A stretch of 64,000 nt of DNA from positions 310,001 to 374,000 of the forward strand of contig NZ_SNUJ01000001.1 of the NCBI RefSeq assembly GCF_012027395.1, in the 5' to 3' direction. Each line of letters begins with the position of its first letter. Position 1 is the first letter of the stretch. Positions 1-64,000 of the stretch are shown here, one piece after another. The notes under the pieces are model-generated. The model searched no databases. It was given only the letters and a program-made list of their open reading frames with translations, and was not told where the DNA came from. The position numbers were made by a program, and so were the translations under genes. The stretch is from Thermococcus sp. LS1 (GTDB lineage: Archaea; Methanobacteriota_B; Thermococci; Thermococcales; Thermococcaceae).

Positions 1-1
1 G

Positions 2-1543
2 GCAATACCTCTCGGCTTCTACACGCCGGACGAGGTTATCCAGAAGGCCATAGGAAGGCTCTGGAGCATAAATTATGAAGGATTCAACGCGTTCTATCTG
101 CCTGCACTCCGCCGGATGGAATACCTCCCCGAGTTCTTCAAAATAATCGAGCGCTATGGCTTTGAGGCAGTCTACCTCGGCAACTCAAAGATTCTGGTCA
201 GGGAGTACCGCTACTTCGTGAGAATTTTAAGGGAACTCCGCGAGAGGTTTCCGAACATCATGATAATTGCCGATTTGGAGCCATTCTTCTATCCGCTGGC
301 AGTTTACCTCGGTGTTGATGCCTTTGACACCCGCTCGCTCAAGCTCTACGACTTTGAGGGCAAGGCCTTCACTCAGTACAGCCCCTTCATCTGGAGGGAA
401 GGCGAGAACTCTCTTGACTTCGCCCGTGAGACAATCCTTCTCGTCAGAAAGGCCCTCGAAGAAGGAAAGCTCCGCTATCTGGTTGAGAACTTCTTCCCGA
501 CGCAGTACAACGCTGGCATTCTCAGAATAGCCGACCTAGAGCACGGCGATTACCTCGAAAAATACACGCCGATCCAGAAGGAGACGGTCTACTTCATCAG
601 CGACGCCTCGATAAGGAGACCTGAAGTGAAGCGCTGGCACTCCCGCGTGGTTGAGCGCTTCGTCCCGCCGGAAAACACCGAGCTACTTCTCCTCTTCCCC
701 TGCTCGGCCAAGAAGCCCTATTCATTCTCGCGCTCCCACACGCTCTACCGCAAAGCTGTGAAAGAGGCGCTCGGCTCTGGCATTGCCAAAGTCCACGAGC
801 TTATCCTTACCTCACCCTTCGGCGTCGTCCCGAGAGAGTGGGAGTGGCTGGCTAAGTACGACATAGTCGTCACCGGCCACTGGAGTGAGGAAGAGATTAA
901 ACCAGCGGCAGAACTCCTCGCGAAGACGCTGGAGAAGTACCCGAAGGACGTTCCGATAATAGCTCACCTCGACGAGGCCTACGTCGAGATAGCCAAGATA
1001 GCCGCTGAAATGACAGGCAGGGAGATAATCTTCACCCGTGTTGAGAACGGGACCACGAGCAAGGAGAGTCTCAGGTCACTGACTGAAACCCTCAGGGAGT
1101 TCAAGCTTGAGGGAACCAAGGAGGATAGGACATACCGCTACTTCGAGGGCATAAGGAAGGTCTTTGACTTCTATTTTGGTATTGGCGCTGGAGAAGCCGT
1201 CCTGCCGGATAAAGGCCAGGTTAAGGGCTCCAAGATGCTTCGCCTCTTCGTCGACGGCCAGCAGACGGGAACTTACAAGGACGGCGTGATAAGCGTGACG
1301 CCCTTCGGCATGCAGAGGATTTATGATGCAACCAAGTCCTACTGGGTGAAGATAGACTTCGACCTTCGCGGTGATGTCTTCGCAGTGGGTGTTGGCGAAG
1401 CCGATGAGAAAATCCGCCCGGACGATATAGTGGGTATCGTCAGGGACGAGAAGGTCGTCGGTGTCGGCAAGGCCGTCCTCAGTGGCGAGGAGATGGTCAG
1501 GGCTAAGAAGGGCGTTGCCGTGAAGGTAAGGAAGAGGGCATAG
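2..1543 (+). CDS. arcS: archaeosine synthase ArcS (TgtA2), 5' end missing
   Basis: The frame is already open at the first base, so the true start lies outside the window; about 514 residues are visible of a family usually near 580. ArcS acts in making archaeosine at position 15 of the tRNA D-loop, converting the preQ0 base that TGT inserts. The middle carries the ArcS signature PCSAKKPYSFSRSH, and the last 80 residues form a PUA RNA-binding domain ending in a basic tail. The N-terminal part resembles a catalytically decayed TGT barrel. The next gene starts 3 bases after the stop. Identification rests on the signature motif and domain order. Confidence 0.87.
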   Translation, partial: AIPLGFYTPDEVIQKAIGRLWSINYEGFNAFYLPALRRMEYLPEFFKIIERYGFEAVYLGNSKILVREYRYFVRILRELRERFPNIMIIADLEPFFYPLAVYLGVDAFDTRSLKLYDFEGKAFTQYSPFIWREGENSLDFARETILLVRKALEEGKLRYLVENFFPTQYNAGILRIADLEHGDYLEKYTPIQKETVYFISDASIRRPEVKRWHSRVVERFVPPENTELLLLFPCSAKKPYSFSRSHTLYRKAVKEALGSGIAKVHELILTSPFGVVPREWEWLAKYDIVVTGHWSEEEIKPAAELLAKTLEKYPKDVPIIAHLDEAYVEIAKIAAEMTGREIIFTRVENGTTSKESLRSLTETLREFKLEGTKEDRTYRYFEGIRKVFDFYFGIGAGEAVLPDKGQVKGSKMLRLFVDGQQTGTYKDGVISVTPFGMQRIYDATKSYWVKIDFDLRGDVFAVGVGEADEKIRPDDIVGIVRDEKVVGVGKAVLSGEEMVRAKKGVAVKVRKRA

Positions 1544-1545
1544 CT

Positions 1546-2604
1546 ATGAGGAGGGCCATTGGACTGCTTTTCTTAGCCCTGGCAGTTCTCGCCCCTCTTC
1601 CTCAGGCTTCTGCAGGGTACAACGGGGCCGAAAAGCTGGAGTTTGATGTGGTCGTCATCTCAGGCGATTCAGCTATCCTTTCGGTGACTTACACAACGTA
1701 CTCCCCCTCCATGAGCGGTTCGCTCGTCCCCACCGTCTGTTGTCTGAGCTTCAACTTCTACGCCAACTCCAGCGGGACATACCTAATAGACGAATCATGG
1801 GAGAAGCCAGTGGTTCACTGGTACAGGGGTTTCTACTACGTCTTCATCACCCCAACAATCGGAAACAACTCACTTGAAGTCTTCCGTCTGGGGGAGGACT
1901 GCTTTGAGAGGGTCACCACGATAAGGCCGGAGATTGAGGACTATCAGATGGACTTCGCCATCGCGATGCCCTACCTCGTGGTCAGGGTTGCGCCGTGGAA
2001 GCTCGTGGCGATAAACATCGCCAAGAACGTGACGGTCGATACGCTGGACCTGACCAGAGCGGAGAACGGAGCCTACTTCAAGGGCGTGACCATCGTTAAG
2101 GAGGGGAGCAGAACCCGCCTCGTCGGGGATAACCCGGAAAGTCCACCATCCCCCCTTAAGCCGGACCTGCGGGACGGAAACCTTATCGTAGCCCTGGGCA
2201 GGGGGAAGGTTTCCATACCCCTGGAAAGGCTCAGACCCTACCTCTGGAGCGAGGAGGAGGCGGAACATATCAGAGTTTACCCGCTGGAAAGTGGCATTTT
2301 GATGATCCCTCCCGATGTGATGCACTATTTCGCGCCCGATGCGAACTCCACCGGCGAGCTCCTCATCTTTGGGAACGAGAAAGTCCCTGTGCGTTCGATT
2401 TCAGCGGTTTACGTCATCCACTACAACGGGACTTTGAAGGCGTTCAAGCTTGGAGAGCCCGCGGGCAGCGGGTTCATTGTGAATGCCGAGAACGTGTCGT
2501 TCAGAGCCTGTCATCCCCCGGAGACGCATGAAGTCGCCTTCTGGACTGCCGTCATTCTCCTGGCCGTCATAGGGTTCGTGGGGTTCTTCGTGGTGAAGAA
2601 ATGA
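1546..2604 (+). CDS. exported membrane-anchored protein of unknown function
   Basis: This 352-residue protein has a classical signal peptide (MRRAIGLLFLALAVLAPLP, cleavage probably near ASAGY) and a single hydrophobic segment at the extreme C-terminus (AFWTAVILLAVIGFVGFFVV) followed by two lysines. The bulk is therefore predicted to face outside the cell, anchored at its C-terminus. Several NxS/T sequons and short beta-rich segments fit a surface beta-propeller or beta-sandwich, but I recognise no family. Its start lies 3 bases after the arcS stop, so the two are probably cotranscribed; no functional link is evident. Confidence 0.8.
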   Translation: MRRAIGLLFLALAVLAPLPQASAGYNGAEKLEFDVVVISGDSAILSVTYTTYSPSMSGSLVPTVCCLSFNFYANSSGTYLIDESWEKPVVHWYRGFYYVFITPTIGNNSLEVFRLGEDCFERVTTIRPEIEDYQMDFAIAMPYLVVRVAPWKLVAINIAKNVTVDTLDLTRAENGAYFKGVTIVKEGSRTRLVGDNPESPPSPLKPDLRDGNLIVALGRGKVSIPLERLRPYLWSEEEAEHIRVYPLESGILMIPPDVMHYFAPDANSTGELLIFGNEKVPVRSISAVYVIHYNGTLKAFKLGEPAGSGFIVNAENVSFRACHPPETHEVAFWTAVILLAVIGFVGFFVVKK

Positions 2605-2641
2605 GAGAAAACGCTAAAAAGCCCACCTAATATTCTCAAAC

Positions 2642-2938
2642 ATGCCCAAGCACTTCAAGAAGGGCGTCAAGAGGGAGCACCACTTTCTCAAAGGCCTTGA
2701 AAAGCTCCTCGAAGAGATAGCTCAGATTCCCGGAGTTAAGAAGGTGATCCCAGGCAGGATATATGCGAGTGACTCAAGGGGCTTCGAGATAAAGGTCTCG
2801 CGGGAAACGACCACCGGGTTGAAGCTGATAGCGAAGAGCGATGGATCAGTTCAGGATGTCTTTCTTGTCGTTGACAAGGCTGACAGGGAGAGAGTCTGGA
2901 AGGAAATCGAGAAGCTGAGTGATGAGTGGAAAAATTAA
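2642..2938 (+). CDS. DUF2103 family protein
   Basis: This 98-residue protein is basic at the N-terminus (MPKHFKKGVKREHHF) and has an alpha/beta body containing IPGVKKVIPGRIYASDSRG. It matches my recollection of the archaeal DUF2103 family, listed as a predicted metal-binding or nucleic-acid-related protein; no function has been shown that I know of. A run of adenines follows the stop. It lies 37 bases after the preceding gene and may have its own promoter in the short AT-rich gap. Confidence 0.75.
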   Translation: MPKHFKKGVKREHHFLKGLEKLLEEIAQIPGVKKVIPGRIYASDSRGFEIKVSRETTTGLKLIAKSDGSVQDVFLVVDKADRERVWKEIEKLSDEWKN

Positions 2939-2954
2939 AAATAACGGCTTCAAC

Positions 2955-3395
2955 TCATCCAATGTACACCAGCTTAGCATTTATAGTAACATCCTTAGAT
3001 GAAATCAGCGAGAATGTGTTGTCGAGCACTAGATAGTAGGTACCACCACCATAGAGATTAACAGTAGTATACACCTTTGTCACTTGACCACTATTGTACA
3101 CTACTCTTCCATTCGAATCGACAATTTTGACAATAATGTCATCTCCGGAGCCTCCTTTAGCCTCAAACTCCAATTTAACCCTGACATCACTGGCATCATA
3201 AGGGACACTAAAACTGAATTTTCGTGTAGTTCCAGGATCCACAGTATATGTGCCACTAGCTATAGTTATAGTCCTCTCATGAGGCACAGCTTCTTGAACC
3301 GTCTCTGGAGCAAAAGCCATCAAACCCAAAAGTACTATCACTATAATGCCTATCACAGCTCCTACTCCAATTAGGAGTTTTTTCGTCTGCACCAT
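2955..3395 (-). CDS. membrane-anchored GOLD/emp24-like beta-sandwich protein
   Basis: The start is set at 3395, where GGTGGTACC precedes the ATG; the frame extends upstream without a ribosome binding site. The 146-residue product has an N-terminal membrane segment (LLIGVGAVIGIIVIVLLGLMAF), then a roughly 110-residue beta-rich domain. Its end, YYLVLDNTFSLISSKDVTIN, closely resembles the closing strands of eukaryotic GOLD domains (SEC14L and p24 proteins have FDNTYSxxxxKxV). The domain would face outside. The gene and its flanks are clearly more AT-rich than the surroundings, which suggests recent acquisition. A PPC-like fold is the alternative. Confidence 0.72.
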   Translation of the reverse strand: MVQTKKLLIGVGAVIGIIVIVLLGLMAFAPETVQEAVPHERTITIASGTYTVDPGTTRKFSFSVPYDASDVRVKLEFEAKGGSGDDIIVKIVDSNGRVVYNSGQVTKVYTTVNLYGGGTYYLVLDNTFSLISSKDVTINAKLVYIG

Positions 3396-3520
3396 GGTAC
3401 CACCCACATTACTATGACTATTTAGTTTAAAAAAGTTTCCACAATAATACAAAGTAGTAATGATCTAGTGACAGAGAACAAAAGAACATACAAGCGGACA
3501 GAAAAATAGTCCAAAGCCTA

Positions 3521-4156
3521 TTAAATCTCTCCCTTCCCCTCGAAAAACGCCTCCAGCTCCTCGTCGCTGATGTCTTCAGCATCATCGATGTATCCAAGAT
3601 TTTTCTTCTGAAGGTCTATCAGCCCGGGAGTTAGAAGGAGCTTTCCGTCCAGCTTCGGTATCGCATAGTGCAGCGTTATCTCACTGAATTCGTCGAGCTT
3701 TATCGTCGGGTTCTCCTCGTACTCAATCTCCTCCAGCTTTTTACCGTCTGCTATGAGCTTGGCAACTATCGAAGCGCCATCTATGGAGTACTGCGGCTTT
3801 CCTATGTGGCGAACCTTCACTCCCTCCATGCGCGAGGTTATGAATTCCTTCGTCCTTCCGCGGGGCACGGCATCGCCGAGGATTCCACCGACTACTATCA
3901 TGGTGTCCTCGTCGATGTCCTCGGGCTTGAGCTCCTCCTCGGCCTGGAGGTCAAGGACAATAATTTTCGAGCGGTCAAAGGGAAACTTTGTAACGCTCTC
4001 CGTGATGACGTTCCCGAGCTTTGCCAACCTCTCGCGCTCATCCTCGCGAACGTTGGTGAATATCAGCCTGTCTCCCCACCACTTCGCAACGTGGCTGTAC
4101 TCCAGCCAGAGCCAGTCACTTATCTCTTCAAGATGCTCGATGATCAGGTACGGCAT
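3521..4156 (-). CDS. Sfm1/DUF431-type SPOUT methyltransferase
   Basis: The start is placed at 4156 (GAGAGGA before ATG), giving 211 residues beginning MPYLIIEHLEE. The sequence follows the DUF431 family, which includes yeast Sfm1: LIIEHLEE...WLEYSH near the N-terminus and VVGGILGDAVPRGRTKE in the middle, the SPOUT SAM-binding knot region. Yeast Sfm1 methylates an arginine of ribosomal protein Rps3; the archaeal substrate is unknown and could be a protein or an RNA. It is divergent from the next methyltransferase gene across 100 bases. Confidence 0.82.
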   Translation of the reverse strand: MPYLIIEHLEEISDWLWLEYSHVAKWWGDRLIFTNVREDERERLAKLGNVITESVTKFPFDRSKIIVLDLQAEEELKPEDIDEDTMIVVGGILGDAVPRGRTKEFITSRMEGVKVRHIGKPQYSIDGASIVAKLIADGKKLEEIEYEENPTIKLDEFSEITLHYAIPKLDGKLLLTPGLIDLQKKNLGYIDDAEDISDEELEAFFEGKGEI

Positions 4157-4256
4157 TCCTCTCACCGAGGGGGCTAAGGCCGAGCCTCTTAAAAGCCTTG
4201 CTTGTAGGCAAGAATGTCCAGCAACGGTTTTAAGCACAAAAACTCCAGCAAATCCC

Positions 4257-4868
4257 ATGAGCTTTCGGGAGAAGTACGCCAGACTTGGGGAACGCTATAA
4301 CTTCCTCGAAAAACCCCTCGACAGGTTCTTCTGCCCGCTGAGACAAAAGGCCATAAGCTTTGTTAAGGGAAAAACTCTTGAGATAGGCGTCGGCGTTGGC
4401 AAGACCCTTCCCTATTACCCTCCCAACGTCGAGCTCCATGCAGTCGACGCCGTGCCTGAGATGGTCAAGATAGCAGAGAAGAAGGCCAGAGAACTCGGTC
4501 TGAACGCCCGATTTTATGTCATGGACGCTGAAAAACTGGAGTTTCCAAGCGAAAGTTTCGATACTGTGATTTCATCCTTTGTCTTCTGCACTGTGCCGAA
4601 TCCAGAAAAGGCTATGAAAGAGATTTACCGAGTCTTAAAGCCCGGCGGCAGGGCAATATTTTTGGAACACACGAAGAGCGAGTGTGAGCTCTTAAACTGG
4701 CTGTTTTTAAAGCCTCTGGACCTCTTCCTCGGCTGGCTCATAGAGGACAACACTCTAAGGGAGACGCACAAGCTCGTTAGAAAATACTTTAAAGTCGAGC
4801 ACGAGGAAAGCAACTACAGGGGCATAGTCAGGCTCATAGTGGCAAGAAAAGAACGGTCCTCAAGGTAA
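4257..4868 (+). CDS. class I SAM-dependent methyltransferase, UbiE/Methyltransf_11 type
   Basis: This 203-residue protein has a class I methyltransferase core: motif I LEIGVGVGKTLPYYP at about residues 43-57, the acidic motif II VDAVPEM, FDTVISSFVFCTVPN (motif IV) and VLKPGGRAIFLEH (motif VI). The pattern is that of small-molecule or lipid methyltransferases related to phosphatidylethanolamine and menaquinone methylases; the substrate cannot be read from the sequence. The ATG at 4257 is favoured because the core begins shortly after it. The gene stands alone and is followed by tRNA-Gly. Confidence 0.8.
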   Translation: MSFREKYARLGERYNFLEKPLDRFFCPLRQKAISFVKGKTLEIGVGVGKTLPYYPPNVELHAVDAVPEMVKIAEKKARELGLNARFYVMDAEKLEFPSESFDTVISSFVFCTVPNPEKAMKEIYRVLKPGGRAIFLEHTKSECELLNWLFLKPLDLFLGWLIEDNTLRETHKLVRKYFKVEHEESNYRGIVRLIVARKERSSR

Positions 4869-4903
4869 AGCTTTTAAATTCCGGGTTGCTTATTATTAAC
4901 CGC

Positions 4904-4978
4904 GCGGTGGTAGTCTAGCCTGGTCTAGGACACCGGCCTCCCAAGCCGGTGACCCGGGTTCAAATCCCGGCCACCGCA
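4904..4978 (+). tRNA. tRNA-Gly (anticodon CCC)
   Basis: Acceptor stem GCGGTGG pairs with CCACCGC, the anticodon arm is CCGGC-CTCCCAA-GCCGG (anticodon CCC), and the T arm is CCGGG-TTCAAAT-CCCGG. The discriminator base is A at 4978 and an encoded CCA follows at 4979-4981. An AT-rich box (CTTTTAAAT near 4871) fits an archaeal TATA element. No intron is visible. Confidence 0.96.
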
Positions 4979-5215
4979 CCATCCTTCTTAGCTGTTATTG
5001 CAACAGCGTCGATTCTTCAATCCTCGGTTCTCCCGACATTAGTCGAATTGCAGTTGCACCTTTCTAGTTCATTCTTGGCAAAATAAAAAATTCATATCCA
5101 AAAAATCAAGTTAAAACCTGAATAGATTCAAGACTTGATATTACATATAGCAAAGGTTATATAATTGAATCTCATATCATTGGAAGATTAAGTGTGATGC
5201 CCAAGGGGTGATACC

Positions 5216-7936
5216 ATGAAAAAAGTCCAAGCTGCGTTCTTGATGATGTTTTTATTGTTTGCAGTCATGCCTGCAAGGTACGGGCTGCTCAGTGCACAGC
5301 CGCTCTATGCGGAAGTGTGGGTCAATGACGATGCTCCTGCTGACTGGTATGGAGGCAACCACGTCGCCACACTGCAAGAAGCCGTCTCTCTCGTTGCTGA
5401 AAACGGGATAATCCACGTTCTTCCTGGAGAATACTACGAAGATGAACCGATCGAGATCTCCAAACCTGTAACAATAATTGGCTACGAGTTCCCAATAATT
5501 GATGGTATCATAGATATACAGAACACCCAGAACATTCTCATCACCGGCCTTAACTTCACGAGTACAGACATCTGGTACGCGATTTACCTCTACAACGTTA
5601 CCAACGTCGTTATAAAAGGAAACCAGTTCGGTCCCCTAGACGATGGATACGGAGTGTATTCTGAGTACGTGCAGAACCTAGAGATAATGGATAATGTGTT
5701 CCTTGAGAACTATGAGGCCGCGGTCTATGCTGAGTACGTATGGGGCCTCACCATTGAGGGGAACGAGTTCGTAGAAAACGGAGAGAGCGACTACGGGGCA
5801 ATCTACATGTATGAGACCAGCATGGCGACCATAAGGGGAAACGCCTTCTCAAACAACTATTACCAAGACATCTACATAGATTGGGCCGTTTCGTTTTTGG
5901 TCATAGAGAACAACACCTTCATCGCGAATCCTGACTACAATGACTACTGCATTTACGCCTATTCTCTCACGGAAACGACGATCAGGAACAACGTAATCTC
6001 GGGGTATGAGTTTGGGATTTACATCTACTACTCGGCCAACAACGTGATAGATGGAAACCTTATTACCAACAGCGTTTCGAGAGGAATCTACGTTGGATGG
6101 TCCAGCAACCACCTTATCAAGTACAACGTAATTGAGAACACGACAGGCTCCTATGAGCCTCTGGGAGCGTACCTGTACTACTCAGACTACTCCAAGTTCG
6201 AAGGGAACTACATCAAAAACGCCAATCACTCTGGAGTCAGAATGGAATATATAAAGAATGTTACCCTCTTTGAGATACCTTCCGTTGATTATCAATGGCT
6301 GGAACTAGACCCCGCAGACGCCGACGTTGTAATAACCGGCGACGACCACGATATTTACTATGACACAGGCGATTATTACGCACTACCCTTCACGTTCCCG
6401 TTCTTCGGGAGGAACATAACGGCCATAGACGTCAACACCAATGGATTAATAGAACTCCTGGAGAACGGGGAGAGCTGCAACGAGTGCGATGACTACAACA
6501 CCCACATAGACAAAGACCATTTCGGTCACATGGATGCAATATTTGCCCTCAACGATGACCTAGCTGCAGTCGGCGACGGATACGTTGCCATATACAACCT
6601 CACGGACAGGGTTGTCATTGACTACTACGTTATAACATACCCTGACTGGGACTATTATGGATTTATTTCGGACTGGAGCGGCGACTTCAACATCACGGAC
6701 TACTACCTCCGCTTCCAGGTGATACTCTATGAAGATGGCAGGGTAAGGTGGAACATAAAGGACTTCAAGCCCCTGATGAACTACGGTGACTACTGGGTCG
6801 GGGTATATGCCCAGGAGGAGAATATGGAAGGAGTTGCCAGCGACCTCCTCTACGGATTTAACCTTGGAGGCGGGAAGTCCTATGAGTTCTCCGGTTCCTC
6901 CGGAGAGCCCATGAAGAACGACGTTGTTTCGTACAACATCATCGAAAACGGAACCTACCGGGGCATCTACGTCAGGGAGTCCGGTAGCGTTCTGATAAAG
7001 GGCAACGACATCTCAAAGTTCGGAGACAGTATACTGCTTATGGGCTCAACAAACGTGGATATCCTGGGCAACTACATACACGATTCAGAGTACGGGATAT
7101 CCTCCCAGAGCAGCGACATGGTGGAAATCCACCACAACAGCATAACGGGCAACGACGTTGGTGTCTATAACCCATTGGAACCCTGGATCAATGCAACCCT
7201 CAACTGGTGGGGAGCCCCAGATGGACCGAGTGCCATAGAGGGAGCCACCTACACGGGTACAACCCCCACGGGAAGCGGGGACAGCGTCAGCGATTACGTT
7301 TACTTTGACCCCTGGCTAACCACGGATCCGGGCCTCGCGGCCAAAATTGAGTTCTCATCCCTTCGCGTTACCCCAACGTCAGTAAATCCGGGGGATCCGG
7401 TTACGGTCTCAGCCATGGTAGAGAACGTCGGCACGCTCCTTGGAGAGTACACTGCGGAACTGAAGATCGACGGAACCGTTACTGAGGTATCGACCGGGCT
7501 CGTTATTCCAGGAGATTTAATCGATGTCGTCTTCACACCGGTGTTCAACGAGAAGGGAACTTACGAGGTCACAATAGACGGTCTCCCACCAATCAAAGTC
7601 TACATTGGCGTCGAATCCAGACTCGCGACCTATAATGCCCTCTACCAGATGGCAATAATCTGGACGAACCTGTTCTTCGCGGCCAGCGATGACTTCAACG
7701 AGCTTTACCTCCAAGCCCAGGAAAGCGGAGTGGACAATGAGACCCTCTCTCTTGCAATGGAGACCTACGAGAACGCCACAGAAGTGATCCTCCACGCCTG
7801 GAACGAGGAAGACTTGGAGCACCTGCGCAGAACACTTTGGAACATGAGGGGAGTGATTCCGAGGGTTTACGAGATAAGGGATGCTTACCTAAAAGTCAAA
7901 GAGGCAATCTCAATACTTGAGTCGGCCATGAGTTGA
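5216..7936 (+). CDS. secreted parallel beta-helix (NosD/PbH1-like) surface protein
   Basis: The 906-residue product starts with a signal peptide (MKKVQAAFLMMFLLFAVMP). Residues 30-380 are parallel beta-helix repeats with many NNV/GNxF/NxI turns, as in NosD-type carbohydrate-binding or polysaccharide-cleaving folds. Residues about 385-570 hold a beta-sandwich with the pattern LPFTFPFFGRNITAIDVNTNG seen in surface domains. More beta-helix repeats follow to about 700, then a CARDB-like domain (SSLRVTPTSVNPGDPVTVSA), and the last 100 residues are helical. No membrane anchor is visible, so it may be released or bound to the S-layer. The upstream 230 bases are AT-rich and hold the promoter; GGGGTGATACC precedes the ATG. 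Confidence 0.85.
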   Translation: MKKVQAAFLMMFLLFAVMPARYGLLSAQPLYAEVWVNDDAPADWYGGNHVATLQEAVSLVAENGIIHVLPGEYYEDEPIEISKPVTIIGYEFPIIDGIIDIQNTQNILITGLNFTSTDIWYAIYLYNVTNVVIKGNQFGPLDDGYGVYSEYVQNLEIMDNVFLENYEAAVYAEYVWGLTIEGNEFVENGESDYGAIYMYETSMATIRGNAFSNNYYQDIYIDWAVSFLVIENNTFIANPDYNDYCIYAYSLTETTIRNNVISGYEFGIYIYYSANNVIDGNLITNSVSRGIYVGWSSNHLIKYNVIENTTGSYEPLGAYLYYSDYSKFEGNYIKNANHSGVRMEYIKNVTLFEIPSVDYQWLELDPADADVVITGDDHDIYYDTGDYYALPFTFPFFGRNITAIDVNTNGLIELLENGESCNECDDYNTHIDKDHFGHMDAIFALNDDLAAVGDGYVAIYNLTDRVVIDYYVITYPDWDYYGFISDWSGDFNITDYYLRFQVILYEDGRVRWNIKDFKPLMNYGDYWVGVYAQEENMEGVASDLLYGFNLGGGKSYEFSGSSGEPMKNDVVSYNIIENGTYRGIYVRESGSVLIKGNDISKFGDSILLMGSTNVDILGNYIHDSEYGISSQSSDMVEIHHNSITGNDVGVYNPLEPWINATLNWWGAPDGPSAIEGATYTGTTPTGSGDSVSDYVYFDPWLTTDPGLAAKIEFSSLRVTPTSVNPGDPVTVSAMVENVGTLLGEYTAELKIDGTVTEVSTGLVIPGDLIDVVFTPVFNEKGTYEVTIDGLPPIKVYIGVESRLATYNALYQMAIIWTNLFFAASDDFNELYLQAQESGVDNETLSLAMETYENATEVILHAWNEEDLEHLRRTLWNMRGVIPRVYEIRDAYLKVKEAISILESAMS

Positions 7937-8006
7937 TGCCCTTTCCTTTATTTATTGGTTCCAGCAAGCTAAAATAAAGACTAAAATAAAGAAGTGAAAA
8001 AAGGAT

Positions 8007-8432
8007 TCACTTCAGCTTCTCGAGGATTATGGCCGGGCAAACCTTGGTGACGCCGTTGAGTTTACCTATCCTGTTGGAGATTATGTCCGAAAGGTCCTCT
8101 CCGTCCTTGGCCCAGACCTCGGCCATTATCATGTGGTCGCCGCTCGTGAGGTAGACGTTCCTCACGAACTCGAACTCCTTGAGCTTGTTTGCGACCTCGA
8201 ATATCTTCTCGGGGAGTGTGTCAACCCCGGTAAGGCTGACGAGGTTGTAACCGAGCTTCGACGGATCAACCACGATGGTGTACTGTCGTATAACCCCTGC
8301 CTCCTCGAGAGCCTTGACCCTCTTCCTGACGGCCGTCTCGCTGATGCCCAGTACCTTCGCTATCTCCGTGAACGGAGTGCGGGCATCTTTGGTGAGCATG
8401 TCGATTATAATCTTGTCCCTTTCATCAAGCAT
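8007..8432 (-). CDS. lrpA: Lrp/AsnC family transcription regulator LrpA
   Basis: The start at 8432 is preceded by GAGGTGATGAAAAA and gives 141 residues. The N-terminal helix-turn-helix ([23 protein letters not shown], residues about 16-38) is followed by the RAM effector-binding domain with the GVDTLPEK and [12 protein letters not shown] segments. It closely resembles Pyrococcus furiosus LrpA, an octamer that represses its own promoter. A TATA-like element and a small inverted repeat lie just upstream (separate entry), as expected for autoregulation. Other target genes cannot be inferred here. Confidence 0.9.
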
Positions 8433-8465
8433 TTTTTCATCACCTCTATCCAATGTTATGCAGAC

Positions 8466-8489
8466 CAAGTATATTAAGTTTTTGAACTT
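8466..8489 (-). promoter_or_regulatory. lrpA promoter with inverted repeat
   Basis: On the minus strand CTTAATATAC (8478-8469) is a TATA-like box about 37 bases before the lrpA start. It overlaps the inverted repeat AAGTT-tttg-AACTT (8476-8489). A palindrome on the TATA box would suit autorepression, known for P. furiosus LrpA, but binding here is inference. Confidence 0.5.
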
Positions 8490-8502
8490 ATCGGTTCTAA
8501 AG

Positions 8503-9756
8503 CTAAACCTTGAGTTTAAGTTTGACAACCACTTCAACGTGGGGAGTGTGAGGGAACATGTCGAGACCAACTGCCCCTTCCACAGAGTACTTTCCGGACA
8601 GCTCCTCCAAGTTCAGTTTAAGGGTCTTTGGATTGCAGGAGACGTAAACGATGGTCTGCGGTTCATCTTTTAAGATTTTCCTAATCAGCTTTGGATGCAA
8701 GCCCGCTCTCGGCGGATCGAGGATTATCGTGTCGTATTTCGCCAAGTTCTCGACGTCTTTGTCCTCTCCAACCACAAAGGTTGCATCAACTCTGTTCAGC
8801 TCCGCGTTCCTGTTGGCCATCTCCACCGCGAAGGGGTTAATCTCGATGCCCTCAACGGTAAAGCCCCTCTTCGCAAGGTAAACGCCAAAGGTTCCGACGC
8901 CCGAATACAGATCGAGAACCCTCTCACCCTCTACAAGTTTGGAAACCTCCCTGACCAGGTTGACGGCCTGATAGCTGTTGGTCTGGAAGAAGCTGTTGGG
9001 GTGGATGAGATATGTAACATCGTCCAGCCTCTCGCGTATGAACTCGCCCTTCCAGAAGCGCTCTACATCGCCGTAGGAGACATCGCTTGGTGTCCTGTTC
9101 ACGCTCCAGTAGATGGAATCGGCGTAGTCAAAGTAGCTGGGAAACTCCGCCGGGAGGGTCCCCTCAGAGGTCACGAGGTTCACCATGAGCTCGCCCGTAA
9201 ACTTGCCCTCGCGAATAACTACATACCTCAGAAAGCCCTTGTTTTTGCCTATCTCATAGAGGCTCGGCTTGTGGTCCTCTATAAACTCCCTGAGCGAAAG
9301 GAGAACTTTCCTGCTGGTTTTTCCAAAGACGGGACACTCCTCGATGTCCACGACGTTCCACCAGGTGCCCCGCCTTCTGAAGCCAATTCCGTTTGTCGAA
9401 ATGACAACATCAATACGATTTCTGTGGCCATATATCTCCGGTGAAGGAATAACTTCGACATCAAAACCAAGAATCTCCAAAAGCTTGTCGGATTTGAACT
9501 TCAGCTGCTCATCGTATGGAAGGTGCTGCAAGAGACAGCCGCCGCAGGTTCCAAAATACGGGCACTTTGGCTCGGTTCGAATCTCAGAAGGCTCAACTAC
9601 CTCATAGTCGGTTGCTATCAGGGTTTTTTTCTTTCTCCTCCACCGCCTAACTTCGACGAGGTCGCCTGGAGCGGTGAATGGAACGTGAATTTCCCGTTTA
9701 TCCAGCCTGACGACACCCAGCCCTTCCAAATCTAGTCTCTCAACGACTCCCCTCAT
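8503..9756 (-). CDS. RumA/TrmA-type RNA m5U methyltransferase with TRAM domain
   Basis: The start at 9756 has GAAGGAG before it and gives 417 residues. A short TRAM domain ([18 protein letters not shown]) is followed by an iron-sulfur cluster motif [10 protein letters not shown] and a later CPVF cysteine. The methyltransferase core shows [33 protein letters not shown] and the catalytic YVSCNPKT. The enzyme forms 5-methyluridine in RNA. Thermococcales have two such paralogues, one for tRNA U54 and one for 23S rRNA; I cannot decide which this is. It was probably acquired from bacteria early in the order, according to published work. Confidence 0.88.
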
Positions 9757-9852
9757 GATTTCTCCTTCAGAGGGGACCTTATAAATCTGCCCTTGAACGA
9801 GTGTCAAAGGTCGTTTCGGAAGGTTTATTTAGGAAGAGAAAGTAATAGAATA

Positions 9853-10080
9853 ATGGTGCCGTTAATGTTCGGCAGGCGTAAGGATGTTGTTTACAAAGTC
9901 CTCGCCACCAAAAAGAGGGCCGTGGCCCTTCAGAGCCTGAGCGCCGAGCTCGAGACTCCCATGCCCGCGGTTCTTAAAACTGTAAAACAATTAGAATCAG
10001 ACGGTCTCGTAGAGGTTTTCTACGGTCGGGATAAAGCCTCAATAATGGTGAAAGCAAAGACCATTGAGGATTACATCTGA
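9853..10080 (+). CDS. small winged-helix DNA-binding protein
   Basis: This 75-residue protein begins MVPLMFGRRKDVVYKVLA and has a winged-helix pattern: ALQSLSAELETPMPAVLKTVKQLESDGLVEVFYG, with recognition helix and wing. It resembles the DNA-binding half of MarR or ArsR-type regulators without an effector domain. It lies 50 bases before a MinD-like ATPase and is probably cotranscribed with it, so a chromosome- or plasmid-partition role is possible but not shown. The ATG at 9853 is chosen since the upstream extension has no helix content. Confidence 0.7.
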   Translation: MVPLMFGRRKDVVYKVLATKKRAVALQSLSAELETPMPAVLKTVKQLESDGLVEVFYGRDKASIMVKAKTIEDYI

Positions 10081-10130
10081 GGCTTCTTCAATCATTTTTT
10101 TAGAATTAAAACACCAAGGAGGCCTAGCCA

Positions 10131-10964
10131 GTGGTATCAGTAGTCATAACCGGTAGGGGTGGGGCAGGAAAGACCACCATGACAACTAATTTGAGCACTT
10201 ACTTCTCCAAGAACAACTATAGAACTCTGGTCATAGATGGCGATCTTTATCTCCCAAAGCTCGCCTTCCACTTCGGCATATACAACCCGGTCTACAACCT
10301 CCACACCTTGCTAAAGAACCCCGAAATGAGGGTTCTGGATGCGGTCTACCACGACGTCAAAACGGGTGTCGATGTGCTCCCAGGGAGTTCAAAGCTCTAC
10401 GACGTCCTTGACCTAGACCAGAGGAGGCTCAGAGACATCGTGAGGGAGATCCAAACGAGGTACCAGATCACGGTCATAGATTCACCGGTCGGAATACCCT
10501 TTGATACAATTTCGACCTTCAGACTCGCCCAGTACCAGCTAATCATAGTGGAGATAGAGCGCTGTCCGATACACTCGGTTCACAGAATGATAGAAAACGA
10601 AGTCATCAAACTGAAGGCCCTCGGAGAGGCCTACGGCCTGAAGGTTGGGGTCATACTCAACAAGGTCAGGGAGTCCTCGCAGAACGTCGACGACATAGTG
10701 GAGTTCCTTGAGTACAGTGTTGACATTCCGGTTGTGGGGATAGTGCCCTATGACTACAGGGTTCCAGAGGCAACCAACGAGGGGAGGCCCGTTGTTGACT
10801 ACGCCCCCCACTCAAAGGCGTCCAAAGCCATAGCCGAGGCGGGCGACATCCTGAACGAGTGGATATTTGGGAAAAAGAAAAAGGAAGGATCCCGCGACAG
10901 GCTCTACGTGGCATTACTCTCCCTTTTGCGAGGAAGCAGAATCCCTGCGGGCAAAAAGCTCTGA
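10131..10964 (+). CDS. ParA/MinD-family ATPase
   Basis: Translation probably starts at the GTG at 10131, seven bases after AAGGAGG. The 277-residue protein has a deviant Walker A loop, GRGGAGKTT at residues 8-16, in which the usual signature lysine is arginine. It also has [13 protein letters not shown] (A' motif) and [10 protein letters not shown] (Walker B). Members of this family are membrane- or DNA-bound switches for positioning. The last 30 residues are basic ([11 protein letters not shown]...[13 protein letters not shown]) and may form a membrane- or DNA-binding tail. Its 3' end overlaps pyrE tail to tail by 51 bases. Confidence 0.83.
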
Positions 10965-11471
10965 GACCGTGACGAGCGGGAGGAAAACATACTTCTCTGC
11001 TATTTTTTCTTTGGCCCCTTCTTCCCTGTCCACAACAACGCTTATAGCAACAACTTCCGCACCTTCTTTCTCAAGAATCTCTGCCGCCCTGAGAACGCTG
11101 CCTCCAGTAGTTGTGACGTCCTCGACCAGGAGAATTCTGTCGCCGGGCTTCACTTCGCCCTCTATCTGCCTACCGGTGCCGTATTCCTTCTTTTTCTTCC
11201 TGACGATGATGAGGGGCTTATCCGTTTCGAGGGCTAAGGCAGTGGCTATCGGAACCGCTCCAAGCTCAGGGCCGGCCACCTTATCGAACTCAAGACCCAG
11301 CTCCTCGGCCCTCGATTTCATCAGCTTTGCAATGAGCCTCAGTGCCTGTGGATTCGTGATGAGCTTTTTGATGTTGATGTAGTAGTCGCTCTCCTTTCCG
11401 GAGGTGAGAACAAAGCGCCCGAAGAGTATAGCCTCCTCCCGAAAGATCATCTCGATGAGCTCGTCCTTCAT
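10914..11471 (-). CDS. pyrE: orotate phosphoribosyltransferase
   Basis: PyrE joins orotate to PRPP to give OMP in pyrimidine synthesis. The 185-residue product has the PRPP-binding motif [14 protein letters not shown] and the flexible loop region [15 protein letters not shown]. An ATG at 11486 is in frame, but it lacks a ribosome binding site; AGGTG lies 8 bases before the ATG at 11471, giving the start [13 protein letters not shown] usual for the family. The 3' end overlaps the opposing MinD-like gene by 51 bases, so the C-terminal 16 codons serve both strands. Confidence 0.92.
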
Positions 11472-11579
11472 TCTGGACACCTTCATGTCAATAATTGCGT
11501 GGATTCAAGGGGAAGATAGACACGAAGTTTAAAAATCTTAGCGTCAGGTTAATAAGAGATAAAGGAGAGAAAAAATATT

Positions 11580-12299
11580 ATGCTGACCGCTGAGAGGGCT
11601 ATCGAGTACTACTTCGCGATTGTAGTCATCGTCGGAGGTCTCAGCGTTCTCCTCGGGGTTAAGTACACGCTCAGAACGTGGAGAGACCTTCCGAAGGCTG
11701 GATGGCGCGGCAGGAGCTTTGGGCTGGGACTTCTGGCATTGATACTTGCCTCATTCCTCGAGCTCCCCGTTCTTCTCCTTGAGAGCTGGCTGGCGTTGGC
11801 TTTTACAGCAGGCTTCATCGAGGAGATTATCAAACTCCTCCCGCTGGGATTCTTCAGGAACTCCCCCGGATGGGAGAAGTGGAAACTCGTGATTGGAACT
11901 GGCCTCTTCCTCGGTCTTATGGAGGGCATCCTTTACATAGCCGGAATAATTGCCCTCGGAGAGGATGTATACCTGATCAGTGTTAGGGCGGTTCTCATCG
12001 GACTCCACACCGTCTGGGCAGCGATCTCGATAGGTTTCCTGCTGGGTGGAAGTGGCTGGGGAAGGTTCTACGGACTGGCCTTCTCAATGGCGGCACATAC
12101 CCTCTACGACCTGCCTCCGCTGGCCGTCGTCCAGGGACTGTCTGCCGGGGCGGTGGCGATTTTGGGAGCGGTCTCGACAGCCTTCATGCTCGCCACTCCC
12201 TTGATGGCAAAGAGAGCGGCCAGGCTGGCACTGAAGCTCGTTCCAGAGGAAGAGAGTGAAGAAGAAACGGAGGAGCCAACTTCAGAATTCACTTTTTAG
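11580..12299 (+). CDS. PrsW-family intramembrane metalloprotease
   Basis: This 239-residue protein has about seven hydrophobic segments. The PrsW/CPBP-like catalytic motifs are all present: EEIIK (E81-E82), FLGLMEG (E115), GLHTVWA (H143) and HTLYD (H173, D177). Bacterial PrsW cleaves an anti-sigma factor inside the membrane; the archaeal substrate is unknown. The C-terminal 25 residues are strongly acidic and cytoplasmic. A weak GGAG lies 12 bases before the ATG. The gene converges on DNA ligase and overlaps its stop region by 11 bases. Confidence 0.83.
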
Positions 12300-13977
12300 C
12301 CTTGAACCTCTCCTGGAACTCGTAGAGCTGGGCGATGCGCTCTATCGTGTCGGCCTCTTCAGGACTTTTATCCTCTCTCAGGGCCACGTAGCGCGGGAAC
12401 CTTAAGGCGAACCCGCTCCTGTACTTCGGACTCCTCTGTATCTCCTGGTAGGTGACCTGGATGACTATCTTCGGCTCAATCTCCACGAACTTGCCCTCGC
12501 CGCCGGTGATGAGGGGCTTGAGCATCTTGGTGAACTCAACGAGGTCTTCATCGGTGAAGCCGCTGCCAACCTTCCCGACCGGCACGAACTCACCGCTGTG
12601 CGGGTCATAGGCCGCAACCAGGAAGGAGCCGAGCAGGTGCGCCCTTCTTCCCTCGCCCCACTCCGCTCCGATTATGACAAGGTCGAGATCCTCCATGGTG
12701 GGCTTTATCTTGAGCCACTTCTTGCCCCTGTTTCCGGGCTCGTAGACGGAATCGAGCCGCTTCGCCATGAGACCCTCGTGGCCGAGTTCAAGGGCATTCT
12801 TGTAGAACTTCTCGGCCTCCTCGGCCTTCTTCGTAACCAGCTGCTGGGCAAGCTTGATCTTTTCGCCCTCCTCGATGATTTCTTCGAGCTTAGCTCTTCT
12901 CTCGCGGAAGGGTGTGTCGATCAGGGCCTCTCCATCGACGTAGAGGACGTCGAAAAGGTTGAGCTCCAGCGGGATCTTCTCTATCATCTCCTCGATGTTG
13001 TATTTCCTCCTGAAGCGCCTGAGGACGTACTGGAAGGGCCTTGGCCTTCCACCCTCACCCACAGCGACAAGCTCGCCCTCAACTATCGCTTTTTCAGGCT
13101 TTATGCTCGCCTTTATGGCATCAACGACCTCGGGGATAGAGCGCGTGACGTTCTCCAGCCGTCTGGAGTAGATTACAACCCTGTCGCCGTCCTTGTGAAC
13201 CTGAACTCTCGCTCCATCGTACTTTATTTCGAATGCCGCCTCGCCGCCCATCTCGAGGAGAGCCTCCTTGACGCTCGCCGCATTCTGGGCGAGCATCGGC
13301 CTTATCGGCTTCCCAATCTGAATGTGAACCTTCCCCAGACCATCGTTGCCCTCGAGCTTCGCCACCTTTGCAACGTAGCCGAAGTCGCTCGTGAGCATAT
13401 AGGCACGCTCAACGAGCTCGGCTTTGACCTTGAAGGCTTCGGCTATGGCATCGCGAAGTATGCCCTCGGCAACGCCCGTCCTCATCATGCCGAGAACAGT
13501 TCTCGCTATGTATTTACCCTCTTCCGGCTGGGCGTCCATGAAGATGTTGGCGAGATACTTCAGCTTCCTGTCCTGGCTTCCCTCGCCGCTCGCTTCGGCT
13601 ATCTTAATGAAAGTCTGATAAACGCGCTTTATCGTGAGCGGCTGGCTGAAGAAGCTCTTCTGCTTCTTTTTCTTTAATGCCAGGGCAACGCTCTCACCCA
13701 GATCACCAGTGTCCTTGACGGAGTTCTCTATTTCCCTCTCAGGAACACCGGTTGCCATAGATACGGCCTTTATTAGGAGCTTCTCACCAACACCAAGCTC
13801 CCTCTCATCCCAATCGGGGAAGACCTTACCTAGAATCAGGTAGGGAACCACCTCGAGCAGCTCATCTGGAGTTTTCTTCAGAAAGTCGGCCACGAACTTA
13901 GTCTTGAGCGTTTTGAGGGTAGTCTTCTCGAGCCTGCGGTAAAGGTCAGAAAGTTCAGCGTATTTCATGTCTCCCAT
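12289..13977 (-). CDS. lig: ATP-dependent DNA ligase
   Basis: The replicative ligase of Thermococcales, here 562 residues if started at 13977 (GGTGGTGAGC before ATG); [19 protein letters not shown] three codons later is the alternative start. The N-terminal DNA-binding domain spans about 1-220. The adenylation domain carries the active-site lysine in [13 protein letters not shown] and the motifs [30 protein letters not shown] and GKKWLKIKP. The OB-fold domain follows. The sequence is very close to the 9-degrees-North Thermococcus ligase as I remember it. It faces pantoate kinase from 41 bases away in the same direction. Confidence 0.96.
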
Positions 13978-14017
13978 GCTCACCACCAAGGAGAATAGGA
14001 AGTAAGGGGATAAAAGA

Positions 14018-14920
14018 CTATCCGACCCACCTGCCAACCTCGGGCTTGCCCGTGAAAACATCGACAACGTCGAACGGAACCTCCAGGTCAGTGAGGATAT
14101 TCCGAGCTTTTTCAACTTCTTCCGGTTTGATGAGGGCAAACAGACCCCTGCCGAGCATTATCATCGAGCTCGGGTTTGAGATTACTTTGTCTAGCTCTCT
14201 GGCTAGTTCAAGGAGCTCGCCGTCCAGCAAACCGGTCCTTTCGGCGAACTCCCTTGCGAGGATCATCATGCGCTCGGGCTTAGGTTCTGCCAGAAGCTTC
14301 TCCAGGGCTTTAGAACCCTCGGCTTCTATGGCGTTGATGACGTCCCCATCGAGAACCTCTTTGGTAGAGAGCCTGCCGAGTGGGACGACGAGGACCTTAT
14401 AGTCCTCGAAGAACAGGTTATCGACCAGGCCTATCCCCGGACCTCCGGCCTTAACCCGAACCTCTATTCCGCCCGCGAGCTGTGCAACGACATCACCTAA
14501 GCCACCCTTGTTGAGAACCTCGTGTCTGTGCGCCGTCTGCGCAGCCCTGAGCCACGTCCCACCGAAGGAATAGCTCAGAGCCAGAGCCGTGCCCAGAGCC
14601 CCACCGGCACTGTTGCCAAAGCCGTAGCCGTTGGGAAAGTCGAGGTACTGCCATATCTCAACCTCACCTGTGAAATCCATTGGAACGAGCTCTTCAGCGA
14701 CGGAGTAGCTTATCACGGCCTCGTCCTTCTTCACGGGCTCGCCGTTGAAGGCCACGTGAATGTGCCTCTCGAGCGTTCCGGTTTCAACGCTCACGAAGAC
14801 GTTTGTGCCCTTTGAGAGGTTAACTCCAGCCCCCAGAGAGCCTGCTTTGAGCGGATCATCGTGAAAGCGCGGGACGAAAAAGGCTGTGATGTGGGCGGGA
14901 ACGAAAGCTCTAATCAGCAT
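14018..14920 (-). CDS. pantoate kinase (GHMP superfamily)
   Basis: Pantoate kinase phosphorylates pantoate to 4-phosphopantoate in the archaeal route to coenzyme A. The 300-residue product starts [17 protein letters not shown] at 14920, six bases after GGAGGTGA. It contains the GHMP ATP-binding loop as [19 protein letters not shown] and, near its C-terminus, [16 protein letters not shown]. It matches the enzyme characterised in T. kodakarensis in overall form. Next to DNA ligase, in the same direction, it may share a transcript with it. Confidence 0.88.
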
Positions 14921-14983
14921 CACTCTCACCTCCAAGAAGAGTCAGTGCCAAGGGCTTAAAAAGATGATAGAAAAAGGAAAAGC

Positions 14984-16642
14984 TCATTCCTCGGCAACGT
15001 AGATGGGCACCTTGCCGTGCGGTATGCCATACTTCTTGCCGTACCACTCGCTGAGGACGTACCACGCACCGACGAGGAGGGCTATACCCAGCGGCAGGAG
15101 TATCACCCAGCTCGTAACTCCCAGGGCAAACAGGAGGTACAGCACGCTGCCAATTCCCGCAACTGTGAAGGCATAGGGTATCTGGGTTGTGACGTGGTCT
15201 ATGTGGTCAGAACCACTGAACATGGAGCTCATGATGGTGGTATCACTGATAGGTGAGCAGTGGTCACCGAAGATGCTTCCGGTAAATGTGGCTCCGATGG
15301 TGGCGAAGACTATCTCGTTGACCTGACCGTTGGTAAAGGCCAGGCTGAGCTGGACTCCGAGCGGAACCATTATGGCGAAAGTTCCCCAGCTGGTTCCCGT
15401 GGTGAAGGCAACGAACATCGCGGAGAGGAACATTATCAGCGGCATCCATGGTCCGAGGTTCGCCCCAGAGCTGGTCGCAAGGCTGATGACGTAGTCGCCG
15501 GTTCCGACGCTTTCAGCGGCGGTTCCAAGGCTCCAAGCAAGGACAAGGATGGTGTTGGCGAAGAGCATCTGCTTCATTCCCCTGACTACTGTGTCCTCCC
15601 ACTCTTCCACCGTCATTTTCCTCCTGCCCAAAAGCATTATGCTGGCAACGACGACCATTGCGAAGGAGCCCCAGAGGAGTGCTGTTGCAGCGTCGGCCTC
15701 ACGGAAGGACTCAATGAAACTGTAGTTGAGGAAGTTGACACCGAACGGGTTCTCCAGATCGGTCCACCAGCCGAGATCCTGACTGTAGGCTTCAAGGTTG
15801 GCCGCTCCGGTGTACCAGAGACCAAGCATGGAGACGCCGACGAGGACGAGGATCGGAATCACAAAGTCCCAGAGGCTTCCGCCCTCCTTGGGCGTGCCTA
15901 GGTCAACCTCGGTGGTCATGAGCGGCTTCGCACCGTCACGGAGGACTTTGCCCTCGGTCCTGGCGCGATATTCCGCCTTCAGCATGGGGCCGTAGTGCCT
16001 GTGGGTGTATGCAACGATGAAAACGAGTAGTATTGCCAGTATCGAATAGAACCTGTAGGGAACGCTTGAGAGCCAGGCGTCGTAGGTTCCGTAGACGACG
16101 TTGGCACTGTCGAATCCCTTTCCTATCATGAGCAGCTCGTATCCTATCCAAGTTGAGACGAGTGCCAGTCCAGCTACCGGTGCCGCGGTAGAGTCGTCTA
16201 TGTAAGCGAGCATCTCCCTGGAAACCCTCATCCTGTCGGTTATTGGCCTCATAGTGTTTCCGACGACTATGGTGTTGGTGTAGTCATCGAAGAACACCAG
16301 TACACCAAGGATCCATCCGAGGATTGAGGCTCCCCTGCTGCTTTTGACCCTCCTTACCAGGGAAGCCGCCAGCGCGTGGACTGCGCCGGACTTGTAGATA
16401 AGTCCGACACCCGCTCCGATCAGGAAGTCAAATATGAGTATCCTGGCGTTCCAGTCGCTTGTAACGCTACTGACAATCCACTCCAGCGTCTGGGTTGTTC
16501 CGACCACTGGATTGCCGCCTGCAACCATCACTCCACCAATCCAGACGCCTGCGAACAGCGCTAGGATGACCCTCTTTGTCCAGATAGCTAAGATAATGGC
16601 AACCAATGGGGGCAGTAATGCCAACACACCGAAGTCCGACAC
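14984..16642 (-). CDS. nhaC: Na+/H+ antiporter, NhaC family
   Basis: This 552-residue integral membrane protein has about twelve hydrophobic segments and the NhaC-type pattern, including FFDDYTNTIVVGNTMRPITDR, IDDSTAAPVAGLALVSTWIGYE and TGTSWGTFAIMVPLG followed by GDHCSPISDTTIMSS. It should exchange sodium for protons; Thermococcales rely on sodium gradients. A large extracytoplasmic loop lies near residue 290. AGGAGGTGAAA precedes the ATG. The 310-base gap before it holds its promoter. Confidence 0.86.
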   Translation of the reverse strand: MSDFGVLALLPPLVAIILAIWTKRVILALFAGVWIGGVMVAGGNPVVGTTQTLEWIVSSVTSDWNARILIFDFLIGAGVGLIYKSGAVHALAASLVRRVKSSRGASILGWILGVLVFFDDYTNTIVVGNTMRPITDRMRVSREMLAYIDDSTAAPVAGLALVSTWIGYELLMIGKGFDSANVVYGTYDAWLSSVPYRFYSILAILLVFIVAYTHRHYGPMLKAEYRARTEGKVLRDGAKPLMTTEVDLGTPKEGGSLWDFVIPILVLVGVSMLGLWYTGAANLEAYSQDLGWWTDLENPFGVNFLNYSFIESFREADAATALLWGSFAMVVVASIMLLGRRKMTVEEWEDTVVRGMKQMLFANTILVLAWSLGTAAESVGTGDYVISLATSSGANLGPWMPLIMFLSAMFVAFTTGTSWGTFAIMVPLGVQLSLAFTNGQVNEIVFATIGATFTGSIFGDHCSPISDTTIMSSMFSGSDHIDHVTTQIPYAFTVAGIGSVLYLLFALGVTSWVILLPLGIALLVGAWYVLSEWYGKKYGIPHGKVPIYVAEE

Positions 16643-16952
16643 ATTTTCACCTCCTGAGGTGTTTCATGCAAAGGGATACGGGAAGAATATAAAGCTTTCT
16701 GTATATCCTTTGTCGTATTGTCGTATTCTCGAAAAATTTTCGGGAACGCTTCCATCCATTAAAGGCTTAGTTACTGCATTCAGGGCAAATTTTATGAATT
16801 TCTGCATTAATGGAGACTTTCAAGTACATTAATGCTCACTAATACCATAAAAACCTTTCCCAGAAAAAGCTTCAGAAAAGCGCAATTAAACCTTAAAAAA
16901 CGCTAAGAAAGAGAAAATCATTCAGAAGAGTAATTGAGAAGTTAAGAAATTT
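16643..16952. other. gene-free gap between nhaC and udg, AT-rich, with inverted repeat
   Basis: These 310 bases carry no convincing gene. They hold the nhaC promoter region (minus strand), a short tandem repeat (TTGTCGTATT then GTCGTATTC, near 16711-16728), and an inverted repeat GCATTAAT (16804-16811) with ATTAATGC (16828-16835). Nothing else is recognised. Confidence 0.6.
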
Positions 16953-17540
16953 TCACAAAGATTCTCCAGTCAGCTCTCTCAGCTTTTGGAAATCCTTTCT
17001 GAGCTCCTCTTTCAGCGCTGGGCGGTAAAGGGCCACGGCCGGGTGGTACATTGGCATTATGACGATTTTTCCAAACAGCGTGTGGGCTTCGAAGGTCTTT
17101 CCATGGATTTTGCTTATGGGTTCGACCTCGAAGCCGAACTTCTCGAGTATGTAGCGCATCGAGTGTCTCCCAAGTGGAACGATGACCCTCGGCCTTATGA
17201 TGTCTATCTGCCTGTCTAGGTATGGTGAGCAGGCCTTTATTTCATCCTCCGTAGGGTCGCGGTTGTCAGGCGGACGGCACTTGACTATGTTCGTAATGTA
17301 GACATCATCCCTGCTCAGGCCTATTTCAGCCAGGAGTTCGTCGAGAACCTTTCCGGCCCTTCCGACAAACGGCAGACCCTTCTGATCCTCCCAGTAGCCG
17401 GGGGCTTCACCAACGAACATTATTTTGGCGTCGTAGCTTCCAGAGCCGGGTACGGCGTTGGTTCTGAGCTCGCCAAGGGAACACTTCCGGCAGGATTTTA
17501 TTTTCTCCTCGAGCTTCTTCATCAGCTCTTCCTTGCCCAT
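16953..17540 (-). CDS. family 4 uracil-DNA glycosylase
   Basis: The enzyme removes uracil from DNA. The 195-residue protein has the family 4 set: four iron-sulfur cysteines C17, C20, C88 and C104, the catalytic motif GEAPG at 44-48 and the binding motif MPMYHPAVAL near residue 165. Length is normal for the family. It is followed 9 bases upstream by a small gene in the same direction, so the two are probably an operon. Confidence 0.93.
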   Translation of the reverse strand: MGKEELMKKLEEKIKSCRKCSLGELRTNAVPGSGSYDAKIMFVGEAPGYWEDQKGLPFVGRAGKVLDELLAEIGLSRDDVYITNIVKCRPPDNRDPTEDEIKACSPYLDRQIDIIRPRVIVPLGRHSMRYILEKFGFEVEPISKIHGKTFEAHTLFGKIVIMPMYHPAVALYRPALKEELRKDFQKLRELTGESL

Positions 17541-17549
17541 GGAAACACC

Positions 17550-17909
17550 TCAGCGCTTAAGTGCGAGCGTCTTCTGAGTGAGATAAGCCTTGAGAAACTC
17601 GACCCAGGCGGTGTAGTAGCCCTTCTCGTACTCGTCGCGGAACTCGTGCTCGAGGATTCCCTCAAAGTGCTCGAGCAGCTTCTCAGCCTTCTCCCGGTCA
17701 TGGTCTCTTATAAGCTGGACTATCAGAGCATCGGGGTCATTATCTTTTATGGCGCTCATGAAGCCGTTTATGGCCTTGCTGTAACCCCTTCCCCACTCGT
17801 CGCTCCCGGCCATCTTCTGGAGCTTCTCGAGGTGACCTTTGGCCTTGGTGAAGTCCCTCCTAAGGAGCGCGCGGAGGAACATCTCCATCCTCATCTCTCT
17901 CGCCGGCAT
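17550..17909 (-). CDS. conserved helical protein of unknown function
   Basis: This 119-residue, mostly helical and charged protein begins MPAREMRMEMFLRALLRRDF with GGTGGTAGA before the ATG. No catalytic motif is visible. The pattern of short amphipathic helices, with KAKGHLEKLQK and EKAEKLLEHFEG, could be a small helical-repeat fold. It ends 9 bases before the uracil-DNA glycosylase start and shares its direction, which suggests cotranscription. I do not recognise a named family. Confidence 0.7.
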   Translation of the reverse strand: MPAREMRMEMFLRALLRRDFTKAKGHLEKLQKMAGSDEWGRGYSKAINGFMSAIKDNDPDALIVQLIRDHDREKAEKLLEHFEGILEHEFRDEYEKGYYTAWVEFLKAYLTQKTLALKR

Positions 17910-18069
17910 TCTACCACCGCATTAAGTTTGAGCCTTGGCTTTTAACCCTTCGCCTGCTACCCAAACATGTACCATACCTATGAAGGAAAATCTGCATATT
18001 TACGCAAAAGTTTTTATACCTGTGGATTGGAGAAATGACTAGAAGTTGGAGTTGAAGAGGTGAACCCCT

Positions 18070-19842
18070 ATGGCCGAGAGCGTTGGTGAAGTACCCAGCG
18101 GCGAAAAAGAGTTCGAGCAACTCACGAGGAGGGTCAGGGATATACTGGAGTTTCCAGAGATAAGCGAGGAAGAGTTTGAGGAAATGTTGAAGAACGCGAG
18201 CAGGGCCTACGGTGGGCCGCTGCCGCACAGGACGTACTCCCTCTGTCCCGAGACGAGGAAGGTTGTTCCCGCTTTGATCTGGGAGAAAGATGGAAAGGTC
18301 TGGATAACAAAGCGCTGTCCTGAAGGCCTGATCACCGATGTTTATTATGAGAGCGTTGAGCAGTACTACCGCTTCCAGAAGTGGAGGTACGATTTCAATC
18401 TCATGAGCTTCAACGTTGAGAATTCAGGTGTCAACTGTCCCTTCGATTGTGGACTCTGCGCCAGGCACCGCTCCCATACCAACCTGCTCAACATCGTTCT
18501 GACCAACCGCTGCAACTTGAGCTGCTGGTACTGCTTCTTCTACGCTAAGGAAGGCCAGCCCATCTACGAGCCGACGCTTGAGCAGATCCGCATGATGCTC
18601 CGCAATGCAAAGAAGGAGTATCCCATCGGAGCCAACGCCGTCCAGCTCACGGGCGGAGAGCCAACACTGAGGGAGGATCTCATCGAGATCATCAGGATAG
18701 CCAAGGAAGAGGGCTACGACCACGTCCAGCTCAACACCGATGGAATCAAGCTCGCCTTTGAGCCAGAGCTGGTCAAGAAGATCAGAGAAGCTGGAGTCAA
18801 CACGCTCTACCTGAGCTACGATGGAATGACGCCCCAGACCAACTGGAAGAATCACTGGGAGATTCCGCTCATCTTTGAGAACGTTAGGAAGGCCGGCGGA
18901 CCGGGAATAGTCCTCGTCCCAACCACCATAAGGAACGTCAACGACCACGAGCTCGGCGCCATAATCAACTTCGGCCTCAACCACCTTGACATCGTCCGTG
19001 GCGTTAACTTCCAGCCGATTTCCCTCGTTGGAAGGGTTCCCAAGAAGGAGCGCCAGAGGTTCAGGATAACTATTCCGGGGGCAATAAAGCGCATAGAAGA
19101 GCAGACCAACGGTGCAATAGCCATAGAGGACTGGTACCCGATACCGATCGCCGGCCACATAGCGAGGTTCTTTGAAGCCTTCACAGGAAGCAAGTACTAC
19201 ATGACGAGCCACTACTGCTGTGGAGCGGCAACCTACATCTTCCTCGACAGGAAAAAGAAGAGGGTAGTGCCGATAAGCAGGTTCCTCGACGTCGAGGGCT
19301 TCGTCGAATACCTCGAGACCAAGGCTGACGAGATAGAGAACTGGAAGCACCTTGGAAAGCTCCAGAAGCTCAAGCTCGGAGCTGAGATATTCATCAAGTT
19401 CAAGAGCTTCTACGATGAGAAGTACGCGCCGGAGGGACTCGACGTCCTCGACCTCATAAAGAACGCCTTCATGCACGGCAACTACGACGCCCTGGGCAAG
19501 TTCCACATCAACGCGCTCTTCCTCGGAATGATGCACTTCATGGACGAGTACAACTACGACGTTGAGAGGGTTGAGCGCTGCGTCATCCACTACGCCCTGC
19601 CCGACGGGAGAATAGTGCCATTCTGTACCTTCAACGTGATTCCAGAGCTCTACAGGGACAAGGTGCAGGCACAGTTCAGCTACACCTGGGAGGAGTGGAA
19701 GACTCTGCACCCGGACTGGGACTACAAGAAGGACAAGTACGTCAGAACCAAGGAGTTCGTCGAAGAGATGAAGAACAGTGAGCTCTACAGGAAGACCTAC
19801 ATCGAGATAGAGGACTACTTCGGGGTAAACACCAAGGCCTGA
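18070..19842 (+). CDS. radical SAM enzyme of the tetraether lipid synthase (Tes/MJ0619) type
   Basis: The 590-residue protein has an N-terminal rubredoxin-like region (YSLCPETRK...KRCPEG), a first cysteine group CPFDCGLCARH, then the radical SAM CxxxCxxC as NRCNLSCWYC near residue 151, and later cysteine sites HYCCGA and RIVPFCTF. This order matches the MJ0619/Tes family, which joins lipid chains to form membrane-spanning tetraethers. The second cysteine of the usual CPxC pair is replaced here (CPET), so it may be a relative with another reaction, such as a later cross-linking step. A TATA box (TTTTTATACC near 18012) and AAGAGGTGAACCCCT precede the start. A small gene follows closely. Confidence 0.72.
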   Translation: MAESVGEVPSGEKEFEQLTRRVRDILEFPEISEEEFEEMLKNASRAYGGPLPHRTYSLCPETRKVVPALIWEKDGKVWITKRCPEGLITDVYYESVEQYYRFQKWRYDFNLMSFNVENSGVNCPFDCGLCARHRSHTNLLNIVLTNRCNLSCWYCFFYAKEGQPIYEPTLEQIRMMLRNAKKEYPIGANAVQLTGGEPTLREDLIEIIRIAKEEGYDHVQLNTDGIKLAFEPELVKKIREAGVNTLYLSYDGMTPQTNWKNHWEIPLIFENVRKAGGPGIVLVPTTIRNVNDHELGAIINFGLNHLDIVRGVNFQPISLVGRVPKKERQRFRITIPGAIKRIEEQTNGAIAIEDWYPIPIAGHIARFFEAFTGSKYYMTSHYCCGAATYIFLDRKKKRVVPISRFLDVEGFVEYLETKADEIENWKHLGKLQKLKLGAEIFIKFKSFYDEKYAPEGLDVLDLIKNAFMHGNYDALGKFHINALFLGMMHFMDEYNYDVERVERCVIHYALPDGRIVPFCTFNVIPELYRDKVQAQFSYTWEEWKTLHPDWDYKKDKYVRTKEFVEEMKNSELYRKTYIEIEDYFGVNTKA

Positions 19843-19852
19843 GGTGATCGAG

Positions 19853-20158
19853 ATGACCGTGAACGGGGAAAAGAGGCTCACCAAGCTCAGCTTCAAGTTC
19901 GGCACCATAGACTGGGAGATGGCAATGGTCAAGCAGTACGAACTCCTGAAGAACGCGGGTGTGTGGAGAGCGTTCATCAACGGCTACTCCAAGAACGGCT
20001 TTGTGGTCTTCGACGAGGAGAAGCTGAGCAGGGAGGAACTCCTTGAAAAGCTCAAGGAGCTTGAGCCAGAAGTTGTCGGGGAGGAACACCTAACGGTTGC
20101 GGAGCTCCTGGAGTCCAGCCACTCCTGGGGCAATATACTCGGCAGGATGGAGTCCTGA
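19853..20158 (+). CDS. small protein paired with the Tes-like radical SAM enzyme
   Basis: The ATG at 19853 is preceded by GAGGTGAT, itself overlapping the radical SAM stop region; only 10 bases separate the genes, so they are surely cotranscribed. The 101-residue product is acidic with an alpha/beta pattern (KLSFKFGTIDWEMAMVKQYELL...ELEPEVVGEEHLTVAELL). No cysteine or metal motif is seen. It may be a partner or substrate carrier of the radical SAM enzyme; that is inference from position only. I recognise no family. Confidence 0.72.
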   Translation: MTVNGEKRLTKLSFKFGTIDWEMAMVKQYELLKNAGVWRAFINGYSKNGFVVFDEEKLSREELLEKLKELEPEVVGEEHLTVAELLESSHSWGNILGRMES

Positions 20159-20172
20159 GAGGATAAAAGAAA

Positions 20173-21621
20173 TCAGCGGAGCTCTATTCTCACTTTTCCT
20201 TTCATGTCCTCTTTTTCAAGCTCAAAGGACACTATCCCGCTGAAGGAGCTCAAGTCCAGGATGTTCTTTCCGCGCCTCAGCTCGAAGGTCTCTGCGTAAG
20301 CCCCAGCCGGGGGAAGCGAGAGGTCGTACTCGTAAACGGTGACCCTGTTGTCGGAGCTGGCATAGAAGACTGCCCTCGGCTCAGTGTAGCCATCGAGCGG
20401 AATTCCTCCAAAAGTTCCTGCGCCGAAGTTCCTTGCCATGCTCGGGAGGGCGAGGGGTATGGAGAAGCTCACCGCCGGGGGTCTGTCCTGGAGAATCTTC
20501 TCGTCGAGCACGACTATGTCCCTGTTCCCCGTGTCAAATGGGGTGGCCTCGGTTGCCCCGGTATTGGGCGCGGTGTTGGTACCAAGGAGTATTTTTCCAT
20601 CCACCTTCTCGATGCTCGTTATCCGTGCCCCGAAGGCCCCAACGATTTTCACCATCGGCGGGACTATGTAAACCAGGACGCTGGGACCGGCCACAGTGTT
20701 GGTTGTGACCCAGTTGAACTCGTCGGTTGGCAGATAGGCCGCGTCGTGGTGGGCGTTGAAAGCAGTTAGTATCCCACCTCCGACGTTTATCGCGTTCACC
20801 CTGAAGGGCGCGTAGAAGGTGCAGAAGTCAAAGAGCCTAAAGAATGTGAAGTCCTCACCCATGAGCGGGTTGCCGGCAAAGAGACCCCCACGGACAAAGG
20901 CGAAAGCCCTGTTGTAAGCGGAAGCCATGGCCCCAAGCTCCGGCCTTATGTAGGACCTCCCGTCGACGCTGCTCCCGGGCCTGAAGGCCTCCCATTTCCC
21001 AGTTATCAAATCCAGAGCTCTTAACTCCCTCAGCCCCTCAGTGAAGTTGTTGCCGATTCCAAAGAACGCCACGTCATGGACGAGGGTCCCCTTCAGCGAG
21101 GGCTCACCTATCAGCGCCTCCGCCTTGCCGGTTCTCCTGTCAAGGGAGTAAACGCCGAGGTTGGCGTGACCGTCTTCCCTCGCGAGCAGAAGTCTATCAC
21201 CGTAGGGGTCGTAGAGAATATCACTTATCTCCCCGGCCCAGTCGGTCTCGTGGTGGATTGAATCCTTCCATAGGAGCCGTATAGAGTCGTTCTCAGTATC
21301 GTAAACGTGAACATGAGAGTACTTGTTGACAAAGCTTATGGTGCGGTTCTTGTAAATGGCCGGAGCGTGAACCCAGCCGCCGAAGTAGATGAACTCATCG
21401 ACTCCCGTTACGGCGTTGTAGGTATCTCCTCCGCTCGTGGGCCCTTCCCCGACAAGGGTGAAGTCGTAGGTTTTTTCCTCGCCGTCCCTCACGAAGTGAG
21501 CCTCGGCCTCGAAGGCCAAGGTGTAGTAGAGCACGCCGTTGTGATATTTAAGGCCGAATATTCCACCACTGCCCCATTCGGGGCCGTAACGCGGGGGGAA
21601 GCGGTAGTTCTTCAGCTCCAT
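20173..21621 (-). CDS. DUF2139 family beta-propeller-like protein
   Basis: This 482-residue protein has no signal peptide and consists of repeating beta segments with WxxD-type turns (ISDILYDPYGDRLLLA, KVDGKILLGTNTAPN), which suggests a seven-blade propeller. It matches the archaeal DUF2139 family as I recall it; function unknown. GGTGATATC precedes the ATG at 21621. It stands alone, converging on the small radical-SAM partner gene and divergent from lrgA. Confidence 0.75.
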   Translation of the reverse strand: MELKNYRFPPRYGPEWGSGGIFGLKYHNGVLYYTLAFEAEAHFVRDGEEKTYDFTLVGEGPTSGGDTYNAVTGVDEFIYFGGWVHAPAIYKNRTISFVNKYSHVHVYDTENDSIRLLWKDSIHHETDWAGEISDILYDPYGDRLLLAREDGHANLGVYSLDRRTGKAEALIGEPSLKGTLVHDVAFFGIGNNFTEGLRELRALDLITGKWEAFRPGSSVDGRSYIRPELGAMASAYNRAFAFVRGGLFAGNPLMGEDFTFFRLFDFCTFYAPFRVNAINVGGGILTAFNAHHDAAYLPTDEFNWVTTNTVAGPSVLVYIVPPMVKIVGAFGARITSIEKVDGKILLGTNTAPNTGATEATPFDTGNRDIVVLDEKILQDRPPAVSFSIPLALPSMARNFGAGTFGGIPLDGYTEPRAVFYASSDNRVTVYEYDLSLPPAGAYAETFELRRGKNILDLSSFSGIVSFELEKEDMKGKVRIELR

Positions 21622-21701
21622 GATATCACCGGGGTTGAATATAGCTTCCCCCTTATTGGACTTTCGGGAGACTTTTATACCCCATCACCGTAGGGGAAAC
21701 C

Positions 21702-22055
21702 ATGTATCGCGGGCTGGCGATAATCTTCGGCTTCTTCCTCATGGGCGAGTGGCTGAGCGAAACCCTCAGTCTCTCAATCCCGGGAAGCGTTCTCGGGATG
21801 CTCCTGCTGCTCGGCGCACTTCTCAGCGGGGCGATAAAGCTCGAATGGATCGAGAACGAAGCGGAACTCTTCGTCAGGAACATGAGCATCCTCTTCATCC
21901 CGCCGGGAGTCGGCATAGTGACGTACCTCGGCCTGATAAAGAGCCAGGCGGTGCCGATATTCGGGGCGCTCCTCATCAGCTTCATTGTAACAATCCTGGC
22001 AACGGCGAAAACGGTTGAGCTGATAAGGGGGAGGAAAGGGGGCGATACCGGATGA
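21702..22055 (+). CDS. CidA/LrgA family membrane protein
   Basis: This 117-residue protein has four hydrophobic segments and the LrgA/CidA pattern GEWLSETLSLSIPGSVLGM and LFIPPGVGIVTYL. In bacteria LrgA/LrgB pairs affect murein hydrolase export or carry small metabolites such as pyruvate or glycolate; archaea lack murein, so a transport role is more likely here. Its stop overlaps the lrgB start by four bases (ATGA), which indicates coupled translation. Confidence 0.85.
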   Translation: MYRGLAIIFGFFLMGEWLSETLSLSIPGSVLGMLLLLGALLSGAIKLEWIENEAELFVRNMSILFIPPGVGIVTYLGLIKSQAVPIFGALLISFIVTILATAKTVELIRGRKGGDTG

Positions 22056-22726
22056 ATCCCTTCGGAATAACGCTCACTCTGGTTGTATTCTACATCTTCT
22101 CGGAGCTTCACAATAGGAGGAAGGCATTCTATACAAACCCGGTTCTTCTGTCGATACTCACGATAGCACTCATCATCAAAGCTGAGGGAATTACTTACGA
22201 CTACTACATGGACAGCGCCAGGATACTCAGCTTCCTCCTCGGACCGGCAGTTGTTAGTTTAGCGGTTCCAGTTTACAAGGGAAGGGAGACTATAAGGGCC
22301 TACGCCAAGGAGATAACCATGGGGATAGTCGTCGGAGGAACGATAGCTATACTCAGCGCCTTCTACATGGCGAAGCTCCTCGGGGGAAGCGAGGAGGTTC
22401 TGCTCAGCATAGCGCCGAAGAGCGTCACAACAGCGATAGCGATAGGGATAAGCGAAAAGATAGGCGGCCTTCCAGCTTTGACGGCCGTTCTGGTGATCCT
22501 GACGGGAATCCTCGGCAATGCCATAGGAGTCGAGCTGCTGAACACGGTAAGGATAAAAGATAGAATAGCGAGAGGGTTAGCCATGGGTGTAACTTCCCAC
22601 GGCCTCGGAACGGCTAGGATAATCCTCGACGACGAGCTGGCCGGAGCGGTGAGCGGATTGGCTATGGCCCTTAACGGCGTCTTCACGTCTCTAGTGCTTC
22701 CCTATCTCATCGAACTCCTCAAGTAG
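22052..22726 (+). CDS. LrgB family membrane protein
   Basis: This 224-residue protein has about six to seven membrane segments. It carries the LrgB signature LSIAPKSVTTAIAIGISEKIGGLPALTA and SHGLGTARI near the C-terminus. It starts in an ATGA overlap with the lrgA-like gene and should act with it. Its last 36 bases overlap the opposing Tfx-type regulator gene tail to tail, so the two transcripts are complementary at their ends. Confidence 0.87.
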   Translation: MNPFGITLTLVVFYIFSELHNRRKAFYTNPVLLSILTIALIIKAEGITYDYYMDSARILSFLLGPAVVSLAVPVYKGRETIRAYAKEITMGIVVGGTIAILSAFYMAKLLGGSEEVLLSIAPKSVTTAIAIGISEKIGGLPALTAVLVILTGILGNAIGVELLNTVRIKDRIARGLAMGVTSHGLGTARIILDDELAGAVSGLAMALNGVFTSLVLPYLIELLK

Positions 22727-23131
22727 GCACTCGCTTATCCTAAGCCTGTCCCTGGCGTCGAGGAAGAGTGTGAAGTCCCTCTTGGCTATCCTGTCCGAGA
22801 TTGGAGCATGCTCGACGAGGAAGGCTATGACCTCGGCCGTGCTGTACGGAACCTTAATTTGGAGCTCGTCCGCCTTCTTGAAGAGCTTGTCGGGGACTGT
22901 GAAGATGTCCTCACCCTTCCTGACCTCAACACTTATCTTTGAGTTTATCTGCTCCCAGATGATGATGGTGTTCCTTGCCCTTTCGATCTTCTCAAGGGCC
23001 CTCCTCTCGAGAATGCTTATGTTGGCCCTGCTCGTGCCTAAGAGCTCTGCTATCTCGCTCTGCTTGAGTCCCCTCGCGCGCAAACGGAGGATCTTAATCT
23101 GCTGCTCCGTGAGGAAGCTCTTACTCCCCAT
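22691..23131 (-). CDS. Tfx family DNA-binding protein
   Basis: The 146-residue product starts at 23131 (AGGTGTTTAAA before ATG). An N-terminal helix-turn-helix (FLTEQQIKILRLRARGLKQSE then IAELLGTSRANISILERRA) and a C-terminal domain match the archaeal Tfx family; the founding member binds DNA near a molybdenum formylmethanofuran dehydrogenase operon. The target here is unknown; the converging lrgAB-like genes are a possibility only because of position. Confidence 0.86.
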   Translation of the reverse strand: MGSKSFLTEQQIKILRLRARGLKQSEIAELLGTSRANISILERRALEKIERARNTIIIWEQINSKISVEVRKGEDIFTVPDKLFKKADELQIKVPYSTAEVIAFLVEHAPISDRIAKRDFTLFLDARDRLRISECLLEEFDEIGKH

Positions 23132-23271
23132 TTTAAACACCTGAGTTTAACACGTATCAAAAGGTTAAAACTTTTTCCATTCAAATGCCAGACTCCAACG
23201 TAATCTAGGAAGAGACAGCAAGAATTCCCAGCCAGATTATCCCTCCAGAAAAGCCACGAGAATTCTGGTGG

Positions 23272-23346
23272 TCCCGCGGCCCGGATTTGAACCGGGGACC
23301 TGCGGATCTACAGTCCGCCGCCGCTCCCAGGCTAGGCTACCGCGGG
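23272..23346 (-). tRNA. tRNA-Tyr (anticodon GTA)
   Basis: On the minus strand the acceptor stem is CCCGCGG with CCGCGGG, the anticodon arm GCGGA-CTGTAGA-TCCGC (anticodon GTA), and the discriminator A is followed by an encoded CCA (23271-23269). The first pair is C1-G72, the archaeal tRNA-Tyr identity pair. A TATA element (ATTTATAAACC, near 23393-23383) lies upstream. No intron. Confidence 0.96.
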
Positions 23347-23422
23347 ACCCTACAGCCAGCCCGTTCCATAATGCCCCGGGTAGGTTTATAAATTTTTCTC
23401 CCGACTTAACCTCGGTGAGAGC

Positions 23423-24004
23423 ATGAAGCTTTACGAACCCATAACGCTCGCAATGCCGCTCGCGAAGTGGATAGGAGACTTCATAAGGGAGAACGGCCGC
23501 CTGCCAGAGGGTAAAAACGTTAGAGAAACCATGAGGAGTTTCGGCCTCGAGGAGATCTGTCTGGACAGAGGTCTAGCCGTTTACAGGGGTCGCTTTTTAA
23601 TTGCGCTGGTCTTCCCGAGGAACGAGAATCTCGTCATCGACGTAATATCGTCCAGCGGAGAGCTGAGCGACGCGCTTGAGGTGATAGCCTACCACGACAA
23701 AAAGATAGAGACCTTCGTGGTGGAGATACTGCCGACCAACGACCTTGAATACGAGGGCAACATCGGCATCGAGCCGACAATCATAGACGAGGAGAGCCTT
23801 GAGCTCGAGAGCAGCCCGGTTCTGGGCCACTTTGAGGAGGACGAGGAAGGGATGTTCCTGGTGATAGACGGTGAGACCTACGAGCGCTGGAAGGAGGAGG
23901 ACGATATTCACACCTGCCCAATATGCGGCGGCGAGCTGGCCTGGCGCAAGGAGAAGGCCTACTGTGCAGACTGCGGTTACGGGGTTAAGGTGGTGAGAAA
24001 ATGA
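23423..24004 (+). CDS. conserved protein with C-terminal zinc ribbon
   Basis: This 193-residue protein has an alpha/beta N-terminal domain (about residues 1-110), an acidic linker, and a C-terminal zinc ribbon with CPICGG and CADCG. The function is not known to me. GGTGAGAGC lies before the ATG. The TATA-like sequence at 23383-23395 is shared with the divergent tRNA-Tyr gene. Its stop overlaps the aldolase-family gene by four bases (ATGA), so the two are translated together. Confidence 0.78.
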   Translation: MKLYEPITLAMPLAKWIGDFIRENGRLPEGKNVRETMRSFGLEEICLDRGLAVYRGRFLIALVFPRNENLVIDVISSSGELSDALEVIAYHDKKIETFVVEILPTNDLEYEGNIGIEPTIIDEESLELESSPVLGHFEEDEEGMFLVIDGETYERWKEEDDIHTCPICGGELAWRKEKAYCADCGYGVKVVRK

Positions 24005-24558
24005 GCCGTATTGTTAAGGCCCAGCTTGTTAAGTACTCCCACCTCGCTCACGAGAGGGGACTTACGGCGGCCTTCGGCGGGAATCTGAGCATCAGACAGG
24101 GGGATCTGATCTTTATCAAAGCAACCGGGGCCGTCATGGACGACATGACGAGGGAGCAGGTGGCGGTAATCGACATGAACGGAAAACAGCTGTCAGCTAT
24201 TAGACCCTCCTCCGAGTACAGGCTCCACCTGGCGATCTACCGCGAGAGACCGGACGTCAAGGCTATAGCTCACCTCCACCCGCCGTATTCCATAATAGCC
24301 TCGACCATGCTCGAGGTGGAACTCCCGATAATAACGCCCGAGGCGGAGCTGTACCTCAGAAGGATACCGATTGTACCCTTTAGGCCTGCCGGAACGGAGG
24401 AGCTGGCAGAGGCCGTCACAGAAGTCATATGCCAGTCAGATGCAGTTCTGATGGAAAAGCACGGCATCGTCACCGTCGGGAAGAGCCTGAGGGAAGCATT
24501 CTACAAGGCCGAACTGGTTGAGGAGAGCGCAAAGCTGTGGTATCTGCTCAGAAAATGA
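24001..24558 (+). CDS. class II aldolase/adducin family protein
   Basis: The 185-residue product follows the fuculose-phosphate aldolase fold: GGNLSIRQGD near residue 27, PSSEYRLHLAIY, the zinc histidines in AHLHPPYS and the third in MEKHGIVTVG. Members cleave or form sugar phosphates through a zinc-bound enolate; the substrate here cannot be told. Translation is coupled to the zinc-ribbon gene through an ATGA overlap, which suggests a shared pathway. Confidence 0.84.
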   Translation: MSRIVKAQLVKYSHLAHERGLTAAFGGNLSIRQGDLIFIKATGAVMDDMTREQVAVIDMNGKQLSAIRPSSEYRLHLAIYRERPDVKAIAHLHPPYSIIASTMLEVELPIITPEAELYLRRIPIVPFRPAGTEELAEAVTEVICQSDAVLMEKHGIVTVGKSLREAFYKAELVEESAKLWYLLRK

Positions 24559-24623
24559 TTATCAAACACACGGAAGAAGAGAACCCTCAAAACGCAGGAA
24601 ATGAGCGGGAAAAGTAAAAGCGC

Positions 24624-24875
24624 TCACTTAACCTGCTCAAGGGCTCCGAGGACCTCCCAGATGATGGTCCTCGTGTGCATAGGCATGTTCGGATCCTCGC
24701 TAATCTCCTCGAGGATGGCTATCGCGTCGGCGGCCCTGACGGCCGGCTCCTTGCTCTCGTCGAGGAGGACCTCTATGGCCTGCTCGGCGGCTCTCCTAAT
24801 GTTCCTCGGAACGACAGTGTCCTGGACGACCTGCTCCTTGAGAACCTGCACAATCTGGTGAATCAGCTCGCTCAT
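24624..24875 (-). CDS. UPF0147 family protein
   Basis: An 83-residue helical protein, [19 protein letters not shown]..., with the family segment [18 protein letters not shown] and [17 protein letters not shown]0147 members are small, conserved in euryarchaea and without assigned function. GGGGGTGATAG precedes the ATG. It is a single gene between two convergent or divergent neighbours. Confidence 0.88.
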
Positions 24876-24982
24876 TCTATCACCCCCTTTTCTAAAGAAT
24901 TGTTACTAAAATCTCCTCGGGTTATCTTAAGCTTTCCTAACTAAAAAACTTTTCGGTTAACGTCGAAACTAAAGAAGGAAAA

Positions 24983-25510
24983 TCAGTACTCGACCCCCCT
25001 CCTCGCAAGGATGCCCCTCTGATAGGGGTGCTTTATCTCCCTCATCTCGGTGACGTAGTCAGCTAACTCGAAGAGCTCCTCCGGGCAGTAGCGGCCGGTG
25101 ATGACGAGCTCGGTGTGGGGTGCTTTGCTCTTAATGAGCTCCTTGACTTCCTCGACGTCGAGCATGCCGAAGCCCAGAGCGACGCAGAGCTCATCGAGGA
25201 TTACCAAGTCCCACTCTCCGCTCGAGACAACTTCCTTCGCGCGCTGAAGGGCTTTCTTGGCAGCTTCTATGTCGTCGGGCTCGGGTTTGCCGTGGACGAA
25301 CTTCGGTAACCCAAAGGACTCTATGACCGCCCCGCACTCTGCTATCTTCTTCTGCTCTCCGTAAACGTTCCCGGCCTTCATGAACTGGAGTATTATCACC
25401 TTCCCACCGGAGCCGAGCATTCTCACCGCGAGGCCAAAAGCGGCCGTCGTCTTCCCCTTTCCGTTGCCGGTGTATATGTGAACTAAGCCAAGCTTGTCTT
25501 TCCAGGCCAT
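24983..25510 (-). CDS. cobA: cob(I)yrinic acid a,c-diamide adenosyltransferase
   Basis: The enzyme adds the adenosyl group of ATP to corrinoid cobalt in making or salvaging adenosylcobalamin. The 175-residue product has the Walker A loop YTGNGKGKTTAAFG at about residues 13-26, VILQFMKAG, DLVILDELCVAL (Walker B) and VITGRYCPEELFELADYVTEM. It is of normal length for the CobA/CobO/BtuR family. It is the last core gene before the accessory island. Confidence 0.94.
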   Translation of the reverse strand: MAWKDKLGLVHIYTGNGKGKTTAAFGLAVRMLGSGGKVIILQFMKAGNVYGEQKKIAECGAVIESFGLPKFVHGKPEPDDIEAAKKALQRAKEVVSSGEWDLVILDELCVALGFGMLDVEEVKELIKSKAPHTELVITGRYCPEELFELADYVTEMREIKHPYQRGILARRGVEY

Positions 25511-25611
25511 GTGGATTCACCGGGTGGATATAATCGCCAGGGTTTTTAGGGGTTTGGATGAAAGTGGTAAGATTAATGCATCTCCACCAAAATGTGAGCC
25601 TCCAGACCCTG

Positions 25612-26619
25612 TCACTTCGCGTTTCTTTTCACTTCCAGGGCAATGTTCACTCCTGTGGCTTTCGCAAGCTCATGGAACACAGCAACTGCCCTATTCCCAT
25701 CTTCGGGGAGATATAAATACCAGTTCCCGATCTTCGCAACCGCATTCCAGTACTTTTGGGAAACAGTGGGAGCTTTTGAGAGATATTTTCCAATTACCGG
25801 AAAGTCCTTCACTCCCATATCCAGCAGGAAGCGCACCACGACAGAGGTAATACTGCTCCAGGTGAGTTTGAGTCCTCTCCACCTCTTTCCATGACTTATC
25901 TCAACTCTGTACCACTTGCCATTAATTTGGACAAACACTGCCGTTGGGGTATACCCCCTTAAATCTCTTCCAATAAGCTCTTCCACAGCAACTGCCGAAG
26001 GTGGCAACTGGACTTCGCGGGCTGAGACGTAGAGGGTTCTGAAATTGTGATCCTGAGCTGAGGGTAACCTCTGGAGTATTGGCTTCTGTATCACTGGGAC
26101 AGACACTTGGGTGGGTATCCTTGAGTATTCAGATGGAATGTCCCGATAATTAGTAATTTTCTCCTTTGAGAACCAGCGGAGCCTCTCGATGGCTTCCTCT
26201 GTGCTCTGGTTCATTAAGTCCACAGCAAGAATAATTCTTTCATCAACAGGTTTGTACTCCTCAAAGGCATTTATTAAGGCCCACTGGAGGCCATTCGTCA
26301 GGATTCCAATCCTAATTCCCTTGTCGAAACAGTATCCGGCAAGCTGTCTCGCGTGTTTTGAGTTAATCCTCCCGTCCCTGAAGATTCTCTCCTTGACACT
26401 CTTCGCTTCGAGAAACGCAACGATTCTGCCGTTTATCATAATGGCATAATCTGGCCGGCCCTCCTCTGTGCTGGTCTCGGGCATGACCTCATCCGGATCA
26501 AAGACGTCCCAACCAAGGGCCATAAGGATTGGCAGGATTAAGTGTTGTTTTGTGGACTCCTCGTTAGGGATTTTACCGCTAATCTTTTTGACCCTTTCAA
26601 TGATTTCAAGCAAATCCAC
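25612..26619 (-). CDS. HsdR_N-like restriction endonuclease-domain protein
   Basis: A GTG at 26619 with GAGAGGTGGTACT before it gives 335 residues; an upstream ATG at 26643 has no such site. The N-terminal 150 residues match the type I restriction R-subunit nuclease domain (HsdR_N): ESTKQHLILPILMALGWDV, then the PD-(D/E)xK core GRPDYAIMING...AFLEAKS. No helicase domain follows. The C-terminal 150 residues (GRDLRGYTPTAVFVQINGKW, then a helical region) are unrecognised and may bind DNA. It is the first gene of the island, divergent from the methyltransferase operon. Confidence 0.78.
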   Translation of the reverse strand: MDLLEIIERVKKISGKIPNEESTKQHLILPILMALGWDVFDPDEVMPETSTEEGRPDYAIMINGRIVAFLEAKSVKERIFRDGRINSKHARQLAGYCFDKGIRIGILTNGLQWALINAFEEYKPVDERIILAVDLMNQSTEEAIERLRWFSKEKITNYRDIPSEYSRIPTQVSVPVIQKPILQRLPSAQDHNFRTLYVSAREVQLPPSAVAVEELIGRDLRGYTPTAVFVQINGKWYRVEISHGKRWRGLKLTWSSITSVVVRFLLDMGVKDFPVIGKYLSKAPTVSQKYWNAVAKIGNWYLYLPEDGNRAVAVFHELAKATGVNIALEVKRNAK

Positions 26620-26679
26620 AGTACCACCTCTCTTGCCCAACATTCCTTATCGGCAGAAGACAAATCAAAGTTGAAGGGG

Positions 26680-27132
26680 TCAAACCCCTGCCCTCTTCAA
26701 AATCTCCCTATACTCGTCCTCTTTGATGTATCTTCCCGAGACCGCGATGAACCGCTTCGGCTTGACGACCTTCGGGTACTTCCGTATGTTCTTCAGCTTG
26801 ACCACCATCCATGGCCTCGGCCTTCTTCCCCTTGAGTGCCACTTCGCCCTGTCGCGCTCGTACTTTCTGAGCTCCTCTGGAGTGAGGAAAAGCTCGTCTT
26901 TGTACTTCTTGATAATATCCTCAACATTCGTGAAGTGCTCGACGCTCTCGACCTCTGCCTCGCCGTGCCAGCCCTGATCCTCGTGGGAGGCATAAAAGAC
27001 CAGCTTCATGCCTGGTTTGAGCCTGAGCGTTGAAGGCTTGACGAAGACAGTCTTTCCCTCATCGAGTATTCGCTTCAAAAGCGGCCTCGGCACGGGGAAG
27101 GTTGCACCGATGACCTCTTCACTCCTTGTCAT
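26680..27132 (-). CDS. DUF365 protein, PUA-superfamily fold
   Basis: The start at 27132 has GGTGAAAACG before it and gives 150 residues. The sequence (VIGATFPVPRPLLKRILDEG, GMKLVFYASHEDQGWHGEAEV, then a basic segment RGRRPRPWMVVKLKNIRKYP) matches DUF365, which is related to the ASCH/PUA/EVE domains that bind RNA or modified bases. It lies 60 bases upstream of the HsdR_N-like gene in the same direction. It may be core rather than part of the defence set, since DUF365 is widespread in archaea. Confidence 0.75.
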   Translation of the reverse strand: MTRSEEVIGATFPVPRPLLKRILDEGKTVFVKPSTLRLKPGMKLVFYASHEDQGWHGEAEVESVEHFTNVEDIIKKYKDELFLTPEELRKYERDRAKWHSRGRRPRPWMVVKLKNIRKYPKVVKPKRFIAVSGRYIKEDEYREILKRAGV

Positions 27133-27222
27133 CGTTTTCACCGAAGGTACTTCAGCCCTAATCCTTAAGGGATTTACTGCCCAAATGAGTCGTAACGTTA
27201 AAAAGACGCGGGAGAAGAGGAA

Positions 27223-27798
27223 TTGGGGTTTGCCACAGTGGGACAGGGAACCCTAATAATTGCCATTGACAAAGAAGTTTCAGCCGTCGCAATAATTAGT
27301 GTGCCGTACCAATACCTCGATAAAGTCACGGACGAGTTCTCTGAAATCAAACACATAAAAGAGATGGAGGGCAACAGGGACAAATACCTGAAGGAGTACT
27401 TCAAACCCATTCTGGAAAAAGTTCTGGACAAGTATCCCATTGAGATCAGGTATTACCTCAAGGTCGACCATTACTTCTGGGAGGACCTTGAATATCTCTC
27501 CAAGTGGGGACTCGAACTCATCGTGGACGACGGCCTGTGGACAGCCGTGAAGGACAGGTTCGGGGGTACTCAAGTATCACTTGTTAAAGAGGGAGAGATA
27601 AGAAAGCGCATTCGAGAGCTCAAGAAAAGACTCAGGGAAGCAAAGCGGAGGAAAGACACATTGGAAGAAGATGAAATCATGAGAGAGCTAAAAATCGAAA
27701 GAAGGAGACGCATCTTAATAACGATCGCCGACAATTACCTCCACTTGAAAAAGCGTGGTATTGGTCCCATACGCAGACAGAAGAACAGAAAACATTAA
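27223..27798 (+). CDS. unrecognised protein with charged C-terminal helix
   Basis: The frame opens at a TTG (27223, with GAGAAGAGG before it); a GTG at 27238 is the alternative start. The 191-residue product has an N-terminal beta-strand-rich part (GQGTLIIAIDKEVSAVAIIS) that could be an RNase H-like or nuclease-like fold, a middle helical part, and a long basic coiled helix from about residue 125 (IRKRIRELKKRLREAKRRKD). The tail ends GIGPIRRQKNRKH. No family is recognised. It stands just upstream of the defence operon, in the same direction. Confidence 0.6.
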   Translation: MGFATVGQGTLIIAIDKEVSAVAIISVPYQYLDKVTDEFSEIKHIKEMEGNRDKYLKEYFKPILEKVLDKYPIEIRYYLKVDHYFWEDLEYLSKWGLELIVDDGLWTAVKDRFGGTQVSLVKEGEIRKRIRELKKRLREAKRRKDTLEEDEIMRELKIERRRRILITIADNYLHLKKRGIGPIRRQKNRKH

Positions 27799-28025
27799 AA
27801 GCGACAGAAACCGCCTGCTCCACCGCCCCCTCATACCCCATTCCGGGGTCGTGACGGGGAACAGGCGAGAGATTCTCGTTAACGTTACTGTCTCCAGTCC
27901 CATTTAGGGTGAATCCCCTAATAAAGATTTCGTCTGTGACTATACTTAGGGCGTTACCCGATGTATCGCCCATTATCAAAAGGTATTTATTGCAGGGCGT
28001 GTTAAATTGCCCGGGTGTGAATAAC
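27799..28025 (+). promoter_or_regulatory. leader and promoter region of the methyltransferase operon
   Basis: This 227-base gap holds no gene. A TATA-like GGTATTTATTG (27982-27992) lies 34 bases before the ATG at 28026, and GGGTGTG forms a weak ribosome binding site. Upstream are a short hairpin CCCCATTCCGGGG (near 27836) and the palindrome GTTAAC. These could be operator sites but are not distinctive. Confidence 0.5.
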
Positions 28026-31000
28026 ATGGAGAGGAGATTCATCGAAAGCCCCCGGTTTCCAATCTGGGAGGTCAATGAAAAGAGCCTCAAAGAGAAGGGC
28101 CCGGCAAGGCCGCCGTACTGGGAGATGGTCTTTTACTGGACAAGAAAGCCCCTCATCGGGGCGAGGGCCGTTATCGCCGGTGCACTCCTGCCGGAGGAGA
28201 TTGACGAGAACCGCTTTAAAACTCTCATCGGCTTAAATGAGAAAACCCCTCATCGCGTTAACCCAAAGATTCCCGCAGACCTTGAGAAATACTTCAGGGG
28301 CAAGAAGCTCCTCGACCCCTTCGCGGGCTTTGGTTCAATACCGCTCGAAGGCCTTCGCCTTGGCCTCGACGTCACCGCTGTGGAACTTCTGCCCACGACT
28401 TACGTCTTCCTCAAGGCCGTTCTCGATTATCCGAAAAAGTTCGGAAAGCCCCTCGTGAAGGACGTGGAGAAGTGGGGCAACTGGATTACCGAGCAACTCA
28501 AAAACGACCCCGAAATCAGGGAGCTTTACGATGAGGACGTCGCAGTTTACATCGGCACCTGGGAGGTGAAGTGCCCCCACTGCGGCAGATGGACGCCGGC
28601 AATCGGAAACTACTGGCTCGCCCGCGTAAAGGACAGCAAGGGCTACAAGAGGCTCGCCTACATGAAGCCCGAAAGGAAGGGTGATGAGATCGAGATAAGG
28701 GTGATCGACCTCAACGAGATACTCGGCGATGTTTCGAAGGCGAAGGTGGACACGAAAGCAGGGGAGATTGTCTTTGAGAGCGAGGTTTATGTTAAGAAGG
28801 TGGAGAAGGCAATCAGGGCTGGGAAGCTGAAGGACGACGACGTGAGGATGAGCGGAGATAAGGTCATCTTCAAGGTTCCCCACGCCAACATTGAAGCGAG
28901 AAAGAGCCAGCTCACCTGCCTCGCCTGCGGGAACATCATAAAGTACGCCGATGAGGAGGGCAGGCACTACACGGAGAGGGTCAAGGGCAACAACGAGTTC
29001 TACGTGAAGTTCGCTTTGAAGAAGTACCACGAGGGAGACGAGCGCTTCGCCCGCCAGAGGCTCCTCGTGAAGGTGAAGGTCAAGGACAGGGACTTAATTT
29101 TCGAGCCCGCCAGCAGAGAGGACAACGAGAAACTGTGGAAGGCGAAGGAGAAGGTCAAAGAATTGCTGGAGAAAAAGGACCCGGACGTGCCGATTGAGAG
29201 TATCCCTCTTTACGAAAACCGCCGTATCACTCCAATACTCAGTGCGGAAAGATGGTACCAATTCTTCAACCCCCGCCAGCTCCTCACGCTGATTAAGCTC
29301 GTGAGGCTCATCCGCGAGGTGGGCAAGCGCGTTGAGGAGGAGAAGCTGGAGGAGGGCTGGGGCGAGGAGAGGGCCTTCGAGTACGCGGAGGCGGTGGCGA
29401 CGTACTTGAGCATGGCAATGCTTCGTAGCATGGCATATTCCAACGCAGTAAACACATGGACATCTTCAACGGGTTTTGGGTCTCCACTTGCACTAAAACC
29501 CACAACTGCTCTTCTCAACAGAGGAATCTCGATGAATTGGAACTGGTGTGATACTAATTTTACATATCCATTTGCAGGGAGCTTTGTGAGAGCATTGGAA
29601 GTTATGATGAGGTCCCTCAACTACCTCACCACCGCCCTCGCTCCCTCTTCCCAGAAGACCCTCACCGAGTTGGAGACCAACACGGTGAAAGTTCTCCAGG
29701 GCGACGCGACCTCCCTCGATCTCGGTGAGAAGTTCGACGTCATCGTCACCGACCCGCCGTACGCTGATGATGTCCCCTACACCGAGCTGAGCGACTTCTA
29801 CTACGTCTGGCTCAAGAGGGCCTTAAGCGACTCCGACGGGAGGAAGCTTGTCCCAAGGTTCCATAAGACGGCCTTCTTCAAGAAAATCGGACCGAAATGG
29901 GTTGAGATTAGGGCACAATGGAAAGAGTTTGGGAAAAAGGAAGTCTCATATAACCCCGGAAGATTCGCAGAGAGAAATGACAGAAACGAATTTGCACAGC
30001 AGCACTTTGAGAACCTTTTCAGCCAGGCCTTCGTGGCGATGAGGGAGCACCTCAAGGACGGCGGAATCATCGTTACGTATTACGCCCACACCGACCCGGA
30101 GAGCTGGGCGAACCTCATCGAGGCCGGCTGGAAGAGGGCGAAGCTCCAGATAACGAGGGCGATTCCAATCGGCACGGAATCAAAGACGAGCATTGTGAGC
30201 AGGGGCAAGCTCAGCCTCGACACCTCAATCGTCGCGGTCTGGAGAAAATCCGCCGGAGAGAGAAAGCAGGTTCAAATCTCTGTCCTCAGGAGTGAGATGG
30301 ACGCCAGGGCCAGAGAATCTGCCAGGGAGTTCATCAGGTACGGTTACGCCGGCCTCGACCTGCTTTACGGCGTCATGGCCGCTGTGCTTGAAGAGGTGAC
30401 GAAGTACGGTGAGGTGCTCTCGCCGAAGGGCCCGCTCCCGACTAAGGAGCTCCTCAACGATTACGTTTACCCTGCAACGATAAGGGGCATCATCGAGGCC
30501 ATCGCGGAAATTGAGGAGGGGCAAAGGATAACCTCAAACGAGGCGGTCTTTTACACCGCATACAAGGTGCTCTTTGGCAACAAGACCCTCAAACCCAACG
30601 ACATAATACTCCTCAACCTCGCGACCTTCACCGATTCCAACGGCCTCATAAAGGCGGGAGTGTTAAAGGGGAAGGGCTCGGCCAGCAAGAAGGAGTTTAC
30701 CCTTTACACCCCCGACCTCCTCGGGAAGAAGGCCCTCGATGCCAAGGAGCTCCAGAAGTTCCTCTATGAGAAGGGCCTCAATCCTCTTGAGCCAGAGCCG
30801 AGGAACGCGATTGACGTCCTCCAGCTCCTTGAGTACCATGCATTACTTGGAAAATCCCGCCTTGAGGAGGTTATCGAAAAGCTCAGGAGAAAGTGGAGCG
30901 CTGAAGTTGAGGAAGCCCTCACGATTGCAAGGCTCGTGAGCGAGTATTACACCGCCGTTTACGGCCAGCTCCTGGCCCCGTTGGGTGGCAAGATAAAGGC

Positions 31001-31100
31001 CGGTGAGCGCGATATTGAGAGGGAACTCGAAAAGGACGGCCACTTTGAGGTTCTCCTCATGAGGAGGCTCGTCAGGTACGTTAGGGGTGAAGGACTATGA
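28026..31100 (+). CDS. DUF1156 DNA methyltransferase of a defence operon
   Basis: This 1024-residue protein starts MERRFIESPRFPIWEVN, the DUF1156 signature. Methyltransferase motif I is LLDPFAGFGSIPLEGLRLG at about residues 95-113, while the catalytic DPPY motif (VTDPPYADDVPYTELSDFYY) is at about 575. The 460 residues between include two zinc-binding pairs (CPHCGRW, CLACGN) and should hold the DNA-recognition part. It likely makes an adenine- or cytosine-amino methyl mark on host DNA. The stop overlaps the ATPase start by four bases. Two inner stretches (29410-29610 and 29880-30010) are AT-richer than the rest. Confidence 0.88.
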   Translation: MERRFIESPRFPIWEVNEKSLKEKGPARPPYWEMVFYWTRKPLIGARAVIAGALLPEEIDENRFKTLIGLNEKTPHRVNPKIPADLEKYFRGKKLLDPFAGFGSIPLEGLRLGLDVTAVELLPTTYVFLKAVLDYPKKFGKPLVKDVEKWGNWITEQLKNDPEIRELYDEDVAVYIGTWEVKCPHCGRWTPAIGNYWLARVKDSKGYKRLAYMKPERKGDEIEIRVIDLNEILGDVSKAKVDTKAGEIVFESEVYVKKVEKAIRAGKLKDDDVRMSGDKVIFKVPHANIEARKSQLTCLACGNIIKYADEEGRHYTERVKGNNEFYVKFALKKYHEGDERFARQRLLVKVKVKDRDLIFEPASREDNEKLWKAKEKVKELLEKKDPDVPIESIPLYENRRITPILSAERWYQFFNPRQLLTLIKLVRLIREVGKRVEEEKLEEGWGEERAFEYAEAVATYLSMAMLRSMAYSNAVNTWTSSTGFGSPLALKPTTALLNRGISMNWNWCDTNFTYPFAGSFVRALEVMMRSLNYLTTALAPSSQKTLTELETNTVKVLQGDATSLDLGEKFDVIVTDPPYADDVPYTELSDFYYVWLKRALSDSDGRKLVPRFHKTAFFKKIGPKWVEIRAQWKEFGKKEVSYNPGRFAERNDRNEFAQQHFENLFSQAFVAMREHLKDGGIIVTYYAHTDPESWANLIEAGWKRAKLQITRAIPIGTESKTSIVSRGKLSLDTSIVAVWRKSAGERKQVQISVLRSEMDARARESAREFIRYGYAGLDLLYGVMAAVLEEVTKYGEVLSPKGPLPTKELLNDYVYPATIRGIIEAIAEIEEGQRITSNEAVFYTAYKVLFGNKTLKPNDIILLNLATFTDSNGLIKAGVLKGKGSASKKEFTLYTPDLLGKKALDAKELQKFLYEKGLNPLEPEPRNAIDVLQLLEYHALLGKSRLEEVIEKLRRKWSAEVEEALTIARLVSEYYTAVYGQLLAPLGGKIKAGERDIERELEKDGHFEVLLMRRLVRYVRGEGL

Positions 31101-34100
31101 GGCTCGGTTCCTTTGAGGTCTGGGACGACGTGATGGATGAGGCCCTCGACAAGCAGGTGGCCCCGGAGCTCGGGGACGTTGTGAGCGGAAACGCCCCTGA
31201 GATATACACCGACTCAAGGGAGTTCTTCAGGAGGACTTATTTCACCGACTCGATGCTCGAAATCATCGGCAAGCTCGTCGAGACCCTCGAAGGCGGTGAG
31301 AGGCACAACATCTTCCTCATTTACTCCCTCTTCGGCGGCGGTAAGACCCATACACTCCTCACCCTTTACCACGCCTTCAAAGAGCCGGATGCGATGCTTG
31401 ACCCTGAGGTTCTGGCCGGCCACGACCCTGAGAAGAGGGAGAAAATCAGAGGTCTGGCGGAGAGGATAAAGGCCCTTGGCGGTGTTAAAATCGTCCCAGT
31501 TTACGGCAAGGGCAGGCTCGGCCAGCCGAGCAAGCCCCTTGAGGTCGGGCCGTACAGGGTGAGAACCGTCTGGGGTTACATCGCCCACGCCCTCGGGAGG
31601 TATTACATCGTCGAGAGGGACGACGAGAATGCCACGGTTCCGGAGATTGACACCCTGAGGGAGCTCTTCAGGGGAGAGAGGGTAATCCTTCTCGTTGATG
31701 AGATCGTGGATTACTTCGACAACCTTTACAACTCGGGGAGCGAGGACGACAGGCGTTATGCCAAAAACGTGGATAACTTCTTTGACAGGCTTTCCACGGC
31801 CCTGCTCGGCTCCGGAAGCGCGATGGTCATGACGCTCCCGATGGAGAAAAAGGAGGGCATGTTTGAGGTCGAGAAGGAGTACAACAGGGAGGTCGTCATG
31901 GCCATCTGGGGCGCCGTCAGCAGGGTCGGCGGTTCCGAGCTTTACTCCCCGCTGAGGACTTCTGGAGCGGGCAACGAGCTCGTTGAGGTTCTCAAAAAGA
32001 GGATTTTCAAAGGAGTTGACGACGAGGAGAGGGTTAAGACCCTGACCAGAATGCGCTCGGAGCTTAGCAACACCGACGTCTTCGGCCATGCGCATAACCT
32101 TGAGGACGAGCTCCGGAGGAGTTACCCGTTCCACCCGGAGTACGTGGACGTCCTCAGAACGATAATCGAGAGGACCGGCCTTCAGAGAACGAGGGACATG
32201 CTCAGAATCACGAGAATCGTTGTAAGGGAGCTGGTCAGGAGATACACCGAGACGGGCTTTGCCCCCTCGATGATAATGCCCCACCACATTGACCTCAAAC
32301 ACGAGAAGCTGAGGGGCATGCTGTTCGGCAAGAGCGAGACCTTCATGGATTACGCCACCATCGTTGATACCGACATTGAGAGGGACAAGTTCAAGGACTT
32401 CACCAACCCGGGACTTGCGGAGATAATTCTCAAGTACGTCTTCCTGAGGACGTATCCCTTCGACTCGCCCGTTCCCCTGCCGGGTTTCCCAACGGCTGAC
32501 TCCATCGCGAGGGGTGTTTACGAGCCGAACGAGTTTGACGCCAACAGGTGGCTCCCAACGGACATTGGTGATACCGTTGAGGAGATAACGGCAAGCGTCC
32601 GCTTTGTGTATCTCAACAAGAAGGACAAGGTTCTCTGGTTCTGGCGCGTCGCCAATGTGGCCCAGATGGTGGACAGCAAGGCCAGGGAGCTCCTCGAAAT
32701 GAGGCCCGGTGAGGTGTGGAACGAGCTCGTCAAGTACGTGAACAGGATGGTCAAGGAGAGAAAGAGCCTCACCTCAACGAGGGGGAAGGGGGCAAAGATT
32801 GAGGATCACGTGACGTTCTTTAAGGAGCAGTACATCATCGTGGCGAAGGACCCGCAGGAGTTCCACGACACTCCTGATTACAAGCTCCAGGTGCTCGTGA
32901 GGGACGACGTTGATGAGAGAACTCTGAGGAAGCTGATTTACGCCTATGGAACCGGTACGAGGACGTACAGGAACACGGTCGTTGTCTGTTATCCAGTTGA
33001 GGGAAGCTTTAAACCTCTCCTTGAGACGACGGCGAGGATAATGGCGTGCGATGAGGTCATCAGGGACATCGAGGTCAAATACGGCAAGTTTGGAGAGGAA
33101 GTCGTCAAGATACAGATGAACATGGTGAAGGACATTAGAGGCAAGGCCCTCGAAGACCTTGAGACTCAGATTGTGAACTCCTTCAGAGGGGTGGCTTATC
33201 CAGAGGACGATGAGGTTCGCGTCACCAAGGCCCCGTCCAGCTCAAAGTCAGTCGTTGAGAACGTTTACTCCGCTTTGCTCAGCAAGGGCAAGATCGTGGA
33301 CGAGTTCGACTTTGACTGGCTCGTGGAGACCCTCAGGGGCGTTGGTGTGGAAGTTCTGAGGCCCGAAGGATACAGGGTCTCGGAGCTCATCGCCATAATA
33401 AGAATGAACACGCGCCTGCCAATGATTGAGGACAGCCACATTAGCGAGGCCATAAAGAACGCCGTTCTCGACTTGAGGATCGGCCTTGAGCGCGATGGGG
33501 AAGTGTTCTTCAAGAAGGTTCACAAAGAGGTTCCAAGCTCTGAGGAGGAGGGTAACCCGCCCAGTGCCGTTAAGCCGAGGGACCTAATCCTGCCGAGGGA
33601 GGCCGCCCTTCACAGGCAGGTCTGCAATCTGCTGAAGAAGGAGAAGGATTTAATCGTGCCCAGGGGGGACAAGGACTTCAGGGTGAAGACGTGGTACGAG
33701 GTTTATTCGCCATCATCGGAGATTGGAATTCCGTTGAAGAGCCTCGTAACTGGAGGGGAGGACTGCAAGGTAAAGGACGAGTATTTCGACATGGTTCTCT
33801 GGGGCCACATTGTTGAGAGGAGAAAAGAAGTGCCCGCAGATTGCGAGTTCGATCTGAGTGTCACAGTGTATCAGATATCAGGAAAACCAGGGACGAACGT
33901 GTCAAATGAAATTGTGATAAGACCATACGGAGAGATGCCGTTCTCTTTAGAGCTAACAACTGACTATGGAAGACTTGAACCCAACGAAGTTAGGTTTGAG
34001 AATCCCCAGGAGACTAAAGAAGTAACGGTAACCTGGTACGGCACCATACCTGAACATTCAACAACAGTAACAGTAATAGGAAAGAGTTGCGAGGGGAAGC

Positions 34101-34516
34101 AGAATCCCGTGAAACACGAAGTGAGCTTTAGACTTGTTCCTGAGGTGGATCCCTGTGAGTTTGAAACAAGAGAACTAAAAGAGGAATACATAAACACAAC
34201 CAAGCTGCTCCTTATCAGAGAGCTCAGGGACTTGGAAGCACTAACATCCATGCCAGACACTTTAACTGGCCATATAACCGGAGAACTTGAGATTGCCAAG
34301 TCCGATGGCGTTTACTGGGAAAGTGAATTCGAGAACATCGAGAGAGAAGTCTTTGTGTACATGGTCAGGGAAATGGAAGAATTCTTTGAAGCAAAGGCAG
34401 AGATTAAGGTAAAGTTCTCCCTTCAGGAGCCCCCCATCCTCGATGATATTCTCTTCGAGAAACTCAAAATCCTGAACGGCAAAGTTGTCTTCAAGCTCAG
34501 GAAGGAGGAATGCTGA
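31097..34516 (+). CDS. DUF499 P-loop ATPase of a defence operon
   Basis: The 1139-residue protein begins MRLGSFEVWDDVMDEAL. It has a Walker A loop YSLFGGGKTHTLL (lysine 83) and Walker B VILLVDEIVDYFDN near residue 200, as in DUF499 ATPases found beside DUF1156 methyltransferases. Residues about 905-1020 form an immunoglobulin-like beta domain (DLSVTVYQISGKPGTNV...FENPQETKEVTVTWYG), in DNA visibly richer in A and T than the first 2.7 kb. Translation is coupled at both ends (ATGA with the methyltransferase, TGATG with the next gene). It probably powers or gates the complex. Confidence 0.88.
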   Translation: MRLGSFEVWDDVMDEALDKQVAPELGDVVSGNAPEIYTDSREFFRRTYFTDSMLEIIGKLVETLEGGERHNIFLIYSLFGGGKTHTLLTLYHAFKEPDAMLDPEVLAGHDPEKREKIRGLAERIKALGGVKIVPVYGKGRLGQPSKPLEVGPYRVRTVWGYIAHALGRYYIVERDDENATVPEIDTLRELFRGERVILLVDEIVDYFDNLYNSGSEDDRRYAKNVDNFFDRLSTALLGSGSAMVMTLPMEKKEGMFEVEKEYNREVVMAIWGAVSRVGGSELYSPLRTSGAGNELVEVLKKRIFKGVDDEERVKTLTRMRSELSNTDVFGHAHNLEDELRRSYPFHPEYVDVLRTIIERTGLQRTRDMLRITRIVVRELVRRYTETGFAPSMIMPHHIDLKHEKLRGMLFGKSETFMDYATIVDTDIERDKFKDFTNPGLAEIILKYVFLRTYPFDSPVPLPGFPTADSIARGVYEPNEFDANRWLPTDIGDTVEEITASVRFVYLNKKDKVLWFWRVANVAQMVDSKARELLEMRPGEVWNELVKYVNRMVKERKSLTSTRGKGAKIEDHVTFFKEQYIIVAKDPQEFHDTPDYKLQVLVRDDVDERTLRKLIYAYGTGTRTYRNTVVVCYPVEGSFKPLLETTARIMACDEVIRDIEVKYGKFGEEVVKIQMNMVKDIRGKALEDLETQIVNSFRGVAYPEDDEVRVTKAPSSSKSVVENVYSALLSKGKIVDEFDFDWLVETLRGVGVEVLRPEGYRVSELIAIIRMNTRLPMIEDSHISEAIKNAVLDLRIGLERDGEVFFKKVHKEVPSSEEEGNPPSAVKPRDLILPREAALHRQVCNLLKKEKDLIVPRGDKDFRVKTWYEVYSPSSEIGIPLKSLVTGGEDCKVKDEYFDMVLWGHIVERRKEVPADCEFDLSVTVYQISGKPGTNVSNEIVIRPYGEMPFSLELTTDYGRLEPNEVRFENPQETKEVTVTWYGTIPEHSTTVTVIGKSCEGKQNPVKHEVSFRLVPEVDPCEFETRELKEEYINTTKLLLIRELRDLEALTSMPDTLTGHITGELEIAKSDGVYWESEFENIEREVFVYMVREMEEFFEAKAEIKVKFSLQEPPILDDILFEKLKILNGKVVFKLRKEEC

Positions 34517-35046
34517 TGGAGGGCAGCGTCGAGTACCAGGTGAATCTCAAGTACATCAAGAAGGCCTTCCTCCCAGTAACGCGGGAGCAGAAGCTCGCCG
34601 AGTTCGTGCCGGTGTTCAACGTTATGGGTGCAGGGGAGCAGAAAAAAGTCCCGGGAAAAGTCGAAGCAAGGGCGAGGGTGTACCTCCCCGAATTTCTCAA
34701 TTTTGCCAAGAAGCTGGGGTTTAAGGTCGAAGCAAACGAGAGTCTCCTGAAGTGGCTGAACCTGCCGCCGTCAAAGAGGGAACGGCTGGAGTACAGCGGG
34801 AACAAGCGGATAATCCTGAGAACCAGCGATGATTATGCTTACCTTCGCCTGATGGTTTATGGCGTCGTTATGGCGGTTCTTAAGACGCCGGCGGAGTGGG
34901 GCCAGCTTGAGGAATATGTGCTCGCAATGGAACCGATACAGCTTCGCTTCTGGGCTTCAAGGTTCAAAAACACTTATTGGAAGTACAAGAACCGGAGGAA
35001 GCTTGATTACCTCGCAAGACGCTTCCTGGAGGTGGAGTGGGTTTGA
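34516..35046 (+). CDS. unrecognised small subunit of the defence operon
   Basis: The ATG at 34516 shares a base with the DUF499 stop and has GGAGG seven bases before it, better placed than for the ATG at 34510. The 176-residue product (MEGSVEYQVNLKYIKKAFLP...) is basic at the C-terminus (RFKNTYWKYKNRRKLDYLARRF), with a region KLGFKVEANESLLKWLNLPPSKRERLEY that looks like a helical DNA-binding part. No named family is recognised. Its place between ATPase and helicase, with coupled translation, makes it a likely fixed subunit. Confidence 0.75.
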   Translation: MEGSVEYQVNLKYIKKAFLPVTREQKLAEFVPVFNVMGAGEQKKVPGKVEARARVYLPEFLNFAKKLGFKVEANESLLKWLNLPPSKRERLEYSGNKRIILRTSDDYAYLRLMVYGVVMAVLKTPAEWGQLEEYVLAMEPIQLRFWASRFKNTYWKYKNRRKLDYLARRFLEVEWV

Positions 35047-38042
35047 GTGAGGACATTAAGGGAGCCATTCTGGGGGACGTTCTCCTCCACAGTCCTGCAC
35101 TGTTTTACACCGCCCTAACCGCTCCGGCGAGGAGGCCAATAACCCCGTTCAAGCATCAGTTCCAGCCCCTTTACCACGCCATGATCTCCCGGCCGGTAAG
35201 GATACTCATCGCCGACGAAATCGGGCTGGGGAAGACAGTCCAGGCGCTGGCCATTGCGAGGTATCTTCAGCTGAGGGGTGAGGCCAAGAGAATCCTTGTC
35301 CTCGTGCCGAAGATTCTCCGCGAGCAGTGGAAACAGGAGATAAGAAGGGTTGGGGGCTTTCCAACCGTAATCGAGAACGGTCGCGAGGTCGAGAGCAAGC
35401 TGAGGAACACGTACGGATACACGGTCGTCTCAATTGATCTTGCCAAGAGGTCTCCCCATCGCGAGAGGTTCCTCGATATTAAGTGGGACTTGATAATCGT
35501 TGATGAGGTTCACAACGTTACCCTCGGCACCCAGAGGTACGAGTTCCTTAGGGCCCTTGTTGAGAAGGGCGGAGGGGACCTCAACCTGATTTTCCTTTCC
35601 GCGACGCCCCACCGGGGCAATCCCAAAGATTATCTCGCAAGGATTGCCCTCCTTGACCCGACTCTTACCGACCAGTATCAGAAACTTGACAAGCCGGGTT
35701 TTTACAGCAAAACTCGGGATACGCTCGTCATGAGAAGGACCAAAAAGGTCGTCAACGAGCTTGAGGGTAGGGAAGTCTTCAAGAAGTGTTATTTTGGGGC
35801 AGTTGTCGTTGAGATAAGCGACGCTGAAAGGGCCTTTTTCGATAAGCTCGATAAAGCACTCTTCGAGATGATAAAGGGTGCCAGGGAGAATTCTCCAGAG
35901 GCCCTTCTCGCGGTTCTTGTCAGGAAGAGGGCTTCATCGAGTTATGAAGCGGCGGTAAAGACAATCAGTAAGATTGCTGAGAGTGCAAACTCTGAAGGGA
36001 GCGGGAAGGCAGAAAAGGTTAGCAAATACATTAAAAGTCTCTTTGGCCTCGGTTATGATGAGATTGAGCTGGAGGACTTCAACGAGCTTGACGATGCCGT
36101 TGAGAAGATAATCGAGGAGTACTCGCCTTTGCTCGACAGGAAACAGGTGGAGTCATTCAGGGGACTTCTTGAGTTAGCAAAGCAAATCAAAGAGAGGGAC
36201 AGTAAGCTCCAAATGGTGGCGGAGATTGCCGCGTATCATATCAGGCAAGGGGAGAAGGTGATAATCTTCACGGAGTTCAAGGACACGCTGGAATACATAA
36301 AGCGGAAGCTTCCCAAGATTCTGGCCGACGAGTACGGCGTTAGGCTGGAAGGCCGTGAGATTTCCTTCCTTTACGGGGGAATGTCGAGCAGAGAAGTGGA
36401 AGAACAGATGGCCAGGTTTGAGCAGCATGGGAAACTTTTAATCTCAACTGACGTTGCCTCCGAAGGTTTGAACCTCCAGATTGCCAGCGTTGTCATAAAT
36501 TACGAGGCTCCATGGAGTCCGATAAAGCTCGAACAGAGGGTCGGGAGGATATGGAGGCTCAGTCAGCCGAGGGAGACAACCGCTTACACCCTGTTCCTGG
36601 CGGCAGAGACCGACCTGTACGTTCTGGAGAACCTTTACCAGAAGATTATGAACATAACTGAAGCCATTGGAAGTGGGCCACGCCTTGGCAAGCCGGTTTT
36701 CGGAAAACAAATGTTCTCTGGGGATTTTGAGGCACTGTGGAAGGAAGAAGCCTCCGAAGGGGGTGCCAAGGGAGAAGGGCCTTCCGAGTATGACCTTGTG
36801 ATTGCGTCAATAAAGAGGGAACTTACAGGTTACGCTGGTGCAATAATACACACCCTGAAGAGTCTCCGACAGAACATTGAGAAAATGATTCCTTCTGACA
36901 CAGCAAAGCAGGTTCAGGAGGAGCTTGAGCATATACTCACTCCGAGAGACTTTGACAGGGACGCGGTCTCCGAAGTGCTGAGGGCTTATCTCACTGAGGT
37001 TCTTGGGAAGAGGAACATTCCCGAAATTTCCCCGATTCTTCATGGTGTCGTTAAGGAAGGCCCCTCAAGCCTAATGCCAATGAAGATTGGTGTTAAGGGC
37101 AGGGATGGCGTTGAATACCTTTATTTTGTAAGGTTAGTTGACGAGAAAGATGGCCGGGAGTTCCATCGTTATCCTGTCCTCGTAAGGAGGAACGGGGGGA
37201 AGCTTGAGTTCCTTTATGGCGTTGACCTGTTGAAGCACCTTATTGGGGTGTTCTCGCAGGAGTTCGTTGTTATTGGCCGGCCCGAACCCACCATGGAAGA
37301 GCATTTAATATCTTCCCAGCTCAGGACGCTCGCAAGGGACGGTTTTTACAGGCCCAGGACAAAGTACAGAAATTACGAGCGGGCATTTTCAAGGGGCAAA
37401 CTGAAGAAGGGGCGCCTCTTCAAGAACACGAAAATTGAGACAACCGAGGTACTAAGGATCGAGGGCATCAGCGAGGAGAGGTTCAACATACTAAAGTATG
37501 TTCCCAGTGGGATTCTCGACGTTTATGGGCTCTCGGAGAAAGACGTGGAACCGCCCACCGATGAATACAAGCGCATAACCGAGAGGAACTTCGTGCCCCT
37601 GGAGGATATCCTGAAGAGCGAACGGAAGGCGATGGAGATCGTCATGGAGCTTGAGAAGAAAAGGTTGGAAAAGAAGTATGGCCCCGGTGGAGGCTGGGAA
37701 GTCAAAGACGTCTCATTGAAGGAACATTATGACATCAAGGTCGTTGAGCCCGAGGGAGAAAGGTACATTGAGGTTAAGGGTCACAAGCCGCTCCTGCTTA
37801 CGGCAGAGGTCACCCCTGCGGAGTATGAATTCGCGACGGACTCCAAAAACGTTGATAAGTACTGGATTTATATCGTCGCAAACCTCGGAAAGAAAAAGCC
37901 GGTCATATTGAAGGTTTTCAGGCCTTTTGAGAGGGATGCCAGGGTTTATGCAGTCCTCGAAGATGGGAAGGAAGTTGAGATTACCGGAAAGGTCAGCGTC
38001 AACATTGAGAACAAGATTCGAAAGGTGCTCTCGGTGGGGTAA
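35037..38042 (+). CDS. SNF2/RapA-type helicase with C-terminal DUF3883 domain
   Basis: About 1000 residues. Helicase motifs are complete: ADEIGLGKTVQALAIA (Walker A), IIVDEVHN (DExH), FLSATPHRGN, IIFTEFKDTLEYI and TDVASEGLNLQ...LEQRVGRIWRLSQ. The C-terminal 120 residues match DUF3883, a PD-(D/E)xK-like domain, with GERYIEVKGHK near residue 900. It should move along or unwind DNA and may cut it. The GTG at 35037 lies only two bases after GGAGGTG, so the TTG at 35043 is a real alternative start. It overlaps the preceding stop. Confidence 0.9.
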   Translation: MGLSEDIKGAILGDVLLHSPALFYTALTAPARRPITPFKHQFQPLYHAMISRPVRILIADEIGLGKTVQALAIARYLQLRGEAKRILVLVPKILREQWKQEIRRVGGFPTVIENGREVESKLRNTYGYTVVSIDLAKRSPHRERFLDIKWDLIIVDEVHNVTLGTQRYEFLRALVEKGGGDLNLIFLSATPHRGNPKDYLARIALLDPTLTDQYQKLDKPGFYSKTRDTLVMRRTKKVVNELEGREVFKKCYFGAVVVEISDAERAFFDKLDKALFEMIKGARENSPEALLAVLVRKRASSSYEAAVKTISKIAESANSEGSGKAEKVSKYIKSLFGLGYDEIELEDFNELDDAVEKIIEEYSPLLDRKQVESFRGLLELAKQIKERDSKLQMVAEIAAYHIRQGEKVIIFTEFKDTLEYIKRKLPKILADEYGVRLEGREISFLYGGMSSREVEEQMARFEQHGKLLISTDVASEGLNLQIASVVINYEAPWSPIKLEQRVGRIWRLSQPRETTAYTLFLAAETDLYVLENLYQKIMNITEAIGSGPRLGKPVFGKQMFSGDFEALWKEEASEGGAKGEGPSEYDLVIASIKRELTGYAGAIIHTLKSLRQNIEKMIPSDTAKQVQEELEHILTPRDFDRDAVSEVLRAYLTEVLGKRNIPEISPILHGVVKEGPSSLMPMKIGVKGRDGVEYLYFVRLVDEKDGREFHRYPVLVRRNGGKLEFLYGVDLLKHLIGVFSQEFVVIGRPEPTMEEHLISSQLRTLARDGFYRPRTKYRNYERAFSRGKLKKGRLFKNTKIETTEVLRIEGISEERFNILKYVPSGILDVYGLSEKDVEPPTDEYKRITERNFVPLEDILKSERKAMEIVMELEKKRLEKKYGPGGGWEVKDVSLKEHYDIKVVEPEGERYIEVKGHKPLLLTAEVTPAEYEFATDSKNVDKYWIYIVANLGKKKPVILKVFRPFERDARVYAVLEDGKEVEITGKVSVNIENKIRKVLSVG

Positions 38043-38284
38043 TTTACCTCATTTCCTTTTATTCCCAATTTTTGTCTCAAAATTCCAAACGGTTTTATAA
38101 AAACGTTCGAATTTTTGAGACTTTGAGACCATCAGAGAAACGTGACCGTTTATGATTATTCGAACATTCATAATTCGTGTGATTGTGTCATGGCATCTTC
38201 GATAAAAAGTGAATAATATCTTGGCATTTAGCGAACCAAAAAGGTTATTTATTCCAGGATTGTAAACCATACTGGTGGGTTTAG
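38043..38284. promoter_or_regulatory. AT-rich gap with nested inverted repeats and two TATA boxes
   Basis: No gene is supported in these 242 bases. GTCTCAAAA (38074-38082) and TTTTGAGAC (38114-38122, followed by a second TTTGAGAC) flank a TATA-like GGTTTTATAAAA near 38091. GTTCGAAT (38106-38113) is mirrored by ATTCGAAC (38159-38166). A second TATA-like GGTTATTTATT (about 38242) lies some 40 bases before the next start and probably serves it. Confidence 0.5.
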
Positions 38285-38548
38285 ATGGACCTTGGAAAGA
38301 TGGTTTTCGCTTTTATTGGGCTCGGGACAACACTGTTTTTAGCATTTAGTGTCCCGAGTATTGAGCAGGTGATTTACAATGCTTTTACACCCCTCGTATT
38401 TCAAGCTTCTCAAGAAATTCAGGCATACGATTGGTCAACTGCATTTCTCATCAAAGCAACTTGGATTCTTGTGGGAGTGTCCGTGATTATTTTGATTGTA
38501 ACTCCAATAAGGGACGCACTTATGGAGCTTATATCTTCGCTGGGGTGA
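38285..38548 (+). CDS. small membrane protein in the defence island (first of two)
   Basis: This 87-residue protein has two hydrophobic segments (VFAFIGLGTTLFLAFSVPSI and TWILVGVSVIILIVT) joined by a polar loop, and ends with a helix DALMELISSLG. GGTGGG precedes the ATG. The next gene starts two bases after its stop, also a membrane protein, so they are a pair. No family is recognised; small paired membrane proteins occur in archaeal plasmids and proviruses and as effectors of defence systems. Confidence 0.65.
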   Translation: MDLGKMVFAFIGLGTTLFLAFSVPSIEQVIYNAFTPLVFQASQEIQAYDWSTAFLIKATWILVGVSVIILIVTPIRDALMELISSLG

Positions 38549-38549
38549 T

Positions 38550-38828
38550 ATGATGGATGCCCTGGAACCCCTTGAACAACTTGCTGAGACTTTTGACGTA
38601 CTGAGTAAGATGCTTCTTGAAATGGCCCTTCCAAGCGCACAGTTCATAATCGCGCTGGCTTTTTATGGCGTTGTATTGTATCTTTGGAATATCTTGGGAG
38701 TGACGCCTAATACCCCATTTTACAGTGTGATGGTGAGTCTCTCCAGTGCCATTTGGGTCGGAATTGGTTTATTGGGACTTGCAGGTACATTATCTGCGTT
38801 GAGGCATCTGGAAGAGCTTCCATTCTAA
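38550..38828 (+). CDS. small membrane protein in the defence island (second of two)
   Basis: This 92-residue protein has an acidic N-terminal helix (MMDALEPLEQLAETFDVLSKM) and two to three membrane segments (FIIALAFYGVVLYLWNILG and SSAIWVGIGLLGLAGTL). The ribosome binding site GGGGTGAT overlaps the end of the previous gene; ATG at 38550 or 38553. It is cotranscribed with its neighbour. Function unknown. Confidence 0.65.
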   Translation: MMDALEPLEQLAETFDVLSKMLLEMALPSAQFIIALAFYGVVLYLWNILGVTPNTPFYSVMVSLSSAIWVGIGLLGLAGTLSALRHLEELPF

Positions 38829-38879
38829 TGACAACTTATTTATCCTTTGACGTTCTTATTCTCTGGTTGGGTGAGTGGA

Positions 38880-39311
38880 ATGAAGTACTGGCTCTGCATC
38901 ACCAACCGTGCGAACTGGGAGGTTGTCAAGAAGAAGAACGTCTGGGGAGTCGCGAAGAGGCATAAAAACACCATCGCCAAGGTTAAACCGGGCGACAGGC
39001 TCGTCTTTTACGTCAAGCAAGAGAGGAAAAACAAAGAGGTTTTAGAGCCGAAGATTGTGGGCATCTTTGAGGTCGTTAGTGAGCCTTACACAGATTCAAG
39101 CAGAATCTTCAAGAGTCCTCCCCACCTTAACGAGACTTACCCGTTGAGGGTGAAGGTTAAGCCAATAAAGCTCGGCGAGCTCGACTTCAAGCCGCTCATT
39201 CCAAAGCTGAAGTTCATCACGAACAAGAAGCGCTGGAGTGGCCACCTGATGGGCAAGGCCATGAGAGAACTGCCAGAAGAGGACTACAGGCTGATTGAAG
39301 GCTTGCTTTGA
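38880..39311 (+). CDS. EVE-domain protein
   Basis: The start at 38880 has GGTGAGTGGA before it. The 143-residue product [24 protein letters not shown]...[11 protein letters not shown] is a single EVE domain of the PUA superfamily, close in form to the solved Pyrococcus protein PH1033. EVE domains bind modified bases and often accompany restriction systems. A TATA-like CTTATTTATCC (about 38836) gives it its own promoter. It may be core or part of the defence set. Confidence 0.85.
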
Positions 39312-39351
39312 GCCGCCTCAATCTCTTCGCCAACTTTTTGTGAACGGTTCA

Positions 39352-39373
39352 GTGTAAGGCAAATGCCTTACAC
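39352..39373. repeat. 22-base palindrome, copy 1
   Basis: Perfect arms GTGTAAGGCA and TGCCTTACAC around a central AA. The same arms occur at 40259-40280 around TT, so the two copies are reverse complements of each other. Both are preceded by TTCA. Such symmetry suits a dimeric repressor site. Confidence 0.75.
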
Positions 39374-39698
39374 CAGCACCTCCAAGGGTACACTTTTGTA
39401 CACCCACTTAAAAAGGGGCTTTCTGGGCGCTCGTTTTACCCCATTGTTGTGCCACAAACCGCCCGGCGTGGTCGCCCAAGAATTATGGGAAAGCGCTTTA
39501 TCACGCTTTTCATGAGACTTTTTGTTTTCATACTGTTTTTCAGCCAATCTGGGCTGTCTCATGTCTTCTTTTCAGAGCTTGATTTAGTGAACGTACAAGT
39601 TTATGCGTTTCATTTTTTGCAACTCGCGTTTAAATGCAAGAATTATTGAAAACAGAGGAGTAAAAAGAAGGGCGAAGAGGGCTTCTTTTGTCAGCCGC

Positions 39699-39753
39699 GA
39701 GTTATCAAAATTGATAACTCAAGCCCTTGACGAGTTATCAGATTTGATAACTC
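39699..39753. promoter_or_regulatory. twin palindromic operators
   Basis: Two 22-base palindromes, 39699-39720 and 39732-39753, share the arms GAGTTATCA and TGATAACTC around short A/T centres. Their centres are 33 bases apart, about three helical turns, which allows cooperative binding on one DNA face. They lie about 90 bases before the next supported start (39843). Confidence 0.7.
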
Positions 39754-39842
39754 GGGTCAAATTCAATTTTCTTAATGACTTCGCTCGGTGGTCATGGGTT
39801 AATTTTAATTGCTCACACCCTCGCTGGGGAGTGGTGGTAAGG

Positions 39843-40232
39843 ATGGAAGATGTAACGACCGTGCTGTACGGAATCTTCAACGAAATTAGGGTCATGAAGC
39901 TGGAAGAGGTCAATAAAAAGGTGGCTGTGACTTTGGCTGGGCCTTTGGGCGAGCTTGGGGTGCCGGAAGAATTCTGGAGGGAGGTCTACTCCCTGCTGAT
40001 GGGGGCTTATGAAGACCGTGAGGCCCTCCTTGATGCCAGGGGCCTCTTCAATTACGTCCTTGATGACTTTGTTGGGAGGGGGTTGGTTGATACGGAGAGT
40101 GCTCTCAAGCTTCGGGTATTCGTTGATTACTTCGAGGAAGTGCTGTTCCCGAGGAGGCGGGACTGTGTGAGGGTGCCTTCCGCAATTGCCCTTGAGGTGT
40201 TTTTCATCCTCGCTTACGGCGAGGCGGACTAA
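39843..40232 (+). CDS. orphan acidic protein of unknown function
   Basis: The ATG at 39843 has GGTGGTAAGG before it. The 129-residue product (MEDVTTVLYGIFNEIRVMKLEEVNKKV...) is helical and acidic with no membrane segment or known motif; it ends VFFILAYGEAD. The frame extends upstream through the twin palindromes, but that part lacks a start signal. Between an EVE gene and a CcdA/CopG-like gene, it probably belongs to mobile DNA. Confidence 0.62.
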   Translation: MEDVTTVLYGIFNEIRVMKLEEVNKKVAVTLAGPLGELGVPEEFWREVYSLLMGAYEDREALLDARGLFNYVLDDFVGRGLVDTESALKLRVFVDYFEEVLFPRRRDCVRVPSAIALEVFFILAYGEAD

Positions 40233-40258
40233 TGCCCTTTTATTATTTTTGGCTTTCA

Positions 40259-40280
40259 GTGTAAGGCATTTGCCTTACAC
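40259..40280. promoter_or_regulatory. 22-base palindrome, copy 2, upstream of CcdA/CopG-like gene
   Basis: Arms GTGTAAGGCA and TGCCTTACAC around TT. It lies about 20 bases before a TATA-like TTGTTTAAATC (about 40297) of the next gene, a fitting place for an operator of that ribbon-helix-helix protein. Confidence 0.65.
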
Positions 40281-40340
40281 CGGTTTCTGCGTGCGAAAGT
40301 TGTTTAAATCAGAGTTCTCCACTCTTTTTGGTGCCAGGCT

Positions 40341-40631
40341 ATGGGACCTGACACGGGTATTTACACGTGTATTTACACGGGTGATGTACAGAAACGTTCA
40401 AAGAAGCGGAGTGTTACCGTGACAATCCGGGCTGATTTGGTGGAGTTTGCGAAGAGAGAAGGCATTAACATGTCGAAGTTGCTTGAAGAAGCCTTGAAAG
40501 CGTTTTATTCTGGGAGAAGCGTTGTTCTGGGGCCGGGGCCGGGATTTGAACCCGGGCTAGGGGATCCACAGTCCCCTGTGCTGACCAGGCTACACCACCC
40601 CGGCCATGTCCAGCTAAACCTTTTGAGTTAG
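40341..40631 (+). pseudogene. CcdA/CopG-like antitoxin gene running into tRNA-His
   Basis: The frame starts MGPDTGIYTC (GGTGCC before ATG). Its core KKRSVTVTIRADLVEFAKREG then INMSKLLEEALKAFY is a ribbon-helix-helix antitoxin fold of the CcdA/CopG type. After about residue 62 the frame continues straight into the tRNA-His gene on the other strand (GPGPGFEPGLGDP...), so the natural C-terminus is missing. No toxin gene follows. This looks like a gene cut by recombination at the tRNA 3' end; a short functional repressor remains possible. The start region holds a tandem GTATTTACACG repeat. Confidence 0.6.
40531..40605 (-). tRNA. tRNA-His (anticodon GTG)
   Basis: On the minus strand the acceptor stem is GCCGGGG with CCCCGGC, the anticodon arm GGGGA-CTGTGGA-TCCCC (anticodon GTG). 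The extra G at position -1, the tRNA-His mark, is encoded at 40605. The discriminator C (40531) is followed by CCA (40530-40528). Its 3' end faces the accessory island. Confidence 0.96.
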
Positions 40632-40746
40632 CTTTATAAAGTTTTCGTCAGAACGGGCTGAAAGAGGGAGCTGAGACCTTTTACATTCAATAACCGAACT
40701 CAGAGGAGAGATTGAAAACCGTCAAACCACATAGGGAGGTTTCGAG

Positions 40747-41445
40747 ATGAAAGCCAAGAGAGAAGCGCTCGCGAGCCTCTTCACGGCCATAAATGAGGGT
40801 AAAGTCGACGAAGACATAATAGACCTCCTCCTTCTCATCAACTCGATAAAGGGCATCTACACCACATCCTCCTGCTCGGGGAGGATTGGAATCATCGAGG
40901 AGCCGACCCTGGGGGCAAAGCCCCTCTCCCGCTGGCTGATGAAGGCCCACAGACTCATAGAATTTGAAGAAGCAAAAGAAGCCCTGAAAAATGCCAAAGA
41001 GGGGATCATCTTCCTCAAGAGCCAGCCACCCATCTTCCACGTCGTTGCCGAAGACCTTGAGAAGGCAAAGAAGCTCCACGAGCTAGGCTTAGCTTCAGGC
41101 TTCAAGTATACAACATTCAAGGTCATTTCAAAGCGCTACCTCGTTGAGATAAACGCCACCGAATACCTTACCGCTCCCCTTGGAAAGAATGGAAAGGTCC
41201 TGGTGGACGACGAATACCTCCGCTTTGCAATCGAGATCGGCAACGAGATGCTGAAGCGCTCAAAGGGCAGGCTCCCCCGCCTTGAGGAGAACTTCAGAAA
41301 GCTGAGGAAAGAGCTCGGAGAAGACGAGCTGTTCTACGAGATGGCCTCCAAGTACATGATAGACTACTCCAAAATCATTACAGTCGGGATGCTGAATCGG
41401 AGGGTGGAAAATCTGAGAAAAGGGATGGAATCTCTGGGGGAATAA
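40747..41445 (+). CDS. taw3: wybutosine-pathway tRNA-Phe methyltransferase Taw3
   Basis: Taw3 (TYW3 in eukaryotes) methylates N4 of the demethylwyosine base at position 37 of tRNA-Phe. The 232-residue protein has the family marks TSSCSGRIGI (about residues 40-49), LGAKPLSRW and the later VEINATEYLTAPLG. It begins MKAKREALASLF with GGAGGTTTCGAG before the ATG. It is the first core gene after the accessory island and converges on the lipoate ligase gene. Confidence 0.93.
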   Translation: MKAKREALASLFTAINEGKVDEDIIDLLLLINSIKGIYTTSSCSGRIGIIEEPTLGAKPLSRWLMKAHRLIEFEEAKEALKNAKEGIIFLKSQPPIFHVVAEDLEKAKKLHELGLASGFKYTTFKVISKRYLVEINATEYLTAPLGKNGKVLVDDEYLRFAIEIGNEMLKRSKGRLPRLEENFRKLRKELGEDELFYEMASKYMIDYSKIITVGMLNRRVENLRKGMESLGE

Positions 41446-41449
41446 CCTC

Positions 41450-42199
41450 TTACCTCATCTCGTTCCACTCCGGGTTTCCGTACCTCTCCTCTATCAGTTT
41501 CTCTGCAAGCTCGAGCTCGTAGTCTGTCAGCTGGCCTTCTTCCAGCTCAAACGCGGCAAAGAACTTGTCTTTCAGCAGCTCGTAGGTCTCCCAGCGGTTC
41601 AGCTTTATTCCCTCGCGCTCCAGCGTCGTAACCCTCTCCCAGATGCTCGAAACTCCTTTATCAGAAAGCTTCGCCTTCGAAATCCTCAGAACCTTCGCGA
41701 GTACCTCCACCCTCGTCGCGTACATGAACGTGCCGTGCTGGAGGATTACCCCCTTTCTCCTCGTCTGGGCAGAGCCGCTTATCTTCTTGCCGTTGGCGAC
41801 GATGTCGTTCAGGCCGGAGAAGCCGGCGTCGAGGCCAAGCTCCTTCAGAGCATCCACGAGCGGGCCGGCCAGGTAGCGGTAGCTCTCCTCGACGTTCCGC
41901 AGGGCGGGATGATAGTCCTCGCCGATGACCACCGAATAGGTTATCTCACCGAACTCGTCGTGGAAGACGCTCCCGCCGCCGGTTATGCGCCTTACAACCG
42001 GGATTCCAAGCCTCCCGGCGGCGTCGAGGTCAACGTCGTGCCGGACGCTCTGGAAGCGGCCTATAGTTACCGAGCTGGGATTGAAAGCGTAGAGCCTCAC
42101 CGTGTCGGGGACCTTGCCCTCAATTCTAGCGCGCATTATCGCCTCGTCTATCGCCATCTGAACCTCGGGTCGGGCAACTATGAGCGGAATGAACCTCAT
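41450..42199 (-). CDS. lplA: lipoate-protein ligase A family protein
   Basis: The 249-residue product shows the biotin/lipoate ligase fold: RRITGGGSVFHD near residue 71 and GLNDIVANGKKISGSAQTR with the catalytic lysine, followed by LQHGTFMY. It activates lipoate with ATP and transfers it to carrier proteins such as GcvH; lipoate-linked enzymes are not in this window. A C-terminal helical part is present, though shorter than in E. coli LplA. GGTGATGGC precedes the ATG, and a TATA-like CTTAAAAACG lies about 30 bases further up. Confidence 0.89.
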   Translation of the reverse strand: MRFIPLIVARPEVQMAIDEAIMRARIEGKVPDTVRLYAFNPSSVTIGRFQSVRHDVDLDAAGRLGIPVVRRITGGGSVFHDEFGEITYSVVIGEDYHPALRNVEESYRYLAGPLVDALKELGLDAGFSGLNDIVANGKKISGSAQTRRKGVILQHGTFMYATRVEVLAKVLRISKAKLSDKGVSSIWERVTTLEREGIKLNRWETYELLKDKFFAAFELEEGQLTDYELELAEKLIEERYGNPEWNEMR

Positions 42200-42241
42200 G
42201 CCATCACCAAAGTTAAAAAATCAAGAGCGTTTTTAAGCCCA

Positions 42242-42298
42242 GCGATGATGACGCCCAAGCCCTCCTGAGAGGGTGATGAGAGCGGTCACCACTGAGCG
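42242..42298 (+). ncRNA. C/D box small RNA (2'-O-methylation guide)
   Basis: All four boxes are present in order: C ATGATGA (42245-42251), D' CTGA (42265-42268), C' GTGATGA (42273-42279) and D CTGA (42292-42295), flanked by GC-rich ends. The two guides are 13 bases (42252-42264) and 12 bases (42280-42291), the usual archaeal length. By the N+5 rule the D guide would mark the G in a target starting UGGUG, and the D' guide the G in a target starting GAGGG. It would work with L7Ae, Nop5 and fibrillarin. The target RNA is not identified. Confidence 0.85.
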
Positions 42299-42303
42299 GA
42301 TAA

Positions 42304-42998
42304 GAAACTTTGCCTTCGCAAAGTTTCATCAAAGTTCGTGATTCCTTCGTTGGGAGCCTTTTTAGAATGGGTTCTCTTTTTTATGAACTTGCGTGATTTG
42401 TGGAACCTCTGCAAACGCTCATTTTTGATGGGGTTTGCTTTTTGGATAAGCGCCCTTCGGGCGCTGAGGAGAGAAAACCTTCTAACGGGCCCTTATGAGG
42501 TAGTTCCTCGCAAAAGCCCCAAGTCAAGTAAAAACCAACTTAGTTGGGTAAACTCACTGAGAATCACAAAACTTGGTCAAGGGTGAAGGGAAGGAACCTC
42601 CAGTGGATTAAGAGAAAAAGAGAGGTGAGAAAACGTAGTTTCCCAGATTTTAGAGAAGAACGGGGCACGTGGCTTCGCCCCACATCGGGGGTTTGAGAGT
42701 ACAGGAAGCTTTTGGAAAAAGCTTCACCAAAAGTTCGTAGCTCTTTTCAAGGCCGCTGGATAGCAGTGGATTTCGCTAAGTTCTAAAGTTAAATTGGGGA
42801 GCCTCCTGAGGACTTTTCGATATCGCTTAGGGGTTTTCTTTCGGACGCCCTTTGGGCGTCTATTCAGGTAACCACCTTATTAAAGAGAGCATTTTTCGAG
42901 AGGCTCAGAGATAAATTGGCCAAGAGCAATGAAATCAACCCCCAAAAGAAGGTAAAAGGAGCTACGAACTTTGATCAAACTTTGCACCAGCAAAGTTT
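42304..42998. repeat. gene-free element built of repeated hairpin modules
   Basis: Most of the 850-base gap 42200-43052 is this stretch; short open frames in it have no start signal or family. Its ends are inverted copies of one module: a hairpin (GAAACTTTGC-cttc-GCAAAGTTTC, 42304-42327) followed by ATCAAAGTTCGT, and on the minus strand AAACTTTGC-tggt-GCAAAGTTT (42998-42977) followed by ATCAAAGTTCGT. A third, diverged copy (GAAGCTTTT-gga-AAAAGCTTC, then CCAAAAGTTCGT) starts at 42705. Second-type hairpins AGCGCCC-ttc-GGGCGCT (42449-42465) and GACGCCC-ttt-GGGCGTC (42844-42860) each follow a first-type hairpin by about 140 bases. Confidence 0.65.
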
Positions 42999-43052
42999 GA
43001 TGGTCAGGGGCCGATTAGCTCCTCATCGGCCTCTCGGTCACCTACCCTCACA

Positions 43053-43529
43053 TCATCCCAGGCCGAGGCGCTCCCTTATCTCGAGCGGGATGAGGCCTAT
43101 CTTCGGGAAAACCAGCAGGGCCTTGTCCTCGACGGCATAAGCGGGAACGCAGGGAACCGGCCCGTAAGGCGTTGGATAATCTGGATCCGGGGCCCAGTTG
43201 TTGTCGCCCCAGGTGACGAAGCACTTCTCGGTTTTCCCGCCAAGGTTTACCTCCTTTATCTCCCTGACACGGTGGATTATTGGGTATTCGTAACCTGGGC
43301 GCTTATAGACGATCACGTCGCCAACGTGGACTTTATCTATGTTGTCCTCATTTATCCCTTCCAGGAGGACAACGTCTCCCCTGTAAAAGACGGGCTCCAT
43401 GGAGCCGCTTACCACTATGACCAGCGGCGACTCTGTGTGCAGCACTATTTTAAGTCCTGATTGAAGTGCAAAAACTGCTATGAACGCGATTAAAATCCAT
43501 GCTAGATCCTTTTTCCAGGATTCCTCCAT
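43053..43529 (-). CDS. archaeal signal peptidase I (S26B)
   Basis: The 158-residue protein has an N-terminal membrane segment (LAWILIAFIAVFALQSGLKIV), then the catalytic serine in VVSGSMEPVFYRGDVV and the histidine in YPIIHRVREI, with TWGDNNWAPDPD further on. The serine-histidine arrangement is that of archaeal and ER-type signal peptidases. It removes signal peptides outside the membrane. It overlaps the DUF531 gene by 28 bases in the same direction, so both share a transcript. Confidence 0.9.
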   Translation of the reverse strand: MEESWKKDLAWILIAFIAVFALQSGLKIVLHTESPLVIVVSGSMEPVFYRGDVVLLEGINEDNIDKVHVGDVIVYKRPGYEYPIIHRVREIKEVNLGGKTEKCFVTWGDNNWAPDPDYPTPYGPVPCVPAYAVEDKALLVFPKIGLIPLEIRERLGLG

Positions 43530-44053
43530 CTCAACGCCTCCATTAGAGTGCTTATTCTCGCGGGTATGGCACCTATTGCGGTGCAGGTTTCAAGGCTGAC
43601 CCTTTTCCCTGTTATATCCATATGATAGCGCGCCATCTTAAATATTTCCTTCGGGAGGCCATGCCTTCCAAGGCCTATCAGGAGCAGAAAACTCTCGCCT
43701 TTCAAAGCCCTCTCTGCGAGCTCAAGTGGGGTTATCTCCTTCTCCTCGCTCGGCTTTCTGGTGGTCGCAACCGGCGTGCCGAACTGAGGGGGAAAGCCCT
43801 TCCTCGGAAACTCAAGGAGGTGGAAGCGGTTTCTCTGGGCGAGCTCGAGGAGATACTTCCCTCCCTCGCCTATGGTCGTGTGACCGGCTATTTCCTCGGC
43901 AACATCAACCGGCCTGCCCTCGAAGGGGAATCCCACCAGAGCCAGGTGAAAACCGTAGGCGTAAGCTATTGGTCCGGCTCTGGCTATGGCCCTCAGGTGG
44001 GCCTCGTGCAGCTTCCTTGGGTCGTAGGTGTTGTAGAGCGCAACCGTCAGCAT
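43502..44053 (-). CDS. DUF531 family protein, SPOUT-like
   Basis: This 183-residue protein (MLTVALYNTYDPRKLHEAHLRA) matches DUF531 of euryarchaea as I recall it. The C-terminal segment LLLIGLGRHGLPKE then GKRVSLETCTAIGAIPARI resembles the trefoil knot of SPOUT methyltransferases, so an RNA methylation role is plausible but unproven. GAGGAAC precedes the ATG. It overlaps the downstream signal peptidase gene by 28 bases. Confidence 0.78.
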   Translation of the reverse strand: MLTVALYNTYDPRKLHEAHLRAIARAGPIAYAYGFHLALVGFPFEGRPVDVAEEIAGHTTIGEGGKYLLELAQRNRFHLLEFPRKGFPPQFGTPVATTRKPSEEKEITPLELAERALKGESFLLLIGLGRHGLPKEIFKMARYHMDITGKRVSLETCTAIGAIPARISTLMEALRWRNPGKRI

Positions 44054-44115
44054 GTTCCTCGGAAAAAGTGTCCAACAAAGGTTTATAAGGATTTATAGCA
44101 GACTAAACATTTAGT

Positions 44116-45195
44116 ATGACCACGCTAGAGGAAATAAACCTGCTTGTTGAAAGGGGCTACTACGAGGAGGCCCTTGCAAAGGTTCATGAGCTTAAGGACC
44201 CCATAGACCAAGTGGAGGCTCTCACCAAGATAGTCGTGGCCATATACCAGCACGGTGGCCCGATGGAGTGGATTCCGAGCATCATAGAGGACGCCATGTA
44301 CATCGCGAAGAAACTCAAAGACCCTTCTAACAAGGCTGTGGCGTATTCCATAATCGCTTCCGCCCTTGCGATAATGGAGTACGAAGAGGACGCGATGGAT
44401 TTCTTCAACCGGGCGATAGATGAGACTAACGATATAGAAAGCCCAATAGAGAAGGGCATAGTTCTCTCGACCCTTGCCTATCACCTCGCCCTTGCAGGTT
44501 ATCCCGACAACGCCCTCGAGATCTTCAACATCGCCTTCGATACGATAATTGGGGCTGAGATAGGCTACACCCACAAGGTGGACGGCATACTCAGGATGGG
44601 AGAGCTTCTTGAAAAGGCTGGGGATACCTTGCCATCGAACAAGGCCCTGGACTTTTATAAGATGGCATTTGACATATTCGACAAGCTCCACGTCAATCAA
44701 CGCGCGGCGATGGTCGAGAAAAAGATAGAGCTTGCGAAAACGGTTTATGACGTCGGGCTTCCGCAGATACGCGCAGCCCTGCTTGAGGGGAGGAACTACT
44801 ACGCGCTGGCCCTCATAGAGAAGAAGTACAGCGGCGTTGTGAGACTCATCGGAGAGCTCGAAGTTGCCCTCTGGATGAAGAGGGTGAACAACGTAGAGTA
44901 TCTCGACGTTGTTAACAAGGCTTTCGAGCGCTGTGAGAACCCGAGGTTCACCGACGTCAACGTCCAGCACATAGCTAGGCTCCTCACCGAGCTTGGAAAC
45001 CTGAACAGGGCACTAAAATTCGCAAAAGAAATACAGGATATCCACAAGAGAAGCGAGGCACTGAAGGCCATAGCCCTTGAGCTGGCCAGGAGGAAGGAGT
45101 TCGAAGATGCAAGGGAAATCATTGAAAGCATCCCCGATCCAAAGATAAAGGAGGAGGCACTCACAGAGCTTGAGACCATAGAAGGGAGTCAGTGA
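44116..45195 (+). CDS. TPR-like helical repeat protein
   Basis: This 359-residue soluble protein is made of about nine helix-turn-helix repeats with TPR-like periodicity (YYEEALAKVHELKDPIDQVE, YEEDAMDFFNRAIDE, YPDNALEIFNIAFDT, FEDAREIIESIPDPKIKEEA). Such proteins are protein-binding scaffolds; the partner is unknown. A TATA-like TTTATAAGG lies near 44080, shared with the divergent DUF531 gene. The dipeptidase gene starts 10 bases after its stop. Confidence 0.78.
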   Translation: MTTLEEINLLVERGYYEEALAKVHELKDPIDQVEALTKIVVAIYQHGGPMEWIPSIIEDAMYIAKKLKDPSNKAVAYSIIASALAIMEYEEDAMDFFNRAIDETNDIESPIEKGIVLSTLAYHLALAGYPDNALEIFNIAFDTIIGAEIGYTHKVDGILRMGELLEKAGDTLPSNKALDFYKMAFDIFDKLHVNQRAAMVEKKIELAKTVYDVGLPQIRAALLEGRNYYALALIEKKYSGVVRLIGELEVALWMKRVNNVEYLDVVNKAFERCENPRFTDVNVQHIARLLTELGNLNRALKFAKEIQDIHKRSEALKAIALELARRKEFEDAREIIESIPDPKIKEEALTELETIEGSQ

Positions 45196-45205
45196 GGGGG
45201 TCCGC

Positions 45206-46141
45206 ATGATATTTGATGCCCATTCAGACCTGCCTACTTTTATCTATGACGAGAGGAAGAAAGGAAAAACCCTTGTCCTCGAGAAAAGCTTTAACCAGTT
45301 CTTCGCTCCAGGCGTAGCCGCTCGAGTGATGGCCATCTGGACGAGGCCAGACAGGAGGAGCTCGGCCCTGAGATACGGGCTGGAGGTTCTCAACGCCCTT
45401 CGGAAAGACGTCGAGGAGAGCGAGCGCTTCGAGCTTGTGACAAGCGTCGGGGAGATGAAAAAGGCCATCGAGGAAGGAAGGGCCGCCCTCTGGCTGGGCC
45501 TTGAGGGCGGGGAGCCGATAGAGGACAGCCTGGATTTGCTGGAGGTCTTCTACCATCTCGGCCTGAGGGTTCTAACGCTCACGTGGAGCCTCAGGAACGC
45601 AATAGGCGACGGCGTCTTCGAGAGGACAAACGGGGGTCTGACCAACTTCGGCGTTGAAGTCGTCGGAAAGGCCGAGGAACTGGGAATCCTCATAGACCTC
45701 AGCCACATAAACGAAGCCGGCTTCTGGGACACTCTAGACGTTACCGCATTTCCCGTTATGGCCTCGCACTCCAATGCGAGAGCGCTGTGCGATCACCCGA
45801 GGAACCTCACGGACGAGCAGATAAAGGCCATAGCGGAGCGAGATGGAGTTATCGGAGCGGTTGCCATTCCGAGCTTTGTAGACAGAGAAAAGCCAACGCT
45901 GGAGAAGTACGTCGAGCACATCGATTATATGGTCGAGCTGGCGGGATACAAGCACGTGGGGCTCGGCTTCGACTTCGTGTACTACCTGTCCGGCTGGAGT
46001 GGGAGGAGCGTTGAGGGCTTTGAGAACGAGTCGAAGATTCCAGAGCTGCTTGAGAGACTGAACGAGAACTTCAGCGCGAAAGAGATTGAAGCGATAACTT
46101 TCAGGAACCTCGAGCGCCTTTTTGAGAGGGTTATCGGATGA
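45206..46141 (+). CDS. membrane dipeptidase family (M19) peptidase
   Basis: The 311-residue product has the M19 metal-binding set: FDAHSDLP near the N-terminus, LGLEGGEPIE with the bridging glutamate, LIDLSHINEAGFWD, VMASHSNARALCDHPRNLTD and HVGLGFDFVYYL. It should split dipeptides using two zinc ions in the cytoplasm, since it has no signal peptide. GAGGGGGTCCGC precedes the ATG. It is closely spaced after the TPR-like gene and 45 bases before a methyltransferase gene. Confidence 0.9.
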   Translation: MIFDAHSDLPTFIYDERKKGKTLVLEKSFNQFFAPGVAARVMAIWTRPDRRSSALRYGLEVLNALRKDVEESERFELVTSVGEMKKAIEEGRAALWLGLEGGEPIEDSLDLLEVFYHLGLRVLTLTWSLRNAIGDGVFERTNGGLTNFGVEVVGKAEELGILIDLSHINEAGFWDTLDVTAFPVMASHSNARALCDHPRNLTDEQIKAIAERDGVIGAVAIPSFVDREKPTLEKYVEHIDYMVELAGYKHVGLGFDFVYYLSGWSGRSVEGFENESKIPELLERLNENFSAKEIEAITFRNLERLFERVIG

Positions 46142-46186
46142 CGGAACCTTTTTATCCCCCTTTTCTCAGCAATCCGCGGTGAGCCC

Positions 46187-47044
46187 ATGGAGGAGGTCTA
46201 CTTCCTAACTGCAGGAGACGCGAGAAGGCTGCTCTTCGCGAGAGGGGGAGCGAGGCTTAACCTGGATTTGAGAAAGACCGGGCGTTCATGGCTCATCACC
46301 ATTGAGGGAGACGAGTTCATCTTTCCGGACGGCACGCGCGTTGAGAGGAGCCTGGTCGAAAGGATAGCGAGGGACGAGGGGAGCGTTTACTTCGTTAAAA
46401 ACGGAGGAGTTTACAAGGCAGCGATAGCGAGTGAAGAGGGCTTCTACAAGCTCGTGCCGACGGTTCCGCCGACGATAGAGATAAACGGCATCAGAATGCA
46501 CCGCACGAAGGAGGTAAACCCCCTGCAGGACACGCTCAACAAGGTGAACACAGTAAAGCCGAAGGAGGGCGAGATGGTTTTGGACACCTGCATGGGGCTC
46601 GGCTACACCGCGATAGAGGCCGCGAAACGCGGTGCTTACGTGATAACTATAGAAAAGGATAAGAGCGTCATAGAACTGGCAAGAATAAACCCCTGGAGCA
46701 GGGAGCTCTTCCAGGGCGGGAAGATTCAGATCATCCACGGGGATGCCTTCGAGGTCATTAAGCGCTTCAACGACGGGAGCTTTGATGTGATAATCCACGA
46801 CCCCCCTCGCTTTTCTCTGGCGGGTCATCTCTACAGCGGGGAGTTTTACGGGGAGCTCTTCAGGATTCTCAAGCCCGGCGGAAGGCTGTTCCACTACGTT
46901 GGAAACCCCGGGAAGAAGTACAGGAGAAAAGACCTCCAGAAGGGCGTGATGGAGCGCTTAAGGAAGGCCGGCTTCGTCGGGGTAAAAAGGGTTGAGGAAG
47001 CGCTCGGTGTAGTGGCGAGGAAACCGGAGAAAAGAACAAAATGA
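46187..47044 (+). CDS. predicted archaeal methyltransferase (COG2521 type)
   Basis: The 285-residue protein has an N-terminal beta domain of about 100 residues, then a class I methyltransferase core: VLDTCMGLGYTAIEAAKRG near residue 127, ITIEKDKSVIELAR, and the catalytic-type IIHDPPRFSLAGH near residue 203, then ILKPGGRLFHYVG. The DPPR motif suggests methylation of a base or amino group in RNA or protein. GGTGAGCCC precedes the ATG. It converges on the acylaminoacyl peptidase gene with 6 bases between. Confidence 0.83.
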   Translation: MEEVYFLTAGDARRLLFARGGARLNLDLRKTGRSWLITIEGDEFIFPDGTRVERSLVERIARDEGSVYFVKNGGVYKAAIASEEGFYKLVPTVPPTIEINGIRMHRTKEVNPLQDTLNKVNTVKPKEGEMVLDTCMGLGYTAIEAAKRGAYVITIEKDKSVIELARINPWSRELFQGGKIQIIHGDAFEVIKRFNDGSFDVIIHDPPRFSLAGHLYSGEFYGELFRILKPGGRLFHYVGNPGKKYRRKDLQKGVMERLRKAGFVGVKRVEEALGVVARKPEKRTK

Positions 47045-47050
47045 ACGGGC

Positions 47051-48922
47051 TCACTCTAAGCCCTTCAGAATCTTCTCCACATCGAAACCTTCCTCGTACT
47101 TCTTGAGCTTCCTCTCGAAGAACTCCATGAAGAGCTTGTAGCGCTTGGCCCTGTGCTTTGGAGAACCCCTTATGCTGTGGCCGTGGGCACCGCGCCTGAA
47201 TATCGCTATGTAGGCCTCCTTGCCGAGGTCCCTGAGGGCGTGGTAGAACATGACGCTCTGGTCGAGCGGGCAGCGGTAGTCCTCCAGCGAATGGATGAGC
47301 AGTATCGGGGCCTTGACGTTCTCGACGTAGAAGAGCGGGCTGAGCTTTCTGTAGTTCTCGTTGTTCAGCGGGTCGTCTCCGATTACCTCCTTGTCGAACC
47401 AGAGGCCTATATCGGAGAAAGCGTAGCTCGTCAGCCAGTAGCTTATGCCGTTCTCACTTATTCCAGCCTTGAAGAGCTCGCTCTGCGTCAGCGCCCAGTT
47501 GGTCATGAATCCACCGTAGCTTATGCCCGTTATTCCAACCCTCTCGCGGTCGGCCTGCGGTTCAAGCCTGAAGAACGCCTCAATTCCGTTCATTATATCC
47601 AGGAAGTCCTCGAGGCCTGTTCTCTCCAGAACGCGAAGGGCGAACTCCTCTGAATAGCCGTTGCTTCCACGCGGGTTCACGAAGACGATGTAGTAGCCCT
47701 TATTCGCCATCAGCTGCATCTCGTACTTGAAGTAGTGGCCGTACATTCCCTTCGGTCCGCCGTGGACGAATACTATGACCGGAGCCTTCTCATCCTCCTT
47801 CAGCTCGGGCCTGATGTACCAGCCGTCTATCTCGAGGTCGAGGGACTTAAACCTGAAGTGCCTTGGCTCAAAGGTCCTGAGCCTCTCAAAGAGCGGCCCG
47901 TTGTAGTCGGTGAGCTGCTTAAGTTCGCCGTCGTAGATGTAGAGCTCTCTCAGGCGCGTTGCAGTCTCGATGAGCATCGCAACCCTTCCGCCGTCGGTGT
48001 CGAAGCCCATGATCCAGTGCTCGCCAACGGTTATCGGCTCGACCTCACCATCCCATAGGTAGAGGTTGATACTGCCAGCCTCGTAGAGGGTGAAGTAGAC
48101 TCTGCCACCGTCTAGCTTAGCCTGGCCTGTATTCCTGCCGAGGTGTTCATTAATAGCCTTCAGCTCGCCGTCGTAGAGGTAGAGGAAGTCGTGCTCGCTG
48201 AGCTTTTTCTTCTCAGGCTTGCCACGGAGGAGGATGGTCTTACCGTCGGAATCAACCGCCTGGAAGGAAACCTTCTCGAAGAGCTTCTCCTCCTCTCCGT
48301 CGCGCCAGAGGTAGATATCGGTGAACTTGAAGAAGGCAGGCTTGCTGCCCTCACGGTAGGGAACGTTGACGACTATGGCGTTGCCGTGCCAGATACCTGA
48401 GCTGAAGCGCGGCTTCTCAAACTCCTCAAGTATCTCCTCGCTCTCGGTGTCGAGAACCCAGAAGGTGGTCTTCTCGCCGTCGAAGAAGCCCATGTTGTCG
48501 AACCACACAGGGACATCGTCCTCGAAGATGAAGTCCTCGTCGTCTCTGCGCTTGAAGCCTACAACAAGGAGACGCCGGGAATCGTCGTTCCACTGGATGA
48601 AGCGGACGTTTTTAGCTTCCAGAACCCTCTTGGCGCTCAGCGTTTCAACGTCGGCAACCCATATCTCGGAAGTCTTCTTCTCCTCGTTGGGCATCATGAA
48701 GGCGAGCTTCCTGCCATCCGGAGAAAAGCGAGGCATGGAAGCGTTCTCGATGAAGCGTCTTGCCCCGATTTCGATGTCCTCAACAACCACAGTGTTTTCG
48801 TACCTGTTGTCCTTCATGTTGGCCTTGGTCAGAACGTAGGCGACCCTACCCCCTTTGATCTGGGGATCGTCCAGGTAAGCAAACTTAGAAAAGGTCTTTT
48901 CGTTCCATTCGATGCTGCTCAT
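47051..48922 (-). CDS. acylaminoacyl peptidase, S9 (prolyl oligopeptidase) family
   Basis: The 623-residue enzyme has an N-terminal seven-blade propeller (about residues 10-360) and a C-terminal alpha/beta hydrolase domain. The catalytic serine is in GITGISYGGFMTN, the aspartate in LIHSLEDYRCPLDQS and the histidine in RRGAHGHS; VFVHGGPKGMYG forms the oxyanion hole. It matches the Pyrococcus acylaminoacyl peptidase in length and motifs. It cuts short peptides, including N-acylated ones, in the cytoplasm. GGTGATACCGTT lies before the start on the minus strand. Confidence 0.93.
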   Translation of the reverse strand: MSSIEWNEKTFSKFAYLDDPQIKGGRVAYVLTKANMKDNRYENTVVVEDIEIGARRFIENASMPRFSPDGRKLAFMMPNEEKKTSEIWVADVETLSAKRVLEAKNVRFIQWNDDSRRLLVVGFKRRDDEDFIFEDDVPVWFDNMGFFDGEKTTFWVLDTESEEILEEFEKPRFSSGIWHGNAIVVNVPYREGSKPAFFKFTDIYLWRDGEEEKLFEKVSFQAVDSDGKTILLRGKPEKKKLSEHDFLYLYDGELKAINEHLGRNTGQAKLDGGRVYFTLYEAGSINLYLWDGEVEPITVGEHWIMGFDTDGGRVAMLIETATRLRELYIYDGELKQLTDYNGPLFERLRTFEPRHFRFKSLDLEIDGWYIRPELKEDEKAPVIVFVHGGPKGMYGHYFKYEMQLMANKGYYIVFVNPRGSNGYSEEFALRVLERTGLEDFLDIMNGIEAFFRLEPQADRERVGITGISYGGFMTNWALTQSELFKAGISENGISYWLTSYAFSDIGLWFDKEVIGDDPLNNENYRKLSPLFYVENVKAPILLIHSLEDYRCPLDQSVMFYHALRDLGKEAYIAIFRRGAHGHSIRGSPKHRAKRYKLFMEFFERKLKKYEEGFDVEKILKGLE

Positions 48923-48990
48923 AACGGTATCACCGATTTAGTAGAGAGCCTTAAAAGTATATAAGCCTAACCCAGTGGACAGGTGGAAAC

Positions 48991-49317
48991 ATGAAAGATG
49001 AGTACGCCGTTGGAATAATTCTCATAGCGGGACTCGCCGTATCACTGGCCTTCAGAACGTACCTTGGAGTAGTCCTCGCTGCAATAGGGATACCGCTCTA
49101 CCTGGCCTACGTAGCCAGAGAACAGAATATACTGGCAAAGTCGAGGCTCTTCGACAGGGACCTCTTCCTCATGATAGCCATAGCAATAGTCGTGATACTC
49201 GTCTTCAACTACCTCTGGGACCCGAGGATGGGCCTCATAGCAATGGCAGTGATGATTCCAGTCCTGGCTCTCTACGCGGATAGACTAAAGGCGAGAAAGA
49301 AGTCTCAGAAGGCCTGA
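48991..49317 (+). CDS. small membrane protein
   Basis: This 108-residue protein has about four hydrophobic segments (VGIILIAGLAVSLAF, LGVVLAAIGIPLYLAYV, LFLMIAIAIVVILVFNYL, MGLIAMAVMIPVLALYA) and a basic tail RLKARKKSQKA. No family is recognised. AGGTGGAAAC precedes the ATG, and a TATA-like AAAAGTATATAAG (about 48952) lies before it. Its last 33 bases overlap the opposing kinase gene tail to tail. Confidence 0.78.
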   Translation: MKDEYAVGIILIAGLAVSLAFRTYLGVVLAAIGIPLYLAYVAREQNILAKSRLFDRDLFLMIAIAIVVILVFNYLWDPRMGLIAMAVMIPVLALYADRLKARKKSQKA

Positions 49318-49932
49318 GAGGTTTCTGGTTCTCTTGTAGTTCCTCAGTTCTTCCCGCATCTCCTCTAGAAAAGCTCCCCCAACGCTGAACTTTTCCCTTA
49401 TCCTGCGCGAGATGTAGTTGTCGTTGATGAAGAGCATGGCCATTGCCGATGTGAGGTTCTTGGGCTTCCTGAAGCCGGCCTTCTCGAAGTCTATAAGCCA
49501 GACGCGCTCACCAACTATTATGTGCTTTCCGCCCTGTATCTGGCCGTGGTCGAGGCCGAGTCTGTCAAGGAGGGCCGTTTTATGGGCTATCTCGAAGAGA
49601 TGGCGCTTTTCAAAGTCGGCGTAGAAGATTATCTCACCCTCTGCGAACTCGCGGATGAGATATTCGAGGCCCTCAAAGGTTCCGTAGTCTACAAGCCGGG
49701 GCGTTACCTCGTATGGCTCGAGTATCTTGATGATCTCCGCCTCCCTCTTGAAGTTCATCCTCGGGGAATCCGGACGCTGGAGCTTAACTATGACGCTTTT
49801 TTCCCCTAACCTGGCTCTGAAAATAAGGCTCGTCGTCCCTTTGGCGTAAGGCTTTATTTCGGCCAATCCTAACCCTTCCAGGTGAGAGTAAAAGCGCTCC
49901 AGCTGAGCTCTGCTTATCAGGTGGTCGAACAT
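49285..49932 (-). CDS. predicted protein kinase (RIO/Bud32-like small fold)
   Basis: This 215-residue protein has kinase marks: KGTTSLIFRARLGEKSVIVKL with the ATP-binding lysine near residue 47, EAEIIKILE, then LDHGQIQGGKHIIV and WLIDFEKAG in place of the usual HGD and DFG loops. It resembles small archaeal kinases related to RIO and LPS kinases; the substrate is unknown. Its start lies inside the 3' end of the tnpB frame, so the insertion element landed just before this gene and its GGAGGAGG ribosome binding site. Confidence 0.8.
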   Translation of the reverse strand: MFDHLISRAQLERFYSHLEGLGLAEIKPYAKGTTSLIFRARLGEKSVIVKLQRPDSPRMNFKREAEIIKILEPYEVTPRLVDYGTFEGLEYLIREFAEGEIIFYADFEKRHLFEIAHKTALLDRLGLDHGQIQGGKHIIVGERVWLIDFEKAGFRKPKNLTSAMAMLFINDNYISRRIREKFSVGGAFLEEMREELRNYKRTRNLSGLLRLLSRL

Positions 49933-51296
49933 AGGCCTCGCCGACCTCCTCCCTGCTCCAAAAGACTAGGGTTCTTATGAGAGAACTCATGTACTAAGGC
50001 GAGGGAGGTTCGAGGGGTTTCCCCTACTACCGTCACCGGATTCGGATCATACAACCCCTCGGGGAGGGCCTTCCCCCCATTACCCCTCCTCTGAGCGTAA
50101 AGACCGCTCAAATTCGGGGTTATCGTTTTCACAACCTTCTTCAAAATGTTGAAAGCCCCAACAAGGTCGGAGTTGAAGACAAGCCCCGTCACGGGACACT
50201 TAAACAATCCCCGAACAAATCTTGCCCCATTATGGGGCTTCCCGCAGACGGGGCAAGATTGTGAAGTGAAAGCCTCATCAACAACCAAAACAGAAATACC
50301 ATAATCCTCAGCAACTCCCTTCAAACGTTTAATGACATAATTGAACCTCCAAACGTGGGAGAGGATGAAGTTCTGTTTGGAACCTTTATCGGAGTTCCTC
50401 GATATGCCCTTAGGATAGCCAACGATGATTCTTGAAGCCCCCAAATCGTACAATCTTTTAACAGTTTGCCTTACTGCTGTGTTAATGTAGTGCCTTGCTT
50501 GAAGTTTAGCCTTTTCATGCATTCTTTTAAGGTTTCTACTTGTTTTTTGGCTGTTCTTGTTGAGTTTAGACTGATAATCGGCTATTCTTCCCTGCCAGTA
50601 GAAGGCAATGGATTTTAAGGGACGACCATTGACCAAGAAACTCTCGCCGTTTTCAACATAGACAGCCATTAGATTGTTAATCCCTAGATCTATTCCAGCT
50701 GTTAAGTCCCCTTTTGGTTTTCCCGGAACTTCAATCCATTTTTCACCTTCGAGTTTTTCTTTGATTGTGAAGCTGATGTGAGCATACCATTTTCCTTTAA
50801 CTTCATTGTAAGTTATTTCCAATCTCCCTATCTTGCCTTTCAGGTGTATCCTACCCTTGAATTGAATTTCAAGGCGTTTGAACTTGCCAAGACCCATTAG
50901 AATTAGTTTGTTACCTCCAATTTTGTATTGGGTGTTTCTCAGGATGATGAATGGTTTTCGTTTCCCATTTTCTTTAAGATAGTTAGGCGGCTTTGGTTTG
51001 AACCATTTTGGGAGTTCTTTATTCTTTTTCTTTTTGGCGAGAACTAAAAAGCTCCTCCAAGCTTCGGCATTCTTTCTGGCGATAGTCTGAACTGTGGCAG
51101 AACCGATTTCCTTTTTATATTCCTCGTAAACAATTTTTTGAGTTTTCAAAAAGTCTATTGGTTTTCCTTGGAAGTATTCTTTTCTCCGAAGATAGTTTAC
51201 TCTGTTCCAGACTTTCGCCCCAATATCGGCTAACTCGAAGAGGAGTTTCTCTTGGGCCTTTGAAGGCTGGAGCTTGACTGTTACCGTTCGTTTCAT
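49917..51296 (-). mobile_element. tnpB: IS200/IS605-type TnpB, RNA-guided nuclease of a transposon
   Basis: The 459-residue frame has a TnpB N-terminal part and RuvC-like nuclease: D203 in GIDLGINN, E341 in VVDEAFTSQSCPVCG and D377 in FNSDLVGAFN. The usual RuvC-II glutamate place reads GYPKG instead, so the catalytic glutamate seems moved to E341. The zinc ribbon has C348, C351 and C367, with T370 in the fourth place. The last 40 residues run past a terminal hairpin (GTTCT-tatgag-AGAAC, 49971-49986) that marks the element right end and the likely guide-RNA region. No tnpA is present. The start overlaps the stop of a small RHH gene (ATGA). Confidence 0.88.
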
Positions 51297-51448
51297 TTTT
51301 CCTCGCTTTCAACTTTTTTAATCCAGAGTTTCATGGCTTCGGTCACTGCTACACCCAAAGCTCCCCTTATCCGTCCATATTTTTTCTCCACGAGTTCCCT
51401 GAATCTTTTTTCGACTTCATCATCAACGGAGATCGTTATGACACCCAT
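51293..51448 (-). CDS. 51-residue ribbon-helix-helix protein coupled to tnpB
   Basis: This short gene begins ATGGGTGTC with GGTGGGAAC before it and ends in a TGA overlapping the tnpB ATG. The product reads MGVITISVDDEVEKRFRELV, then EKKYGRIRGALGVAVTEAMK and LWIKKVESEEK. The beta strand followed by two helices is a CopG/MetJ ribbon-helix-helix fold, a dimeric DNA-binding protein. A TATA-like CTTAAATACT lies about 35-45 bases upstream (minus strand, near 51485). It may control tnpB or its own promoter. Coupled translation points to a fixed unit. Confidence 0.78.
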   Translation of the reverse strand: MGVITISVDDEVEKRFRELVEKKYGRIRGALGVAVTEAMKLWIKKVESEEK

Positions 51449-51596
51449 GTTCCCACCAATATGTGCAAGTATGGATTAGTATTTAAGAGTTGCTGCCAGA
51501 TAGTTTATTGTACCCTCGCCGTAAACCGCGAGGCTTCAAAAGAAAAGAGAAGATAAACTTAAATACTCCGCCGATAAAATACTTTTGGTGATAGCC

Positions 51597-51824
51597 ATGG
51601 TGACGGCTTTTATTTTGATGGTTACAGCCGCTGGAAAGGAAAGGGAAGTTATGGAGAAGCTTCTCGCTATGCCGGAGGTTAAAGAAGCATACGTCGTCTA
51701 CGGCGAGTACGACCTCGTAGTTAAGGTTGAGACCGACACGCTCAAGGATCTGGATCAGTTCATCACTGAGAAGATAAGGAAGATGTCCGAGATACAGATG
51801 ACCTCGACGATGATAGCCATCTGA
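51597..51824 (+). CDS. stand-alone RAM (Lrp/AsnC ligand-binding) domain protein
   Basis: The ATG at 51597 has GGTGATAGCC before it. The 75-residue product (MVTAFILMVTAAGKEREVME...YVVYGEYDLVVKVETD...) is a RAM domain without the helix-turn-helix. Such proteins in Pyrococcus assemble into octamer-like rings and bind amino acids, possibly joining Lrp proteins. The twin TATA-like AACTTAAATACT lies near 51556. It is a single gene. Confidence 0.87.
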   Translation: MVTAFILMVTAAGKEREVMEKLLAMPEVKEAYVVYGEYDLVVKVETDTLKDLDQFITEKIRKMSEIQMTSTMIAI

Positions 51825-51869
51825 ACCTCTCGATTTTCCTACTTTCGTTTCTGAGAAAAGGAAAAAGAC

Positions 51870-52544
51870 TCACTTGTTCATCATGAGCCTTATTCTTTCC
51901 GCCGAATCCTTGGCCTTGTCAGATATGTTGCTGAGGGTTCTTGCTATGTTGAGGATGTAGAATCCGTCGCCCCAGCTCAGCTCATTCTCCTTCTCGAAGA
52001 CGAGCTGCATGAGCCTCGTATCGAGTCCGTCTATCTTACTCTCGACGCTCTCTATCTCCCTGATTATCTCGTACTCCCTCTCGATTTCCTTCTCGGTGAA
52101 GCCGCTCTCTATGACGCGGTCCATCTGGACTATAGCCTCGTGGACGAGCTTAGCAGCTTTGATGCTCTCCGTCCCCATCTGAAGGATTATATCCTTAATA
52201 TCGGTCGGGATTCCATTCGGCCTCTTGATGAGGAGCCACTTGGCGGTGTCTTCAGCAGCGTCGGCAACCTTGTCCTGCATGTGGAGGTATATGAGAACGT
52301 CCTCCCTCGCGACGGCCATGAGAAGCTTGGAGCTGAGGGAGTCCCTTATTTCCTCCTTTATCCTGTCGGCAACGTCCTCGAGGCGGTCGACTTCGATGGC
52401 CACCCTCTCCATCTCCTCAAAGTTCCCCTCGTACCAGAGGCGAAGAGCCTTCTCGAGGGTCTCAACCGTCTGGAGGACCACATCAGCGTGCTTGATTAGA
52501 GGCTTGAACGGGCTCTTCGCAAAGAGTTTGGTCCACACCTGCAT
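51870..52544 (-). CDS. DUF47/PhoU-like phosphate transport accessory protein
   Basis: The start at 52544 (GGGGTGATATC before ATG) gives 224 residues. The sequence is a long four-helix PhoU-like bundle with metal-binding acidic motifs (EVDRLEDVADRIKEEI, QDKVADAAEDTAKWL, REIESVESKIDGLD, RTLSNISDKAKDSAERI). DUF47 proteins are encoded next to Pit phosphate transporters and are thought to control them. The start lies only 4 bases beyond the stop of the transporter gene, so the two are translated from one message. Confidence 0.9.
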   Translation of the reverse strand: MQVWTKLFAKSPFKPLIKHADVVLQTVETLEKALRLWYEGNFEEMERVAIEVDRLEDVADRIKEEIRDSLSSKLLMAVAREDVLIYLHMQDKVADAAEDTAKWLLIKRPNGIPTDIKDIILQMGTESIKAAKLVHEAIVQMDRVIESGFTEKEIEREYEIIREIESVESKIDGLDTRLMQLVFEKENELSWGDGFYILNIARTLSNISDKAKDSAERIRLMMNK

Positions 52545-52548
52545 GATA

Positions 52549-53760
52549 TCACCCCACCACCATAAGCACCTTGAATATAACGGCACTCACGAAGGCCGCT
52601 ATCGGAACCGTCACGAACCAGGAGATTATTATATCCCTCACGATGTTCTTGTTTATTGCTTTTACTCCTCTGGCCAAGCCTATGCCTATGACGGCACCGA
52701 CCACCGTGTGGGTCGTCGAGATCGGCATTCCGAGCCAGGAAGCCACGAGAACCACCGTTGCAGCGGAGAAGTCTATGGTGAAGCCCCTCGTGTTGGTGAG
52801 CTCTGTTATCTTCTTGCCGACCGTCTCCATGACGCGGTAGCCGTAGGTTGCGACGCCAACCGCTATGCCTACTCCACCGAGGGCGAGAATCCACCTCGGA
52901 ACGGGCACCTGCATTCCGGCCAGACCCATCGTTGCGACGGCATAAACGGCGGCAACAGGACCTATTGCGTTGGCAACGTCGTTGGCTCCATGAGCTAAAG
53001 CCACGTAGGCAGAGGTGACTACCTGCACCTTCTTGAATATGCTCTCAACGCCAATGTACGGGTCGCTCGAGGGGAAGCGGACCTTTATGAGGAAGTAGCT
53101 GAGGATGAAAACGATTATGCCGAGGGGAAGCCCATAGAAAATAACCCCCCTCTTGAGATCACTCCCGTGGAGAACCTTGATGTAGAACATGGCCCCGATG
53201 ACCACAAAGGCCATGCCTATCCAGAAGGGAGACCATATCCTCGCACTTCTCACAGGGTTTCCGCTTTCGAAAATGCTCTTGGTCAGGGCCTTAAAGATGA
53301 AGTAGGCCATCAGGGCACCGATTATCGGGGACAGAATCCAGCTGAGAACGACCTGCGCCATCTTGTCCCAGTTGACGATGCTCAAGCCGGCGTAGGCTAT
53401 CCCGTAGCCCGCTATGCCACCTATGATTGAGTGAGTAGTTGAAACCGGGAGGCCGAATTTGGTAGCCATTACCAGCCAAATCGTTGCAGCCAGTAGAGCC
53501 GCGATGGAGCCGTATATCAGAACCGTTGGATCTGTGATTTTGTCGGGGTAGAGTATGCCCTTCCTTATCGTCTCTGTGACGCTCTTGCCGAAGAAGTAGG
53601 CTCCAGTGAACTCGAGGATGCCCGCTATGATCACGGCCTGCTTCGGAGTTATCGCCTTTGCACCGACGGCAGTGCTCATAGAATTTGCGGCATCATTGGC
53701 ACCGATGGCCCATGCCATCGAGAATCCAAGAATGATGGTTATCATTAGCCACGGATCCAC
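52549..53760 (-). CDS. pitA: inorganic phosphate transporter, PiT family
   Basis: This roughly 403-residue protein has about ten membrane segments in two related halves, each with the PiT signature: GANDAANSMSTAVGAKAI near the N-terminus and AHGANDVANAIGPVAA in the second half, and the paired LPVSTTHSIIGG and MPISTTHTVVGA. It carries phosphate with a cation (sodium or proton). The GTG at 53760 is favoured by GGTGGTGA; GTGs six and nine bases upstream are possible. It heads an operon with the DUF47 gene. Confidence 0.92.
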   Translation of the reverse strand: MDPWLMITIILGFSMAWAIGANDAANSMSTAVGAKAITPKQAVIIAGILEFTGAYFFGKSVTETIRKGILYPDKITDPTVLIYGSIAALLAATIWLVMATKFGLPVSTTHSIIGGIAGYGIAYAGLSIVNWDKMAQVVLSWILSPIIGALMAYFIFKALTKSIFESGNPVRSARIWSPFWIGMAFVVIGAMFYIKVLHGSDLKRGVIFYGLPLGIIVFILSYFLIKVRFPSSDPYIGVESIFKKVQVVTSAYVALAHGANDVANAIGPVAAVYAVATMGLAGMQVPVPRWILALGGVGIAVGVATYGYRVMETVGKKITELTNTRGFTIDFSAATVVLVASWLGMPISTTHTVVGAVIGIGLARGVKAINKNIVRDIIISWFVTVPIAAFVSAVIFKVLMVVG

Positions 53761-53864
53761 GCTCACCACCGGGGATAACTTCAGGGGGGAATATAAATAT
53801 CTTGTCGCAGTAGAATATAGTGCACCGCAAAGCTCTATATAGACCTAAATAGAATAAAGAGAAA

Positions 53865-55496
53865 TCAGGGTTCGACCTTGACAGGCTCAACCCCAATGCT
53901 TCCATCGGCCGCCATGAACAGCCTTGTATAGTGGTCAAAGCCGCCCTCGTCAGGCGGAGCGTAGAGCGGGGCTCCTGCAGCGCCGGTTACTATGAACTCA
54001 GCGCCCTCCTTCTCGCCGTACCAGAACATGTGGATGTGGCTGAAGATTCCGAAGGCGTTGTACTCCCTCATTAGACTGAGGAGCCTCTCTCCATCAGTCG
54101 GGTTCATGCCGTGATCCCCATCGGGCCGCGGGTCAACGGGCGGGGCATGCATGATTATTACCGGCCTCTTGCCCATCGCTTTTGCCTTATCCAGCTCATT
54201 CTGGAGCCAGGCCCACTGCTCGTCGCTCAGGCTGTAGTCGTTCTCGATGTTGTTCATGAAGATGTAGTAGTAATCCCCGAGGACGAAGGAGTAATCGGTC
54301 GGACCGAACACTTGGTGATAGACGTTTATACCCTCCCCGCGGTACTCGTGGTTGCCCGGGGAGACGAATATAGGCTTGTCCCACTTCCACTCCTTGAGCA
54401 GAGCCGCCCACTGGTCAACGGTTCCTGAATAGACAAGGTCTCCACCATCAATGACGAAGACTGCATCTTCGTTGTTTATCTCATCCCTTATCTTAAGGAA
54501 TACCTCCGGAACCTCGGTGCCGCCATCGGGCCTGTGGTCGCCGAAGGCTATGACCCTGTAATCGCCGAGATCCTTGGGTGTCAGGCTGAAGGAATCGGCG
54601 CTCGTTGTGAGCTTAACCCACGTTTCGCCAGTCTCAGCACCCTCCGGCAGATTTAGGACGCCCGGATTGGTGTTCTCGACGATGTAGGTCAGCTTGACGC
54701 CCTTCGCGTCCTTAACCTCGACGGTGATGTTGAAGCTCAGGGCGTGGATGTAGACGGTGGAGCCATTCACGCTGCTTATGAAGCCACCCTTGACCGTCAC
54801 GTTTTCGCCCTCAACAACGCGCCAGTAGTAGATGAACGGCTCCATGGTCTTGAAGGAGCCTAGATACCAGTTCTCACCCTCGTCGGGAATTCCATTCCAG
54901 TTGTTATCACCTATGACCTTAACCACAACTCCCTCAAAGTCACCCATCCTGAGGACATCGTCCGTCCTAACACTTCCGCCGTTCTTGAGTTCCAGCGCGT
55001 ATTCAACGGCGGCACCGACACCAGCCTTGCTCGTTCCCGTGAAGACGTAGTAGGCTTTCCCATCTTGGTTGAAGACAGCGAAGATGCCCTTATCCTTGCC
55101 GACGAACTTGACGCCGAGCTTGTAGATGATGTAGCCGAAGTAGTCGTTGACTGTGATGAGAATCGGCTTACCCCTAAGGAGAGCCCTTGCGTCGGCGGGA
55201 GAGAGGATCGCGACGCCACCAGTGTAGTCCTTGGCCGGAAGAATCTGGGCGTCCGGGAAGTAGTGCTTGGCCAGATCCTCGTAGCCTTCGCTCACGTAGA
55301 CCTTTGAGACGTCGGCAAGGTTGTACCATCCCGCCAGAACCTGACCCTTCTCATAGCTATCGAAGTCTATGCCCCCTGAAGGCGTAGAAGTTGGAGACGT
55401 CGACGTTCCCGTTGTCTCGGTGGTTCCGCTGGAGCCGATACAGCCCGAGACCAGTACAACGAAGACGAGCAGGATTGCAAAAGCGGCTTTCTTCAT
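53865..55496 (-). CDS. secreted lipoprotein metallophosphoesterase
   Basis: The start at 55496 (AGGTGAAGTCC before ATG) gives 543 residues. The signal peptide ends in LVSGCIGSSG, a lipobox-like site, followed by a serine/threonine linker. The N-terminal half is an unrecognised beta-rich domain. The C-terminal half is a calcineurin-like phosphoesterase: AFGDHR, VIDGGDLVYSG, SPGNHEYRG, IIMHAPP and FSHIHMFW. It should cut phosphate esters outside the cell. Lying next to the PiT operon, in the same direction, it may supply phosphate for uptake. Confidence 0.88.
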   Translation of the reverse strand: MKKAAFAILLVFVVLVSGCIGSSGTTETTGTSTSPTSTPSGGIDFDSYEKGQVLAGWYNLADVSKVYVSEGYEDLAKHYFPDAQILPAKDYTGGVAILSPADARALLRGKPILITVNDYFGYIIYKLGVKFVGKDKGIFAVFNQDGKAYYVFTGTSKAGVGAAVEYALELKNGGSVRTDDVLRMGDFEGVVVKVIGDNNWNGIPDEGENWYLGSFKTMEPFIYYWRVVEGENVTVKGGFISSVNGSTVYIHALSFNITVEVKDAKGVKLTYIVENTNPGVLNLPEGAETGETWVKLTTSADSFSLTPKDLGDYRVIAFGDHRPDGGTEVPEVFLKIRDEINNEDAVFVIDGGDLVYSGTVDQWAALLKEWKWDKPIFVSPGNHEYRGEGINVYHQVFGPTDYSFVLGDYYYIFMNNIENDYSLSDEQWAWLQNELDKAKAMGKRPVIIMHAPPVDPRPDGDHGMNPTDGERLLSLMREYNAFGIFSHIHMFWYGEKEGAEFIVTGAAGAPLYAPPDEGGFDHYTRLFMAADGSIGVEPVKVEP

Positions 55497-55587
55497 GGAC
55501 TTCACCTAAGAGGAGATTGATACACGGCCTTAAAGCCCTTTTGATTACGTTTAAATATCCAACGGCCGAAGTTCTTTTGGTGATACC

Positions 55588-55944
55588 ATGTTCGTCGGAC
55601 ACTACACCGAGGTGCCCGAGAAGGACACAGGTTTTGAGGGAGTAACTATCAAGTGGCTCGTTTCTCCGAAGCTCGGAGCCAAGAACTTCGCGATGAGATA
55701 TTTTGTCCTCAAGAAGGGTGCCGAGATACCCCTCCACAGTCATGACTGGGAGCACGAGATATTCATCGTGAAGGGCGAAGGGATAATAACCAACGGGAAG
55801 GAAGAGCACCACGTCAAGGCCGGAAACTTCCTCTACGTCCCGCCCAACGAGCCCCACGGCTACAAGGCACTGAGCGAAACCTTCGAGTTCCTCTGCCTGA
55901 TTCCGGCCAAACGGGAAGCCATTCCAGACGACGAGTGGGCCTAG
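55588..55944 (+). CDS. cupin domain protein
   Basis: This 118-residue protein is a single cupin barrel: motif 1 as PLHSHDWEHEIFIVKGEG with the metal histidines and glutamate, and motif 2 as NFLYVPPNEPHGYKA. A metal such as manganese or zinc is expected; activity cannot be told from the sequence. GGTGATACC precedes the ATG and a TATA-like GTTTAAATATCC lies near 55550. Its last four bases overlap the opposing signal peptidase gene. Confidence 0.88.
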   Translation: MFVGHYTEVPEKDTGFEGVTIKWLVSPKLGAKNFAMRYFVLKKGAEIPLHSHDWEHEIFIVKGEGIITNGKEEHHVKAGNFLYVPPNEPHGYKALSETFEFLCLIPAKREAIPDDEWA

Positions 55945-56507
55945 CGCCTTCTGTAGTGATGGATCTTTATTTTCTTTCTCCTGGTTACCATCAGGTCTGC
56001 TTTCTTGGATTTAGGGCGGATTGGAGGTTCTTCAAGAAACGCCCATGCGAGGTCATATGCAAGGGAGGCCACGAATATCAGGATGAGACCGAGGATTATC
56101 AGCGGCGTGTAGTACCAGATGACCCCGATTTTGGGAATTACGAGGAGAGGTTTGCCGATGACCTGATCGGGATATACCACCCATGGATCAGGCCTCTCAC
56201 GGTTGTCTCCCTTAGTAATGTAATAGATCTGTCCGTTCTCATCGGTGTTTATTTCAATGACCCTATGGAGAATGCGGTACGTGGAGTTCCCAATCTCAAT
56301 GCGGTACAGGATGATATCACCAACGTGAACATCGTGAGAGGGATACGTTATAACTAAATCATTTGGATGTATTTTCGGTTCCATAGAATCAGTTAGAATG
56401 ACAACGTACTGAAAGCCGAAGACAAATTTAAGGACAACTACTAGGACGACGACGAACAGGAGAACATAAGTCAAAATGGAAAGGATATCACGACACTTGG
56501 CACTCAT
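55941..56507 (-). CDS. SipW-like signal peptidase
   Basis: The 188-residue protein has an N-terminal membrane segment (ILTYVLLFVVVLVVVLKFVFG), the catalytic serine in VILTDSMEPKIHPNDLV, the histidine in RILHRVIEI and GDNRERPDP, then a second membrane segment (PLIILGLILIFVASLAYDLAW) and a basic tail. Two membrane spans and the S/H pair match ER-type and SipW signal peptidases. It lies 19 bases after a small secreted beta protein in the same direction; SipW enzymes in bacteria process TasA-type filament proteins next door. This is the second signal peptidase in the window, so a dedicated role is likely. Confidence 0.88.
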   Translation of the reverse strand: MSAKCRDILSILTYVLLFVVVLVVVLKFVFGFQYVVILTDSMEPKIHPNDLVITYPSHDVHVGDIILYRIEIGNSTYRILHRVIEINTDENGQIYYITKGDNRERPDPWVVYPDQVIGKPLLVIPKIGVIWYYTPLIILGLILIFVASLAYDLAWAFLEEPPIRPKSKKADLMVTRRKKIKIHHYRRR

Positions 56508-56526
56508 TCAGGGCCTCCTAGAGAGT

Positions 56527-56928
56527 TCATGAACCCTGGTAGACCACATAAACAGTGTCAAAGCTGCTGAGGGGAACACCATCAGCGCTGGCTCCGTTGG
56601 TGAATGTCACAGTATAAGTACCGCTTCCATCAAGAGTAACCTGGCCCCATGCAACTAGAGTCGTGCCGCTGTAGAGCTTGACGTAGAGGGTTCCAGCTCC
56701 GGGATCAGTGGTTATGGTAACCGTTGCACTGACTACGTAGTCCGGATTGTTGGTGTTAAGGTTCCAGGTGACATCGGCCGTGGTGACAGTGCTAGTGATC
56801 GTCTTGCTTCCCTGGCCAAGCTCCTGAACGTTCACTGTAATAACAGGCACAGCAAGCGCAGCACCAACCAGCGCCAGGACAAGCGCCAGCGCGAGTGGAA
56901 TTAACCTCTTCTTATTGTTCCTCCTCAT
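56527..56928 (-). CDS. small secreted beta protein, possible TasA/AbpA-type filament subunit
   Basis: This 133-residue protein has a signal peptide (RLIPLALALVLALVGAALA, cleavage before VPVITVNVQEL) and a mature part of about 105 residues that is nearly all beta strand, rich in threonine, valine and glycine (TITSTVTTADVTWNL, GTLYVKLYSGTTLVAW). It lacks cysteines and membrane spans. A SipW-like signal peptidase follows. This arrangement matches bacterial TasA/camelysin and archaeal bundling-pilus or cannula proteins, which join by donor strands. The link is by context and composition, not by clear sequence likeness. Confidence 0.75.
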   Translation of the reverse strand: MRRNNKKRLIPLALALVLALVGAALAVPVITVNVQELGQGSKTITSTVTTADVTWNLNTNNPDYVVSATVTITTDPGAGTLYVKLYSGTTLVAWGQVTLDGSGTYTVTFTNGASADGVPLSSFDTVYVVYQGS

Positions 56929-57008
56929 GGGACTTCACCCCCGTGACTAGAGCCTTGTGATTTTTGGTTGAATGGGATATATAAATAGTTTTCTAAAACA
57001 AACCATGT

Positions 57009-57048
57009 TGGTTCACTGTAGAACATTGTAAGTTCTACAAATGAACCA
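57009..57048. promoter_or_regulatory. long interrupted palindrome upstream of secreted-protein operon
   Basis: The arms TGGTTCA-c-TGTAGAAC (57009-57024) and GTTCTACA-aa-TGAACCA (57032-57048) surround ATTGTAA, giving 15 paired bases. It lies about 30 bases upstream of a TATA-like ATTTATATATC (minus strand, about 56970) of the secreted beta protein. A further TTGTAGAA occurs near 57075. It could be an operator or the end of the methylthiotransferase transcript. Confidence 0.6.
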
Positions 57049-57100
57049 CAGATTTACCACATATCTAACAATTAATGTTGTAGAATCTGCAAAAAATGCC

Positions 57101-58378
57101 TCAGTGTAAAACAGTACCTTTAAGGTACGTGGAACCTGCCCAGGTGACCTTGACGTTTATCAGCTCACCAGGGTTTCCATCATCAAGTATTATATCCTTG
57201 TAGTTGAAGGTCCTGCCCTCCACTCCACCCTTCTTGCCCTCGCCGTGGACGAGAACCTCAACCTCCCTGCCAACGTAGTCCTGGTTTATCTCGTAGGCTA
57301 TCTGGAGCCTGAGCCTGTGGAGCAAGCGAGAGCGCTCCTTGACCATCCAGCCAGGGAGCTGCTTCCATTTGGCGGCTATAGTTCCGGGTCTCGGCGAATA
57401 ACGGGAGACGTTTATCTTGTCGGGCCTAACCCTCTTGACAAGCTCGACCGTGTTCTGGAATGCTTCCTCGGTCTCTCCAGGGAAGCCGACTATGATGTCC
57501 GTGTTAAGGTTCAGCCCGGGAATCTTCCTTCTGAATTCGTTAACTATCTCCTCGAACTCCTCAACCGTGTAAGTGCGCCCCATTCTCCTCAACACTTGGT
57601 TGTCCCCGCTCTGGACGGGCAGATGGAGGAACTTGTAGACTTTCTCGTCCTGATATGCCTCGATAAGCTCGTCAAGGAACTTTATTGCATGGTTCGGGTT
57701 CATCATGCCGACCCTTATCCTGAACTCGCCTTCTATTGAGGTTATCTCGTCGAGAAGCTCCGCCAGGTTGGTCCCAATATCGAAGCCGTAGCAGCCGGTG
57801 TCCTCGCTGGAGAGCTGTATCTCCCTGTATCCGCGCGCCAAAGCCTCCTTGACCCACCTAATCACGAGTTCAGGTTTGTAGCTCTTGAGAACCCCACGGG
57901 CAAAGCGCGTTGCACAGTAGGTGCACGCGTTGAGGCAGCCCTCGCTTATCGGAACCACGAAGGTAACGCCACTCTTCCACAGGCGGGGAAGCTCAAGCTT
58001 GTCGATATTCCTCTCGCGCCAGCCCTCAACGCTCACCAGCTTTCCGCCGCGCTCGGCAATCTCTATTGCCTCGGCTATTCTGTCTATGCTCTTTACTCCC
58101 AGTATTCCAGAAACGTTGGGATCTATTATGTTGGGGTTAACATGTGTGAGGCAGCCCGTAACGATGACCCTTTTACCAGAATCAAGGAGCTCCTTTATGC
58201 GCTCCCTCATGTGCTTCTCGGTGGGGTCCTTTACGGCGCAAGTATTCACAACAACGTAGTCGGCGCTTTCCGGAGTCTCCACTAACTCATAGCCCGCTCT
58301 AAGGAGGATTGCCTCCATTATCTCGGCGTCCGCTTTGTTCCGGGTGCAGCCGTAGGTCTCGATGTGAACCTTTATCAT
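57101..58378 (-). CDS. tRNA t6A37 methylthiotransferase (CDKAL1/MtaB-like)
   Basis: The 425-residue enzyme adds a methylthio group to t6A at tRNA position 37. The N-terminal UPF0004 domain has C11, C47 and C76 for one iron-sulfur cluster, the radical SAM domain has SEGCLNACTYCATRFARG, and a TRAM domain with EVLVHGEGKKGGVEGRTFNYKD closes the protein. The domain set and length match the archaeal/eukaryotic branch of the family. The ATG is at 58378; the gene stands alone. Confidence 0.93.
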   Translation of the reverse strand: MIKVHIETYGCTRNKADAEIMEAILLRAGYELVETPESADYVVVNTCAVKDPTEKHMRERIKELLDSGKRVIVTGCLTHVNPNIIDPNVSGILGVKSIDRIAEAIEIAERGGKLVSVEGWRERNIDKLELPRLWKSGVTFVVPISEGCLNACTYCATRFARGVLKSYKPELVIRWVKEALARGYREIQLSSEDTGCYGFDIGTNLAELLDEITSIEGEFRIRVGMMNPNHAIKFLDELIEAYQDEKVYKFLHLPVQSGDNQVLRRMGRTYTVEEFEEIVNEFRRKIPGLNLNTDIIVGFPGETEEAFQNTVELVKRVRPDKINVSRYSPRPGTIAAKWKQLPGWMVKERSRLLHRLRLQIAYEINQDYVGREVEVLVHGEGKKGGVEGRTFNYKDIILDDGNPGELINVKVTWAGSTYLKGTVLH

Positions 58379-58493
58379 CGCACTCGCCTGGTCTTGGGGG
58401 TTTAAAAAGCATGCTGGTCAGGTCTGTGGATACGAGATCAAAAAACATGAATAATGAGCTCCAAAGTATAATAATAGTAAGAGGGAAAGGAAA

Positions 58494-58706
58494 TCAAATA
58501 ACCTCTCCGAAAGCGAACTTCCTCTTGACTGAGTTAATGACGATCTCAACCTCGTCGCCGACCTGAGTGTTCGGGACGAAGATAACGAAGCCCTTTATCT
58601 TGGCGATACCATCGCCACCCTTTCCAAGGCTCTCGATCCTAACTCTATACCTTTCTCCAACCTTAACAGGGGCTTCGTAGCCACCACCAAATCCATCTCC
58701 ATACAT
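58494..58706 (-). CDS. TRAM domain protein
   Basis: The start is placed at 58706 (GGTGTTAGAT before ATG); a TTG at 58727 is in frame but less likely. The 70-residue product [20 protein letters not shown]... is a bare TRAM domain with the core [21 protein letters not shown]. Stand-alone TRAM proteins in methanogens act as RNA chaperones, sometimes induced by cold. It is a single gene downstream of the hydrogenase divergent region. Confidence 0.9.
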
Positions 58707-58894
58707 ATCTAACACCAACTCTTTCAACTTTCAGGGCTCTTCGGAAGGGCTCCAGAAGAGCACCGAGCCTAGTTAGTTTGAGGCTTTATAAACCTTTGGG
58801 CAGTTTCAGCGAGTTACCTTTACCAAAAAAGTAAACAAAAATGTTTGAGACACCAAAATAAGCTGAAAAAAGTGAGATTTCGACCGAAGATTCC

Positions 58895-58911
58895 GTTTTA
58901 AACCTCAGGTT
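58895..58911 (+). promoter_or_regulatory. SurR binding site upstream of frhA
   Basis: GTTttaAACctcagGTT matches the full SurR consensus GTTn3AACn5GTT known from Pyrococcus. It ends about 10 bases before a TATA-like CTTTTATCC (58921-58929) of frhA, the place used when SurR activates hydrogenase genes in the absence of sulfur. The match was read directly; binding is inferred. Confidence 0.8.
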
Positions 58912-58982
58912 CAGAAAACGCTTTTATCCATGAGCCCCTTAGTGTAGATTAGGTGAAGTGAATTTCATCGGGAGGTGATAGT

Positions 58983-60161
58983 TTGGGCGAGATTACCCTC
59001 AACAAAGTCTGCCGAATCGCCGGTGAGGCGAAGCTTGTGCTGTACGAAGAAGATGGAACAGTTCAAGATGCACTCTTCATCGCCACTGCTCCGATTAGGG
59101 GTTTTGAGAAGCTCGCGGTGGGCAAGAATCCACTTTTCGCAGTCGAGGCTGTCATGAGAATTTGCGGTCTCTGTCATGCGTCCCACGGCATAGCGATGAG
59201 CGAGGCCATAGAAAATGCCATTGGAATAACACCGCCAAGAAACGGAATACTGATGAGAGAAGCCCTTGGCCTCGTGAACAGGATTCAGAGCCACATGCTC
59301 GAGTTCCTCATGGTTGCTGGGGACCTGCTAATCGAGGAGAAACGGGAAGAAGTTCTGTTCCAGCTCATGGACTTCCACGCCAAGATCAGCGACTACCTTC
59401 TCAAGATGGGAGGAGCAGCAACGCATCCTCCCAACCTCACAGTCGGAGGAATGTTCTCCATCCCCAAATGGAGCGTCTTTAACAACCTTAAGGCACGTCT
59501 TCCAGGGCTGATGGAGCAGTGGGATGGAATAGCCCACCTGCTGACCGATGAGGACATCCAGACGGAAATCGCCGAAGAACTCAGAGAAAAGCGCGCCGAG
59601 AATGAATACCTCACCAGCAGTCTGTTCTACGGGGACAGATTCAACATAAACGTCGAAAAAATCGAGACCATGCCCTATTACGAATACAGAAAGGAGCACC
59701 AGCACTCAAAGGAATCAACTACCCTCATAGCTTTCTACGGAAAGGAAAAGGTAGAAGCCGGTCCAAGGGCGAGGATGAAGGTGTACAGGGAGTTCAAAGA
59801 CTCATCCCTCTACGGCATTCACACCGCGAGGGTTCAGGATACAACGCTGGCCCTCATGAGGCTCGAAGAGATCCTTGACAGCATAAAGATGGACGAGCCG
59901 TTCAGAACGAAGAACATAGTTTTCGGACCAGGCAAGGGTGTTGGAGTCTATGAGGCGCCAAGGGGAACGCTCATCCACTTCATCGAGCTTGGAGACGAGG
60001 GCAGGGTGGTCTCCTCCAAGATAATCGTCCCCACTATGTTCAACATCCCTGTGATGGAGGAGATGGCAAAGGGTCTGAGCGTTAAAGCGGCCGAGGCCGT
60101 TATGCGCCTCTATGACCCGTGTATTCCGTGTACGACCCATGTTGTGAGGCTGGGGGGATGA
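58983..60161 (+). CDS. frhA: FrhA-type [NiFe] hydrogenase large subunit
   Basis: A TTG start at 58983, with GGGAGGTGAT before it, gives 392 residues. The nickel-iron ligands are C61 and C64 (RICGLCHASHG) and C380 and C383 (DPCIPCTTH). Only six residues follow the last histidine, so a short tail is left for maturation. The first motif reads RIAGE instead of the common RIEGH. With frhG and frhB it forms an F420-hydrogenase-like complex; Thermococcales are not known to use F420, and in T. onnurineus this type passes electrons to thioredoxin reductase. The next gene overlaps its stop (ATGA). Confidence 0.93.
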   Translation: MGEITLNKVCRIAGEAKLVLYEEDGTVQDALFIATAPIRGFEKLAVGKNPLFAVEAVMRICGLCHASHGIAMSEAIENAIGITPPRNGILMREALGLVNRIQSHMLEFLMVAGDLLIEEKREEVLFQLMDFHAKISDYLLKMGGAATHPPNLTVGGMFSIPKWSVFNNLKARLPGLMEQWDGIAHLLTDEDIQTEIAEELREKRAENEYLTSSLFYGDRFNINVEKIETMPYYEYRKEHQHSKESTTLIAFYGKEKVEAGPRARMKVYREFKDSSLYGIHTARVQDTTLALMRLEEILDSIKMDEPFRTKNIVFGPGKGVGVYEAPRGTLIHFIELGDEGRVVSSKIIVPTMFNIPVMEEMAKGLSVKAAEAVMRLYDPCIPCTTHVVRLGG

Positions 60162-60841
60162 TTATGGAGAAACTCAAGGTTCTTCACGTTGATATAGGCG
60201 GCTGTGAGGGCTGCAACGTCAGCATCATTCGCGCGTACCCAAAGCTCATGGACTTGATAGAGCTCGACATATCCTACCTGCGGAAGGAAGAGTATAAGCT
60301 CGACGAGTACGACGTGGCGATAATAACGGGCGGAGCATGTATGAACGAACCAAGGATTCTTGAAGAGCTGAAGGAGATAAGGGAAAAAGCCCACACTGTG
60401 GTGGCATTTGGTTCGTGTGCAACCTTCAGCGGGATATTGCGCTTCTGCCGCGGCGGGCAGGAGCCAAGGCCCGACCACAGGAACTTCCAGCCCATAAACA
60501 GCGTAATTAAAGTTGATTACTCCATCCCTGGCTGCCCGCCAACGCCGCAGATGCTCCAGTCCTTCTTCAAGTTCTACATCAACGGCGACGAGAGAAGGCT
60601 GAGGCTCTTCAAGGTGAGCGCCGACATCAAGAAGCTGAGCGGCTTCGACCTGATAGACGACATAGTGCTTACGGGACTCTGCATAGGCTGTGGTGCCTGT
60701 GAGCTGTCGTGCCCGACCAATGCTATCAAGCTGATAGACAAGAGGCCCAACCTCGTTCAGGAGAAGTGTATCCGCTGCGGCACCTGTTATATAAGGTGTC
60801 CGCGCGCCTCACAGATTCTGTCCATGGGTGGTGCGAAATGA
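60158..60841 (+). CDS. frhG: FrhG-type hydrogenase small subunit
   Basis: The start is in an ATGA overlap with frhA (an ATG six bases on is possible). About 227 residues. The proximal cluster ligands are in DIGGCEGCN (C16, C19), AFGSCATFSGI and IPGCPPTP, and two ferredoxin-type clusters follow near the C-terminus (CIGCGACELSCP and CIRCGTCYIRCP). It carries electrons from the nickel site to FrhB. Translation is coupled on both sides. Confidence 0.93.
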   Translation: MIMEKLKVLHVDIGGCEGCNVSIIRAYPKLMDLIELDISYLRKEEYKLDEYDVAIITGGACMNEPRILEELKEIREKAHTVVAFGSCATFSGILRFCRGGQEPRPDHRNFQPINSVIKVDYSIPGCPPTPQMLQSFFKFYINGDERRLRLFKVSADIKKLSGFDLIDDIVLTGLCIGCGACELSCPTNAIKLIDKRPNLVQEKCIRCGTCYIRCPRASQILSMGGAK

Positions 60842-61668
60842 TGAGCGTTACAGACAACCTTTTGGGAAACGTCTTTGGAATTTATCTCGTGCGGGCAACC
60901 GATGAGGAAATCCTCAAAAGAAAGGTTGCCAGCGGTGGCGCGGTTACAGCTCTCTTAGTCTACGCCCTGGAGAAGGGCCTCATAGATGGCGTTGTAACGG
61001 CCAAAAGGACAGAGGGACTGGAGGGTCAGGCGGTAGTTGCGAGGACAAGGGAGGAGCTCCTTGAAACTGCCGGAAACAAGTGGAGCATAGTGCCCTTTGC
61101 CTCCAGGATGAAGGCCAAGATAGAGGAGGAAGACCTAAAGAACGTTGCCGTAGTCTGCCTCCCCTGCCAGGCCCAGTTCTTCGGCCAGATGAGGGACTTC
61201 CCACTCCTGGAAAGCGATTTCGGAGAGAGGGTAAAGTACATCGTCAGCCTCTTCTGCATAGGAACATTCGCATTCGAGGCCTTCCTCAACTACCTCAGGA
61301 TGAAGCACGGCATAATGGCCCAGGATATCAAGGACATAGTCCTTAAGGGAGACTTCCTCGAGATATACCACGGCGATTCAGTGCTCTCACTGCCGATAAA
61401 AGAGGTTTACTCGTACCTCCAAGCCGGCTGTCTGGTCTGTACGGACTACACTGGAACCTGGAGCGACATCTCGGCCGGCTTCGTGGAGAGCGAGAGGGGA
61501 TGGACGGTCCTTATAACGCGCAACCTTAAGGCAGAAGAGCTCGTTAAGAGCGCCGAGAAGGACGGATACATAGAGCTGCGCGACGGCTCCCACGTGATGG
61601 GAGAAGTCCTCAAAGCGGCCAGGGAAAAGCTTGCGAGAGCGCAGAAGAACATGATGTATCTGCTCTGA
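60841..61668 (+). CDS. frhB: FrhB-type flavin/iron-sulfur subunit
   Basis: The start is at 60841 or three bases earlier, overlapping the frhG stop, with GGTGGTGCGAA before it. The 275-residue product has the FrhB/FdhB family marks KVASGGAVTALLVYALEKG, VVCLPCQAQFFGQM, IVSLFCIGTFAFE and AGCLVCTDYTGTWSDISAGF. It binds FAD and iron-sulfur clusters and reduces the final acceptor. In methanogens that is F420; here another partner is expected. Confidence 0.9.
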   Translation: MSVTDNLLGNVFGIYLVRATDEEILKRKVASGGAVTALLVYALEKGLIDGVVTAKRTEGLEGQAVVARTREELLETAGNKWSIVPFASRMKAKIEEEDLKNVAVVCLPCQAQFFGQMRDFPLLESDFGERVKYIVSLFCIGTFAFEAFLNYLRMKHGIMAQDIKDIVLKGDFLEIYHGDSVLSLPIKEVYSYLQAGCLVCTDYTGTWSDISAGFVESERGWTVLITRNLKAEELVKSAEKDGYIELRDGSHVMGEVLKAAREKLARAQKNMMYLL

Positions 61669-61720
61669 GGGCAACTTTTTCATTTTATCATCTGGATTAC
61701 CCTTTTGGAAGGTGGTTGGA

Positions 61721-62482
61721 TTGATAAAGAGGGTGAAAATTTTCAGGTGGCAAGATGGACCAGTTCCCGCCGAAGACTACGTCTGCGTTGAGGAGACCTT
61801 CGAAATCTTCGCAGTACACGAAAAGGACGAAGAGTTTCTTGCCGAACTTCCAGCTTCACCCAACCAGCTGAAGGAACTTGGAGCCGGATTTGTCGTATGT
61901 GGAGGCTATGAAAGACCTGAGGACATAGTTGACGTATGGGTTGAGGGCAGGGAAATTTACGTGAAGGTGAAGGATGCCCCCACCACCACAGGCGAGCTGG
62001 TTGTGAAACACACACCCTGCGGCGACCCCTACAGAATGAAGGAGGGCAAAATTCTCAGCAGGAAGGGCGAGGAAGTCAAAATAACCCCCGACCTCGTATT
62101 GAAGATATCCTCCACGACGACAACGCTGGCTGAGACGTGGAGAAAGACGGGGGGCACACACTGGGCGGCCCTTTTCGATTTAAACGCCAACGTCGTTGCA
62201 TTCAGCGAGGACATAGGCAGGCACAACGCCGTCGATAAGGTCGTAGGATACGCCGTCCTCAACGGACTCGACCTTGAAAGGCTTATCCTGGCATCGAGCG
62301 GCAGGATGCCCTATGGCATGGTAAGGAAAGCAGTCAACGCGGGCATTCCAGTAGTGGTGACGAAATCACCGCCGACGGACAAGGGCGTGGAGCTCGCCAG
62401 GGAGCACGGGGTAACCCTCATAGGCTTCGCGAGGGGAAGGCGCTTCAACGTGTACTCCGGGGAGCATCGATTATTGTTCTGA
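61721..62482 (+). CDS. fdhD: formate dehydrogenase accessory protein FdhD
   Basis: FdhD passes sulfur to the molybdenum/tungsten cofactor of formate dehydrogenase. The TTG at 61721 (GGAAGGTGGTTGGA before it) gives 253 residues; a GTG at 61712 is the alternative. Family marks are present: TGGTHWAALF, SEDIGRHNAVDKV and SSGRMPYGMVRKA. The usual CxxC loop reads HTPCGDPYRM, with only one cysteine. It lies between frhB and fdhA in the same direction, 52 bases after frhB. Confidence 0.88.
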   Translation: MIKRVKIFRWQDGPVPAEDYVCVEETFEIFAVHEKDEEFLAELPASPNQLKELGAGFVVCGGYERPEDIVDVWVEGREIYVKVKDAPTTTGELVVKHTPCGDPYRMKEGKILSRKGEEVKITPDLVLKISSTTTTLAETWRKTGGTHWAALFDLNANVVAFSEDIGRHNAVDKVVGYAVLNGLDLERLILASSGRMPYGMVRKAVNAGIPVVVTKSPPTDKGVELAREHGVTLIGFARGRRFNVYSGEHRLLF

Positions 62483-62833
62483 GACTTACTCCTGTTTTGT
62501 TCTAACCCCTCCCCGCCTTGAAGGGCAAAGCTTGATGAATAGTCAAACATGTACATTGATGGCATTCTTAATTCAATGTTCTACGTCCATAAATGGCCTT
62601 AAGTGATTTTGTTTACTCCAGTATCCGGCAGTATACAAACAAACTTAAAAAAAGCCCTCTGAGGGCTTTATTTCGCTGTTTCCCAATGGACATAACCTTT
62701 TGTTAAAAACCAAGCGATTTAAAAAGTGTTTTAAGCCAAACAGCGAACTGTCGTTGAAAAGTAAATGATGTACAGTACGCAATATAGAGTACATTGACGT
62801 CCAAAAATGTTCCTCAATGTGGAGGTGTGGAGA
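62483..62833. promoter_or_regulatory. 351-base regulatory gap before fdhA
   Basis: No gene is visible. It holds an inverted repeat ACATTGA/TCAATGT (62553-62579), a terminator-like hairpin (separate entry), a SurR-like site GTTaaaAACcaagcGAT (62702-62718) directly before the TATA-like GATTTAAAAA, and a second ACATTGA/TCAATGT pair (62791-62820) ending at the GGAGGTG of fdhA. Both pairs are near a shared ACGTCCA-AAATG sequence. Confidence 0.65.
62651..62669 (+). terminator. hairpin terminator between fdhD and fdhA
   Basis: AAAGCCCTC and GAGGGCTTT form nine pairs around one base, preceded by a run of A and followed by TTATTTC. It would suit the end of the frhAGB-fdhD transcript; archaeal terminators do not require a stem, so an operator role is not excluded. 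Confidence 0.5.
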
Positions 62834-64000
62834 ATGAGTGAAAGGCTCGTCCCTGTGGTCTGCCCCTACTGTGGTGTAGGGTGCAGGCTCTACATCAGGA
62901 GTGTTGATGGCTATCCCGTAGGCATAGAATACGCCAAGGACATCCCCAACATCTCAAACGAACTCGGAAAGCTCTGCCCTAAAGGCAACGCCGTCGTTGA
63001 GTACCTCCTCGCAAAGGACAGGCTCAAGAAGCCCCTCAAGGCCAAGGAGCAGGGCAAGTTTGTTGAGATAAGCTGGAGCGAAGCGATTAAGGAGATCGCC
63101 GAGAGGCTCAAGGCCTACGCCAAGGACGACCCGAACCAGCTAATGTTCTTCGGTTCAGCGAGAACCTTCAACGAGCCCAACTACCTCATCCAGAAGCTGG
63201 CCAGAATGCTCGGCACCAACAACGTTGATCACTGTGCGAGGCTCTGCCATGCACCAACTGTCACGGGTCTCAAAGCTGTTTTCGGTGCCGGTGCAATGAC
63301 CAACACCTACAAGGATATCGAAGAGGCAAACGTCATCTTCATCATAGGCCACAACTACGCCGAGACCCACCCAGTTGGCTTCCGCTACGTCCTCAAGGCC
63401 AAGGAGAGGGGCGCTAAGGTCATAGTCGCCGACCCGAGGTTCACCAGAACGGCCTGGTTCGCTGACATATACCTCCAGCACTATCCGGGAAGCGATATCG
63501 CGTTGATAAACGGCCTTATCCACGTCATCATCAAGGAGAAGCTCTACGACGAGAGGTTCGTCCGCGAGAGGTGCGTCGGCTTCGACGAGGTCGTCTCAGC
63601 TGTCGAGAAGTTCACACCCGAGTTCGTCGAGAAGGTAACCGGCGTCCCAGCGGAGCTTATCGTTGAGGCTGCGAGAACCTTCGCAACCGCCGGAAAAGGC
63701 GTTATAACCTGGGCCATGGGTCTGACCCAGCACACCCACGGTACCGATAATGTAAGGCTTCTCGGAACTCTCTCGGCTATATGCGGCTATCAGGGCAAGG
63801 AAGGCGCTGGCTGTGCCCCAATGCGCGGTCAGAACAACGTTCAGGGCGCCTGTGACATGGCAGCCCTGCCGAACGTCTTCCCAGGCTATCAGGCCGTCAC
63901 AGACCCTGAGAAGAGGAAGTTCTTCGAGGAGTTCTGGGGCGTTGAGCTGAGCGGCGAAGTTGGGCTGACAACGGTGGAGGCTGCCTACGCGGCCGACAAG
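62834..64000 (+). CDS. fdhA: formate dehydrogenase alpha subunit, 3' end missing
   Basis: The frame opens at ATG 62834 (GGAGGTGTGGAGA before it) and is still open at the window end, 389 residues in. The 4Fe-4S ligands are C10, C13, C17 and C48 (VVCPYCGVGC... KLCPKG). C138 in DHCARLCHAPTV stands at the selenocysteine/cysteine place of the active site, next to H139. GAGAMTNTYKDIEEANVIFIIG and MRGQNNVQGACDMAALPN match the cofactor-binding parts of formate dehydrogenases. It oxidises formate to CO2; its cofactor is probably tungsten or molybdenum bis-pterin. The rest of a formate hydrogenlyase cluster is expected beyond. Confidence 0.93.
   Translation, partial: MSERLVPVVCPYCGVGCRLYIRSVDGYPVGIEYAKDIPNISNELGKLCPKGNAVVEYLLAKDRLKKPLKAKEQGKFVEISWSEAIKEIAERLKAYAKDDPNQLMFFGSARTFNEPNYLIQKLARMLGTNNVDHCARLCHAPTVTGLKAVFGAGAMTNTYKDIEEANVIFIIGHNYAETHPVGFRYVLKAKERGAKVIVADPRFTRTAWFADIYLQHYPGSDIALINGLIHVIIKEKLYDERFVRERCVGFDEVVSAVEKFTPEFVEKVTGVPAELIVEAARTFATAGKGVITWAMGLTQHTHGTDNVRLLGTLSAICGYQGKEGAGCAPMRGQNNVQGACDMAALPNVFPGYQAVTDPEKRKFFEEFWGVELSGEVGLTTVEAAYAADK

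Follow-up and report, generated by a model that had tools for sequence, protein, structure and literature searches.

Operons in which a DUF499 ATPase is combined with a DNA methyltransferase (MTase) and a helicase have been described under several names. A study of 2020 introduced an archaeal COG1743-DUF499-SWI2/SNF2-nuclease operon core accompanied by EVE (PMC7641849), the name helicase-methylase-ATPase (Hma) comes from PMC8565338, and a 2026 survey in NAR names the group DUF499-centred BREX-related (BR) (PMC12839542). Type-1 BR systems (the "Hma" of PADLOC and the type of PMC7641849) comprise three core genes only, with a helicase that carries an N-terminal TUDOR domain and a C-terminal PD-(D/E)XK nuclease. 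Type-2 BR systems consist of DUF499, DUF3780, DUF1156 and a helicase with an N-terminal HKD/PLD nuclease and without TUDOR. Standalone DUF3780, a four-stranded sheet with five helices, occurs in 98% of Type-2 taxa and was proposed to replace TUDOR (PMC12839542). PglZ is the marker of Type-3 BR systems and of BREX, in which PglX is the specificity factor for methylation and defence alike (PMC11341690).

The window analysed here, 64,000 nucleotides from Thermococcus sp. LS1, contains at 28026–38042 of the forward strand an operon of four overlapping, co-directional genes, in which the feature set of the BR group (DUF499 ATPase, DUF1156 N6-MTase and SNF2 helicase) is united in one locus. The features of the operon and its downstream neighbour are:

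28026–31100, + strand: DUF1156 N6-adenine DNA methyltransferase of the COG1743 type (Pfam DUF1156 PF06634, E=8e-9; PADLOC MTase_II, 1489 bits)
29403–29645, + strand: hypervariable segment of the MTase target-recognition region, residues ~460–540 (~15–50% identity per 20-residue block between operons that are otherwise ~90–95% identical)
31097–34516, + strand: DUF499 AAA+ (ORC/Cdc6-like) ATPase with Walker A GGGKTH and Walker B VDE (Pfam DUF499 PF04465, 1076 bits)
33764–34513, + strand: C-terminal module of DUF499, residues 890–1139, exchanged in LS1 (43% identity to relatives that are themselves 84–93% alike)
34516–35046, + strand: fourth subunit of 176 aa without a named family (AlphaFold: four-strand sheet, then five helices; 19/19 synteny)
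35037–38042, + strand: SNF2/Swi2 helicase with motif I as early as residue 60 and neither a TUDOR nor a PLD extension at its N-terminus (Pfam SNF2 and Helicase_C)
37620–37901, + strand: NOV_C (DUF3883) nuclease of PD-(D/E)XK type that forms the tail of the helicase, D...ExK (Pfam NOV_C PF13020, E=8e-17)
38847–39311, + strand: EVE-domain protein of a modified-base reader family, an optional downstream partner (Pfam EVE, E=7e-25)

Translation of the region reproduces the coupling reported in an initial annotation of this DNA at all three junctions: an ATGA overlap between the MTase and DUF499 genes, TGATG at 34514–34518 between the DUF499 gene and the small gene, and a 10-base overlap between the small gene and the helicase gene. 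The start at 34516 is consistent with the starts of homologues of the small gene, and for the MTase the most likely start is 28026, judging from the MERRF start that is also present in its homologues. The domains named in the same annotation (DUF1156, DUF499, SNF2 and the DUF3883 tail) each have a Pfam match, which in the case of DUF499 spans nearly the whole ATPase, and the product of the third gene, described there as unrecognised, likewise finds no match in Pfam, NCBIfam, PADLOC or PHROGs. The MTase contains the SAM motif DPFAGFGS, the catalytic motif DPPY and, within the recognition region, a Cys4 zinc finger. These motifs, the zinc cysteines and the helicase motifs are conserved across 17 aligned copies, the NOV_C aspartate and EVK are present in 17/17 aligned helicases, and the DUF499 Walker motifs are conserved in 5/5 copies checked. 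Because of this conservation, the enzymes of the operon look active, as predicted from their intact motifs.

The operon is flanked by the EVE protein and by a DUF365 protein (26680–27141), which recur rearranged in relatives, and a stand-alone HSDR_N protein (type I restriction R-subunit N-terminal domain) is encoded nearby at 25612–26643. In several relatives the EVE gene lies no more than ~1 kb from the operon, and it also occurs beside an unrelated DUF499 system; an association of EVE with the archaeal DUF499 core has been reported (PMC7641849). In G080 (L044), the neighbours found at 24983–41445, from cobO to EVE/TYW3/tRNA-His, surround a different DUF499 system, and the region looks like a defence hotspot.

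The assignment to a helicase-methylase-ATPase defence-type operon of the DUF499/DUF1156 group holds; the name Hma, in turn, is only one of the names of this group, which is called BR in PMC12839542 and whose core was already contained in PMC7641849. The PADLOC Hma models match in part, with raw scores of 154 bits (HmaB), 139 bits (HmaC) and 179 bits (HmaA), and are surpassed by MTase_II (1489) and DrmD (236). The best match of the helicase is DISARM DrmD, but the score of 264 is far under the cut-off of 610. Among ten neighbouring ORFs, a Pfam scan detected no DrmA/B/C-type domains, so that the DISARM combination of a DrmD helicase with DrmA/B/C is not seen in this locus. Type-3 BR identity was rejected, as no PglZ was found in the 19 genomes that carry the system, in a search whose control was positive in two genomes. 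With BREX Type 1 the operon would share the logic that a methylase supplies specificity for defence too, but it has no PglZ, and its ATPase and methylase belong to other families.

With Type-1 systems, the LS1 operon has in common the MTase, DUF499, an SNF2 helicase with a C-terminal PD-(D/E)XK nuclease (here NOV_C) and an EVE gene nearby. It differs from them in gene order, in its separate clade, in the extra small subunit, which makes four genes instead of three in 19/19 genomes, and in a helicase without a TUDOR-sized N-terminus: motif I lies at residues 57–63 in the LS1 family compared to 125–152 in the six Type-1 helicases examined. With motif I at residue 60 there is no room for TUDOR in the LS1 helicase, the presence of TUDOR being judged from N-terminal length and from the survey (PMC12839542). 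Loss of TUDOR is shared with Type-2 systems, as is a small alpha+beta protein right after DUF499. Unlike Type-2 helicases, that of LS1 has no HKD/PLD nuclease at its N-terminus, according to Pfam and the position of motif I; its nuclease is the C-terminal NOV_C, and the small protein has no significant sequence match to DUF3780. A Pfam scan for DUF3780 gave no match, and neither did PF12635 in 115 genomes, a search in which the control set was silent too.

In phylogenetic trees of DUF499, the helicase and the MTase, which sampled Type-1 and Type-2 systems and whose comparison set is biased by plasmid collections, the LS1 family forms its own fully supported group each time, apart from the systems of both types. 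Because of this clade in three trees and the mixed features, we place the operon in the BR group as an archaeal variant in its own right that combines Type-1 and Type-2 features, within the Type-1 and Type-2 samples covered by the trees. Within the phyla searched, the system occurs in Thermococcales and Methanocaldococcus-type genomes, which agrees with the initial annotation in seeing a hyperthermophilic version with its own composition.

A search of the phylum (115 genomes) located the gene for the small protein in 14, invariably flanked by DUF499 and the helicase; one Methanocaldococcus MAG and four further genomes of its group also carry the gene. It occupies this position in 19/19 genomes with the LS1-type DUF499 clade (Thermococcales, Methanocaldococcus-type), and the set of 19 genomes encoding a full-length DUF499 relative (33–86% identity, or LS1 itself) coincides with the set that has the small gene; genomes from the same DUF499 search with distant matches only lack it. 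Given 19/19 genomes, this synteny is more than chance, and the view of the small gene as a fixed member of a neighbourhood conserved in other genomes is borne out. It also bears on the reading of the operon as an ordinary Type-1 BR/Hma system with the small gene as a passenger: DUF499, DUF1156 and SNF2 plus C-terminal nuclease are indeed common to both, but retention in every genome, even in G136 with a relative of 30% identity, clades of their own for all three large proteins and a helicase without a Type-1-like N-terminal region make this reading very improbable.

The position of the MTase is more variable. In G127 it is found ~93 kb away (loss of the MTase was rejected, as the gene is present elsewhere in this genome), while DUF499, small gene and helicase remain together, and extra genes sit between MTase and DUF499 in G026, G107, G128 and G149. 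The insert in G026/G107 comprises three genes (L042:14063–15914), and in the Methanocaldococcus-type loci a predicted ATPase of 342 aa is found at this place (L065:4639–5667, L066:4913–5941). The helicase gene is split into two frames in G050 (L033) and three in G149 (L065), where the MTase contains stops as well; either these copies have decayed or the assemblies contain errors. In G128, Cmr-like type III CRISPR genes, recognised by eye, follow immediately after the operon (L066:12931–20000).

The AlphaFold model of the small protein (pLDDT 83.8, pTM 0.83) begins with four strands and one helix, followed by a short strand and another four helices. A four-stranded sheet followed by five helices fits the description of DUF3780, and in the DUF3780 model (E-H-E-H-H-H-H; pLDDT 89.8) the elements succeed each other in the same way, counted from the final strand of the sheet, a likeness in the element order of two predicted models. 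Profile comparison by hhalign, with and without secondary structure, was not significant, and an identity as plain DUF3780 was rejected, HMM and hhalign being negative throughout. A fold search with the small protein and DUF3780 against PDB and viral models returned no structural match. Unexpectedly, a second candidate emerged from DUF499/DUF1156 loci of haloarchaea, cyanobacteria and rhizobia that encode PLD-type helicases: a different "hypothetical protein" after DUF499 in these loci corresponds to Pfam DUF7680, a family of which no mention was found in the literature searched. As in LS1, the DUF7680 protein lies directly or shortly downstream of DUF499, and its C-terminal helices align with those of the small family (hhalign E=7e-4, an E-value per single comparison, several having been made) with a score above 400/400 shuffled controls. 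In contrast to LS1, the helicase of these loci has a PLD-type N-terminus, and the LS1 small protein does not match the DUF7680 Pfam model, the relation being a distant, profile-profile one. The similarity of DUF7680 to DUF3780 is weak (18/200 block shuffles reach the score). By profile similarity, then, the small protein appears to be a distant relative of DUF7680 and, by its predicted fold, an analogue and perhaps a remote homologue of DUF3780.

The three small families (LS1 type, DUF7680 and DUF3780) share the place after DUF499, in each case with helicases without the Type-1 N-terminal region, and no such small gene follows DUF499 in five annotated Type-1 plasmid loci; this correlation between TUDOR and small protein spans few systems. 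The pattern agrees with and extends the idea that DUF3780 replaces TUDOR (PMC12839542). Because all three kinds of system without a TUDOR-type arrangement have a small protein after DUF499, the LS1 protein probably serves as an adaptor, structural or status-sensing, in place of the TUDOR absent from its helicase. If it instead acted as a regulator or immunity partner, restraining the nuclease-helicase like an antitoxin rather than working as a subunit, its tight coupling to the helicase gene with a 10-base overlap would be explained, and stand-alone viral copies would then keep the effector off. The analogous DUF3780 and DUF7680, however, adjoin the MTase instead of the helicase in their operons, adjacency to the helicase is not general, and a role as immunity partner is therefore rather unlikely.

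Which subunit reads the sequence can be addressed by comparing related operons. Among LS1, G037, G060, G101 and G050, residues 1–870 of DUF499 are 91–97% identical, the small protein 89–99% and the helicase 90–97%. MTase residues 360–560 of the same set are 49–61% identical in every pair, falling to ~15–50% in the blocks at 460–540. Strain-specific recognition would thus appear to be carried by the MTase alone, and by analogy to PglX in BREX the MTase is probably the sole sequence reader, from which restriction borrows its specificity; the argument for sole specificity covers five to seven related operons. The initial annotation had seen in the small protein perhaps a DNA-reading subunit; as a sequence-specific reader it would resemble HsdS. 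The protein is rich in basic residues with an alpha+beta fold in the AlphaFold model, and fusions of DUF3780 to modified-base reader domains occur in some cases (PMC12839542), but the LS1-type protein is too constant across operons whose MTase recognition domains clearly differ, and its variation is spread evenly along its length. A role in reading DNA sequence is accordingly highly doubtful. The C-terminal module of DUF499 (890–1139) is ~43% identical between LS1 and the others and 84–93% among the others, and was thus exchanged in the LS1 genome only. A specificity pair of MTase recognition domain and DUF499 C-terminus, for which the LS1 sequence taken by itself had seemed to speak strongly, was rejected, as G037, G060, G101 and G050 share one C-terminus despite different MTase domains; the module does not track the MTase domain and is therefore not its partner reader.

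The reading we favour, with a probability of roughly 60%, is a restriction-modification-like defence complex in which the MTase domain sets the specificity and the small protein is an obligatory DUF499-helicase adaptor that does the job of TUDOR. The DUF1156 MTase would mark host DNA at adenine N6, at sites set by its own recognition domain, and the sequence specificity of the restriction complex very likely derives from this domain as well. Going by their protein families, the DUF499 ATPase would assemble or scan on DNA at unmodified sites and recruit the SNF2 helicase, whose NOV_C tail would cut the DNA. The small protein might couple ATPase and helicase or sense the state of the DNA without reading its sequence. 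An obligatory adaptor is proposed because of the fixed position in 19/19 genomes and because DUF499, small gene and helicase are kept together in G127 despite the moved MTase. Counted against it are the missing DUF3780 profile match, the weak link between DUF7680 and DUF3780 and the lack of a structural match.

Members of the small families also occur in viruses. The IMG/VR contig L048, of a tailed virus, contains an intact small gene at 7403–7867 (46% identical) without the other three operon genes, just upstream of terminase genes and together with a resolvase, a Dam methylase and replication genes. A broken piece of the gene is found at the end (1–115) of the related contig L052, which carries tailed-virus structural genes. 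The viral copy had no match in a single-sequence search of genome contigs or among known phages, and tetranucleotides and a terminase search gave no decisive pointer to the host of L048. DUF3780 was found at 23 loci on viral contigs; at 18 of them further genes of the system lie close by, and five (L092, L096, L097, L098, L099) show no DUF499, MTase or helicase in the flanks fetched. L092 clearly comes from a phage: DUF3780 is followed there by terminase, portal and head protease genes. DUF7680 stands alone in 3/4 viral loci (L148, L149, L150), two of these being weak matches. Viral contigs are incomplete, and gene content was judged within the fetched flanks. The phage protein OrbA binds the BREX ATPase BrxC, which implies that defence complexes can be attacked at one subunit (PMC11580459). 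That a virus carries one subunit without the rest of the complex suggests, from the gene content of incomplete contigs, a decoy or dominant-negative inhibitor. A tentative generalisation, which we consider possible though not probable, is that DUF499 systems without TUDOR share a fourth-subunit superfamily (LS1 type, DUF7680 and DUF3780) that bacterial and archaeal viruses have repeatedly captured alone as a complex-poisoning decoy.

All three large proteins belong to the DUF499-centred BR/Hma group and are as such already known; what the operon adds is an archaeal lineage that stands apart and has a probably obligatory subunit of its own, in a group that ranks among the most widespread of the uncharacterised defence systems. 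Lone viral copies of the subunit families offer a way into counter-defence. The role of the methylase as the only sequence reader is testable by recognition-domain swap, for which Thermococcus provides genetically workable hosts, and the near-identical operons with different recognition domains represent natural swap experiments.
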